Below are positions 1-64,000 of a stretch of 64,000 nt of DNA, piece after piece (the first letter of the stretch is position 1; each line of letters starts with the position of its first letter). The stretch covers positions 12,921,945 through 12,985,944 of the forward strand of contig NC_087079.1 of assembly GCF_026151205.1 (NCBI RefSeq), written 5' to 3'. This DNA is from Bolinopsis microptera. Lineage: Eukaryota; Ctenophora; Tentaculata; Lobata; Bolinopsidae. A program made the translations under genes and the position numbers. The notes below the pieces were generated by a model that worked only from the letters and a program-made list of their open reading frames with translations, was not told the origin of the DNA and did not search any database.

Positions 1-1940
1 ACGGTCATATCACGTGATCGATGTTAGTAGTACCTGTTCGATCATTGAAGGTGAGGATTGCCTCGATCTTTCGGTCTCAGCTTAAGTTCAACTCCGTAGT
101 CCGTAGGTCATGATTAGGGCTGTAAAACCAATTTAAATCGATTTCTCGTGCAACGTTGTACACGTGAGGAACAGTCACAAAAATGAATTGCTTACCTGCT
201 GTGTTTTGTCGTACTCTGCTCTCCGATCAAGTTCGATCAGTTGAGGTGAGGATTGCCTCGATCTTACGGTTTCAGCCCTAGGTCAAGAGCTGTAGAACCG
301 AAGGATCAATACAATATACCTACATGTTGGCGTTGCTTGTTGCTCGTATTAACTATAAAACATAAATTTTGAGGAATAAGGAATTGTTTATATGTTCTGA
401 AACCTAGTTAAATCGATTTTTTGTGCAATTTCTGATCAGAAACAGTCATCAAAATGAGTTAATAAAAAGGTAAATTTTTCGGTAAATTTTGAGTTTTCGT
501 TCAAATAAATATTTTGCTAAGAAGTAAGAACTTAAAAACGCGCATATTCAATCCTCGCGCGAATAAATCATAAGGAGGCGAATATTTTGCTAAGAAAGCG
601 TAGATTTAACTCTCGCGCAAATAAATTATAAGGAGGCGAATATTTTGCTAAGAATGCAAAGATTTCATTCTCGTGTAAACAAACTAAAAAGGAGCGTGCA
701 ACGCGCGTCAGACCGTTATTAGGCAAATATTTTTAAAAGAATTCGAGTAAAATCGATTGAAATATCACGAAGTTTTAAGTTTAGAGAGAAACTGGATCAT
801 CTGCATATCCATGATTGACGAATTAGTTATTTTACTGTTTACAAACATAACTTAGGTAATTCACAAGAAGTTTTCTTCGAGTTTGACAAAATATATTTTT
901 CAATATATTTCCCTGGTGGACTTCAGTGCGTGTTCAGAAGGTAGTCTACTTTAGTTCGGGTCAACTTACGGTCATATCACGTGATCGATGTTAGTAGTAC
1001 CTGTTCGATCATTGAAGGTGAGGATTGCCTCGATCTTTCGGTCTCAGCTTAAGTTCAACTCCGTAGTCCGTAGGTCATGATTAGGGCTGTAAAACCAATT
1101 TAAATCGATTTCTCGTGCAACGTTGTACACGTGAGGAACAGTCACAAAAATGAATTGCTTACCTGCTGTGTTTTGTCGTACTCTGCTCTCCGATCAAGTT
1201 CGATCAGTTGAGGTGAGGATTGCCTCGATCTTACGGTTTCAGCCCTAGGTCAAGAGCTGTAGAACCGAAGGATCAATAAAATATACCTACATGTTGGCGT
1301 TGCTTGTTGCTCGTATTAACTATAAAACATAAATTTTGAGGAATAAGGATTTGTTTATAGGTTCTGAAACCTAGTTAAATCGATTTTTTGTGCAATTTTA
1401 GGTCAGAAACAGTCATCAAAATAAATTAATTAGACGGTCAATTTCTCGGTAAATTTTGAGCTTTCGTTCAGATAAATATTTTGCTAAGAACTGCGCGAAC
1501 ATATAAAACACACATTGAATCCTCTCGCAAATAAATTATAAGGTGGCGAATATTTCCCTAAGGAAGCGAAGATTTATTTGGGTCGCGCAAATAATTATAA
1601 GGATGCGAATATTTTGCTAATAATGCGAAGATTGCATTCTCGCGTAAACAAACCAAAAAGGGGCGTGCAACGCGCGTCAAACTGTTTGGCAATTATTTTT
1701 TCAAGAATGCGCGAGTAAATCGATTTAAAATATTACGGAGTTTTAAGTTTAGAGAGAAACTGGATCATTTGCATATCCATGATTGACGAATTAGTTATTT
1801 TACTGTTTACAAACATAACTTAGGTAATTCACAAAAAGTTTTCTTCGAATTTGACAGAATTCCCTGGTGGACTTCAGTGCGTGTTCTGAAGGTAGTTGAC
1901 TTTAGTTCGGGTCAACTTACGGTCATATCACGTGATCGAT
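1..1940. repeat. Tandem repeat, 967-bp unit, two copies plus start of a third
   Basis: The sequence beginning ACGGTCATATCACGTGATCG at position 1 restarts at 968 and again at 1919, so the periods are about 967 and 951 bp. The two full copies are near identical over most of their length, with small indels in the AT-rich right half. Each unit also has an internal duplication: the block GAGGATTGCCTCGATCTT occurs twice about 200 bp apart. The right part of each unit contains GCGAATATTTTGCTAAGAA-type segments that recur as the minisatellite at 3323-3640. No coding potential was seen. The left end is cut by the window, so the array may be longer. Confidence 0.9.
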
Positions 1941-2055
1941 GTCATGAGGGGTTATTCGGAATCAGCGTTCGAAAATACACCGATTGAAGTTGGTTTAAAC
2001 AGTTGTAGAACAATCTCGAGGCGTCCATCTCTCAATCTTCAGGTATCCACTGATT

Positions 2056-2280
2056 TCACAGCAAAAATTTCTGGTCAATAACAGCATGAATCGTAAAGCT
2101 CTGGGTGAATATATTCGGGGCGACGTAAAACGTGCCGTCTGCAATCCAGTTGCTACCATGCCAGCGTAGCAAGGTTCCGGGCTGTAGAGAAGGCAACGAC
2201 TCGTACATTCCTATCTGTCTTCCCGCCGAAGATAACAAAGGGCTGGTCCCGTCTCGTGGAGGTGCATGTAGAAGGAAGGA
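2056..2280 (-). pseudogene. MULE-type transposase fragment
   Basis: A short minus-strand frame ends in a run with the motif WIADGTFYVAP followed by F and FTIHAVI. This matches the W-x-DGTF...P..F...+TIH signature at the first catalytic aspartate of Mutator-like (MULE/Phantom) transposases. That family match is recalled from known motifs, not searched. The frame stops just after this motif, where a real transposase would continue for hundreds of residues, and nothing further is recognisable downstream on that strand. It is therefore a decayed scrap. No terminal inverted repeats were found around it. Confidence 0.5.
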
Positions 2281-2289
2281 GGAATTCTT

Positions 2290-3320
2290 CTGAGGTCTTC
2301 GCTTCAGAGTGCTGTGCAGATCCGGACGCCTTGGCTCTACTGCCTTGGGCTGTTCAGCAGCTTTCCGCTTCAGTGCATGCTCGGCTCACATCCTTGGATA
2401 CGAGAACCAGCCCCTTTTGGACCTGGCTCACGTCCGTTATGTGAACACATGCCGAGAGCTCAAACACTTCTCAAACACAACTACTTACTAAACTGTCATG
2501 TGAATAATATGGATCACATCACAAATGATACGTCACTGATTGGGCCATGTCATGTGATACCTAGCTGTGGGAGGCCGGAATGAGAGGTTCCTAGTTGTCG
2601 GTCACCGCTAAGTTCTAACACTAAAGTTCGCTAGGTAGATTCGCTACTGTCCAATTGTTTAAATTTTGTTGTTTCTAGCGGAGTAAAGTCTAAGTCATAG
2701 GTACCGCACTCTAGTTCGGAAAATGATGTTTTGTTAAACAAATCGAAGCGGTTACTGTTAGGTAGGTAGTCGTACTCGTACACAGTTATAATTAACAAGT
2801 TAACATCAACTAAAGTTTAATTGGATTTGGTAAATATAAACACACTTTAACTTTGAGCGTGTGTTTTAGACCTCATTATAACCGGCATTAGTGCAATAAT
2901 TCGTACTGTGGTTTGATATTTGAAACGGGATGAAGTTTAGATTTTTAACTGCTAACACTATAAAAGTAATCTTTCGCACTACACTGACTACAGAATGTGT
3001 CGCACTACAATCCAGGTAGCGTACTCTATTATATTCAGTGCGACACAATATCCTATCTAATTTCCAAGTTCAGGTCAGATCCTATCCTTCTTTTGGATCA
3101 TAAACTCATCAAGTGATTCGTCAGGCCGGTTCACGTTACTTATTTCGAAGTGATCTTGTGGACGCGATTCGTCGGTCACGTTATGTATTTCGATCCACTG
3201 ATCATAATTCCTTCGGGTCAGTTCAATCGTATACGTATCCACGTATACAGTATGTGATCCACTGCAGAGTCGTAAGCAGCATATGATCCTAATTCCTATC
3301 ACAAATGAAGTTATGTAAAA
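2290..3320. other. No gene recognised
   Basis: This stretch has only short overlapping frames without recognisable motifs. GC content is locally higher at 2250-2480 than in the surroundings, which may be further remains of the element that carried the transposase scrap. Nothing else is supportable. Confidence 0.4.
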
Positions 3321-3322
3321 TA

Positions 3323-3640
3323 TAAGGTGGCAAAGATTTTCCTAAGAAAGCGTACCTAGATTTAACTCTCCCGCAAATAAATTATAAGGCGGCAAATATT
3401 ATGCTAAGAAAGCGTAGATTTAACTCTCCCGCAAATAAATTATAAGGTGGCGAATATTTTGCTAAGAAAGCGTAGATTTAACTCTCGCGCAAATAAATTA
3501 TAAGGTGGCGAATATTTTGCTAAGAAAGCGTAGATTTAACTCTCGCGCAAATAAATTATAAGGAGGCGAATATTTTGCTAAGAATGCGAAGATTTCATTC
3601 TCGCGTAAACAAACTGAAAAGAAGCGTGCAGCGCGCGTCT
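3323..3640. repeat. 58-bp minisatellite, about five copies
   Basis: Successive units contain GGCGAATATTTTGCTAAGAA, then AGCGTAGATTTAACTCTC and CGCAAATAAATTATAAGG, with a period of 58 bp. Single or double copies of the same unit sit inside the 967-bp repeat at about 545-670 and 1490-1650, so the two repeat families are related. Partial decayed units continue to about 3800. Confidence 0.85.
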
Positions 3641-3839
3641 GACCGTTTGGCAAATATTTTGCTAAGAATGCGCATTTTCCTAACGTAAAATTCGCCTCCT
3701 TATGAAATAATTGCATCATCACGCGCAGCCTGGCAAATACATCATAACACGGCGCATATTTTGCTAAGATGGCAAATATTTCGTTAGCGCGGCAATTATT
3801 TGCGTAACATGGCAATGTTGCAACCCGGGAGGGGGCTTA

Positions 3840-5015
3840 TGTAAATGTTGTTACGCGATATTTTTCATAAATAAAGTGATTCTCATCCCTTTTTATGTTA
3901 TTAAAAAATTTGTAGACTATTCTTTGTACCTAACTGAGGATTGAAAGTTTGAGAAAGGACCATGGTCATTAACCGTGCTACCCATTTCCACAGATAGCCT
4001 GTTACAAATGTTGGAGACAATTTAAATCGCAGGTCCGGGACTCTAGAGAGGCGTCCTAAAATACAGGACTACTTAAAGTTGCAATTGGAGAAAGCGAAAC
4101 TGTTTTAAAGCACATAAATAGCGGGTCCAGGACTCTTGGACGTGAGACTCTAGGCTAGTCGGCGTCGAGCCGTGAAAAAACAGGGCTCGTGGGCGTTTGC
4201 AAAACATTACGGAGATAGGACCCTAACCCTAATTTATGTACAAAAACAAAATAACAGTGACATCAATTGAAAATATGAGAATTTTCGCGAGTCCTTTTTT
4301 TTCATGTCTCACGCCCTAATCATAACAACAGCAACACAGTCAAATAAAGTCAAAATATATTGAGTAAGTGTGTGACCTCGTTGTACCTCATTTAACAATG
4401 TGTAGTGATAACATGATACCATGATTCCCACAACTTGCAGTGCAGTGTGCACATGTTTTCAAGTTCGCATTTCTACGAGTAAGGACTGTAGAGCAGTAGA
4501 GTGTAGGGCTGTATTGCGTGAAGTGTAGGCCTGTTATAATAGTCTGGGGCAATGATACACAACTGAGTATAATGAAAGTGTGTTCGAAGTATTATCACAG
4601 GAACATGTAGATTATATAACAATATATCCTGAGAGATAACAAAGTTAAGGTAAAAGTATATAAGCCAAAGGTCCTATAATATAAACTAAAGGCATAATAA
4701 TATATAGAACTGGAAATATATAAGCAACATCTCTAACAAGTAGAAAAAGGTTACATACATGCTACATGAAGAGGTCTCCTCCTAGTCGTTGGAGTGGTCT
4801 GCATCACACACGTTCCTCCATTCCACTCAGTTTAGGGCTAACTGTTTTACTGCGTCTCTGCTGATGTTATCGACACCTGTAAAGTCAGCCGCATCATCGA
4901 GTACACAGGCCATCCAACCTTGATGGCTATGTGCATATACCTTTTTCTTTTTTTCTTTTTTTAATCTTTTTTAAAATAATTCTTTTGTTTCAGCTATCAG
5001 TTATTTTGTAGGTGT
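3840..5015. other. Intergenic, nothing recognised
   Basis: AT-rich sequence without a coding frame of note. It includes a T-rich microsatellite-like stretch near 4938-4990. Two loosely similar segments occur near 4030 and 4120 (GGTCCGGGACTCT and GGGTCCAGGACTCT). Confidence 0.4.
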
Positions 5016-5020
5016 TAGTA

Positions 5021-5342
5021 GAACTAGCAGGAACCCGTCTAACCCTAAAATGGTGTCAAGACTCAAGAGACTAAAACAATTATTACCTATTTAATTCGCA
5101 TTTTTGACACCACTTGGGGTACCAAATTTTGGGCTCTAAAACTCCTATTTCTTGGCCAATTTTTTATTTTTTCATGCTGATTTGGAGGCCATTAAAGCAT
5201 TTGACCCAGTCAAAAAAGTTTCAGTTGTATATCTTTTACGGTTTTTGCAGAAATTCGCGTTAAAGTTGATGCCGTGGTGTCAGTAAAATGGCACAGATAA
5301 ATATATATATATATATCGTCTCGCTTTATATATAGTAAGATG
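5021..5342 (+). repeat. Dispersed repeat, copy 1 (about 320 bp)
   Basis: This block starts with CTAGCAGGAACCCGT and ends with CTTTATATATAGTAAGATG. A second copy in the same orientation lies at 22064-22382 inside a UPF2 intron, about 90 percent identical by eye. Both homologies end at the same TATATATAG-rich 3' border. No open frame, RT motif or tRNA-like box was found. The size and AT-rich tail fit a SINE or MITE, but the class is undetermined. Confidence 0.85.
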
Positions 5343-5846
5343 TGGAAGAGATAAGCAGGGATCCCGGAAACAGTCGGCCGTTTAATCCGTCGCCAAACAT
5401 ACCTTATCGAACGCTTTTTGACAGGACATCCCGCATTAAAAACCATCTATTATCCGAAATCTTTTCATCTTTTTTGGGAGATTTTCAATACAGTAAGCAA
5501 TAAAAGTAGTTGTTAAGCAGTGAAAATGTATATTATTTTGATAGCAAATCGACAAAGTCATAATTAAAGAAATACGTGAAAAATAATAAAAGTTACCTAA
5601 ATTTTTGTCCGAAAATATGGTGTTTTTTTCGAAAACCACCGACTTTCTTACCTTTTAAATGTCTCGTAAGGTATACAAATTTTCTTTAAAATATTTCTTA
5701 TCTAGAGCAGATTTCATCGAAATCAAAAATACAATACATCAAATATTTCGTCCCGTATTGAAAAGGTAAATTGATTTTAAAGCTTAATAAACTTCTAGTG
5801 AAATGTGACATGCACACAGCAATAGTAGGAAGACAAAAAGTAACGT

Positions 5847-7280
5847 TCATGTGTCTTTCATCACGACATCCTTCGTCTCTTTTTTGAATATTAACGCCAT
5901 CACAAATCCCAAGACCGAAGCAATCAAGATCAGTCCTGTCACGATATGAGGGTCCATGTAGTAGAAAACGCTAACAATACCAGAACCAAGGACGCCACCA
6001 ATTTTCCCACAGCCGTTAATAAAACCTGTGGCAGTGGTTCGAATGTTTGTGGGGAAGGTCTCAGGAAATATTATCCAGAGGATTGCATTAATGAAACCCC
6101 CGAAGAAGTTTACCGCTGAGATGACGAAAACAGTAATTGTGCTGTTTACACAAAAGAACATAGCAGCTATGAAAATCATTAAAAAGAAACCCGGAATTCT
6201 CAGGGATAGGCGACGTCCCAGACAAGCTGCGGAAACTGTAGCCAGTATATTCCCAACGACCAGTAGAACGGTGCTAATAGTTAGTTTAACCAGTTCTTCT
6301 TGATCAAGAATTGAACAAGTCCGTGTTGAATGGTTTCTGGACCCCGAACTGCATCCGTTCTTTATAATCAGAGGCTGGTAAAGGAAAAACGCAAACCCAA
6401 TGAGGACGTTACAAGAATATAGGACAGATAGAGTTACCATAGATCTCCTATGCTGAGAGCCAAAAATGACCGAATAAGAACCAAGATCTTCATTTCTTGA
6501 GCATGTTAACTTTAAGTCAGATGGAAGATGCTTCTTGTTAAGCTTGGCCATAAATCTAACAGATTGAAGTGCTTTATCGTGTTGCCCACTGACCAGAAAA
6601 TAACGAGGCGAGCCGGGAAGAAAAAATGTCAAAGCTAGAGCAGGAATAAAGGGTAAAGACATTACTATTATAAACCAACGCCAACCTATGTTATTCAACG
6701 TTAACCATGCAATAAAGTGGACTAACGCAGCAGCTGACGAAGTCACAATATTAAACATTGTCATCCCAATCAGGCGGTCCTTACTTTCAGAGAATTCCGT
6801 TGCGTAGCAAAGAATACAGTTCAAATTAGTTCCAATACAGGCTCCAGTGATACTCCGAAAAACTATGAAGACCCATTTATTTGGAGCAAGTGCACTGGTT
6901 ATTGTAGCTAAAGTCATTACGACCATTGACCATTTAAGAACCAATTTTCTTCCAAATTTATCAGAGATCTTTCCGAATGCTACAGCAAAGATTGCGTAGA
7001 AGATAAAAACTGACATGCTGACAGCGCCTTCAAATGTGAGTGACAACTTCCACTCACATCTTTGGAGCGGGAGTATAACTGCAATCATACCTATTTCTGC
7101 AATGTCGGAAACTGAAAGCAATCCAGTTAGAAGCCAATACAAATACTGAGCAGGTCCTCGACCTATTATCTTGTACACTTCATCAAGATCCAGCTCTTTT
7201 TCATCATCTTCCGTAGGTTCTCTTTCAGTTGTTATCGACCCGTAATCTTCGTTCCCTTTGTCTAAAAGAGTTTCTGCCAT
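5847..7280 (-). CDS. SVOP-like major facilitator transporter (copy A)
   Basis: Single-exon gene for a 477-residue, about 12-helix transporter of the SV2/SVOP branch of the major facilitator superfamily. The N-terminal tail is acidic and leads into DEVYKIIGRGPAQYLYW. The cytoplasmic motif GKISDKFGRK after helix 2 is MFS motif A. The loop GSPRYFLVSG after helix 6 matches the PESARY...SG region of SVOP, and FPETFPTNIRTTATGF in the C-terminal half matches the PE.YPT..R signature. The frame is open 22 codons further upstream, but I chose the start at 7280. There MAETLLDK aligns with MEETLLDK of copy B and gives the same length of 477 residues. The substrate cannot be read from sequence; homologs carry organic ions or nucleotides in vesicle or plasma membranes. 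The gene is in head-to-head orientation with copy B. Confidence 0.88.
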   Translation of the reverse strand: MAETLLDKGNEDYGSITTEREPTEDDEKELDLDEVYKIIGRGPAQYLYWLLTGLLSVSDIAEIGMIAVILPLQRCEWKLSLTFEGAVSMSVFIFYAIFAVAFGKISDKFGRKLVLKWSMVVMTLATITSALAPNKWVFIVFRSITGACIGTNLNCILCYATEFSESKDRLIGMTMFNIVTSSAAALVHFIAWLTLNNIGWRWFIIVMSLPFIPALALTFFLPGSPRYFLVSGQHDKALQSVRFMAKLNKKHLPSDLKLTCSRNEDLGSYSVIFGSQHRRSMVTLSVLYSCNVLIGFAFFLYQPLIIKNGCSSGSRNHSTRTCSILDQEELVKLTISTVLLVVGNILATVSAACLGRRLSLRIPGFFLMIFIAAMFFCVNSTITVFVISAVNFFGGFINAILWIIFPETFPTNIRTTATGFINGCGKIGGVLGSGIVSVFYYMDPHIVTGLILIASVLGFVMALIFKKETKDVVMKDT

Positions 7281-7527
7281 CTCTGTACTCTGTAGAATAG
7301 TTATTGAAGACAAGTAACAATTTAAGTCTATAACATGTATCAGCAAATTTAGAAACGCATTGATTTTGGCAGAAGTGATGGATCAATCAGCGTCAATAAC
7401 AGGCCAGTATGTCTGCAAAATTGGATGCCCAAAAAAATTAATCCAGGCTGAACTCAAAGAAATAAATAAATAAAACAAAAATTTATAAAATTTTTCAGCA
7501 AAAGTAACAACTACCAACATAAAGGAC

Positions 7528-7775
7528 CGCAATAGCAGTGCTCAATGTAAGTGTTAATGTACGCTCAACATTGCGGACACACAAATTAAAGTAAGATGAG
7601 CGAATGGGATAGTACTGTTCGTTTTTTAAATCCATCAGTGTTTCTTCCATACCTGCAATTTCAGTTTAACATTTCTTTATAAAAACTAGGGCCGGGGGGT
7701 GGAGGGATCATTATCATTTCCCTATAAAAATGTTTGAACTCCAGCTCCATTGCTTAATGGTGAAAATAGTAAAAA
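7528..7775 (-). pseudogene. Relic 5' fragment of a third SVOP-like gene
   Basis: On the minus strand an ATG at 7650 begins MEETLMDLKNEQYY, clearly related to the first residues of copies A and B. The upstream sequence (TTTATAAAGAAATGTTAAAC and a TTTTCACCATTAAG block) matches the 100 bp just before the start of copy B. The homology stops after about ten codons. The frame runs on for 47 codons to a stop, with no transporter sequence. The fragment lies in inverted orientation to copy B, so the intergenic region holds an imperfect inverted repeat left by duplication. A role as an alternative first exon for copy A is possible but unsupported. Confidence 0.6.
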
Positions 7776-8585
7776 ATTATATGTCATCTTAGTATTCCAA
7801 TCATAAATTGCGAACTCGTGTCGGGCTATCTGGATACTGTCCAACGTTTTCGCCGTCCTCTAGTTAGCAAATACAGCTATATTTTAGCTCTATTATATGG
7901 AGTATATTATATGGAGTATAATATTAGTATCAGAAATATATAATATATATATATTTTTTTTTCTATTTTGACTAAATCTTGACCCATTTCGACCGAAAAA
8001 TAATGAAAATGATACCTATTTTGCCCATTTATTCTCAAATTTTGGTCAAATATATATTCATCAGAGGTATGACCGCGTTTTATACCGCATTTAACAATGT
8101 GCAGCGAGCACACGTGTAAACAGTCTGTTTACAAAGTTTTAGGTCCGGCTATATTAGCTCTTCGTTACACATAGTTAGATGTGGTGTACAGTGTACACAC
8201 AATGTTGTGCACACAATTAATTGTACAATATATAACCTGGTCTTTGTTAGTTATTATAGGAAAACTTCCTCTTTAACTTAACTCATCGTCTCCATGGTTA
8301 CTCGTATTACAGATGTTCAAAGTTTTACTCCCGCTTTATACTTTTATACAATTGAATTATTTCGACCTTTGTTTATGAGACAAACCTTTAAGTTTAGATG
8401 ACATCATGGCAGGAATTGTTAGACTTTTTGTTTCTTAAGCTTAATTTTTACCATCGCTAATTTGACAGCACATTCGTTTCTTTACTATTTTCACCATTAA
8501 GTAAAGTAGTCCAAACATTTTAATAGGAAAACGGCAAGCCCCTCCTCAACATTTTATAAAGAAATGTTAAACTAAAATTACAGAG

Positions 8586-10019
8586 ATGGAAGAAACTCTA
8601 TTAGACAAAAAGCACGGAGAGTATGGGTCCACCACGACTGAAAAAGCACCTGAGGATGATGATGAAAAGGAGTTGGATCTTGATGAAGTGTACAAGATAA
8701 TAGGTCGAGGACCTGCTCAATATTTGTATTGGCTTCTAACTGGACTTCTTTCAGTTTCCGACTTGTCGGAAATATGTATAATTGCAGTTATAATCCCGCT
8801 CCAAAGATGTGAGTGGAAGTTGTCACCCGCATTTGAAGGTGCTGTCAGCATGTCAGTTTTTATATTCTACGCTATTTTCGCTATAGTATTTGGGAAGATC
8901 TCTGATAAATTTGGAAGAAAATTGGTTCTTAAATGGTCGATGATCATAATGACTATAGCCACAATAACCAGTGCACTTTCTCCAAATAAATGGGTCTTCA
9001 TAGTTGTTCGGAGTGTCACTGGAGCCTGTATTGGAACCAACATAAACTGTATAATTTGCTATGCAACGGAATTCTCTGAGAGTAAGGACCGCCTGATTGG
9101 GATGACAATGTTTAATATTGTTGCTGCGTCATCCTACGCCTTACTGTACTTTATTGCCTGGTTAATGTTAAATAGCATAGGTTGGCGTTGGTTTATAATA
9201 GTTATGTCTTTACCCTTGATTCCTGCTCTAGCTTTAACATTCTTACTTCCCGGCTCCCCTCGGTATTTTCTGGTCAGCGGACAAGATGATAAAGTGGTTC
9301 AATCTGTTAGGTTTATGGCTAAACTTAACAAGAAGCATCTCCCATCTGATTTAAAGTTATCATGCTCAAGAAAAGAAGATCTTGGTTCTTATTCTGTCAT
9401 TTTTGGTCCTCAACATAAGAGATCTACGGTAACTCTATCTGTCCTTTACTTTTGTAGTGTCTTTTTAACGTTTGCTTTCATCCTTTACCAGCCTCTGATT
9501 ATAAAGAACGGATGTAGTTCAGCTCCAAGAAACCAATCAACACGGACTTGTTCCATACTTACTCAAGAAGAACTGATCAAACTAGCAATTAGCACGGCTC
9601 CATTTGCTGTTGGGAATATACTGGCTACAGTTTCAGCGGCTTTTCTCGGACGTCGTTTATCCCTTAGAATATCTAGTTTCATATTTATTTTTGTCATAGC
9701 TGCCCTGTTTCTCTGTATGAACAGCACAGTTACTGTTTTCCTCGTATCAGCGGCTAACTTCTTCGGGGGTTTCATTAATGCACTCCTCTGGATAATATTC
9801 CCTGAGACCTTCCCCACAAACATTCGGACCACTGCCACGGGATTTATAAACAGCGCTGGAAAGATTGGCGGGGTTCTCGGTACTGGCAGTGTTAGTGTCT
9901 TCTACTACATGGATCCTAATATTGTTACTGGACTGCTTTTTACTGCTTCAGTTTTGGGATTTATTATGACTTTGATATACAACAGGGAGACGAAAGATGT
10001 TGTGATGAAAGACACATAG
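8586..10019 (+). CDS. SVOP-like major facilitator transporter (copy B)
   Basis: Intronless 477-residue paralog of copy A, on the opposite strand, intact from start to stop. It shares the acidic N-terminal tail, motif A (GKISDKFGRK, about residues 95-104), the GSPRYFLVSGQ loop near residue 225, and the C-terminal FPETFPTNIRTTATGF motif near residue 405. Differences from copy A are mostly conservative changes within helices and in the large extracellular loop before the seventh to eighth helix region (about residues 310-335). That loop has two cysteines and an N-glycosylation-type NQST. Intactness of both copies implies selection. Absence of introns in both suggests that a retrocopy or an ancestrally intronless gene was duplicated. 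Substrate unknown. Confidence 0.88.
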   Translation: MEETLLDKKHGEYGSTTTEKAPEDDDEKELDLDEVYKIIGRGPAQYLYWLLTGLLSVSDLSEICIIAVIIPLQRCEWKLSPAFEGAVSMSVFIFYAIFAIVFGKISDKFGRKLVLKWSMIIMTIATITSALSPNKWVFIVVRSVTGACIGTNINCIICYATEFSESKDRLIGMTMFNIVAASSYALLYFIAWLMLNSIGWRWFIIVMSLPLIPALALTFLLPGSPRYFLVSGQDDKVVQSVRFMAKLNKKHLPSDLKLSCSRKEDLGSYSVIFGPQHKRSTVTLSVLYFCSVFLTFAFILYQPLIIKNGCSSAPRNQSTRTCSILTQEELIKLAISTAPFAVGNILATVSAAFLGRRLSLRISSFIFIFVIAALFLCMNSTVTVFLVSAANFFGGFINALLWIIFPETFPTNIRTTATGFINSAGKIGGVLGTGSVSVFYYMDPNIVTGLLFTASVLGFIMTLIYNRETKDVVMKDT

Positions 10020-11157
10020 AACTTTCTTGGTTATGGACCAACACTATTCCAGTGGTGATTAGGAAACATACCTGACGAATTTTATTTTCTCGCAGTTTCC
10101 GCCACGGAAAATTATCTTTAGTAGTTTAAGCATTGGTAGAAATGACAATATGGCAACTTAGAGGAAAACAATATATTTACATTGGCCAAATGTTTGTATT
10201 ATTACTAAATGTTGAAACTCTTAAATTGACTTTTCGTTTATAGGGAAATAATCATAAAAATAACATAGATTGATAAAATCATATAGATTATCAATTATGA
10301 GTCACAACAAGAATTGCGCCCGTTGTTTCGTTTTGGCGGACGCTAGATTTCCATTTCACATTTACTATAAATTTAAGTATAAGCTCCAATCAGCTCACTT
10401 CAGTCTTCATGATAATAATATTGATAAATTATGCATTAAGTACAGGAATTGAGGAAACACTTGAAATTCAGTTCAATTGCCAAAGAACTTAACTTGTAAA
10501 GCAAAGAACTTAAATTGTAAGCAAAGGTAACTATACTCGTGTACACATCAATACACTACGCGTGCCACGTACAAATTGGGCTTATAACCTAATATTATAC
10601 ATTACATCGTATACATTAAAACACAGTTGCGCCGCGCATTCATAGATCACAGGCTATCTATACATCACATCTCCGCAAGCAATCCTCGCGCGCGCAACTT
10701 TTTCGTTGCATGGTTACTAACGGAAGTAAGGAAGGACTGACGACATATTCAGACCCACCTACTGCAATCTCCAAAATCCACGTTTTTCTGCAAAAACGTC
10801 CATTCGTAACCTTTCACTATTGCCTTTTTTCAAAAGGGTGAAAAGGAAAAAATATAAAGCACTGTTTCGCCTATCATTAAAATGTTTGAATCAGAATGGA
10901 AGTTATACAGTTCGTCGATTTTTATTCATATAATAAAAATTATGAAAAACGATACAATCAGATAATGAAAATACAGTCTGAATTACTGTCGCGTTATTCA
11001 TCAATTTTCCTGATATGACAAGTGTCATGGTTGTCATCTTATGTTTTCCAGACCAAAGTTTTATGTGTATGCTGCTGCTTCACGCATGTTTCCTGCCTCC
11101 ACTAGGTCTTCCTTGTTATGGTATTGTGTAGACGTGTCTAGATTATCTCAAATATAC
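10020..11157. other. Intergenic between copy B and receptor 1
   Basis: AT-rich and without a recognisable gene. It should hold the 3' UTR of SVOP-like copy B and the 3' UTR of the convergent receptor gene. No convincing poly(A) signal could be assigned to either. Confidence 0.4.
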
Positions 11158-13639
11158 TCAAATGTCTTCGTATGTGTTCTCATTCGTTTCCTTCATTTCA
11201 TCATGATTTTCCATCACATCTTGATCCTGATCACCACTGTTCAGATTGTTCAAATTAACATTTTGACCACTTTCACCATCTTCTACCAGAGTAACAGAGT
11301 TGGCTCTATTGTGTGGAGTATTAGTTGTAAACGATCCCACTGAGACCCCCTTTTCGACAACAGGGTCATCAAGAACATTGCTATGATGGCAAAATTTTAC
11401 ATAGCTCCAGATCAAAAATACTACAGCCAGAAAAGCGGCAATCCCAATCAACCCATTCCTCAGTAATTTTACAGTATTCTCATATTGCTCATCCTTAGCT
11501 TGAAGTTTCTTGATATCTTGAGACTGGTCACTTACCTTGTAACAAAAACCTCTCTCCACTTGGAAGCCCCGGGGGCACCTGTTACAATGAACTCCGTCAC
11601 CAAACAGGTGATCTGGGCACTGATAACAAGCATGGTCTGCCCAATACTGTCCAAAGACACATCTGTAGCAGCTGTCAGATCCTTGTCTTGATGTCTTGAA
11701 AATTGGACACTTTCTGCAATAGGTTGCCCCAAACTGGCTGAAATAATTTGCTGGGCAAATCTCACATTCTGTGGTGTTACCAATAGCCATTTTATATCCT
11801 GAATTACAGAAGCACTTTGAGGAGCCTCTCCAAGATCTAGAATTTTCTGGACACTCCATACACCCGGTACTGTTGGTAACGTTCATAAAGTGATCGTAGG
11901 AGCATTCCTCACAGATACTTTTGTTAAAATTCCAGTAATTTCCAGCAGGGCAAGTACAGAATGCCTGGTAAGGAGACGATGTAGAATTGTTTGGACAAGC
12001 AGTACAATTTGTGTCACCGGAGTAGCTGTAAAAGTTATCAGGACAGATCTTACAGTAACCTCCGTCCATGAACAGACCTCCAGAGCAATTACAGTGGTCA
12101 GATCCAGGAGCACTGTGTGATCCAGGTACACATGTCTCGCAGGTCAGGGAATCACCAGTCACTGTAACTGTCTTCAGCACATTCCTCACAAGCTTCCGCT
12201 GTGATATTGAAGAATTGTCCAGGATTACAAGTACAGAATGACGATCCCACTGTTGAGTTGCTGTCAGCCGGACATGACAAACAATCTGTGCTACCAGACG
12301 CGGGACTGTAGAAGTCTGTGGGACATGGGCTGCACACTCCATAGTCTGACATGTACAGACCAGCATCACAGTCACAAATCTCAGATCCGGGGGAGGATGT
12401 GGAATTAGCCGGGCACTCAGAGCAATGAGAGAATCCACTAGAACTAAAAGTGTTTGCTGGACACACTGAACAATTTTCGTTAGACCAGAACTGCCCCGCC
12501 GTACATCTACACTTCTTTGATTGAATGTAAGAAGTAGATCCGTTAGGGCATGCTGTACAATCAGAAGCTCCTGTGAGACTGTAAGTGTTAACCGAACAGG
12601 CATGACAATTCCCATCAGACCAGTGTTCCCCCGCATTGCAGGCACACATTCCTGATCCAGCGACTGATGTTGTACCAGCTGGACATGACGTACATTCGTT
12701 GGAGCCAGCTATGCTATAGGTGTTTGCCGGGCAAGCTGTGCAGTTGCCATTTGACCAGGACATTCCTGAAGGACAATAACAGATATCTGATCCGGAGGAG
12801 GAGGTTGAGTTTCCAGGACATTGGTTACAGGATGTGGAACCCAGGCTACTGAAAGTGTTTTTAAGACAAAGTGGACAGTTTCCGTTTGACCAGTATTGGC
12901 CTGCTCTACAATTGCAGGTTGTTGAGTCCTCTGGAGAAGTAGCACCTGTTGGACAAGAAACACAAAGATTTCCAGATACGAAAGAGTTGGCTTTACAGCC
13001 CGAGCAAGATATCTTGGCGTAGTAGAATCTCTTGTTGTTGCTGTTCCTGTAATAGCACGAGTAGAGCGTAATGTATTCGCACGAAGTAGAATTTGAACAT
13101 GTCAGGTTGAAAATCTTCTCTTCTGATTTGTACGCCTCAGCGAAACTATAGTCATTCTGCAGACTCCCGGTTGATTCCAGTTTTTTGTAGTTCATACTCT
13201 CGCAGATATACTGAGCGGACGGACTGTCAGGATGATAGTCCATAGAGCTGTATCTGCGGCAAATGGGAGTGTTCTGTCGTCCCTCTATACTAGCCATGAG
13301 GACGCCAGTGTTGGATTGTATTGTACTGGAACTCCAGATGGAGAACTGGACTTCGTTCGGCACAACTGTTGCGAAATTTCCTGAAATTAAAAATAATAGT
13401 TGTTCAAAAACATCATCTTGATCAAACGTGATACTTACTTAAAGGCTTTTATCACCAGCGCATTTTACTATTATTATCATAAAAATTAACAATTTTTGAA
13501 AAAGAACAATTCTTGAAAAAGAACCATTTTTGAAAAAGAACATTTTGAATTTGATCTTTCACTTACCAGAAAATCTGATGAATAAGGTAAGGACGCAAAT
13601 TATCCTAGGGTTGATCACTGAGCGTTGATGATACCACAT
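11158..13639 (-). pseudogene. Cysteine-rich ephrin-receptor-like membrane protein, paralog 1 (frameshifted)
   Basis: Exon 1 (13639-13567, 73 nt) encodes a signal peptide (MWYHQRSVINPRIICVLTLF...) and ends in a consensus donor GTAAGT. Exon 2 begins at 13380 after TTTCAG in matching phase 1. It encodes an N-terminal domain (FSIWSSST...CESMNYKK), then many about 48-residue GCC2/GCC3-type repeats of the form CxxCPxxTxSxxGSxxCxCxxGxxWSNGNC. A transmembrane helix and a charged tail ending NTYEDI follow. At about 12157 one extra base relative to both paralogs shifts the frame. The upstream frame then stops at 12152-12154, and the repeats resume in the next frame at the sequence encoding GDSLTCETCVPGSH. 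As read, the product would be secreted and truncated within the ectodomain, without membrane anchor. Ligand and function unknown. Such arrays occur in adhesion and receptor ectodomains. Confidence 0.8.
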
Positions 13640-14693
13640 GGCTGGGTGAATATTAGTTATGAAAGTAACATGAACAGTTATGGTGAACGAATAAATTGAA
13701 ACTGCAAATCGACGAAACGTACTGGACAAGAGTTTAATGACAGGAGCCGTCTTTCTTATTTTGTCTGACAGATTGAAGAACAGACCACAGCTAGACTTTA
13801 TGACTACACGAAACAAACAATTTTTGTGGATATGAAGCTTGATACATAAGAAATCCTGATAGCTGCAGACCGCAAATACCCTATTGTAATAAATATTATG
13901 TGATATTATTGTAGTTAAGAACATGCAAGATGCCATAAAAGTAAGGAAACTGACATTTAGTGGATGTCAAATTAAGAGAAGATTTTATCCAGATCCACTT
14001 GTTTGTTGCTGTCTTGGACTAACATTATGTGTGACAGCTTTATTTATAACTTATTTTTACAGTGATGATTTTATTTTTAATGAAAATGCCTGATGATTTT
14101 TGGAAACTTTGATCATTATTTACATTGTTTGTCATGACTAAATGGTTCAAATATGTGAGATTTAAGAGATTTATCAAATGACCTGTCAACCTTTGCCAAA
14201 GAAACTGCACGTTTCGAGGAAAATCATGACAGGTATGGTATCGATTACTACCCTATTTTGAACGAATTTAGTATTACATAACCGGAAAAAGAAACATTTT
14301 TGTTTGTAGTTTTCGGTTGGTTCATTATTTAATACCAAATGAGAGTTAAAAATGAAAGTGGCATTTCTAAATGAATAATTGATTATTAGAATACAACGAA
14401 GAACATTAAATACTAATAATTCAAGAGCAAATACGAGAAATCAAAATCATCATAAATTAAAAAAATCTTCATAAATTTCGTTCACTCAGATAATGTTCAT
14501 GAACGTTTTGTTTACACTTTCAAGTTTCAATTAAACAAATTTATTTTTTATTTTTCAATTAATCTAACCCGGCTTTTTGAAGAAAAATAACTTCGAAAAC
14601 TAAACTTTCTATTAATTTCTATTAATTTTTCTGCTCATTGAGCTTTGTCGTCCTTTCATCTCAAATAATTCTCAATATTTCCTCCTTTCAATT
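13640..14693. other. Intergenic between receptor paralogs 1 and 2
   Basis: Contains the 5' flank of paralog 1 and the 3' flank of paralog 2. The block at 14340-14690 (TTATTAGAATACAACGAAGA, then ACCCGGCTTTTTGAA) recurs at about 17745-17790 and 18220-18430. This shows that the duplication unit of paralogs 2 and 3 includes downstream sequence. No separate gene seen. Confidence 0.5.
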
Positions 14694-17310
14694 CTATAAA
14701 ATATGGTTTATATCTTCGTAAGTATTCTCTTCCTCACCGTTATCTCCACCATCAATTCCACGCCCAATACACATTTCTCTCACGGCATTATCGCCGTCAT
14801 CCAAACCTTCTCCCATCTGCGTTTCTGTAAGTTTTACTGGGAATGATGGTTCACTATTGGCAAAATTGTTTTCCTCCTCCTGCTCCTCTGTCTCTGTAAC
14901 GTCTGTCATCCTCACTTTAACGGTGCTTTGTCCTTTTCCGAAGAGTTTTAAGGGGTTAGAGCCTCTGTAAAGTGTAACATAGCACAAAATCAGTAAAATA
15001 GTGAAGATTACCACAAACGCTGGTGCCGCTAATACTCTGTCCGTTTTTTCAACTTTTTCTAGCCGTGCTACCTCTTCCGACTCATCACTTATTTTGTAAC
15101 AGAAACCTTTCTCCACTTGGAAACCCCTGGGACACTCATTACAATGGACTCCGTCACCAAAAAGGTGATCAGGACATTGTAAGCAAGAATGATTAACCCA
15201 AAACTGTCCTAAAGTGCATCTATAACAATATCCAGAGCCTTGTTTGGAAGCTTTTAAATGTGGACATTGAGTGCAGTTCAGGGATCCAAACCTGCTATAA
15301 TAGTTTTCTGGACAAATCTGGCATTTTGTTGTGTTGGTTGAATCATAAACCATTTCGTACCCAGCTTCACAATCACAGATTCTGGCGCTCATATTTGACG
15401 ATGAGTGAACTGGGCACCTGGTACATTTTGTGCTATTGGTGGTATCCGTGTAGCTGTTTTCAGAGCAGGATGTGCAGTTGTTCAATGTGAAGTTCCAGAA
15501 GAAACCTCTTGGGCAGGAACAAAATGCCTGATGCACAACTGAAGTTGAGTTTCCAGGACAGGCAGTACAATTTGTGTCACCAGAGTAGCTGTAAAAGTTA
15601 TCAGGACAGATCTTACAGTAACCTTCGTCCATATACAGACCTCCAGAGCAATTACAGTGATCAGATCCAGGGGCACTGTGTGAACCAGGTACACATGTCT
15701 CGCAGGTTAAGGAAGCCCAAGAACTATAAGTCTCTGCTTCACAATTGTTACAAGTCCCATCTTCCAGGTTGAAATGCTGACCGGCAGGACACTTGCAGAA
15801 TGATGAGCCTGCAATAGAGCTGCTGTTAGATGGACACTTCGAGCAAACTGTGCTCCCTGCTGTACTGTAATAGTCTATTGGACAGATTCTGCAGACACCC
15901 AGGTCCATGAATAGACCAATTGCACAGTTACAGACTTCTGATCCAGAGTGGGACGTTGAGTTTACTTGACAGGGAGTACAGGATGTTGATCCTGCGGAGC
16001 TGAAAGTGTTTTGTGGACAATTTGTACAATTCCCATTCGACCAGTATTTACCTGCCTGGCAATCACATCTAGATGACCCAGGGTAAGATACTGAGCCGTC
16101 TGGGCAGGAATCACATCTTATAGACCCCTCTAAGCTGTAAGTGTCTGCTGGACAAACGTTACAATTCCCTTTGCTCCAGTGATGGCCCTCCATACAATCA
16201 CACATACCTGAGCCTGCTTGTGAGTTTGAGCCACTTGGACAAGCAGTGCAGCTGGTAGATACTGCTGTGCTGTAGGTGTCAGTTGGACAAGTTATGCATC
16301 TTCCTCTCGACCAGTTTTTACCTGCTTTGCAAGCGCACATGGCTGATCCTGAATGGGACGTTGCCCCAACAGGACATGGTGTACACTGTTTAGAACCTTC
16401 AGCGCTGTAGGTGTTGGCAGGACAGACTGGACAATGTCTGTTAGACCAGTACCTTCCTGCTTTACATCTACACTCCTCTGATCCGGTACTAGATGTTGAG
16501 TCTGTAGGACATTGAGTGCAGGATGTGTAGCCTTGTTCGCTGTAGGTGTTGACTGGACAGGCAGGACAGTTATCGTTAGACGACCAGTATCTTCCTGCTT
16601 GGCACTCGCATTTGTTGGAGCCACTAGTGGATGTTGAGTGGGCTGGACAAAGTGGGCAGTTTCCGTTGGACCAGTATTGACCTGCTCTACAATTGCAGGT
16701 TGTTGAGTCCTCTGGAGAAGTAGCACCTGTTGGACAATAAACGCAGAGACTTCCAGATACGAAGGAGTTGGCTTTACAGCCAGAGCAAGATATCCTTGTG
16801 TAGTAGTAATATCTGTAACAACTGGACGAGGTCGAGTAGGTGCAGGATTGTGGGCTAGCGCATTGGAGATTATATGGTTTGGTGGTAGAAACGTAGCTAT
16901 CTGCAAAACTGTAACTGTACCCAACATATCCAATTGAAGCAAGGTTTTTGTAGTTCATACTCTCACAGATGTACTGGAGGGGTAGTAAGAATTGCTTGAG
17001 GACTTTCTGTAACAAACGGGAGTCTTCTGTGCACCTGATCTACTCGACATGAGAACTCCAGTTTTAGACTGTGCAGTGCTAGAACTCCAAATAGAGAATC
17101 TGACATCTTCTGGCACCCTCTCAGCTCCACCTCCTGAAATAAAGCATCTTAATTTTTACTTCTTTATTAATTCGTATCGACAATAACCATTGCTTCAATG
17201 GAAAATAATTCCAGAAAAGTGTGTTGTGCCTAAATCGAAAAATGTGGTTTTTAAATAAGCTAACCTAGAATAACTGTCATAACTGTCACACAACAGATTC
17301 TCCAAAACAT
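14694..17310 (-). pseudogene. Cysteine-rich ephrin-receptor-like membrane protein, paralog 2 (5' frameshift)
   Basis: Exon 1 (17310-17265, 46 nt) encodes a signal-peptide start (MFWRICCVTVMTVIL) with a GT donor. Exon 2 starts at 17133 after TTTCAG in matching phase. The frame from exon 1 runs through FSIWSSSTAQSKTGVLM but meets a stop soon after position 16982, because about 13 nt present in paralog 3 (and the matching region of paralog 1) are missing there. Downstream, an uninterrupted frame of about 770 codons encodes roughly 13 GCC2/GCC3-type cysteine repeats, many NST/NCT glycosylation sites, a transmembrane helix and an acidic tail ending NTYEDINHIL. The long frame therefore lacks a signal peptide in this assembly. 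This is the longest ectodomain of the three. Receptor-like adhesion protein by architecture; ligand unknown. Confidence 0.78.
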
Positions 17311-18423
17311 GTTACAGCTAAAGAAATTGGAGCGAATGAAAAAATTGTTCTCAAAAATTGGTTTTTCTTCTTTCAACCCGTGTCTTAGTCGTGGAGCACC
17401 TATCTTGTCATGAGATTTGCAACACGGGGTTTATTTCACTGTCCACGCTATTATCTAATTTGCTTTTTGTACTAAATTTCTAATCAAGTTGGTCATGAGT
17501 CTGTTCCCATGCCTTGTCAAGACTGCAAAGATAACAAAAAAGACTGCCATTTATCATCATTGAATTATTGAAATGATGTTATAATCTTTGTCGTGAATTA
17601 TTATATAACATGTTACTTGTTTTATTTGATGTAAGTAAAATCGAAATGATAAAATGCGTTAATATGGTGATAAGAATAAAGCAGAAAATGATGTTATTAA
17701 TCTAAAATTTATACGGTATTGGTTTTCTAAATTTATAATTTATTATTAGAATACAACAAAGAACATTAAAAACTAATAATTCAAAACTGAGTGGAGTTGG
17801 GTTAAAAACATATAAGAGATACGATGATTTAACTTGTAGAAGCTTTCAATAAACATGTGTTAATCGTCGTCAGCTGAATGTGATGTGGTGGACAATGCTT
17901 ATATGTGATTGAGTGGTGTCAGGGATGGAGGGTGGGGGAGGTGTGGGTGGGAAAGTGAAAATTACAGTACAATGTCAATAAAAATTTAGTCTTCTGTTGA
18001 GGTTGAGAAGGAAATGCCAGATGGTCTGGACTTTAAGGATTTGGCAATTTTAGGAAGAATGGGGTCCCAGAGGGAACTACATTTGGGTGCGCGGTCTGTT
18101 CTGTTCATAGCTGGTTGTCGTATTTGTATAGCTGCGTGTTCTGTGAGGTCAAGTTGGGAGCGTGAGGTGAGGTCAACAACAATTATTAGAAATTAAATTA
18201 ATCCTAAATCAACTAAATCTTGATAACCTTTGTTCACTTACATAATGTACATGAACTTTTTGTCTACACTGTCAATTAAACAAATTTATTTTTAATGTAC
18301 CTTACCCGGCTTTTTGAACAAAAATAACTTCGAAAATTAAACTATATATTAATTTTGCTGCTCTTTGCGCTTTTTTATCCTTCCATCTCAAATAAGACTC
18401 AATATTCCCTCCTTTTAATTCTA
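17311..18423. other. Intergenic between receptor paralogs 2 and 3
   Basis: Includes a unique G-rich insert (about 17880-18190, with GGGATGGAGGGTGGGGGAGG) between blocks that are duplicated near 14400-14690. No coding frame is convincing. Confidence 0.4.
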
Positions 18424-20828
18424 TTAAATATGGTTTATATCTTCGTAAGTATTCTCTTCCTCATCGTTATCTCCACCATCAATTCCACACCCAATACATA
18501 TTTCTCTCACGGCATTTTCGCCGTCATCTAAACCTTCTCGTTCCGTTTCAGTAAGTTTTAGTGGGAATGGTGGTTCACTATTGGCAAAATTGTTTTCCTC
18601 CTCCCGCTCCTCTGTCTCTGTAACGTCTGTCATCCTCACTTTAGCGGTGCTTTGTCCTTTTCCAAGGTTAGAGCCTCTGTAAAAAGCAATGTAGCACAAA
18701 ATCAGTAAAATAGTGGAGATTACCACAAAGACTACTACAACTAATACTCTGTCCGTTTTTTCAACTTTTTCTAGCCTTGCTACGTCTACTCTCAGCCATT
18801 TGATGATTTTGCCATATTCTTTCTCTTTGTTTTGAAGAGACTGAACCTCTTCCGACTCATCACTTATTTTGTAACAGAAACCTTTCTCCACTTGGAAACC
18901 CCTGGGACACTCATTACAGTGAACTCCGTCACCAAATAGGTGATCAGGACATTGTAAGCAAGAATGATTTACCCAATACTGTCCAAAAGTGCATCTGTAA
19001 CAATATCCAGAATCTGGTTTGGAAGCTTTGAAATGTGGACATTTAGTGCAGTTCAGGGATCCAAAACTGCTGTAATGGTTTTCTGAACAAATCTGGCATT
19101 TTGTTGTGTTGGTTTAATCATAAACCATTTCGTAGCCAGCTTCACAATCGCAGAGTTTGGCGCTCATCTCTGACGATGAGTGAACTGGGCAACTGGTACA
19201 TTTTGTGCTGTTGGTGATATCCGTGTAGCTGTTTTCAGAGCAGGATGTGCAGTTGTTTAATGTGAAGTTCCAGAAGAAACCTGGCTGACAGGAACAAAAT
19301 GCCTGATAGGTAGAAGACGTGGAATTGTTTGGACAAGCAGTACAATTTGTGGCACCTGAGTAGCTGTAAAAGTTTTCAGAACAGGTCTTACAGTAACTTT
19401 CGTCCATGTACAGACCTCCAGAGCAATTACAATGATCAGATCCAGGAGCACTGTGTGAACCAGGTACACATGTCTCGCAGGTCAGGGAATCACCGTCACT
19501 GGAAGTCTCTGCTTCACAATTGTTACAAGTCCCATCTTCCAAGCTGAAATGCTGGCCGGCAGGACATTTGCAGAATGATGAGCCTGCAGTAGAGCTGCTG
19601 TTAGATGGACACTTCGAGCAAACTGTGCTCCCTGTTGTACTGTAATAGTTTATTGGACAGATGATGCAGACACCCGAGTCCATAAATAAACCAGCTGCAC
19701 AGTCACAAACTTCTGATCCAGAGTGGGACGTTGAGTTTACTTGACAGGGAGTACAGGATGTTGATCCTGCGGAGCTGAAAGTGTTTTGTGGACAATTTGT
19801 ACAATTCCCATTCGCCCAATATTTTCCTGCCTGGCAGTCACACATAGCTGATCCTGAATGGGACGTTGCCCCAACAGGACATGGTGTACACTGTATAGAA
19901 CCTTCAGCGCTGTAGGTGTTGGCAGGACAGACTGGACAATGTCTGTTAGACCAGTATCTTCCTGCTTTACATCTACACTCCTCTGATCCGGTGCTAGACG
20001 TTGAGTCTGTAGGACATTGAGTGCAGGATGTGTAGCCTTGTTCGCTGTAGGTGTTCACTGGACAGACTGGACAGTTACCATTAGACCATAACCAGTATCT
20101 TCCTGATTGACACTCACAACTGTTGGAGCCATTAATGGATGTTGAGTGGGCTGGACAAATTGGGCAGTTTCCGTTTAACCAGTATTGACCTGCTCTACAA
20201 TTGCAAGTTGTTGAGTCCTCTGGAGAAGTAGCACCTGTTGGACAAGAAACGCAGAGACTTCCAGATACGAAGGAGTTGGCTTTACAGCCAGAGCAAGATA
20301 TCCTGGCGTAGTTATAACTGCCGTAACAACTGGACGTGGTCGAGTAGGTGCAGGATTGTGGGCTAGTGCATTGGAGATTATATTGTTTGGTGGTAGAACT
20401 GTAGCTCTCTGTAAAACTGTAGCTGTTCCAAACATTTCCAATTGAAGCAAGGTTTTTGTAGTTCATACTCTCACAGATATACTGGGCAGATGTGCTAGTT
20501 GGGTAGTAAGAGCTGAAGGAGTACCGTATGTAACAAACGGGAGTCTTCTGTGCACCTGATCTACTCGCCATGAGAACTCCAGTTTTAGATTGTGTAGTGC
20601 TAGAACTCCAAATAGAGAATCTGATATCTTCTGGTACCCTATCAGCTCCACCTCCTGAAATGAAACTCCTTAATTCTTATCCCTATTTCTTATTCTTTAT
20701 GAAGAATTCGAAACACTTTTGCTTTAAATAACGGAACTGATTGCTATACAGAAATGGAAATAATTGGTTTTGATAACCTCACCTAGAAATACTGTCATTT
20801 CTGCCAAAATACAAATTATCCAAAGCAT
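18424..20828 (-). pseudogene. Cysteine-rich ephrin-receptor-like membrane protein, paralog 3 (nonsense codon)
   Basis: Exon 1 (20828-20783, 46 nt) encodes MLWIICILAEMTVFL, a hydrophobic signal sequence, ending CTAG|GTGAGG. Exon 2 (20654-18424) starts after TTTCAG; the joined codon is GGA and the frame continues through the FSIWSSSTTQ N-terminal domain. GCC2/GCC3-type repeats, fewer than in paralog 2, follow. At 19116-19114 a TAA replaces the TCA serine codon that paralog 2 has after GYEMVYD. Beyond it the same frame is open and encodes the last repeats, a short predicted coiled coil (near SLQNKEKEYGK), a transmembrane helix and an acidic tail ending NTYEDINHI. Without readthrough the protein would lose its membrane anchor. 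A soluble form is conceivable, but a recent pseudogene is simpler. Confidence 0.8.
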
Positions 20829-21344
20829 GTTAAATTGTCAAAGCTAGAGATTTCAGTACGAAAAAAATACTCTACTCACAAATGTATGTTCTCGAGACCC
20901 ACGATCGACTAAGTCCTAGAGCACCTATTTTTTCACGAGATTATCGCGAGTTTTCTTTGACTGTCCACGCTATTGTCCTATTCGCTTTTTGTTCTAAATT
21001 TCTGAACACGTCGGTGATCTGGACTCATGAGCTTGTTCCCATGTCTTGTTAAGACTGAAAAGATAGAGTAAAAACACTGCCATTATCATCGTGCTAAAAC
21101 TTTAACTATAATTTTGTCTCTGTCCTAAATTCTTGCAGAACAGTGTTTAGTCAATGTAATCAATCGCGGGATTTTGTATACTTCATACAGGGTGATACAA
21201 AAATTGAGGCCTAATGCAGTAATGCAGGTCCGCTATCAAATTTAAAGTACCTATAACTATATAATAAACTATTTATAATAATATAACAAATAACGATAAC
21301 AATAAACTTAATACACAACAACCCGCTAACCTCAACATTTTTAG

Positions 21345-24137
21345 GAGACAGTTGGTATCCTGGTGGTGGACAATGTTCTAGAAGCTATGCGTATAGGCAT
21401 GGAGATAAACCAGCCTCAGTACAACCAGAGGAGGATCTCTGAAGCGAAACTCCTGGGAGAACTGTATAACTATAGGATGATTGAGAGTAATATTATTTTC
21501 AATTCTCTTTATCTCGTTATCTCCTTCGGAGCTCTACCTGATGGTGGGTATTTTTGAAGTTTGCTTGCATTTTAAGTCTCATTAATCTATTCAATAAGAT
21601 GTAATTTTTATTTAGGTTTTTACCAAATTATTAAACTATTAAAATCGTGCGTAATATCTCAAACTTATTTTGATATGTAGTATTAATTCTTTTCATGCAA
21701 CAACGTCTTCATGTTTAAATGTATCCTGGGTTTGGACAGGATATTGCCCGTTTAAAATATTTCCATCGCGTTACACAATACTCAATAAATGTATTAGATT
21801 TGTAGTGTTGTAATTAGTTTTAAAATATGATTTTCTTATTATATTAGTACCCATCGTTAATTTAATCTTTTAAAGAATAACTGATCCTCTGAAACAATCT
21901 AGGAACGAACCCGATTGACCAGCCCGCTGACATGATAAGAACGAGAATAGTTATCACTATACTGGAGACTTGTGGGCAATATTTCGAGAAGGGGTCTCTT
22001 AAGAAGAAGTGTGATATCTTCTTACTCTTCTTCCAGGTGGAGCAGTCTTCTCAATTTATTATAACTAGCAGGAACCCGTATAACCCTAAAATAGTGTCAA
22101 GACTCAAGAGACTAAAATATTTATTACCTATTTAATTCGCGTTTTTGACACCACTTGGGGGTTCAAATTTTGGACTCTAAAACTCCTATTCCTTGGCCAA
22201 TTTTTTATTTTTTCATGCTGATTTGGAGGCCATTAAAGCATTTGACCCAGTCAAAAAAGTATCAGTTGTATATCTTTTACGGTTTTTGCGGAAAGTCGTG
22301 TTAAAGTTGATGCTGTGGTGTCAGTAAAATGGTACGGATAAACACATCCATATATATCGTCTCGCTTTATATATAGTAAGATGTACCTCACACTTGTCAT
22401 TTCTTTACTCTTGAGGCTTTCAGTTACTTTCAGTGTCACCATTTTTCAAGGTAAAAAATTGGTAGATTTGACGCTAGTAAAGCTTGTTATCCGCTCTGTG
22501 TCAATATATTATGTTCACTTCCAGTTTCTCCACTTTTCAAGGCTTAATATTAGTATCTGACGCTGGGAAAGTTTTTTCTTGTTCTCTGTTTAAACATTAT
22601 ACCCTCGCCAGAAATACCTGTTTACGAAAGTACAGCCACTCCCAATAGACGTGGAGTACAGCATACAGGATACTCTGGAAAGCATCCGACCTAACATTAC
22701 CATGTACCCTTCTGTCGCTGAGGTGGATCTGGCTATTGCTGAGATATCTCCGCAACTAAAGAACCTTCTAGGTACCTGGTGATCCTTGTTTAGTTATATT
22801 GTTCTTTCTTTTACATAAGCCGCTATCAAAGTGTAGATAAATCCACCGTATCTGGGTTTTGGGAGATTGAGGTAGATTTGTTTATTTATATTTTAATTAA
22901 ATGTCATTGTAAACCTCTCTAATTATTTACAGGAAGTCAAGAAGACGCAGAAGAAACAGAAGAGGACGAGGATACGGAGACTGAAGACCAGGGACCAGGA
23001 GAAGAGACACCCGATGAGAACGAGGAGGAGCTCCAACTCAACAAGAAACTTGAGGTAAGGAATTTGGCGTATCGTGATAATATCTGTTATACAAAGCACC
23101 TTAAACTTTCATAAGTTTAAACTTTAAATTTTAATTGTGGATTATTTAACAGTGTATAAAAAATACCTTAACGTGTATAAACGACTCACAAGCTTTTATA
23201 AATTTCGGGTTATCAAACCGAGCGGTACCTGCGCCTATTCACAACAGTTACCATTGCAGACAGTAAAGTGCGAGGAGGATGACGAGTTCATCGCAGAACT
23301 GGAGCGTACTATGACGTCAGAACTGACCGGGAGAAAGATGGACAGTACAGTTAACAAAGTAAACAGTAGTGACCTTGCCCTGCCTATGAATAGGGGCTTC
23401 AAAGGTTTGTCACAGTTACCATTCAAGATGTGCACAATATATCAGCACTTCACTTAAACTTTTCAACTTTAAAGTTTAACATCTTTCTTCTACTCCCATG
23501 ATCATGATTTGTCCGTGTAGACGTGTTGGCCAACTCGATTTGTCTAATTCCTACTATGTATAAAAAGTGATTGACAGTATCTAGGTCTAATTACTTCTTG
23601 CACGAGCTGTCAACTTAATGTATTCCTACAGGACACAAGATTGAGGGAAACTCCGTGCAGTTCAGTGTCATGATAAAGAAAGGTTCCAAACAACAATTCA
23701 AGAAGATGGATATTCCAGTGGAGTCTGACTTTGCAAGTAACCTGTTTGACAAGCAGAAAGCAGCGGTTAGGGAACGAGAGGAGATGAAAAGGCTGGTGTT
23801 GAGTCAGGAGATGAGACAAGAAGAAGAGGAGCTAATGGTGAGTTTCCGGACTATATTACTGTCTGTTTCTGAGGAGCTCCCTGACATTTTATGGAAAATA
23901 TTTTCTTGTTTTTTGGAAAGTCAAAGGTATCCCTGATTTTGATCAAACGTTCTAATGTCTCCAATGTAACCGATAACAATGTAGACTTGCTAATATCTCT
24001 AATCTCTATCTCAGGCTGAACAGTTGGATCAGCACAAGACTTCCGGTGTGACCTACCGAGCTGGGGAACGGAAACAAAAACCCAGGAAAGCTCCACAGCT
24101 TACGACAGACATGTTCAACTTCAGCAGTGCCAAATAA
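21345..24137 (+). CDS. UPF2: UPF2 (nonsense-mediated decay), C-terminal part only
   Basis: Seven exons join in frame: 21345-21543, 21903-22036, 22612-22771, 22933-23054, 23260-23404, 23632-23837 and 24015-24137 (stop TAA), together about 362 residues. The first exons match the end of the third MIF4G domain of UPF2, with VDNVLEAMRIGMEINQPQYN, RRISEAKLLGELYNYRM and TILETCGQYF. That domain binds UPF3 and SMG1. An acidic linker (DAEETEEDEDTETED) follows, then the UPF1-binding region with VMIKKGSKQQFKKMDIPVES. All junctions are GT-AG with consistent phase. The first two MIF4G domains are missing. The next sequence upstream is the oppositely oriented receptor array, and I see no candidate exons in 20830-21344. 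Either the 5' exons lie far upstream with the array nested in an intron, or this is a partial duplicate. Confidence 0.88.
22064..22382 (+). repeat. Dispersed repeat, copy 2, inside UPF2 intron
   Basis: Same orientation and borders as the copy at 5021-5342. It lies in the intron between the second and third UPF2 exons seen here and does not disturb either splice site. It is likely a short non-autonomous mobile element. Confidence 0.85.
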
Positions 24138-25290
24138 CTCCCACGTGCCGAGTAACTCCCACGTGATATTTCAGACGAATCTTGTGATAGTGATCTTTGG
24201 TCGCTGAGTCTAGAATTATGAATCGGAGAACAAGAAAGGGGGAATTGTTGCGCTGCGCTGATGAAATACTGGGCTTAGTACTGGTAAGACGAAACTGATA
24301 AATGTTCTTGGTTGAAAGTCCGAAGTGAGGCTTCAGGAATGATAGAAAATATTTATAACATAAACAATAATTTATTCTATTTTTAATATGTTCAATTAGC
24401 GGACATCTATCGAATTTTAATCTCCTTACATTGATTGAATAGTGCTTTAGGGTAAAATGTTACATGTTAGATCCTGGTCAACGAACGGACAGAGGACTTT
24501 CATATTACGTCTTGAATTGTGTCTTAAAATCCTTGCGTCTTTCCTCTTTTTCTTTTCGACTTTTAATTAGATTCAAATAATTCGAGTAGCTTAAATCACT
24601 GTTGGGACAGTCTACAAATTCTTATACGAGTTAAATTTGTCGTATGTCAGATGGATCTGTGATAATATGTCAAGATGGTAAATGTAACCTAATAACATTA
24701 CTTACATTTTATTTTCAAAACGACTAAATTGTGTTTCATTGTAAAATATATTATTATTTAAGTGGTTTAGATCGTCCGGTTACTTTTGTTAACGTGCTAA
24801 TCTACTGCATGTTATTCCCGACTGGAATTAATCTATCCAGAGCCCTTGCGTTTGCAGAGGCGCGAAAGCACATGGTTAGGTGAAGACTGGAATATCTATG
24901 AAATTGACTAAATGTGAGGAGCGCCTTGGAAAATTCTACCGATAGTTCGACCGGTACATCAGTCGTTAGTACATTTTTCAACATGCTCTCCACTGTGCAC
25001 TATCAAAATTGCGCGCACAACTAGAATTAGATTATATTAGCTATTTCAAATTATTATATAGAAACCGGAAAGCATGCTTCTAACTAGTCTTGTCCACGTC
25101 CGAATTTTAAAATAACTTAACCCTAATGTAACCTATAATTAGCCACTGGGACATGATGGGCTCATTGTAGTGTTTCCCTGAAACCACATTAAATTTGATA
25201 ATGATACGCATAAAACAGCTCTATTAAATGTATAACCAATAACTAGCTACAAACTATAATGTATGACTTTACTTACTCGATTGTGCACAG
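24138..25290. other. UPF2 3' flank, nothing else recognised
   Basis: Likely holds the UPF2 3' UTR. Only short frames with no recognisable motif are present. Confidence 0.4.
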
Positions 25291-25296
25291 TGCACT

Positions 25297-25516
25297 TACT
25301 GTCACCAAGATGCAGTTAGCCCTAACGTAGAGTTAGGCCTAACTTAGGCACTGGGGGTCTATTTAACATGTACTAGTCTACTTGTCATACGTTGTATGAC
25401 CCGCCTGTATCGTCAGGACGATAAAGTGAAACGACCGTGGGGGTCGCAACGTGATACAATAGTCTACAAAGTTAGGCCTAACTCTGCGTTAGGGCTAACT
25501 GCATCTTGGTGACAGT
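25297..25516. mobile_element. MITE-like inverted-repeat element
   Basis: Arms of about 45 bp face each other. The left arm (TACTGTCACCAAGATGCAGT, then TAGCCCTAACGTAGAGTTAG) is mirrored by AGTTAGGCCTAACTCTGCGT...GCATCTTGGTGACAGTA on the right, with one or two mismatches. The unpaired centre is about 120 bp. No coding capacity. Target duplication is unclear. Confidence 0.7.
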
Positions 25517-25630
25517 AATGACTTAATTGACGTGTGACGTGTCTCGACCAAAATTGAACCGGGAATTTTACGCTTTATATTTATTTAATTGTGCTTTTTA
25601 TGGATAAATAAAACAGAATTTGATATACGT

Positions 25631-26118
25631 AGGGGGTGCACCATAAAAATAAACTTGCTCGGATTTTAAAAATTTTTGTACCATTGTTTTCTAGAGACTG
25701 TGAGAATTTTCACAATACCAAATTTGTTATACCTTTTTGGAAAGATCAGTGAGTTTCGCTTAGGTGCCATATTTGATGGTGCGCGACTTTTGGAGCAAAA
25801 TTAGCTGTAAAAGTCGCCTAATTTGACCTAATTTGACCAAATTCGTTGATTTTTGTCGTATTATTTGGATATATTAGGGGGTGCACCATAAAAATAAACT
25901 TGCTCGGATTTTAAAAATTTTTGTACCATTGTTTTCTAGAGACTGTGAGAATTTTCACAATACCAAATTTGTCGTACCTTTTTGAAAAGATCAGTGAGTT
26001 TCGCCTAGGTGCCATATTTGATGGTGCGCGGCTTTTGGAGCAAAATTTGCTACAAAAGTCGCGTAATTTGACCAAATTTGACCAAATTCGTTGATTTTTG
26101 TCGTATTATTTGGATATA
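25631..26118. repeat. 245-bp tandem duplication
   Basis: AGGGGGTGCACCATAAAAAT at 25631 recurs as TAGGGGGTGCACCATAAAAA from about 25875. The two following segments (including TTGCTCGGATTTTAAAAATT and TTGTACCATTGTTTTCTAGA) are near identical. No gene in it. Confidence 0.88.
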
Positions 26119-26828
26119 TCTTCAGTTCCTTGAATGAGATCATTCTGAAAATTGGCGACGACCTTCCAATAGGGCTTTCACAACTGTCCAAAAAATTTGG
26201 TGGATATCGGAGTTGATATAGTGATCAAAATGGGGCAAAATACGCTGCTTTTAGCTGTAACATAATGTCTGATGGTTGGATATGCTTTAAACTTTTCGGA
26301 CACCTTCCTTGTAAGTCTATGAGTAAGCTTTCCAATTTTTGTTGCAATCGGAGGTCGGGAAGGATACTTAATATCTATTTGTGTGAAGAAAATTGTGCTG
26401 GCCGAAATTAGCGCTAAAAAACCATCCTACAGTCGGCACGCGCGGCTCACTGTCAATGGCGCACTACCTAGATATATCTTCAGTTCCTTGAATGATATCA
26501 TTCTGAAAATTGGCGACGAACTTCCAATAGGGCTTTTACAACTGTCCGAAAAATTTGGTGGATATCGGAGTTGATATAGTTATCAAAATGGGGCAAAATA
26601 CGCTGCTTTTAGCTGTAACATAATGTCTGATGGTTGGATATGCTTTAAACTTTTCGGACACCTTCCTTGTAAGTCTATGAGTAAGCTTACCAATTTTTAT
26701 TGCAATCGGAGGTCGGGAAGGATACTTAATATTTATTTGTTTGAAGAAAATTGTGCTGGCCGAAATTAGCGCTAAAAAACCATCCTACAGTCGGCACGCG
26801 CGGCTCACTGTCGATGGTGCACTACCTA
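26113..26828. repeat. 358-bp tandem duplication
   Basis: GATATATCTTCAGTTCCTTG at 26113 recurs at 26471, followed in both copies by near-identical sequence. That sequence includes TTGGCGACGA, TGGTGGATATCGGAGTTGAT and AGTCGGCACGCGCGGCTCAC. The array abuts the 245-bp duplication directly, so four repeat units of two kinds sit head to tail. Confidence 0.88.
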
Positions 26829-26869
26829 ATATACGTTGCATGCCACTTTTCGCGCGCGCCGCCGAAGGC

Positions 26870-28235
26870 TTAACGGAGAAATAAAAGAGTAACGTGGTAA
26901 CTCTTACTTCGTATTGTAGATCTAGATTGTAGATTATGCTAGTTAAGGAGTTAGCTAATTAAAGTGATTCACTCCCGGCGCGAGAACAAAGCGCCAGGAA
27001 AATAAGACAATTTTTCGCGCGAACTTGTAAATTTACTTACTGCTTACGCCGCGCAGAGATGTGCCTTCATGGTGTATCCATAATATCTCTGATATTTGGA
27101 TACGAAACATGTATCAGAACAGAATGCAGAAGCGTTTTTAAGCTTTTTATTCTCTTTCAATAGGAATTAATATAAGTTTGTCCATTTTTAATGCAGAGTG
27201 CAGACTAAAATTAACATTAGTAGAGGCTCTTACGGGCAAAAAGACGTGTTTTCTGCTACGAGTTAAGAGACTTAACTGCTAATTGGACACAATAGTATGA
27301 TGTCTAAGAATCGATAATATGTTAAGAAGTATAAATTTGGCCTTATTAGTCACGTGCTATACCAATGCGCGTTTCAAACTTTGACAGTCTATTACTCTAA
27401 GGCAAATAAAGTAATTATATTCATATTTTGTCAGCAATAAGATTACATTGTTTTCTATTTGGTGTGAAAATATGAGCTAGAACGGACATAATCTCGCTGA
27501 GTTATAGCTGTTTGAAATTTATGATGAACGCGCGGATGCCAATTGATAACAACTAAATGCTTTTGCGCCTAGTGCGCGTCGAAAATTTGGCAAAAACGCT
27601 TGCGGAGTGACAATATTCAAACTTCGATAAAGTATATGAAGTGGGTACTTCTCGGAAAGGAAAAATTTAGGCAAACACAATGTGACTATTTTTGAGTTGA
27701 TTTAATACAACTGCAAAAAATTATTCAAACTTCAAGCAAAAAAGTCAAAATTTTTACCACTTTTTTGGATTTTTACCCCCAAAAAAATAGAGGGATTTTT
27801 CAAATTTTTAAACCATCTTGTGCGGCTGTGTTTTAGCTATCTCTATGCAAGTTTTGCCGACATGCCAACAAAATTAACTTGTTCAAAATATCAAAAAACA
27901 TGGTTTTTTGGCCTATTTTTTGCCCAAAAATCGGGTTTTCGCGATTTTACCCCCAAAAAGTCAGTCCAATCATCTTAAAATCACTTTTAATCGATTCTAC
28001 GGTCAAAAATACGTCTAGTAAGGTGTATCTGGGGTCCCTAGCGTATCAAGCAGACAATGCCCGTAAGAGCTTCTAACTACATTGCGCACGCTGCTTCGTA
28101 GAACTTGCCTCGGATTATTATTTGGAGAAGTTAAGCGCAATTTAATAGACGAGTATAAAACCCGCGTCGCAACTTCTTTGAAACTTAATAAATCGATAGC
28201 TAGGGTGCCACTATTCTTATAATGAGCTCATATGT
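26870..28235. other. Intergenic, nothing recognised
   Basis: No coding frame of note. The part at 27640-28030 is rich in A/T homopolymer runs and TTTTACCCCCAAAAA-type segments and reads like decayed repeat. Confidence 0.4.
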
Positions 28236-28237
28236 CT

Positions 28238-28370
28238 TAATTGACGATGTCAATTCGTCGCAGGTCAGCGAAGCTAAAGCCAAGTAGCGCATCCTGCCGA
28301 TCTAGCAAGGTTGCGAGAAGCATAATTGAGTGCGCGGCGCGGCCCAGTAACACATCGCGCTACAAGCCCA
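28238..28370 (+). repeat. Dispersed GC-rich repeat, copy 1
   Basis: GATGTCAATTCGTCGCAGGT...GGTTGCGAGAAG...TGCGCGGCGCGGCCCAGTA...ACATCGCGCTACAA recurs in the same orientation at 51788-51885 with substitutions and small indels. Class unknown. Confidence 0.7.
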
Positions 28371-28994
28371 TTAGTATTACTTTGATTTTCTAACCCTATT
28401 ATAAATCCTAACCTTGTATCATATCATGTCGTGACTTACTGGGCCGTGCTCAGCCTGTCATTCCGCCTAATCTCTATGTTAATGATCATAATAGCCTGGG
28501 GTCCCCAGGTAAGTCGTGACATGACCCCAATTGCAATTGTGGTTCAATAATCATTTATTGGTATCGGAGAGAAAGCCCCAAAACAGTCGCGCACTCGTGC
28601 GCGGCGGGTCTACAACGGACGTTTGACAAACGTTTCCCTTGTTGCGATGGTTTCTTTTTACATTTTTTGATAGTGTCAGATCTTTCTATGACCACAAGCT
28701 CATTACTTCTTCCGGCCCTGGTTTAAAACATGGCTGTCTTATCGTCTATTGTGGAATCATTTATGATTTCGTCCATCGTTAATGGACTAGCCCGGTGCGC
28801 GCTACTTCGAAGGAATCCAGACAAGCAACGAACATCCGTGTCAAGTATAATTTTAATGATTCAGTAAATCTTTCAGTACACTCTAACGTAACTAATAAAA
28901 TAAAATTTTGACACTATTCAACATTTTATTAAGTTTTTGAGTAGTTTTTTTTTAAATTAGGTTTTCGAGTACACAGTATACAGTTAAAACACTA

Positions 28995-31370
28995 AGGATA
29001 CAAGGATACAAGGATACAAGGATACAAAAGTGATAATTATTTTATTGAGTTCACAATAGTTATAATTCTGAAATAATTTAAGTTACACACTTCTAATCAT
29101 TTACAAATGTGTAGGGATAAAATAGAAATGTTATAATATAATGCTATTTTCTTTAAGTAAATCAAATTTGTATGGTTCATGAGTTTATTTTGAGTTCCTA
29201 GAGCATTATGCACTTGCCAGTATTTGAGTGGAAATCTGGGCTCTTATAATAGGCTGTATATTGTTCGTTCACAGAGAGAATTGAATGGATTGCTCTTGCT
29301 GTGGCAGTAAATTTGGTAGGATCTAGATTTTTGTTGGAGAGCAGACCGGCTAGGTCAGTGATGTTTTGGGGATAAAAGTTGAATTTTTCCCTAACTGAGG
29401 AGTAAAGCAAACAGTCAATTAATACATGGCTTTCGTCCTCGATAGGTTTGAGCCCTTTACTGAAAAAGCAGTAAGTGCACCAACGTTCTTCTCTTGGTAC
29501 AAGAGGGGTTTCGTATCTGCCCCTTTCAACGTAGAGGTTGTGGCAGCTGATACGAAACCTTGTCAAGCTTTTTCGAAAATCAGGTACTTTGATTATTCGT
29601 AGGTATGCCTCTGGTTCAAAATCATGTTTAATTAAGTTATAGAATTCTAGTTTTGGTGAGGAGGCCTTGGCAGATTTCCAGGTATTCACGAATTCTTCCC
29701 TCATATTATGACTGATTTGGGTGGAGAGCTTAGATTTTGATGAAGATGAGTGGGGGAAGTTGTATTTGGTGAGAAGCTTTGAGATGTTGGTATACCAAGG
29801 AAGGCCCAGCATGATCTGCTCGTGAAATGCAGCACAAAGTAGTTCATTTTCGGTGCTTTCAAGGCGACTATAGTAATCTATTGCAAGTTTGCAGGCTTCA
29901 AAGAATAGGGGGTGGCGCCCACTTTCGCCCCAGCAACCTATATTTGATGCTTTTGAATGGACGGACAAAGACCACTTGATAAATTTTAGGTGGAATTTCT
30001 CATAGTGGTCCTGTGCAATGTACTTCAGGGTATGCTGGGGGCTGGCTTTGTCATCTATTTTTGAAAGGTATCTCATTGTTTTAGAGTGGGGGCATAAGAC
30101 TTGACAGCCATAAAGCAGGATTGGTTTGATTAAGGAATCAAATAGAATATTAAGGGCACGGTGAGAGAGGGCATCTTTAACTATATTGCCTTTAAGGCCA
30201 TATAGAGCACGGAGAGCTTTGGCCCTCAGCTCAGTATTTGCTGCCGTAAAGGATCCATTTCTGTGGAATATTATGCCAAGATAGCAGTACTTTTCGGTGT
30301 GCTGGATGGGCTGACCTCCCAATGTAAATGTTTCATGGGACTGCTTCTTTTTGGGAGGGCTGAATATGACAATCTTAGTTTTCTTTATATTTACTTCAAG
30401 GCCCATGGAGTTACAGAAGTCAGATAGAATGTTGATATTGACTTGCAAGGCCTTGGGACTTAGAGCAAGAAGGACAAGATCGTCAGCCCAGAGCAGATGT
30501 GATATTAGAACGTCAGCAAGAACTGGATAATCACCAACAGATTTCAGAAGAGATGACAAGTTATTAATATAGATTTTAAAAAGGTCTGGTGATAGGGGGT
30601 GTCCTTGCTCCGTTCCTTTGCCAATATCAATTTTAGGGGACAAGAGTTTGGAGATTTTTATATGAGCAATTGAGTTTTTGTACATATCACTTAAGCAGTT
30701 AAAGAAGTTACCGGTAATTCCAAGGCATGTTATTTTGTGCAGAAGAAGGTCCCTACATACAGTGTCAAAGGCCTTTCTTAGATCAACAAAGCATGCATAG
30801 AGACGAGCTTTTTTAACTTTAGTGTATTTATCAATGACTGTCTTTAGGGTGAAAACGTGATCATTAGTTTGAGCACCCTTCGAGAAACCGAGCTGTTCTT
30901 TTGGATCAGGACAGTAGAGCTTTTTGAAGTATAACAGACGTTCAAGTAAAATGCTAGAGAACAGCTTACCCATACAACTGCCAACTGCTATTGCTCTGTA
31001 ATTGTCTGGGCTGAAGGGGTTGCCTGATTTGTAGATAGGAGTGATAATACTGGTATGCCATGGATAGTAACCTGAGACCAGAGAGTGGTTGAACGTTTTG
31101 AGGATGTCTTGGAGACAAAGCGGAGTTAGGCTCTGAAGCATTTCGTTTGAGATCAAGTCATTTGAGCAACTTTTACCCTTTTTGAGCTTTTTGATTGCAG
31201 AAGTTAGTTCGGGTTCAGATATGAGCTTGTTTAGGATATCCAGATCTGGTGGTTCAGGGTAATGATTGTGATTGTGGTGAGTGGGATCGGGCTCCTGGTC
31301 TGGTTTCTTATAGAGGGATGCAAAGAAATCATGAAAGCTAGCTAGATCGAATTTGTCTAGTAGGGGGCTT
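28995..31370 (-). mobile_element. 5'-truncated non-LTR retrotransposon (LINE)
   Basis: The minus-strand frame is open from the truncation point at about 31367 to the stop at 29198. It encodes the end of the linker and the reverse transcriptase, including LTSAIKKLKKGKSCSNDLIS, ITPIYKSGNPFSPDNYRAIA, FVDLRKAFDTVC, GTEQGHPLSPDLF and the catalytic WADDLVLLAL. A C-terminal domain follows with a WCTYC...H...C zinc-knuckle-like pattern. The endonuclease domain is absent. The 3' UTR ends in four to five tandem copies of an 8-bp unit (on the plus strand ACAAGGAT, near 28998-29030), the microsatellite tail typical of several LINE clades. The truncation and tail are what target-primed reverse transcription leaves. 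Clade not assigned. Confidence 0.9.
29198..31367 (-). pseudogene. LINE reverse transcriptase, intact 3' part of ORF2
   Basis: About 720 codons without a stop, starting at the 5' truncation point rather than at a genuine start codon. The fingers, palm (AFDTV and WADD) and thumb regions and the C-terminal cysteine/histidine region are all present. Lack of internal stops suggests a fairly recent insertion. Without an endonuclease and promoter it should not mobilise itself. Confidence 0.85.
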
Positions 31371-31640
31371 TATGAGGCTATCAACATTTCAAACCGTGCA
31401 ACGAGTCTCACGGTTATTCTCCTAAATAAATCAAATACCTTTTTGTTTAATGCAGCCAAGCTTTGGAACGCTGTTCATAAAAAAATTTTAACTTCAAGCA
31501 ATTGCTTAGAAACTTCCATTAGCTTGATAAAACTGAGAACAAAAGCACTATTAATATAAGCACAGGCAGCTGACTTAAAAGATACTTGGACTCCAAACAA
31601 TTTTAAATTGCAGTAATCAAGTCTAATTGCAGCGGCACAC
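31371..31640 (+). pseudogene. 3' scrap of a second LINE ORF2
   Basis: A plus-strand frame encodes NTFLFNAAKLWNAVHKKI and ends shortly after at 31559. The pattern F..AAKLWN.....I...S...F...L+..L is the usual C-terminus of jockey/CR1-like ORF2 proteins. It directly abuts the 5' truncation point of the LINE on the other strand. So the truncated LINE either inserted into this older scrap or was joined to it by twin priming or rearrangement. Confidence 0.6.
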
Positions 31641-31649
31641 ACTTACTAT

Positions 31650-34600
31650 TACTATCATGATTGTACTATAGACAGAAAATCTTTCAAATCGATTTTGGGC
31701 GCTTTTTAACCATTTGTTGTAATGTTTTTAGATACTAAATATCTAAATTTATAAAATTTTTTATCGGAATGAATTAATTGATTGATATTTAATAATTTAT
31801 TCGGTAGGTTTATCTGGTATTGATATTGATTATATTGATATTGTTATTATTGAACAAAGCTAAATCTAGACATAGTTAATACTACTTCTTTTAAGAAAGG
31901 GACTTGGAGTATAAACGACCAAGTTTGCATAAATTTCTATCCAACCAAGAACTCAGGAGGCAAAGGTGGGTGCGTAAACTTTTGGTCTGCACTCTCCGAT
32001 CCTGTATCACCCTGGATTCTTCTCGACGTATCTTTGTAAAAGGTATATACACAGTGGGCTGTGAGTGGGGGTCATGCTAGCATAGGGTATTTTAGACCAT
32101 CACACATGCCCCTAACTTTGTTTCTAAGGTAATTTGGGTACAAAAATACGATTCCAATCATTTACAGGGCCGAAAATGTCTCAGAAAAAAAATTTTGGGC
32201 CGATTTTGAGCAATCTTGTAGTACAAAAATAGGAGGCTGATCCCAGGAAAAGTTGTTTTTTTAGAGGTTTAATCAATTTTAAAGCTCTTTTATGAACTGT
32301 AAACGAAGGACAGCTATCTTAGGAACTCAAATCTTTTTGAATTATGAAAAAATATTGATCAGAACAAAAGTTGTGCCTATTTATATGACCAAAATTTTCT
32401 GAAACACCAAAATTGTTCCTGTTATTTTCAAAAATTTCGTTTAAAATCACGATTTTTTGGATTTTTATCAATTTTAACTATAATAATTGTGATATTTTGA
32501 TTTTTCATCCATATGCATCTGGTCTAGGGTGCAAAAAATGCCACAAACATGGAGAATAACTAAAATATGTCAATTTAATAGCAAAATTGAGCTCCTAAAT
32601 TATCTAAAAATGCAGCAAATTTTACCCAATTTTTGAGTTTCTTAATTTTGTAAACAGAGTTGCCCAAAACTGCCCAAAGTGATTCTTATTGCATCTGATA
32701 GGGAATTGTCTAAGCTTTCTGATGATACCATGCATTATACCGAACTATTGCAAACCAACAACGATTTCTGTCGTTAAATACCCCAAAAATTGCCTAAAAT
32801 ACACGCCATAAAAAAGGCGCGGTCAAAAATCAGGTGAAAATGTTAAAGTCACACAGTTTTTTTTAGATGGCTGAGTATTCTTAAGTACTATACTGTATTT
32901 CAATTATTAAAAACTGCCTTGATCAGGCATTTTAGCCCAAAATAATAAATATTAGGCAATTTTTGGCTAAAAAAGGCAAAATTTCTTGACAGTGAAAAAT
33001 GCTATTTTTTCACGCGACGCCATTTTGGCATCTTGCAAAGTTTTTAATTACGCGTATACCTTCTAGTCAATCTCTTGCTACTCCAAGTCCCCTAAGATAT
33101 CTGATCTAAAGTTCGTGCTAGTTATATATATAGAAAATATATTTTTGTCTGCTTTAATTGATACTAAATAAAATTGTTGTTTTCTTGAAATTGTTGTTTT
33201 CTTGGCTAGTGTCATGTTCTTGTTTAAGCCTTTTAAATTTTTTCCAGTCAAGAATATGACCCTCTTCAATAGCTTCATTTAACTTCCTAAGAAAAGATAA
33301 TTTCTTACTGCAACTTATCAAATTAAATACTTCTTTGATGTTGATCCCTTCAAATTTGTACTGATGGATGTCTCTACAAGGTCTATGACAAGGCCCCTTC
33401 TAAGGCATGGTGTGCATCTTCCTAAGATTTAAAGCACGCATTCTACATGTACTCTAAGTAAATACCATATCATTGGACTAGATCGAATTAGATTGCTTAA
33501 AATGAGGTAATAAGTTGCTTAGTCAATAATTACTCCTTACATAATATTTAGGGATATTAAAACTGTCCCATATCAGTTTTTGCCACACAAAACTGAGGTA
33601 GTTCTCAAGTTCCAATGAATAAAATCAGGAAATTCATCGTCAATTTTACCGATTAAAAGGAGCCTATTCACTGAACAAGTTTAATGTAAAGCATCACATT
33701 CGATGCAAAATTCACAAACCAGAGGATTCAAGTTGCTGTTTAATCTTGTCAACTTTTAGCCAGTTTGTTTGATTGAAATAAATTTTCGTGCACATACAGA
33801 ATGAATGGTTAATAATTTAATATATATGTAGACCAAGGTCTGTGCACGGGATGCTTCCTGGAAGAATCCAGTTCTTTTAGCGGGGCACCCTACCTAAAGC
33901 CAAATTGAGATATAATAATCATATTCCTAGAGAAATAATCAGAAATCGAATACCAATCAAATAATATGATATATAGGAGTAGTAACCATTTTTACTATGC
34001 AAAATGCCCCAACCACATAGTGTAAATTTATATAGAATTCAAATTCCATATCATCATTAAACCTCAATAGTCAATATAATAGCCCAAGCAAAATTAAATA
34101 ACTTCTTATATACCTTACTGTCATACTACAAATTAATTAAACATTTGAAATCTGTTAACCAGAGAATAAATTTCTAAACCTAATGCAAGTGAAATAATTT
34201 AGATGCAATAATGAATGCCTAATGTGAGTATCATCTGTCAATGTCCTTGTAAAAAAGTCTGTAAAAGAGATATGAGTAACTAATATAGAAGAAAAAACAG
34301 GAAGTTGTCGTCTGTTGAAAAATAAATAAAATACCTGTAACCCGGAATCACCAACTGAATGGTATGGTTAGGTACTTATCCTAGTATATCAGATATTCCT
34401 TTTTAAACTAAATCATTTTGTAGTATTATGTGTTACATGCGCACCATGATTAGATTCTCGATCCTCAGGAGCACCCTGATAGCGGTCAGGGGTGAGAGAG
34501 GGAGACGGCAATCGTATACATTGCCAGTCAGTGTAACTTCGTTTAACTTGATACCTGCCACCATGGACTATGAATGTTTCTAGACACTATCCTTTTGATA

Positions 34601-34700
34601 TTGAGATATTGGTATCTCAGATCACGTGTACATCGTTCCTTTTCTATGACACAGTAATTTATTGACACTTTTGTAGTATGAATGAGTTGGTAAACACAGA
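31650..34700. other. Intergenic, nothing recognised
   Basis: AT-rich, low-complexity sequence. The part around 32090-33060 has many TTTT/AAAA runs with CAAAATT and GCCCAAAA motifs and looks like decayed repeats. No exon could be supported. The promoter and 5' UTR of the BTB gene presumably lie near 34400-34711. Confidence 0.4.
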
Positions 34701-34711
34701 GTAGAAGAAGG

Positions 34712-37291
34712 ATGGATGAAAGTGCACCCTCAATATCCCTTCCTGACCAAAAGAATATTGTTAAGTTTTTCAGGTCATTTGACGTTCCTCAAATCGTGTG
34801 CATCAAAGTTAACCAATCAAAGTTTTTGGTGAATTCTGTCTTACTAGTGTTACATAGCCCTGTGTTTGAGGAGCTAATATATGGGGGAGCTGAAGAAATT
34901 GTATTGGATGATAGTTTGCAGTTCCCAGATGCAGAGACTGTGCTTCATCAATGCTTGCTCTATTTGTATGGGGATACTGTGAATATCAGTCTTAATAAAA
35001 TTCCTAAGTTTTATCATTTTGCAACTTTCTACAAGATAAAGTCACTGCAAGAACAGTGTGAGCAAACGTTTATAGAACATTTAAACCCTGTTGAAAAGTA
35101 CATAGAATTGTTGTCAGAGTGGTCTTCTAATGGAAGAGATATCCGGTACAAAGATCTTATCATTAAGAATTCTGTGAATGTTATTAAGCTTATGACATCA
35201 CCCAAAGCTTTTCCCACCATCTTGAAGATAATTCGATCAGAAAGTAATATTCATGACACATTCTCGATTTCAGCAATGCTGCCTTGTCAAGATATGCTTG
35301 ATATGTTTTATACTGAAATGACCAAGAAAATAACAGAGCCATCAGATGCTATCCAACTGAACTTAATCAAGAATAAGTATTCTTTACCTTTCACTGCACC
35401 ATCAAGAGCTAATGAAAATCATAATGATGATTCTGATTCTAATGATTCGTCGATGAAGAGTAATGACATGATCGATTCAGAGACTGCAGTAAAAGAGTCT
35501 CAATCCAACAGAACAGAATTTAATATTGAAAAACTGACCAGGTCTTCAAGTGTGGCCACAGATGTATCAAGTCAGGAATACTATATTGAAGTTAATAATT
35601 GTAATAAAAACCTGCATGATAAAGAACCACTTCAGAACTTTGATTCTTGTTCAAAAGCTAGTTCTTCTTGTGATAGACTTACATCAGTTTCATCTTTCAA
35701 CAGTAAAAGTGACCTTACTTCTGATGTTCTCCAAGGTAGAGATTTTTCAAAACTTGAGACTGGAGAACGCAAAGCCCTGCTATCACTTTGTTTTGCTGAT
35801 GTTATTGAGTTAGTAAAAACTGTTCAACAACAAGATGATATAAAAAATTATGTAAAAATAGACCTTGCTTTAACATGGGTGCTCTTGAAGAATTATAATA
35901 TAAATGACAATAGTTATTCAACATTCTGCTCCAGTTTCAATAATACAATTTTAGCAAGAGAATACTTGCTGGATATGAAAGAGGTACTCTCGAATGTTGG
36001 GAATTCCAGTCGTGTTATTGACTGTAAGAACCTACATGATCAAACCTTTTGTGTCTCTTCTAAGATCATGCCAAAGAGCTATGTTCAGACTCGGATAAAG
36101 GATAATGGGAGCATTGGCCTACAAGAAGTAGGCTGCAAATTAGGATCATGTAAACTTGAAAGCCATAAACTGCATCTCTTTGTGTTACTCAAGAAAACAA
36201 GGAATGATTTTGCATCAGTATTACCAAATAGTTCCTCCCACGAAATTCATCCAACCAAAATCATTCATGTTTATTTACTTGGGCTCAACAAAGACTTATT
36301 CGTTAAGATGATTATCTCTTTAAAGGTTTTGACCAAAGCTGAGATTATCCAGGTGTGCAACCAATACCCAAACTTTGTCTTAAAAGTTGTGTACCACCAA
36401 CAGTCATTAAAATCAAAATCTCAGTCGTCTTTGATAAGTGATAAATGTACTGTTGGTAGCTCAAAAAAGGGAGTCAGTCAAGATAATTTGTGTGTGGGTA
36501 ATTCCTCAGAAGCTAATGTAGAGCAAAGTATGGAATGCATGGAGGTTTTTCAAAGCAGAAGCTGGAAAGCATTTTCATTTCCAGAGCTCTCAAAATTCAT
36601 TAAGACAGGATACAGCAATCAGTCAAAAGATCCAAAAGAAAACCCTATTTACAATATCTTGACCACAAAATCAGATTTTGTGTATCTTTGTATTGATTTG
36701 TTCTTTTCATTAGTGCGTTTTGGCAAAATATCACTAACGCACCAAATCTATCAGTCCTTCATAACTGCATTTGGCCACAGTCTCATATCCGCCGACTTTG
36801 TGAAAGATGTTAAAAAAGTTTTTAACACAGTGTTACCACAGCGTTACCAACATCAGCATTACCAACATCTGTTCCTATCTGTTCCATCTGTTCCTATCAC
36901 TTCGAAAAAGGGTGATAAGAATTCGTTTTCTGCCACTATGTCTCTAGACCGAAAATCACTTGAACACTCAATAAGTCACAATGGAACCATTCTTTCTGGA
37001 TTCTTTGAAAATCAGTGTCAAATGCCCAATTGCCAGACTGAAAATCATATTTTAGACATTCAAATCAGCCTTAATAAATCTGAGAGTGATTTAAGTGTTA
37101 ATGTGAAACCTCGAAAGAAAGATACAAGTATCCACAAAGGAAAGATGTTACATTTTTATCTTTTGGCTCTGAACTCTAAAAGTGAGGCTGCTCAGCTAAT
37201 ATCTCTAAAACTTCTTTCCAAATCAGAAGTTCTTCAATCAGTGAAATGTTTTCAAATGTTTAAGTTGTGTATCATATATTCGAAAAGATAA
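34712..37291 (+). CDS. BTB/POZ-domain protein with duplicated C-terminal module
   Basis: Intronless 859-codon gene. Residues about 20-135 form a BTB/POZ domain (VNQSKFLVNSVLLVLHSPVF, FPDAETVLHQCLLYLYGDTV), which normally mediates dimerisation and often binds cullin-3. A BACK-like helical region (about 130-230) and a Ser/Asp/Asn-rich linker (about 235-345) follow. The C-terminal half contains two related copies of a module of unknown function. Copy one covers about 350-565 and includes IHVYLLGLNKDLFVKMI and VLTKAEIIQ. Copy two covers about 625-859 and includes LHFYLLALNSKSEAAQL and LLSKSEVLQ. No Kelch, MATH or zinc-finger motif is seen, so it is not a classic Kelch-BTB or ZBTB protein. The start at 34712 is the first ATG before the BTB domain. 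Function beyond protein-protein interaction is not inferable. Confidence 0.8.
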   Translation: MDESAPSISLPDQKNIVKFFRSFDVPQIVCIKVNQSKFLVNSVLLVLHSPVFEELIYGGAEEIVLDDSLQFPDAETVLHQCLLYLYGDTVNISLNKIPKFYHFATFYKIKSLQEQCEQTFIEHLNPVEKYIELLSEWSSNGRDIRYKDLIIKNSVNVIKLMTSPKAFPTILKIIRSESNIHDTFSISAMLPCQDMLDMFYTEMTKKITEPSDAIQLNLIKNKYSLPFTAPSRANENHNDDSDSNDSSMKSNDMIDSETAVKESQSNRTEFNIEKLTRSSSVATDVSSQEYYIEVNNCNKNLHDKEPLQNFDSCSKASSSCDRLTSVSSFNSKSDLTSDVLQGRDFSKLETGERKALLSLCFADVIELVKTVQQQDDIKNYVKIDLALTWVLLKNYNINDNSYSTFCSSFNNTILAREYLLDMKEVLSNVGNSSRVIDCKNLHDQTFCVSSKIMPKSYVQTRIKDNGSIGLQEVGCKLGSCKLESHKLHLFVLLKKTRNDFASVLPNSSSHEIHPTKIIHVYLLGLNKDLFVKMIISLKVLTKAEIIQVCNQYPNFVLKVVYHQQSLKSKSQSSLISDKCTVGSSKKGVSQDNLCVGNSSEANVEQSMECMEVFQSRSWKAFSFPELSKFIKTGYSNQSKDPKENPIYNILTTKSDFVYLCIDLFFSLVRFGKISLTHQIYQSFITAFGHSLISADFVKDVKKVFNTVLPQRYQHQHYQHLFLSVPSVPITSKKGDKNSFSATMSLDRKSLEHSISHNGTILSGFFENQCQMPNCQTENHILDIQISLNKSESDLSVNVKPRKKDTSIHKGKMLHFYLLALNSKSEAAQLISLKLLSKSEVLQSVKCFQMFKLCIIYSKR

Positions 37292-37780
37292 CTTTCTTAA
37301 GATGAAATTTGTGTCAAAATTGGTATTTGGTATACTTTCATTCATTTTGGTAAAATATAAATTTAGTTAAAATGAAATTTTCCTGTTAATTTTCAAACAT
37401 TTTTGAAGCGGTTAAAAGATAATTGTCAATGAATCAGCTATATAAATTAGGTTTTTAACATGTATAATGTATTTGAATACTTTTTAATCTCTGTTTATTT
37501 ATGGATGGTATTTAAACTTTTCAGTTAAAGATTGAGTTCTATGATTTTTTGATTGGTTGTATGTAACTGTGCATGTGGGTTGTTTTATATTTCTATATTT
37601 TAAGACCTGTTATTTATTAATACCTAAATTATCAATCAGTCCACTATGAAGTCAACTCCAGGCTTCGTATTAAGGACTTTCTTTCCAATTTGTCACTTTT
37701 CATGATGATGGTGGAATGATTTCTATAAATCCCAGACACTATCAATTTAGAACAATGTTTGATATTCTATATTTCTAGCA
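37292..37780. other. BTB 3' flank and CAPZB 5' flank
   Basis: AT-rich, no coding frame. A TTTCTAG splice-acceptor-like sequence lies just before the CAPZB coding exon (37773-37779), suggesting an upstream non-coding first exon that I could not locate. Confidence 0.4.
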
Positions 37781-37788
37781 CGCACGCC

Positions 37789-40700
37789 ATGAATGGACAA
37801 CAACTTGACTGTGCTCTTGACCTGATGAGGAGGCTTCCTCCGCAAAACATTGAAAAGAACCTTTCTGATTTGATCGACTTAGTTCCTGATCTGTGCGAAG
37901 ACTTACTCGCTTCTGTCGACCAACCACTTAAAATATCTAAATGTAAAAAAACAGTGAGTAGACTTTTGATTATCACGTCTGTGTGAAATACTATTTTTTA
38001 TTTCAAATTTCAAACACATTTTACATCAATGTATTACAAAATATTATTTGATATAATGTACATGTGTCAATTGCTAATTCATAAATTCATAGACATTCCC
38101 AGTTGCAATCATATACCTTGAATTTATAATCTTAGTTTCTGGTGCAATACTTCTTCATCTTAACTTTGAAAAATATCTTTTTAACGAAGTTGTTTTTCAG
38201 GGTAAAGACTACCTGCTTTGCGACTATAACCGGGATGGTGATTCCTATAGATCACCCTGGAGTAATGAGTATGAGCCTCCAATTGAGGACGGCAGTATCC
38301 CAAGTGATAAGACGAGGAAATTCGAGGTAAGATATAGTCACGTGGTCATGAATAGAGGTAAGATATAGTCACGTGGTCATGAATAGAGGTAAGATATAGT
38401 CACGTGGTCATGAATAGAGGTAAGATATAGTCACGTGGTCATGAATAGAGGTGAGATATAGTCACGTGGTCATGAATAGAGGTGAGATATATAATATAGT
38501 CACGTGGTCATGAATAGAGGTGAGATATAGTCACGTGGTCATGAATAGAGGTAAGAGATAGTCACGTGGTCATGAATAGAGGTGAGATATAGTCACGTGG
38601 TCATGAATAGAGGTAAGAGATAGTCACGTGGTCATGACTAGAGGTAAGATATAGTCACGTGGTCATGAATAGAGTTGATAATATTGTGTTTTTATTATGT
38701 TGCTTATAACTCAGTGGCGTAGCGTTTAGAATGACCCTCATACATTACTTCTGTACATTATATTATATCAATACAACAAGTTATGGAATGCCCAGATTTA
38801 TGAAAAGAATTTGAATCAGTGCTTTTTCTCAGGTTGACGCTAACTTTGCTTTTGACATGTACAGAGAGCAGTATTTCGAGGGTGGTATCAGCAGCTGTTA
38901 CTTCTGGGACCAGGACAACGGCGGATTCGCAGGTTGGGACTCTGACTTCTCTTTAAAGTTGTCAAGTTTATTGTTTTTGTTTATTATTATTATGAGATTT
39001 ATGTATCAATATGAATATATATATGATAGTGACTCATGGATCTCATGTGCATTATAACACGTATTACATCATGTAATAGGATTAATTCTCCAGAATAAAG
39101 TTAGGTCATCATATTATATTTATCAAGGTCACTCTTTATTATGTCTTCAATGGCAGGGGCTGTTTTGATAAAGAAGACAAAATCATTCTATGTTGTCATC
39201 GTTTATTAAGTGTTCACTCTTTTATGTGCATAATATATAAATCGCAGGTGCAATATTGATAAAGAAGACGGGTGACGGAAGTAAGAAGTTCAAGGGAGCC
39301 TGGGACTCTATCCACGTTGTGGAGGTCCAAGAGAAGGTAAATAGTCACGTGCTCCCATTATTGCGCTGTTTTTGTATGATCTTTAATTCTTCAGAACGTT
39401 GTAGATTCTTTAGAATTCTTTCAAAAAGTATTAAATGATAAAAATAAAATAATTATTGTGGGGATTGTGTGATGCAATCTTTATCGTGTATGATCTCAGA
39501 TCTGCTCATATAATATTAATACATTTCACATGTTTTTTTCAGTCTTTAAGTCTTGTTTAACATATATATATTGCAAGTAAGATTATTTGTAATGCTTAAC
39601 ATATTCCATTTAACGCATAAAATAATTAACATTAGCTTAATTCATAACATTAACATAATTCATGAATGTACTACAGTTACACTAAAAAACGTGTGGAATT
39701 CACATCAAGACCCAAGATAGTGAACTGTTAATGTTTGTATAATATTATGTGACATAATAAAACATTACTGCAGTATACACATTTTACAATTGCAGCTACA
39801 AAGTACAAGTGTATGTTTGTATACATCACCGATATTATAAAGTCACCTTGATAAGAGTGAGTAGGTATTACGTTATCTGACCAGATGTATTTAGTATCTA
39901 ATGTATTTCAGGGCGCAGGTAGAAATGCACACTACAAACTGATATCCACTGTGATGTTGTGGCTTCACAATTCTCGACCTGAGTCCGGCACTATGGACCT
40001 AGGGGGCTCCTTATCAAGACAGGTAATGTATAGATAACAGTGTTGTTAATGTATATTGTATATACTGTTAATACAGTGTATGTAAAACATATGTTAATGT
40101 TGATAACACTAACAGTGTAACCTAAGCTAGGTGTTCAGTGACTCAGTTTACACTGTACAACCTAAGCTAGGTGTACAACCTATGTATACACTGTACAGTG
40201 TACAAGGTGCACATGCAATTTACTAGTGTCTAGTATGGACATTCATTTTGGCATTCATTTTCAAAGGGTGCAGGTGATAGTTTTTAGTGTAATAGTTTTT
40301 TAGTTTTCTTGATCACGAAAGTTAAGTAACAGTAGAAGTATCAGTAGAACTGTAGAAGTAAAAGTAGAATTTACGGTAGAAGTAAAAGTAAAAAAAGAAG
40401 TAGTTGATTGCATGAAAACACGTACCATTCAGTGTTTTAAAACAGTCAGTAGAATTTTATTTTACCAAATAACAGTCATTTGCCCTCAAAGTAATTGAAA
40501 CTTGAAATTGGATACCTTAAACGGTTATAAGTACCTGGAACCAGATTTGCCTTGTAAGAACTTTCAATCTGACCCTAAATAATACCTCATACCACAGAAT
40601 ATTATTAGTAAGTTATATGTCTCTTATAAATTTATATTCCTACCAAACCCCTTAGATTTAATTAATACAATGCTTTTGGACAAGAAGGGAAACACACAAC

Positions 40701-43700
40701 GTGGCTTGAAATCTTCGTAAAACTACATCATTAGAGCTTGTAAAAACAGGCAGATTTAATTAATATTTTCTGATGGAATATATCCATTCTAACTCAACAT
40801 GTAATATCCATCATAATGTGATATGCGATATCACGTACCAAATTCTCCGGTTACTTATTGATTTGCTGTCGCTTTCACGTTATGTTGGCTTTACTTAAGC
40901 GTACTCAACTTTAGTTTCTTCAAATTATTCGAGGAACAAAGTTATCGTCGTGTTGAATAGTTAATAGTTAATAATAGTTAATAGTACTATGTTTACATTA
41001 TGCACTGAAGGGGAATCCTAGGAAGTTTCTTGAACTTTTAACAGGTACCCCTTTTAACAGTACCCCTCCTCATTTAACCCTCAATTAAATTTCCTATCAT
41101 TCGGCTGAGTCGACCGAGGAGATCGCATAGATCCAATGGATCCTTAGCTACTCCCTAGACTAGGTGACACTGGGATTCAAACCCTGAACCTTCTGCGCAG
41201 AAGGCGGATGCTCTAACCACTTGCACTAGGCCACCTGAAGATGTTGTTCTCATGGTTAATTGTAACCAATATATTCAAGACATCATCGGCCGATCGGAAG
41301 ATTGGTTAAAAACTCAAAATACGATTGGACATTACCATATTTGGTCAATAACTAGAGATTTCCCCTACCCATGTGACACGTCCAGGTTTAAATACAGCCC
41401 AAGTAATTATCATGTCTCTCTAGTGAGAATCTACAGAAAGTATTCACCAAACATGGTATCGTTCAATCGTCTTTTCAACTGGCTTTTCGACCAACCTTTC
41501 AATCGAGTCTCGACCGATAAAGAAACATGTATAATTACGTAATGAATCTAAATAAGATTAAGTGATCGGGAAGCACCTTAAAAGGATTCATTAATATGTG
41601 ATCTCATTTTTTGTTCACTTAATTTTGGGCTTTAGCCCAGATTTTGTATCTAATTTGGTTATACTAAAGGTGCATACCGTGTTACTTGACCATGTTGCAC
41701 AGTTAGGAAGTAGCCCACAACGTCACAACCCCTCCATGTTGCACAGTTAGGAAGTAGCCCACAACGTCACAACCCCTCCATGTTGCACAGTTAGGAAGTA
41801 GCCCACAACGTCACAACCCCTCCATGTTGCACAGTTAGGAAGTAGCCCACAACGTCACAACCCCTCCATGTTGCACAGTTAGGAAGTAGCCCACAACGTC
41901 ACAACCCCTCCATGTTGCACAGTTAGGAAGTAGCCCACAACGTCACAACCCCTCCATGTTGCACAGTTAGGAAGTAGCCCACAACGCGAACGTCACATCC
42001 CCTCCATGTTGCACAGTTAGGAAGTAGCCCACAACGTCACAACCCCTCCATGTTGCACAGTTAGGAAGTAGCCCACAACGTCACAACCCCTCCATGTTGC
42101 ACAGTTAGGAAGTAGCCCACAACGTCACAACCCCTCCATGTTGCACAGTTAGGAAGTAGCCCACAACGTCACAACCCCTCCATGTTGCACAGTTAGGAAG
42201 TAGCCCACAACGTCACAACCCCTCCATGTTGCACAGTTAGGAAGTAGTCCACAACGTCACAACTCCTCCATGTTGCACAGTTAGGAAGTAGCTCACAACG
42301 TCACAACCCCTCCATGTTGCACAGTGAGGAAGTAGCCCACAACGTCACAACCCCTCCGTAACGTATGCGATTCAGAGCTTATATCTAATTACAGTGAGTT
42401 CTTACCAGGGGTGTGTGACATGTTGGAAATCATATAAACACATTTAAAATTATTAGTGATGTAATGTTGAGTTGTGTGTTATATTTACCTTATTTAGACG
42501 TTTGTGAGGGTTTGCAGTTCAGAGTTACTAATTTTAAGGAGGTAAGATTTGTCACTGCAAACTAGTGTTTATTGGTCGTTATCTTAACCTAAACTTTATT
42601 ATAGAATATATTATGTAGATATCGAGATGAGTTTTTAACATTGTAGTGTTCAGTAGGGAGCATCACGGCTCTCGACACTCAAAGTGAAACAAGGCAAATG
42701 ACTGATGAAAACTAAATGAAATAATCGACATTTTGGCACTTTTAGAGCTCAGCATATCATTTCAAACTACCGTGTATGTTTAGCAAAGTTGGGGGCCAGC
42801 CAAGACCCTTGTAATTCATAATCAGCAATCTTAGTAATATAAAAGGCCAATGAGTGGCCTTTTGTCGAGAGCCGTGATGCTCCCTATTAAACATTACAAT
42901 TCAGAGAGACTGCTGTAAAAGACACTGGTAAGATTTGTCATTACAAACAAGTCACACATTCCTGCTTCACCACTAAATGTGATCTGGAATGTAACGAGAA
43001 ACCTGGGTATTGTATTTCATTAAAAGGATGGTTTCGAATTTTAAATCCATGTGTAAAACAACCTGTCCAGTGTCCAGCTACCAGTTAGCCGCCTGACTAG
43101 TTATTGGTTTATTAAGCAATATGCTCTCTCTACTCCAATCTACACTTTCCTAATAAGGATCTCTTTTCTCTTCTCTACGTTGCAGGAAATACTTCCACCA
43201 ATGTCGCAAGTTACAACATTACGTGTCCTATTAGCAGTAAACATGGAGATACACATCACCTGACCAGATGTACAGTGTACACTGGACTATTGAGTATATC
43301 ATATACACTCATTTAGTTGTGTTATTTAGTCGCATTGAATATGCGACATTTCTGATGTGTTCTGATCAGACTCTTGTCCGGGTAAGGTCCAGTAGCATAT
43401 TGTTCTAACTCTAGTCCGAACACTGATCAGAAAGCATCTGACATTTTTAACACAAGTTCACTCAGATCACACGCTTACACTCACACTCAGATCACACGCT
43501 CACACTCACACTCACACTCAGATCACACTCTTACACGCACACTCACACAGATCACACTCAGACACTCACACACAGATCACACTCTTACACTCACACTCAC
43601 TCAGATCACACTCAGATCACACGCTTACACTCACACTCACTCAGATCACACTCAGATCACACTCAGATCACACGCTCACACTCACACTCACTCAGATCAG

Positions 43701-45466
43701 CTATAATCTGATAAAAGGAGCCTGTGCACTGTACACACATACCCCCTGATTATATCATGTAGCAGTAGTGCTACATATATATATTAGTTCATCAGGAGTA
43801 ATGTTTCTCAATATTCATCTGCGTTTTATGCTTCAATGTTATGTGAGGGCTCTGAAAACTAGATGAGCAAATATACTAATAGTAATTATATTACGTAGTT
43901 AAACTTTAAAATTAGCATAACTTTGTCATAAGATCACTATGATCTATAGACACTAGTTGTTGATCGAATCTCTATTTCTATTTTGAATAAAGGAGGATTT
44001 AAAAGACAGAATTAATGTAAGATTACATGCCCTTACATCCATTATTTTATGAGTAATGCTATTGAAATGCGAAGATGGAGCATTTACAGTTTCATACAAT
44101 ATGTAATCACTTAATTGTTCAATTAACAAACCAATTATATCAAATCTACAATATCTACAGGCAGAGAAAGACGCGCCAGTGACGGACATGTCATCCCACA
44201 TAGTGAATATCGGCCAGATGGTGGAGAAGATGGAGAACAGTATCAGAAGCACGTTGGATACTATCTACTTCGGTAGGACACGTGACATCATGAACGAGAC
44301 CAGATCTCTTGTCGAGTGAGTAATGCATTTAAGTACCACATTTACCATAGTTACCATAGTTACCAAACTAGTCTAGTCAGTAGTCACGTACCTGGTTTGT
44401 GTACTAAAGTCTAGTCACGTACCTGGTTTGGGTACTAAAGTCTAGTCACGTACCTGGTTTGAGTACTAAAGTCTAGTCACGTACCTGGTTTGGGTACTAA
44501 AGTCTAGTCACGTACCTGGTTTGGGTACTAAAGTCTAGTCACGTACCTGGTTTGGGTACTAAAGTCTAGTCACGTACCTGGTTTGAGTACTAAAGTCTAG
44601 TCACGTACCTGGTTTGGGTACTAAAGTCTAGTCACGTACCTGGTTTGGGTACTAAAGTCTAGTCACGTACCTGGTTTGGGTACTAAAGTCTAGTCACGTA
44701 CCTGGTTTGGGTACTAAAGTCTAGTCACGTACCTGGTTTGGGTACTAAAGTCTAGTCACGTACCTGGTTTGGGTACTAAAGTCTAGTCACGTACCTGGTT
44801 TGGGTACTAAAGTCTAGTCACGTACCTGGTTTGGGTACTAAAGTCTAGTCAGTAGTCACGTACGCGTACCTGGTTTGGGTACTAAAGTCTAGTCACGTAC
44901 CTGGTTTGGGTACTAAAGTCTAGTCACGTACCTGGTTTGGGTATTAAAGTCTAGTCACGTACCTGGTTTGGGTACTAAAGTCTAGTCACGTACCTGGTTT
45001 GGGTACTAAAGTCTAGTCACGTACCTGGTTTGGGTACTAAAGTCTAGTCACGTACCTGGTTTGAGTCGGGCTAGTTAAGTCAGCATATAAAGTTGTTAAT
45101 ATTTGTAGATTAAACATTGATAAGATTGGAGGTCTTCTTAGTTAAAGTTCCTTACATATTATGATCATTATATCTGAATAACGCACTGGTTATATTTGGA
45201 ACTAGACCATATTTGTTTTGACACATGCTTCTTGTAAACATTCCAACAGATAAAGAACAAACATCATATGTTAATCATAGTTTTTATATGGTTGCATTTA
45301 TCTGGTTTTTTAAATCGAAACATCACTAATTGTTAGTGGTAATTTAATGATATTTAGTAAATTCCATTCCCCATATTACAGCCTGAAAGGAAAGGAGAAG
45401 ATGGACAAAGTCAACAGACAACTCGCGACCGCATTGGCGGAGAAGAACAAGAAGTCTGCGCAGTAA
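37789..45466 (+). CDS. CAPZB: F-actin-capping protein subunit beta
   Basis: Seven coding exons, all GT-AG and phase-consistent: 37789-37953, 38201-38326, 38833-38932, 39248-39336, 39912-40022, 44161-44315 and 45382-45466, giving 276 residues, close to the usual 272-277. The protein is the beta half of the CapZ heterodimer that caps actin barbed ends in the cytoplasm. Diagnostic segments are [72 protein letters not shown] and [12 protein letters not shown]. The C-terminal tentacle ([17 protein letters not shown]) is more divergent, as in other taxa. The intron between exons 5 and 6 is about 4.1 kb and full of repeats. The intron after exon 2 starts with a minisatellite that repeats the splice donor. 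Confidence 0.95.
38327..38677 (+). repeat. 31-bp minisatellite starting at the CAPZB exon 2 donor, about 11 copies
   Basis: From the first intron base, a unit built of GTAAGATATAGTCACGTGG and TCATGAATAGAG repeats every 31 bp, with a few units reading GTGAGATATAG or GTAAGAGATAG. Each unit therefore carries AGAG|GTAAGA or AGAG|GTGAGA, a good match to a 5' splice site. The real donor, GAG|GTAAGATATAG at 38324-38337, is the first member. Confidence 0.93.
41040..41236 (-). mobile_element. tRNA-derived SINE
   Basis: On the minus strand from 41236 the sequence begins AGGTGGCCTAGTGCAAGTGG and continues to GGGTTTGAATCCC, an A-box/B-box pair of a pol III promoter. The ends can form an acceptor-like stem. 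The D-arm has an insertion and the anticodon region is a perfect palindrome (CCTTCTGCGCAGAAGG) that leaves only a 6-nt loop, so it is not a normal tRNA. A non-tRNA body follows to about 41040. It lies in a CAPZB intron, antisense to the gene. Confidence 0.65.
41690..42358. repeat. 44-bp minisatellite, about 15 copies
   Basis: The unit contains CATGTTGCACAGTTAGGAAG and TAGCCCACAACGTCACAACC. Copies are nearly identical; one has a GCGAAC insertion near 41987, and a few near the right end have single substitutions. Located in the large CAPZB intron. Confidence 0.93.
42654..42886. mobile_element. MITE with perfect 24-bp terminal inverted repeats
   Basis: TAGGGAGCATCACGGCTCTC at 42654 and its exact complement ending at 42886 bound a 233-bp element without coding capacity. 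The pairing extends imperfectly about 17 bp outwards on each side. The ends read TA|GGGAGC and GCTCCC|TA, fitting a TA target duplication as in Tc1/mariner-derived MITEs. In the CAPZB intron. Confidence 0.75.
43440..43700. repeat. Compound ACTCAC / GATCACACTC microsatellite
   Basis: Irregular tandem copies of CACTCACACTCAGATCACAC and shorter variants, in the CAPZB intron. Confidence 0.88.
44372..45066. repeat. 31-bp minisatellite in the last CAPZB intron, about 22 copies
   Basis: The unit contains CTAGTCACGTACCTGGTTTG and GGTACTAAAGT with a 31-bp period. It is highly homogeneous, with some GAGTACT variants and one interrupted copy near 44850. It shares the core TAGTCACGT with the 31-bp array at 38327-38677. 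Confidence 0.93.
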
Positions 45467-47100
45467 ACCATGTACAAATACCATGTTCAACTTCAACACT
45501 TCATACACTATACACGTGTTTATACAATGTACACGTGTATAAAGTGTACAATGTATGAGTTATGTAGCAGAACATGTACTTCCAATGTTGTTTACTTAGT
45601 AGTGTCTCGACCAATGAAGTGACTTGAAAACTCTCCCGCCTCGAGGAGAGACTCAATGTGAAAATAATGCATTTTACGCTTTTTATACGCAAAACCTGTA
45701 CTTTTGTTAAAATATATATAACCGCATAACATAATACTGTGATCTGACATTGAGTTGTTTAGTGTTTAACGACGAGAAGCACTAAAGAGTAGAAATAGTA
45801 GGCGGTGTATTCAATATCCTTTAATCCTACTAGCTACCATTTCTGTAGAATTCAGCTTGGAATGTTCTTATGATATTATGTTTCATAACTGCTGCTAGTT
45901 TCGTAATACATAAGTAAAACGTATTTTGTACACAAGTTTAAACCTTTTTTGAGAACATTTAGTATGATTTTATTTCCATTACTCGATTTCAAGTGACGAT
46001 ATTGGTGATATATGTTATATTAGTGATGCTGAGGATATAGTACAGAGGCAAGTACATTAGGAAGGGGTTAAGTGATCAGTCAGACAAGTTTTGAGGCACA
46101 TATTATGTAGAATATGAAATTATAAGTGTCCATTTGTTGTGTTAACTAGTTTTAATTTTTGTTTTAATATTCGATGCGAGTGATTTTTATATTGCATTCA
46201 TTTAACACACATGCGCAAAACCCGATTTCACGTTTTTTAAACGTGAAACATCTGATTTTACCGAGTTAGTTATACCACTGCAAGTCCTTTTATTGTCAAA
46301 AGATGTTAGGTGTGTTTTAAATATTCATCGTTCATTCGAACAAAACGTTGTTTTCGTAAGTTGTGCTATTTTGTAGAGAATTGGGATCATGATGAAGCAA
46401 ATTGACCATTAATTCAGCTATCAATTCGATATAATTCAATTGTTCGTGAATTGTACGGTTTTATCAATGGCTTGATCCACTTGAAATTATAATTAAATGT
46501 GTGAATTTGTTTACAGTGCTGTTTTACTGCTTCTTATAATCATCTACTTTTGATGGAATTGGTATATTATTAAAATGTAGACATGGATCGAAAGGGCTGT
46601 TGAAAAGTGTCATCCGCGATCAATACAATTTAATGGCATTCTCCTTTACAGATAAGATTGGTATGTCTTCTTATCAATTTGAAAATATCTAGATAACAGA
46701 AAGTATCGGCAACTAATATTGAATACATATGGCACTTTTTAATAGCCCTTTTTATCCATCTATCTACCGGCCAATTGATCCACCAATGATATCACATATA
46801 GGTCACCCTCTTTGTTTCACCTGTTGTAACGATTTTACGTGTGGGAGTGGTCAAACAAATTTACCAATTTCTATTTCAATTTCAACTTATGTTGATTGTT
46901 GACCAATGATAATGACTAAGATAGTACATTACCAACTGGTTTGACCGCTGAGAACATGTTTTATGTTACTAGGTTGTTGATGTTTTGTTGCCATAAAAGC
47001 ATGCAGAAGCACCTAGTTAAAGTGGGGAACGTATCATTCTAACATTCTTTTTACACCAGTAGTAGAATTAAATTGATTATCTAAATTGAACAAATACTCT
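45467..47100. other. CAPZB 3' flank and ARF 5' flank
   Basis: No coding frame recognised. An acceptor-like TTTTCTAG just before the ARF start codon (47100-47107) suggests a spliced, non-coding ARF leader exon somewhere in this stretch. Confidence 0.4.
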
Positions 47101-47109
47101 TTTCTAGCG

Positions 47110-48838
<1,729 letters not shown>

Positions 48839-49405
48839 ATCACAGCTTTTATCTATTAGTGCATTCTAAGCCCCCGAAACGCATTTGTTTGTTAAACCGA
48901 AGACTGTATTCCTGAATAAAACAGATTAGTTTGAGCGTGATTTTCTTTTTCAGAAGAATGTTATAGTTTATCATACTTGAATAGTTAAATAGACTATCTC
49001 TTTGGATCACTAAATAACTTAAATTACGGTAAGCATCTCAATTTGCCCTATTTTTACGAATTTAGTTGAAACTATTACTGTATCACATTGGTAGTTGGGT
49101 TACCGTTCTTGATAGGCCATCCTTTTACGATTTACAGAGTTAACTTTTGTGGGTCATGCTAAGTTTAAAGCGAAGTGTTCTGATTTCTTTAAATGAGGAA
49201 CTTGATAATCTATAAAATCTATAAAATAATAGAGCATGGTGAGCTCTTCGCAATGTCGATCTGTATAATAATTCTATGTAGATTAATAAATTTGATATTC
49301 AGGGTTTATTATGTAATAATGCCCGCTCAGTGCAGTGCACGGCGGGACAATCATTATTCACTTTAGAATTAGACATTCTGGGATCTGTTTTGTTTATCGC
49401 ATTGT
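48839..49405. other. ARF 3' flank
   Basis: Contains a likely poly(A) signal AATAAA at about 48915 (TGAATAAAACAG), 75 bp after the ARF stop codon. Nothing else recognised. Confidence 0.5.
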
Positions 49406-49407
49406 AA

Positions 49408-49675
49408 GTTCAAATTGAGCTAATCGAGCAGTTAGTTAGGGTAGTGACGTCACATGTCGTGCTTTAATCTGAGAAAATTGTGTTTACTACGGCACCCCCA
49501 ATTTATGTTTCTGTTTGATTGTAAGTTCCAATTTGAATTTATTTATTTTTGATTTTATGACAAGATGTGGTATTATTTGGACTCACATTTCGCACATTGG
49601 GTTTGTTTACGAAGAATCAAAAAGCATTTAGTTAAAGCTTAGAAATAAAACATGAAAATATCTATTGTTAACATA
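49408..49675. repeat. Direct duplicate, copy 1 left part
   Basis: The sequence from CAAATTGAGCTAATCGAGCA to CTATTGTTAACATA matches 52058-52325. The rest of this copy continues at 51488-51586 after the 1.8-kb insertion. Confidence 0.88.
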
Positions 49676-49984
49676 TATAATTATATATATATAGGGGGGG
49701 GGGGTGTCACGTCCGTCTATGTCCGCTTGTCTCATAGAATCCAAAAAGGACAGGACATAGGCGGACATAGGCGGACATAGACGGACATAGGCGGACATAG
49801 GCGGACATAGGCGGACATAGACGGACATAGGCGGACATTAATGGCCTGGACACCTAAATTGCTAAATAAAATGTTCAATTTTTGCTGTTATAGGGGGATC
49901 ATGTTTTTTGTCCGTTCGGTACCCTATATTTTCAAAACGGACAAAAAATAGAGCGGACAAAAACGGACAAAAATGGAAATAACA

Positions 49985-51245
49985 TTTAAATGCTTCCTCC
50001 TCCTACTCTTCCTCCTCCTCCCCCTGGGTCTTCCTGATCTTCCTCAGTCCTCTTCCTCCTCCCCTCCTCAGTCCTCCTCCTACTCCTCCTGACTCCTCCT
50101 CGTCCTCAGTCCTCCTCATCAGTCCTCAACAGTCCTCCTCCTCCCCAGTCCTCCTCCTCCTCCTGAGTCCTCCTCCTGGGTCCTCCTCCTGGGTCCTCCT
50201 CCTCCTCTTCATCCTCCTCCTCTTCCTCCTCAGTCCTCAGTCCTCCTCAGTCCTCCTCCTCATCCTTCTCCTCAGTCCTCCATCCTCCTCCTCAGTCCTC
50301 CCCCAGTCCCCCTCCTCCTCCTCCTATTCAGTCCTCCTCCTCCTCCTCCTTCTCAGTCCTCCTCAGTCCTCCTCCTCCTCCTCCTCTTCCCTCTCAGTCA
50401 TCCTCCTCAGCCATCCTCCTCAGTCCTCCTCAGTCCTCCTCCTTAGTCCTCCTCCTCCTGGGTCCTCCTCCTCCTCTTCATCCTCCTCCTCTTCCTCCTG
50501 AGTCCTCCTCCTGAGTCCTCCTCCTCCTCCCTCTCAGTCATCCTCCTCAGTCATCCTCCACAGCCATCCTCCCCAGCCATCCTCCTCAGCCATCCTCATC
50601 AGTACTCCTCAGTCCTCCTCCTTCTCAGTCATCGTCAGTCCTCCTCCTCAGTCCTCCTCCTCCTCCTGGGTCCTCCTCCTCCTCCTCCTCCTGGGTCCTC
50701 CTGGGTGTTCCTGATCCTCCCCAGTCCTCTCCCTCCTCCCCTCCTCAGTCCTCCTCCTACTCTTCCTCCTCGTCCTCAGTCCTCCTCATCAGTCCTCAAC
50801 AGTTCTCCTCCTCCCCAGTCCTCCTCCTCCTCCTGGGGCCTTTTCCTGGGTCCTCCTCCTGGGTCCTCCTCCTCCTGGGTCCTCCTTCTCCTCCTCAGTC
50901 CTTCTCCTCCTCCTCCTCAGTCCTCTTCCTCCTCTTCCTCCTCCTCCTCCCTCTCAGTCATCCTCCTCAGCCATCCTCCTCAGCCATCCTCCTCAGTCCT
51001 CCTCCTGAGTCCTCCTCCTCCTGAGTCATCCTCCTCAGTTCTCCTCCTCAGTTCTCCTCCTCCTCCTCCTAGGTCCTCCTTCTGGGTCCTCCTCCTCCTC
51101 CTCCTCCTGGGTCTTCCTGATCCTTCTCCTCCCTCTCAGTCATCCTCCTCAGTCATCCTCCTCAGTCATCCTCCTCAGCCATCCTCCTCAGCCATCCTTC
51201 TCAGCCATCCTCCTCAGTACTCTTCAGTACTCTTCAGTCCTCAAA
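49985..51245 (+). repeat. TCC/CAGTCCTCC polypyrimidine tract, about 1.25 kb
   Basis: Nearly pure pyrimidine on the plus strand, built of (TCC)n with recurring CAGTCC, GGGTCC and CAGCCATCC variants. Larger blocks (GGTCCTCCTCCTCCTCTTCA and neighbours) are themselves repeated. Open frames in it (for example the Ser/Pro-only frame at 50705-51280) are by-products of the repeat. Mirror-symmetric pyrimidine tracts of this kind can form triplex DNA. Confidence 0.93.
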
Positions 51246-51275
51246 ATGTTTTTCCGCTAATATTCACCAATGTCC

Positions 51276-51395
51276 GCTAATGTCCACCAATGTCCATCCA
51301 AGTCCGCCAATGTCCGTCCGGGTCCGCCAATGTCCGTCCGAGTCCGCCAATGTCCGTCCGAGTCCGCCAATGTCCGTCCGTGTCCGCCAATGTCC
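51276..51395 (+). repeat. GTCCGCCAATGTCCGTCC minisatellite
   Basis: Eighteen-bp units such as GTCCGTCCGAGTCCGCCAAT repeat about six times inside the right end of the 1.8-kb insertion. A related ACATAGGCGG/ACATAGACGG repeat sits in the left end (49755-49838). Confidence 0.88.
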
Positions 51396-51487
51396 CAAAA
51401 AACACGTCCGTTGTCTCATAGAATCCAAAAAGGACAGGACATAGGCGGACATAGACGGACATGACACCCCCCCCCCCCCCCTATATA

Positions 51488-51586
51488 TAAGGTATCCCTA
51501 CGTTCAATCTCTTAAATTTTCCGTAAAGCAGATGTTGGCAGCGGGGAATGGAACACGCTGCTGCAGACAAATTGTAGGCCACGAGG
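51488..51586. repeat. Direct duplicate, copy 1 right part
   Basis: From AAGGTATCCCTACGTTCAAT to AATTGTAGGCCAC, matching 52326-52424. Together with 49408-49675 it reconstructs copy 1 of the duplicated segment. Confidence 0.88.
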
Positions 51587-51787
51587 AGTGGATTTGGCAG
51601 TTAGTTAACCATATTACGGGTGATACTCGTAAAATATTTGCTCCAAATATTAGTGACCGTCGACGAGTCCAAGTCCAACTCGGCGCGCGTCTTGGTAGGT
51701 TATAAACCTACAAGTACAAGCAGTTATTATTAGCTGCCTGACTCTCTAACATTTAAATGTCATCATTTCGCCTGAAGCGTTGATTCA

Positions 51788-51885
51788 CGATGTCAATCCT
51801 TCGCATCTCGCCGATCTGCATCTGTGGTTGCGAGAAGAATTATTTGATGCGCGGCGCGACCCAGTAGTACATCGCGCTACAACCT
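51788..51885 (+). repeat. Dispersed GC-rich repeat, copy 2
   Basis: Diverged copy of the sequence at 28238-28370, sharing CTCGCCGATCT-type, GGTTGCGAGAAG and TGCGCGGCGCGACCCAGTA blocks in the same order. Confidence 0.7.
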
Positions 51886-52055
51886 GAAGCGGTACCGAAA
51901 TAGAACCGACCTGTCAGAGAAGATCTGGTCCTTCAAAGACCGTAAGTTAGAATTCAGGATCGAATGGACAATAATCAGACGTGGACACGGATACAGAGCC
52001 GGCCAGAACAGCTGTTATCTGTGCACGTCTGAGAAATTAGAAATCTTACTGTTTT

Positions 52056-52424
52056 GTTTAAATTGAGCTAATCGAGCAGTTAGTTAGGGTAGTGACGTCA
52101 CATGTCGTGCTTTAATCTGAGAAAATTGTGTTTACAACGGCACCCCAGATTTATGTTTCTGTTTGATTGTTAGTTTCAATTTGAATTTATTTAATTTTGA
52201 ATTTATTGACAAGATTTGGTATTATTTGGACTAATATTTCGCACATTGGGTTTGTTTACGAAGAATCAAAAAGCATTCAGTTAAAACTTGGCAATAAAAT
52301 AAGAAAATATCTATTGCTAACATACAAGGTATCCCTACGTTCAATCTCTTAAATTTTCCGTAAAGCAGATGTTGGCAGCGGGGAATGGAACACGATGCAG
52401 CAGACAAATTGTAGGCCACATTAT
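52056..52424. repeat. Direct duplicate, copy 2 (uninterrupted)
   Basis: Continuous version of the segment that is split by the 1.8-kb insertion in copy 1. Identity is high across about 370 bp. It serves as the empty-site reference for that insertion. Confidence 0.88.
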
Positions 52425-53026
52425 CAGTATCCTCCTTATGCTTACAGTAGCACCTACCACTTTGTCACAGACGCACAGCTAGGCGTGTGAGGAAAAAACG
52501 TCCGAAATTTCTTTCGAATAACCAATAATGAATCAAAAGGGGCGGTTTGGATGAAAAATCTTTCAAGGTTACCAAGTTAAAAATGTATTTAGATGGCAGC
52601 ACCATTGCTAATGTAGAAAAGCTATGATAAATCAAGGACAAGATGACTATTATTGCATTGCCAATCGCTAATTTAGCAAATTATTCTCATAGGTGAACTT
52701 AATTTAATCAATTCGAGATTGAGATTCAAAAATAAATACTGACTTTGTTTAAAATATTTTATTACGATGGCAAATCAAAATGTTAATTTATAAAAAGCAA
52801 GGAGCTCACAGCAAACGTTAATCTCTGACACATCCAACTCAGGGTATGAATTTAAAATTAAGTTAGTCTCGACTCCAGTCCTATGTTGAGTGGAGTCATG
52901 TCTCCATTCTCCAAGTCCGAAACTTTCGTGCTCAAGAAGATTTGAAACAAGGAATCGCTTCCTTCCGTCCACTTGCAATGAGTATAGGCGAGAGAATTTG
53001 AGGATGGCGTTGGAGAGAGAGAGAAC

Positions 53027-55579
53027 TTAACGAGGAGTGAATTTGGCAGCTTGCTGTCTGACCCTCTTATCATACTCTGCTCGGTTCTGGGTGAAGATGG
53101 TGTAGGCTTCTGCTTGAGCTGGGTCTCTTATATTGGGGGTGTCGAGCAAATCCTGAGAGGATGTTTGTTGTTGAGTTGTATGGACCGCTTCTTACATAAA
53201 ATCGAATATGTTCTGATGATAGTATGCACATATGTACTATTGACGGGACCGTTCACATATTGCATAAGACAGAAATTTGAAAATTTTTAAGCCCTTTCCC
53301 CTTCCGCAATCACTATTACAAATCACGCTAGCGTATTAGTATTCCCAAAACCACTTGCCCTAAGTTACTAGTTACTAGTAACGTAACATATGAGCTATCA
53401 CCAACCTTATCTTTGGTGACTCAGTGACTGTCATTATACAGTCGGCCGGGGGCTCAGTCATGTGTATAATTAGGATTTTCTAATACCTCTCTAAAATACT
53501 GATTTTAACTAACCAAATTGTGGCTGGACGGGGATCATCGTTTATTAATAGGTGTTATTCAATGGGATAAATCAGTAACTTTTAAAGGGGTTGCAACGGA
53601 CTATAATACGCGACTAGGAACGGGCTAACTTATTCGTAGTTCTTAAGATTTTAAATTTGGTGGGGGTTCACAAATTATGACTCTAGTGATGCCTTCTCTA
53701 AACCCCCATCACACCCCATGATGTGGTGGTACCGCGACAATTGACCCCCCGACAATTGACCCCCTATGTAATTACACTGGGGTCAATTGTCGCGAAATCT
53801 AGGGTTGGGTTTAGTACGAAAATTGACCCCCGACAATTGAACCCCCGACAATTAACCCCCCGACAATTGACCCCCTATGTAATTACACTGGGGTCAATTG
53901 TCGCGAAATCTAGGGCTTAGTACGAAAATTGACCCCCCGACAAATGTAATTAAACTGGGGTAAATTAATCTGGTTAGGGTCAGGGTTAGGGTCAGGGTTA
54001 GGGTTAGGGTTGGGGTCAGGGTCAGGGTCAGGGTCAGGGTCAGGGTCAGGGTCAGGGTCAGGGTCAGGGTCAGGGTCAGGGTTGTATTAAATTATATTTT
54101 TGGGGGTCAATTGTAAGAGGGTCAATTGTCGGGGGGTCAATTGTCGGGGGGTCAATTGTCGGGGGGTCAATTGTCGGGGGGTCAATTGTCGGGGGGTCGA
54201 TTGTCGGGGGGTTAATTGTCGGGGGGTAAATTGTCGGGGGTCAATTGTCGGGGGGTCAATTGTCGGGGGGTCAATTGTCGGGGAGTCAATTGTCGCCCAC
54301 CCGATGTGGTAATCATTACCACGTGGGATCGTTACATACCTCGTAAGCTATTTCATACCCCTCTTATCTCAGTAAGCCACTTAAATAATACATTATAATA
54401 ACTATTATACGTTACAATAGCTATTGTGCACAAATTACACTAGTAGGCTAATCCAAACACATATCTTGGCACCCTGCCTAATTGTCCGGTATACAGGGTG
54501 GTCATTTACTCTGGGCCACCCTGTATATTCTGATCTCGATCCTGGAGCTATGTGGTAAGCTTTCTCCCTAAACCAAAACCAAATACTCCATACCCCTAAC
54601 CCGGGCTAGCTTTCGTTAAATGTGGAAAATCCCCATCTAACTATTATATTGTACAGGTCACATTGTATCGAGAATTCTATAGCCTTCAGTGACATTTGTG
54701 ATATCGAACCAGTGGGAACCCTCTTACCAAATCAGTCGTCATATCACAGCAAAACTTTATAGCTTTCCCTTGCCCAGAAAAACTGGTTGGGTGTAGGTGA
54801 CTTTTTCAATTGCGCATCTTGATTTAATCTACATTTCTCCCTCACCTGAATTCCGAGCAGTATCTGTTTGATTGTCACCGCTGGTCTCCAATCCTTCTCT
54901 TCGTCAAGTAGTGACAAACACACTGTCGGGAAATTATCTCAAATAAATTAATTATCTCAATTAAATATATGGGATTTGTGAAATGTAAGAAACCCCAGAC
55001 TGTAAACTACCCAAACTAGGAACAATTAATGAATTAACAGCAAAGGTCACACCCAGGACACTATTTCGGTGAAGAAATATGTTAATCGGTAGAGATTCAG
55101 AGTACGACAATACAAATAGTCGTACAGATTTATAAAATAATATCCGTAGTTGCTAAGAAACTGTAATTAATTTCCCTCCTACCATACCTGTCCCAGACGG
55201 GTAAACGTTAGGGTGGAATAAAGGGGGCTCGAACTTGCACTTGGGTGGCGTTGTGGGGTAATCGTCTTTAAATATCATCCTCAGCTTGTACGACCCACCG
55301 TCCCACGCAGTAGACTTTTTACCTGAATACATTATACATCATGTGATGCTGAAGTACTAGAACTGCAATATTCTATTTTTAGACATTACAGCAACTAACC
55401 AAAAACAAAACAAAACTGGTGAAATAAGGAGTGGTTTTACCTGGTATGGAGCATTCCCAATTCATGAGATTCAGAGTTCCATCACTGTTTTTAATTGGCT
55501 TAGCAACGAAACCGAATGGGTGATCTTTTCTCCAGGCCTTTCGTTCCTCTTGCAGTCTACCCAATGCTATACCCGTCAT
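53027..55579 (-). CDS. UBE2I: SUMO-conjugating enzyme UBC9
   Basis: Four exons on the minus strand, 55579-55441, 55322-55188, 54922-54846 and 53152-53027, join in frame to exactly 158 residues, the length of UBC9 in animals. The protein takes SUMO from the SAE1/SAE2 E1 and transfers it to lysines in psi-K-x-E motifs, mainly in the nucleus. The start [20 protein letters not shown], the E2 core [19 protein letters not shown] with the catalytic cysteine after TV, and [15 protein letters not shown] near the end are all UBC9-specific. All introns are GT-AG. The intron between exons 3 and 4 (53153-54845) holds the GTCAATTGTCGGGG inverted-repeat element. No coding defect is seen. Confidence 0.96.
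53733..54300. mobile_element. Inverted-repeat element of GTCAATTGTCGGGG units around a telomere-like core
   Basis: The left side has CGACAATTGACCCCC units and the right side about ten tandem GGGGGGTCAATTGTC units, i.e. the complement. Flanking sequence is also loosely mirrored (GATGTGGTGGTACC on the left, CCACCCGATGTGGTAAT and ATTACCACGTGG on the right). The left arm contains a 100-bp subrepeat including TATGTAATTACACTGGGGTC twice. No coding capacity: the frames reading [10 protein letters not shown] are repeat artefacts. A foldback (MITE-like) element expanded by slippage is the simplest view. Confidence 0.75.
53973..54082 (+). repeat. Telomere-like GGGTTA / GGGTCA tract
   Basis: A run of hexamers beginning with mixed GGGTTA and GGGTCA and ending as about 13 uniform GGGTCA units. 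GGGTTA is a register of the animal telomere repeat TTAGGG. It lies at the centre of the foldback element in the UBC9 intron. Confidence 0.85.
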
Positions 55580-55589
55580 ATCCTACTAA

Positions 55590-56230
55590 AATCAGCGGGT
55601 TAGAGAGAAAGAACAAGCGTGCTACCGCTAAATTGGTCTCAGCGCGCAGTAAAATCATTTATTTTGGTAGAAATTCAGAACCTTTCACAAGAAAATGGCA
55701 CAAATTTTGCCGCCCAAAACGGAGGCTAAAAATGGGACACCAGGCTATTAATTTTATGAAACGATGCAACGATGCAAAGGTAATAAACCGAGTAAAAAAC
55801 AGATAAGATCAGATGAAAAAATTTGTATAAAATTTAAAATCAGGTAAAATTATCAACACTAGATATTAATGATCATTGATTTAAGTGTAATAAAAAATCT
55901 AAATATAGATTTTGCCTTTTCCCATTTCACACTATAATAATAAAAATAATCAGATATTGTCTATCCACCCTGACTATAAAAATTCATAATACACACTGAA
56001 ACTCGACAATAAAAATAAAAAACGGGCACAAAATAAAATGTATAAATAAACACGCATGCCCAAATTAGTGTAACATCCTTAAAATTTATCTATGTTGCTT
56101 ACTTTACAATAATTGGGGTGCAACCCCCGCCCTGAACCCCCATAAAATAGGATGCACCCCTAGAAATATTTAAAAATTTGAAGCAACCCCTCTTGAACTT
56201 GAATGATAAGTGATCTTATTGAGTGAGCTA
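55590..56230. other. Between UBC9 and the armadillo gene
   Basis: UBC9 upstream region and 3' flank of the armadillo gene. These two minus-strand genes are about 660 bp apart. No other feature recognised. Confidence 0.4.
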
Positions 56231-56237
56231 AAAACTA

Positions 56238-59200
56238 TCAGTGATCGGATATTAGGCGATATATCTGATTAGCAATTTCGAGGTTATCGTTATCTTCACT
56301 ACTGGATAAAACCGTGCCAATACCTCGCATTAGTTCGTCGTCAAATTTACAGTCTGAAAATAACAATTTTGTAAGTACTACAATTTAACAGTAGTAAACT
56401 TAGCGATACAAAAAATGAGTTTCTTATTAAAAAACGAATTACCAAATATAAATTATGTATTTTGTTGCAAGCCCTCTGCCCTGGTGAACAGAACTATAAT
56501 TCTTAAGGGTTTATTCTGTAATACAATATCACCAGTCGCTAAAGTCACTGACCGTGTTTCAGAGTTCCAGACTTAAGGATATTTCTCAAAAGTGTTAGAA
56601 CACGGAGAATAATAGCATTGTTTTTACAACCGTGTAGCAAATGTATACTCGTCATGTACACCTGAAGATAATGCTGGAGTTGAACGTTCTTAGTACTGCA
56701 AGAAAGAATAGCAAAAGATTCTAACTGTAGGCTGTAGCATGTGAACTCAGTGATCGGCCGGGGTCCCAGCTCAAAAATGCCCCCCCTAGCCACGGCTAAA
56801 ATCTTTAATATTTGGCAAGGAAATTATATCTCTGATTGAAAATCATCTAAATTATTTCCACAATTTTGAAATTGAGAGGGAATGCTGGAAGTGAAACAAC
56901 TCTCCCAACAGTTTAAGATTACTTAAATTACCGGCCGATAACATTACGGCAAGAGATAATCTCCTTGGCCCGTGCCCGGTCCGATCACTGGTGCTGGATA
57001 TCTTTTACAACCTTAATATGTGACAAGGTGCGAGTAGTGAGTATCATGTGTAAGTTTCAGCACCCAGAATAGCTAGTCATTAAAATAATAAGCGACGCGA
57101 AAGTAATATCAATATTTGTATATTTCAGTTTAATAATTAAAAAAAAGGTGCAATAAGTAAACTCACAAGAGTTAAATCAAACACCATATCAGAGCAGGTC
57201 ATGTTGATGAGTATCTTCAGGCAACTTAACACTATGTCGTATTGATACTGAAATATATTTTATAATAAACATTATAGAAACATTATATTTGACTTCCAAG
57301 CCCCCTGGTAAAATAGGTCAGTCTATTATTTTTATCATTTTGCTCACAGTCACACACTGTTTTAATTTAAATTCGGCAAATTTGACATTTGCAAAAAAGT
57401 GTTTGGTGAAGCAATGGGGTTTAAAATTCATAACACAAACCTTACATTGATTTGAGGTGTATAGAGTGACAGTATCTGAGGAATAGCTCTGAGGTTGTAT
57501 TCAGAAATGATGATGTCCTGGTGAGAGGTGATGTTCACCAGGAGGTTTAGAATATTTCGCAGTATTTCAACATCTTCCTGCTCCTGCGCAAGCGCTTCAC
57601 ACAGAAGTGGTATTACAGGCTGGTGGGATATTGATTTGTTATTAATATATCATAATGTACATTTTGTAGGTACATTGTACAATGTGAGATGTACATAGTA
57701 CATCTGGAGGTGGTACAACAGGCTAGTGGGATATTGATATTAATAATTAAGATTATTGTGTGGGAGTGTTACATTGCAGGATTGGGGTGTAAACTCGCGA
57801 TACTTAATATTTAAGGTGTTATATTGTACAAGATTGGGGGTGAAGTAACAATGAAATATAAGGAGTGAACTTACAGTGCAAGATTAGGGGAGTTTAAAGT
57901 AAGATCGAGGGTGAAAGGTAAGTGCTATTTAGGGTGAAAGGTTAGTGCTATTCAGGGTGAAAGGTAAGTGCTATTTAGGGTGAAAGGTAAGTGCTATTTA
58001 GGGTGAAAGGTTAGTGCTATTCAGGGTGAAAGGTAAGTGCTATTTAGGGTGAAAGGTAAGTGCTATTTATGGTGAAAGGTAAGTGCTATTCAGGGTGAAA
58101 GGTAAGTGCTATTTAGGGTGAACTTTAGGTGCTATTCAGGGTGAAAGGTAAGTGCTATTTAGGGTGAAAGGTAAGTGCTATTTAGGGTGAAAGGTAAGTG
58201 CTATTTAGGGTGAAAGGTAAGTGCTATTTAGGGTGAAAGGTAAGTGCTATTTAGGGTGAAAGGTAAGTGCTATTTAGGGTGAAAGGTAAGTGCTATTTAG
58301 GGTGAAAGGTAAGAGCTATTTAGGGTGAAAGGTAAGTGCTATTTAGGGTGAAAGGTAAGTGCTATTTAGGGTGAAAGGTAAGTTCTATTTAGGTTGAAAG
58401 GTAAGTGCTATTTAGGGTGAAAGGTAAGTGCTATTTAGGGTGAAAGGTAAGTGCTATTTTGGGTGAAATTTAGGTGCTATTAAGGGTGAAAGGTAAGTGC
58501 TATTTAGGGTGAAAGGTAAGTGATATTTAGGGTGAAAGGTAAGTGCTATTTAGGTTGAAAGGTAAGTGCTATTTAGGGTGAAAGGTAAGTGCTATTTAGG
58601 GTGAAAGGTAAGTGCTATTTAGGGTGAAAGGTAAGTGCTATTTAGGGTGAAAGGTAAGTGCTATTTAGGGTGAAAGGTAAGTGCTATTTAGGTTGAAAGG
58701 TAAGTGCTATTTAGGGTGAAAGGTAAGTGCTATTTAGGGTGAAAGGTAAGTGCTATTTTGGGTGAACTTTAGGTGCTATTAAGGGTGAAAGGTAAGTGCT
58801 ATTTAGGGTGAACTTTAGGTGCTATTCAGGGTGAAGTTACGCGGGTGCTACCAGTCAAAAGATTTCACTCTCTTACACGTATAGTGCCTATGGAGGATGG
58901 GTAAGTTTGACAGTGTAAGATTAGAGTTGTTACAGTGAGATTGGATGTTATAAATGTGTATATAATGTGCCTTGAACAACTAAAGAACATGTACAGCAAT
59001 ATTGATTAAGTATTGGTAATAATATAACTAGGAACATTGATTTCTTGCCACTTGAACAATCTATGTCACTGAAAGTCTGAAACTGTCACTGAAATTTCTC
59101 TTACCTTAACAAACTCTTGAAGCATATCAGGATTAGTTGATATGTTTGTAACGATTTTGTAACAAACGATCTTGATGTCAGGATTGCTCGTTTGCCACAA

Positions 59201-59245
59201 TACAGTGATTACATTTAGCAGGCACCCAGACTTCTTGAGATGCTC
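56238..59245 (-). CDS. Armadillo-repeat protein, last five exons
   Basis: Minus-strand exons 59245-59105, 57619-57446, 57247-57167, 56661-56553 and 56353-56238 (stop TGA at 56240-56238) join with consistent GT-AG phases to about 173 residues. The sequence is all-helical and armadillo-like: NVITVLWQTSNPDIKIVCYK with IVTNISTNPDMLQEFV, then LRNILNLLVNITSHQDI, LSCLKILINMTC and LRVLTLLRNILKSG. The NPDM motif after a helix recalls the ARMC10/ARMCX (Arm_2) family, but this is a weak resemblance. The 5' exons are not visible. The next upstream sequence is an LTR retrotransposon on the other strand, so they either lie beyond the window or precede the insertion. Likely an intracellular scaffold; function not assigned. 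Confidence 0.75.
57900..58835. repeat. 23-bp minisatellite, about 40 copies
   Basis: Tandem copies of TGAAAGGTAAGTGCTATTTA plus GGG. Some copies read TTAG, ACTTTAGG or TTTTGGG, and two larger variant blocks near 58440 and 58750 repeat the same change, a sign of higher-order duplication. It sits in the intron between the first two visible armadillo exons. The plus strand of each unit contains AAAG|GTAAGT, a perfect splice-donor consensus, antisense to the host gene. Confidence 0.93.
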
Positions 59246-59539
59246 CTGTAAAAACAACAATAACAGAGCTATATATATGTATATATATAAAACATAATAT
59301 AATATTATAATATTATTATTTTAGTAAGTCTAACAGTTGTTATCACATACTTAGGCAAGCGCAAGATATGTGCAATTACATGGCATTAGAGTGCATGTAA
59401 TTGTTGTAATATGGTATTTAGAGATATCTTTTAGGATATCTTAGTTTAGCATAACGTTTAAGGGACGTAGAATTTAGTATGTGTTTCCGGGTATTATATA
59501 ATAACCAATGTTTTTATATGTTCGTATTTGGGAGTTACA

Positions 59540-60587
59540 CATTTTGAGTGTAAGTCGGTTGGCTGGCAGAACTACTGTCAGACTAACTGTCTGTAACGAG
59601 CCGTCCGCTCATTTTGCACCTGACTAACAGCCAGACCTGTGGTTGGTCCTCGCGGACACAGGGTGACTGCTAGTGGAGTGCTCATTGGCGAGACTGCAAG
59701 TCACGTGGTGCAAGCAGATGCGTTGTGCCGTCACGCAGTGTGGCGTGACGAGTTTTGAGAGTATACCCGGAAAGCCGGATGTGAAGAGCTCACTTCTTAG
59801 TTGCCCCTTAATCATTTTAAGGGATTCAAATTGACGGTAGCCAGTCTTACTGAGCACTACCATTTGTGATTAGACACGTCGAGTGATCTATTAGTCACGT
59901 CAATTGATTGGAGCGAACACTTAGAAGTTTTTATCTGTTGACGTTCACTTTGTATTACTTTTCCATTTAATTAATTATCCTTTTTAATATACTCGTTTCA
60001 TTTCTACTATACGGTACGCCCTGCCGTTCGTGCTTCGTGACTAGAGCTTGACTAGCATACACTAAATACCAAGAAACTCGGTTTTCTATATCTGGAGGCC
60101 ACTTTTAGTGTTGCTATTTTTGCTCGTGATCCTTCTAGTATCACCTATATTCAGTATAGTTTCGTTTAAGATCCTAACGTTTCTCATTTGATAAGCTAAG
60201 TTCGGTATACGTCGAAGTGCAGAAGAATTACGTGGAGATTGTTCGAGATCTTTCAGTACTTCCTACTAGATTTGGTAAGTGTAGCTACCCATTTTGTGGT
60301 ACCTGTATATTCCAGTTGAGTGCGATCGTTTTGACGAGCACCTAGTTTACAGCCGCTTGTAGACTTCAGTACGTTATTACCTAGATTGTTAGTGAGATTT
60401 GCGTAAGTTTAGCAACCTTACTTTCCGTACATCTACTCAGGAGTGATAGACGTAGAAGTTACAGTTCCAGTAAAGCACAGTAAAGTCTTGACTAGAAGAT
60501 TTTCCAGCAACGTGAGGAGTACGCCTGTTCCAGTACTTATCTACTCTATTTGTAAGTGTACTTTTACATTTAGATTCACGTTTTAGC
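59540..60587 (+). mobile_element. Likely 5' LTR and leader of a Ty3/gypsy-type element
   Basis: Non-coding sequence upstream of gag with higher GC than its surroundings, possibly starting around TGTAACGAGCCG at 59591. The LTR end, primer-binding site and target duplication could not be fixed, because the 3' LTR lies outside the window. The stretch between about 60200 and 60587 (CGTGGAGATTGTTCGAGATC onwards) would be the leader. Confidence 0.45.
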
Positions 60588-61907
60588 ATGTGTGATAGTT
60601 ATGCAGCTGAAATGGAGTGGGCGACGTCAATTATCGAGTCAAACATAAATAAGACTATGGAGGAGATAGATGGTTTAGGTACAGATAGCCATGACATTTC
60701 CGATTTAGAGAAGGAGTTGAATTCAGCTTTAGAATGCCTGCAGAATAAGATTGATAATGTACGGCCAGAACCACTTAGCACAGTTACTAAGTTTAGAAAC
60801 GTGAACATCGGGGATGATTTTGACAACAGTATGATAACCCCATTGAATAGTTCAGTCGCTGGTCCACATTTGACGGGTGCCAAGCCTCCCAAGCCTCCTT
60901 ACTTTGACACTGGATCTAATTTCATCATATTTGCCAGGCGGTTCAAGGAGCATTTGATTCTGTGTGGACATAGCGGTGGTTCTGATATTAGCACGTATAT
61001 GTTGTCGTACATTCGTTGTGAATCCACCTGGGAAATACTGCAGAAAATCTCTCTTAGGCCGGACGAGAGATGTAATATTGATCTTCTTATTAAGCGATAC
61101 TCAGAGGAGATATTTCCAGCTACTCAATCTTGGGCCTATAGAACTGAGCTCATGTCATTGCGTCAGTTAGCAAATGAGAACCTACAGCAGTTTATTTCAC
61201 GTATAGATGAGCTTGCTTTTAAAGCCGGATACGACTGCGAGTCGAAGAGGGACGAGAGTTGCTTGCATGTTCTTGTTGTAGGAGCTCGTGACGTAGCTGT
61301 AAGGACTAAGCTTTATGAGTCCCAGTTACATTCCTATAGAGAGGCAGTAAAACTAGCAATCCACACTGAGCGTATCACGATAGCTGTTGGTGGTGAACCA
61401 GGGAGTTTCACTCAGGCCCAGGATACGATTTTCGCCATTAGTAATCCTGAATTAGATGGCCAGAGAGCTAGGTTTGCAGCACCTAGACAAACACGTGACC
61501 ACTTTATGACGGGCACTAGACAGGAGAGTTATAGTCCTGAATGTCCTCCTTCCCATTCGGAAGTTAACCAGCGCACAGGCCGATCATGGACTCCTAATAT
61601 GGTTAGCAATAGTTTTAGGGGTGGTATGAGAAATGATGATCGTAGAAACACGCCTGTTCAATCACGTTATCAGCCAGCTCGCAACGTGGTTAATTCTAAT
61701 AATCGGGGATCACGTAACGTTCGCTCTCAGTTAGAAGGTTGTTGGGAGTGTGGTAATAGAGGACATTTTCAGAGAAACTGTCCGAGCAGATTTGCTGGTA
61801 ATAGAGGTAGATATCAAGACAGAGGGTCTTCATATCAGAGTGGTTATGGTCAACAGAGTTGGAACAGAGTGTATAGACCTAACAATCAGGCGCCTTTAAA
61901 CTTCTAA
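60588..61907 (+). CDS. Retrotransposon Gag with CCHC zinc knuckle
   Basis: 439 codons without interruption. The N-terminal part is helical and acidic. The middle resembles a Ty3/gypsy capsid: FARRFKEHLILCGH, then a run ending LMSLRQLANENLQQFISRID, which is the usual retrotransposon-gag motif. The C-terminal part is Arg/Gln/Asn-rich, with one CCHC knuckle (CWECGNRGHFQRNCP, about residues 385-399) that binds RNA. The stop at 61905-61907 lies four bases after a slippery heptamer, so a fraction of ribosomes is expected to continue into the -1 frame. Gag forms the particle that packages element RNA. The frame is intact, which suggests recent activity. Confidence 0.88.
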   Translation: MCDSYAAEMEWATSIIESNINKTMEEIDGLGTDSHDISDLEKELNSALECLQNKIDNVRPEPLSTVTKFRNVNIGDDFDNSMITPLNSSVAGPHLTGAKPPKPPYFDTGSNFIIFARRFKEHLILCGHSGGSDISTYMLSYIRCESTWEILQKISLRPDERCNIDLLIKRYSEEIFPATQSWAYRTELMSLRQLANENLQQFISRIDELAFKAGYDCESKRDESCLHVLVVGARDVAVRTKLYESQLHSYREAVKLAIHTERITIAVGGEPGSFTQAQDTIFAISNPELDGQRARFAAPRQTRDHFMTGTRQESYSPECPPSHSEVNQRTGRSWTPNMVSNSFRGGMRNDDRRNTPVQSRYQPARNVVNSNNRGSRNVRSQLEGCWECGNRGHFQRNCPSRFAGNRGRYQDRGSSYQSGYGQQSWNRVYRPNNQAPLNF

Positions 61908-61939
61908 AGGGCGGCCCTAGATTTAAAAGGAGGTCGCCC
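61895..61939 (+). promoter_or_regulatory. -1 ribosomal frameshift signal between gag and pol
   Basis: T TTA AAC at 61895-61901 is in the correct gag phase for simultaneous slippage. A 7-nt spacer that contains the gag stop follows. The stem is GGGCGGCC (61909-61916) paired with GGTCGCCC (61932-61939): eight pairs, one of them G-U, around a 15-nt loop. The pol frame is exactly -1 relative to gag and is open from 61883 onwards. All three parts of a canonical -1 signal are present. Confidence 0.8.
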
Positions 61940-64000
61940 GCGGTCAAAAACACACATATTTATGAGATTGTAATGAGATTTTCGAAAGTGACGTCTTTTG
62001 TCATCAGGAAGCTTCAGGAGCTTGCTAACTGTACTTTTACCATGAAGCATATCTCGGGGAAGAGAAACCAGAGGTGTGGTGGATTTAACCGCTATAAATA
62101 CCAGGGTTATGGTAAATCTCGAGAAAATGTAGCGAGCATTGGTCATAGTTCCACTTTTAGTCTTGATGCTGCGTTAGAGGGAGTAAACCGGGTGAGACGT
62201 GAACATTATAGATGTAAACACCCGATACTGTTTAAGAGGATGCAAGTACCGGTTAGCAGCGAGACTGTGGTTGATGATGATTGCAGTAATCTGGTTGAGG
62301 AATCGTGCAATGAGGTGAGTGTTGAGGACAGTATGATTCCGGGGTTCTTGTTTGATGAGAATAGTGAAGACCCTAGTGTTGTAAACAGTGTTCCGATTTC
62401 GCCTGAAGTTGATAGCCGTCATTGCAATTGTAATCTTACTCAGGCTGATACAACAGAGGAAGTATCAGTAGTTGCGGGAGCAGTTGATGTAGTGGAAAAT
62501 GTTTCAGCGGTTACTAGTGATGTAAGCTCACTAGAGAGAGGAGTAAAGTTTCTTAATCCTACCCATGAGCAGATTAAACAGGCTCAGAAGGAGGATGATA
62601 TCTTAAACCAGGTCTATAGTTGGGTGATCAAGAAGGAGAAACCGGTGGTAATTCAGGCGGGTAGAATGCCACAGGAACTGTTAAGTTATTGGAAACAGTT
62701 TGATCTTATAAGTATCAAGGAAGGGATACTTAGGAGACGTTGGACTGAAGTGAGGGATCCGGAGGGAAGTAGAGAGTTGATCATAGTCCCCGAATCCTTG
62801 CATGAATCTGTCCTGGACATGGTGCATAACCAGGAGACTGCACATGCTGGAGTAGAAAATTGTCTTGAAGTCTGTAAACGACATTTCTACTGGCCGAAAA
62901 TGGGTGAATGTTTCAAGTTATGGATTGCAGCATGTTGCAGGTGTGCAGCAAGTAAGCCACCTCAGGCATACAATAAGGCACCCCTCAAGCACATATTGTT
63001 CCACTCCTTTAACTCAGCAATTTGTTTCGATCATATAGTTCCTGAGAAGGTTGGTGCTACACCTAGAGGTTACAAGTATATTTTGACGATAACCGATTGT
63101 TGGTCAAATTATGTGGTAGCTATTCCTACTAAGACCCAGACAGCTAAGGAGAGCGTGTCTTTGATTCGTAGGTTTTGGATTGATCGTTTTGGCCAGCCTA
63201 GATTCATGATGGCTGATAATCATCCGGGTTTTAGAGCTAATTATTTCGAGACCATAGCTCAAGCCCTAGATTGCAAATACATTCATGGCCAACCGTACGT
63301 TTCTCGAAGTACTGGAAGAGTTGAAAGAGCGAACCGTCGGTTGAATACTGCCCTGAGAACCAGCTTACCACCAGGACGGTACCAGGACTGGGATCTTTGG
63401 TTATCAAGAGTAGTCTTTGTACTTAACTCATTGCGGAATCGGCACACAGGTTATTCTAGCAACAGATTGGTGTTTGGTCGTGAGTTAAACACACCGTTAA
63501 GCCTGCTAGCTGAGAATCGTAAGGATTTCGAGCTAGAGCCTATGAAGGAGAATGAGTTTGATGTTGAAGCATACGAGCTGTACAAGAATCTCAAGTTTAT
63601 CACCAGGAAGGTGAGGGTCCAAGCTGAGCGTGATTTTTGCTATGCACAGAGATATCACGATAAGCACGTTAAGGGACCATTCTTTGAGGAAGGTGAGGAA
63701 GCTTTTGTTTTGATAAATTGTCCAAAGCACAAGTTCGGTCCTCGTTGGGTTGGCCCGTATAAGATCTCTAAGAAGATAAATGATCACTTGTACTGTTTAG
63801 ATTTGCCTGATGGAGAGAAGAAGGTGTTTAACATTGGAAAGTTAAAGAGATATGTCAGGAACAAGTTTTCTGAGAAACTAGAGACTAGCTTTACATTGCC
63901 TAAAGTTGTTAGCAGTGAAGCTGAGTTAGAGACGGCCTCATCAAGGCGAGATGTAGTCTATTCCGATAGTGATAGTGAAGAGGAGACAGATTTTCAACTG
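61901..64000 (+). CDS. Pol remnant: end of RNase H region and integrase, runs off the window
   Basis: The -1 frame stays open from the slippery site to the window end, about 700 codons. After about 30 residues it shows LQELANCTFTMKHISGKRN, which resembles the last strand and tail of a Ty3/gypsy RNase H. A low-complexity acidic linker and then a full integrase follow. The integrase has an H2C2 zinc finger ending in WIAACCRC, a catalytic core with D in ITDCWSNYV, D in MMADNH and E 36 residues later in GRVERANR (DD35E), and a GPRWVGPYKI (GPY/F) chromatin-targeting module. Protease, reverse transcriptase and most of RNase H are missing between gag and this part. The core order and GPY/F module place it with Ty3/gypsy elements. 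The stop is beyond position 64000. Confidence 0.85.

What the first reader, a model, noticed from the sequence alone, without database searches (positions are those of the whole stretch)
11158..20828. Three tandem receptor paralogs, each broken by a different single lesion
Paralog 1 has one extra base (about 12157), paralog 2 lacks about 13 nt near 16982, and paralog 3 has TCA to TAA at 19116-19114. Everything else (signal-peptide exon, splice sites, repeats, transmembrane helix, tail) is intact in each. In the same window about 9 kb of other coding sequence (UPF2 exons, CAPZB, ARF, UBC9, two transporters, BTB) has no frameshift or nonsense codon, which argues against general sequencing error. 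Possibilities: young pseudogenes, presence of functional alleles in the population, or a locus where broken copies donate sequence by gene conversion, as in variable receptor systems.
Basis: partly seen in the sequence, partly recalled or inferred. Interest (0 to 1): 0.7.

Follow-up and report, generated by a model that had tools for sequence, protein, structure and literature searches.

The report
Four broken comb-jelly receptor gene copies
Three neighbouring genes for a scavenger-type surface receptor in what appears to be a comb jelly genome, plus a fourth copy on another chromosome, are each interrupted by one different, apparently recent mutation while the rest of each gene looks preserved, a pattern already known from other fast-changing receptor families.

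Summary
Three tandem two-exon receptor genes each carry one lesion: an extra base at 12157, 13 nt missing near 16966-16983, and TAA at 19114-19116. Start codons, splice sites, transmembrane segments and tails are intact. By size and largest chromosome the genome matches the ctenophore Bolinopsis microptera. A fourth close copy, on contig C6, has its own single TAA: 4 of 4 close copies found are broken. And the N-terminal domain is a diverged SRCR domain, ahead of ELAPOR/TNFR-like repeats. The lesions look young: repeats show dN/dS 0.23-0.29 among g2, g3 and C6, and no ectodomain cysteine is lost. Gene conversion is supported; one converted island in g1 begins at its frameshift. Background: 1 of 16 other loci broken, but 3 of 4 C5 relatives left out of that count are damaged too. 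Best reading: recent null copies, fixed or segregating, of a birth-and-death receptor family, like single-defect C. elegans chemoreceptor genes. A donor-bank reading lacks an intact close acceptor here. The published assembly used wtdbg2 plus Pilon, so assembly error is weakened, not excluded.

The parts
11158..13639 (-). g1: two-exon receptor gene (exon 1 13567-13639, exon 2 11158-13380)
12152..12157 (-). g1 lesion: one extra base at 12157, followed by TGA at 12152-12154
11985..12156 (-). g1 converted island 2, starting at the lesion; edges approximate
   Evidence: the repeat finder family D4 (11927-12156)
12867..13013 (-). g1 converted island 1; edges approximate
12995..13381 (-). g1 diverged SRCR domain
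14694..17310 (-). g2: two-exon receptor gene (exon 1 17265-17310, exon 2 14694-17133)
16966..16983 (-). g2 lesion: 13 nt missing; the single ATCTG at 16966-16970 is where g3 and C6 have two
18424..20828 (-). g3: two-exon receptor gene (exon 1 20783-20828, exon 2 18424-20654)
19114..19116 (-). g3 lesion: in-frame TAA
20284..20655 (-). g3 diverged SRCR domain, the one modelled
20829..22902 (.). flank that was copied to C6 with the fourth gene copy; includes UPF2 3' exons; 22065-22404 not aligned

Best explanation
These are recently inactivated copies of a single-pass surface receptor: signal peptide, diverged SRCR domain, a row of ELAPOR/TNFR-like cysteine-rich repeats, transmembrane helix, and a tail ending in a tyrosine motif. 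The family grows by tandem and segmental duplication and is shuffled by gene conversion; copies then lose function by single independent events (a base gained at the edge of a converted island, a loss between short direct repeats, two nonsense codons). Shown: the lesions, the architecture, the fourth broken copy, the conversion signatures, past purifying selection in the repeats. Inferred: that the lesions are true germline changes, that they are recent, and that they are newly fixed or still segregating with working alleles, as for single-defect receptor genes of C. elegans. Which of the two holds is not known.
For: 4 of 4 close copies found have exactly one lesion, all different. Repeats dN/dS 0.23-0.29 at dS about 0.2 among g2, g3 and C6. 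Of 78 cysteine columns 2 have another residue, both outside the ectodomain. If C6 and g3 had evolved freely since the C6 duplication about 10.8 lesions per copy are expected, one is seen (P 2.4e-4). Conversion: clustered mosaic sites (0 of 20,000 shuffles), longest shared fragments p 0.0003-0.0019, g1 islands with dS 0.12-0.37 against saturation elsewhere. Precedent in print: PMC2576165 (passages).
Against: With nonsense changes alone the expectation is 3.1 and the P of at most one is 0.18, so the age argument rests on the indel rate (9 frameshift-size indels per 80 substitutions in four hand-chosen flank segments). One assembly only; no reads, no second individual, no RNA. The published assembly used wtdbg2 and Pilon. 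More distant C5 copies are damaged too, so loss is not confined to this clade.
Confidence: 0.72

Rival explanations
1. Some or all lesions are assembly or polishing errors in a paralogous, possibly heterozygous region; the genes are intact in the animal.
For: The published assembly was made with wtdbg2 and polished with Pilon (PMC10232365, passages). Paralogs share stretches of high identity. The g1 lesion is a 1-base insertion.
Against: Only 1 of 16 other superfamily loci is broken; P of 4 of 4 is 0.001, or 0.0066 with the four C5 copies included. The other three lesions are two nonsense codons and a 13-nt loss between direct repeats, unlike the usual long-read error (recalled). C6 lies on another contig. 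The survey is not a random sample.
Confidence: 0.15
2. The truncated genes are functional and make secreted receptor ectodomains (decoys). All lesions lie in the last exon, so the messages may escape exon-junction-dependent decay.
For: Predicted products keep signal peptide, SRCR domain and repeats in three copies: 433 aa (g1), 528 aa (g3), 512 aa (C6).
Against: g2 would make only 74 aa. Transmembrane and tail sequences downstream remain well kept, which is not expected if they had long been untranslated. No expression data.
Confidence: 0.07
3. The broken copies are a sequence bank that donates to a working acceptor by gene conversion, as chicken immunoglobulin pseudogenes do.
For: Conversion between copies is supported; dN/dS is higher in the N-terminal domain (0.58-1.27) than in the repeats (not tested for significance).
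Against: No intact close acceptor was found (the tool gives lower bounds). Germline homogenisation of tandem copies explains the islands. Start codons and splice sites are kept in all four copies, unlike typical donor segments (recalled).
Confidence: 0.04

Closest known systems
Single-defect ('flatliner') chemoreceptor genes of C. elegans (PMC2576165, passages seen)
   Same: Receptor copies interrupted by one stop, frameshift or small deletion; about half of the defective genes there have a single defect and several have likely functional alleles in wild isolates.
   Different: Those are G-protein-coupled receptors of a nematode; here an SRCR/repeat single-pass receptor, all 4 close copies found are broken, and alleles could not be examined.
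Ctenophore SRCR-containing receptors (PMC11797021; passages and section 6 part 1 of 2)
   Same: SRCR domains with unusual partners in Mnemiopsis; the Fig. 3c legend lists TNFR among the partner domains.
   Different: Here the SRCR domain is too diverged for the Pfam model, and broken copies are the point.
ELAPOR1 (PDB 9vql, 9vqm; Pfam PF23091)
   Same: Cysteine-rich repeats match the ELAPOR1 TNFR-like Pfam model above cut-off and a solved chain.
   Different: The PDB match covers about 120 residues of the repeats only; nothing in that match corresponds to the N-terminal domain or tail.

Membership tests
SRCR domain | Recognised by the Pfam SRCR profile | tested here: not met
   No SRCR hit for the g3 and g1 N-terminal domains at E up to 10, nor for two relatives of this group at E up to 1
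SRCR domain | Related to canonical SRCR domains by profile comparison | tested here: met
   hhalign probability 95.6, E 1.3e-8 against eight domains of the same genome, one of which was checked as PF00530, 7e-11
SRCR domain | SRCR fold | tested here: met
   AlphaFold2 model, pLDDT 79.2; the first 37 of 45 Foldseek rows are SRCR structures by title or by recall, best probability 1.00, but best E 0.011 and none at or below 0.001
ELAPOR/TNFR-like cysteine-rich repeats | Pfam PF23091 above its cut-off | tested here: met
   4 of 5 pieces above cut-off; the short g3 3' piece scores 27.9 against 33.2
Ephrin receptor | Intracellular tyrosine kinase domain | tested here: not met
   No kinase family among the Pfam hits; the tail is short
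Young pseudogene or null allele | Frame broken, few lesions, past purifying selection | tested here: met
Young pseudogene or null allele | Lesion present in the animal and fixed or segregating in the population | not testable with these tools
   No reads or second individual available
Gene-conversion diversification system with pseudogene donors | Conversion tracts between copies | tested here: met
Gene-conversion diversification system with pseudogene donors | Intact close acceptor gene | tested here: not met
   No other close copy found in this assembly; working alleles elsewhere not testable

The most novel reading that the evidence does not exclude
The locus is a polymorphic recognition-receptor system of a ctenophore in which working and null alleles are balanced and conversion among linked copies keeps making new SRCR/repeat combinations; the sequenced haplotype happens to be null at all four close copies.
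Probability: 0.08. Interest if true: 0.75.

Novelty: new member of a known kind. Interest (0 to 1): 0.35.

Why it matters
If the lesions are real, a whole close clade of SRCR-type receptors has been interrupted copy by copy in one ctenophore. That makes it a clean place to ask whether such receptors are being lost or kept as null/working polymorphisms in an early-branching animal. It also shows a diverged SRCR domain that the standard Pfam profile misses, so domain counts based on that profile may be too low.

Tried and rejected
Misreading of the lesions was rejected. A long-dead pseudogene was rejected. Protein constraint alone as the cause of the g1 islands was rejected because synonymous divergence is low there too. 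COX1 as a species marker had no match in this assembly. A genome-wide SRCR count (PF00530) did not complete. The contrast of g3-C6 repeat divergence (28 of 169 four-fold sites) with the copied flank (80 of 1349) has p 8e-6, but intron 1 of the same two copies differs at 15 of 127, so local rate differences weaken it; the flank figure uses four hand-chosen segments and leaves out poorly alignable stretches. dN/dS of 1.27 in the N-terminal domain of g3-C6 was not tested for significance. A profile search of the PDB with the N-terminal domain gave no SRCR hit (one hit, E 1.8). One search was an arbitrary pattern used to learn the genome handle; no match.

Rows left out of the 16-locus background: C5 copies in L034 and L035 (one intact, one with stops and a deletion, one lacking its N-terminal part, one with no tail in the 1.6 kb held); L038 (fewer than three repeat hits); L049 and L050 (overlapping hits of a shorter-period repeat, no break flagged). 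Stops and a frame change in L037 were counted as introns. Some loci are held only in part. The Fisher test used an earlier, lower count (154 repeat units); the tally is 173.

Full report
What is there. On the minus strand lie three two-exon genes in tandem: g1 (11158-13639), g2 (14694-17310) and g3 (18424-20828). Exon 1 codes for a signal-peptide-like stretch, exon 2 for the rest; boundaries are GT-AG in all three. Each gene has one lesion and no second one was seen: an extra base in g1 at 12157, 13 nt missing in g2 near 16966-16983, and TAA at 19114-19116 in g3. At the g2 site g3 and C6 have ATCTG twice, 13 nt apart, and g2 has it once, which suggests a loss between direct repeats.

Which genome. 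The assembly has 264,652,675 bases in 232 contigs and its contig C1 has 26,206,493 bases. A table in PMC11797021 gives 265 Mb, 13 chromosomes and a largest chromosome of 26.2 Mb for the ctenophore Bolinopsis microptera, but 346 scaffolds (passages). I infer this species; no marker gene confirmed it (COX1 not found). Its published assembly used wtdbg2 and Pilon (PMC10232365, passages).

A fourth copy. A protein search found one more close relative, on C6, in three pieces at 85-93% identity; a DNA search found no further close copy (this tool gives lower bounds). The C6 copy runs from an ATG at 3231947 to a stop at 3229669 and is broken by one TAA of its own at 3230269-3230271. It came with about 2.1 kb of g3's upstream flank, including 3' exons of UPF2. 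So 4 of 4 close copies found carry exactly one lesion, all different.

What the protein is. Pfam recognises the repeats as ELAPOR1/TNFR-like and Ephrin-receptor-like, and phmmer finds ELAPOR1 in the PDB over about 120 residues. The N-terminal domain has no significant Pfam hit. Several relatives in the same genome have a canonical-looking SRCR domain in that place; one was tested and matches PF00530 at 7e-11. Profile comparison links the two groups (probability 95.6, E 1.3e-8). An AlphaFold2 model (pLDDT 79.2) matches SRCR structures first: the top 37 of 45 Foldseek rows, by title or by my recall of the protein, with probability up to 1.00 but a best E of only 0.011. So this is a single-pass receptor with a diverged SRCR domain and cysteine-rich repeats. 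The tails end in or near NTYEDI and several relatives end in similar tyrosine motifs; that such motifs can bind SH2 domains is recalled, not tested.

Age of the lesions. Among g2, g3 and C6 dS is 0.19-0.21 and dN/dS 0.37-0.38; in the repeats dN/dS is 0.23-0.29. Of 78 cysteine columns 2 have another residue, in the transmembrane stretch and in the tail. If C6 and g3 had evolved freely since the C6 duplication (80 differences in 1349 aligned flank bases), about 3.1 nonsense and 7.7 frameshift lesions per copy would be expected; one is seen. P of at most one is 2.4e-4 for both kinds together but 0.18 for nonsense alone. The lesions look young compared with the copies; the strength rests on the indel rate.

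Gene conversion. Variable sites of g2, g3 and C6 support the three groupings about equally (93, 80 and 104 sites) and lie in runs (0 of 20,000 shuffles as clustered); longest shared fragments have p 0.0003 to 0.0019. Intron 1 differs at 38 of 114 positions between g2 and g3, four-fold sites of the coding part at 24 of 266. In g1 two islands have dS 0.12-0.37 to the other copies, against saturation in the rest of the ectodomain. The second island begins at the g1 frameshift, so that lesion may be an out-of-register conversion junction; this is inference.

Is it assembly error? I scanned repeat units by frame in 16 other loci (173 units) and saw one broken locus, an 8-nt insertion near C13:9198340. 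Four of four against one of sixteen gives p 0.001. Four more distant copies on C5 were left out; three of them are damaged or incomplete in the stretch held. With them the figure is 0.0066, and damage is not confined to the focal clade. The survey is not a random sample. The 1-base insertion in g1 could be an error; the other three lesions are less like one (recalled).

Comparison. In C. elegans chemoreceptor families defective genes are about equally divided between single and multiple defects, and several have likely functional alleles in wild isolates (PMC2576165, passages). SRCR expansions with unusual partners are published for Mnemiopsis (PMC11797021, passages and section 6 part 1 of 2). 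Five searches of the held library listed no title about this locus; I opened parts of two of the listed papers, and of PMC10232365, whose number I recalled.

Verdict. Most likely these are recent null alleles or young pseudogenes in a receptor family under birth, death and conversion (0.72). Assembly error remains the main rival (0.15).

Noticed in passing
window 5847-7382 (-) and 8571-10019 (+): Inverted pair of transporter-like ORFs (about 86% identical over 1447 nt), both open; dS 0.42, dN/dS 0.23. A local control: older duplicates than g2/g3, neither broken.
   Followed up: partly
L028 (C13:9195850-9199401), about 2491-2513: 8-nt frameshifting insertion in an otherwise open SRCR-plus-repeat gene: another single-lesion member of the superfamily.
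   Followed up: partly
L035 (C5:13857000-13866900) and L034 (C5:13678500-13684500): Second group of related receptors: one intact with a further intron, others truncated, or with stops and an internal deletion.
   Followed up: partly
L031 (C6:3225500-3235400), 6449-8146: Copied fragment of UPF2 3' exons that came with the C6 receptor copy.
   Followed up: partly
L032:1366-5250 (-): 1295-aa open frame with an F5/8-type C (galactose-binding-like) domain, an SRCR-like stretch and many cysteine-rich repeats.
   Followed up: partly
window 29198-31369 (-) and 60516-61907 (+): Long ORFs that look like a LINE-type reverse transcriptase and a retroelement gag with a CCHC motif (names by eye, no family search).
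   Followed up: no
window 49983-51280 (+): Low-complexity stretch open in several frames (Ser/Pro/Leu runs), probably a simple repeat.
   Followed up: no
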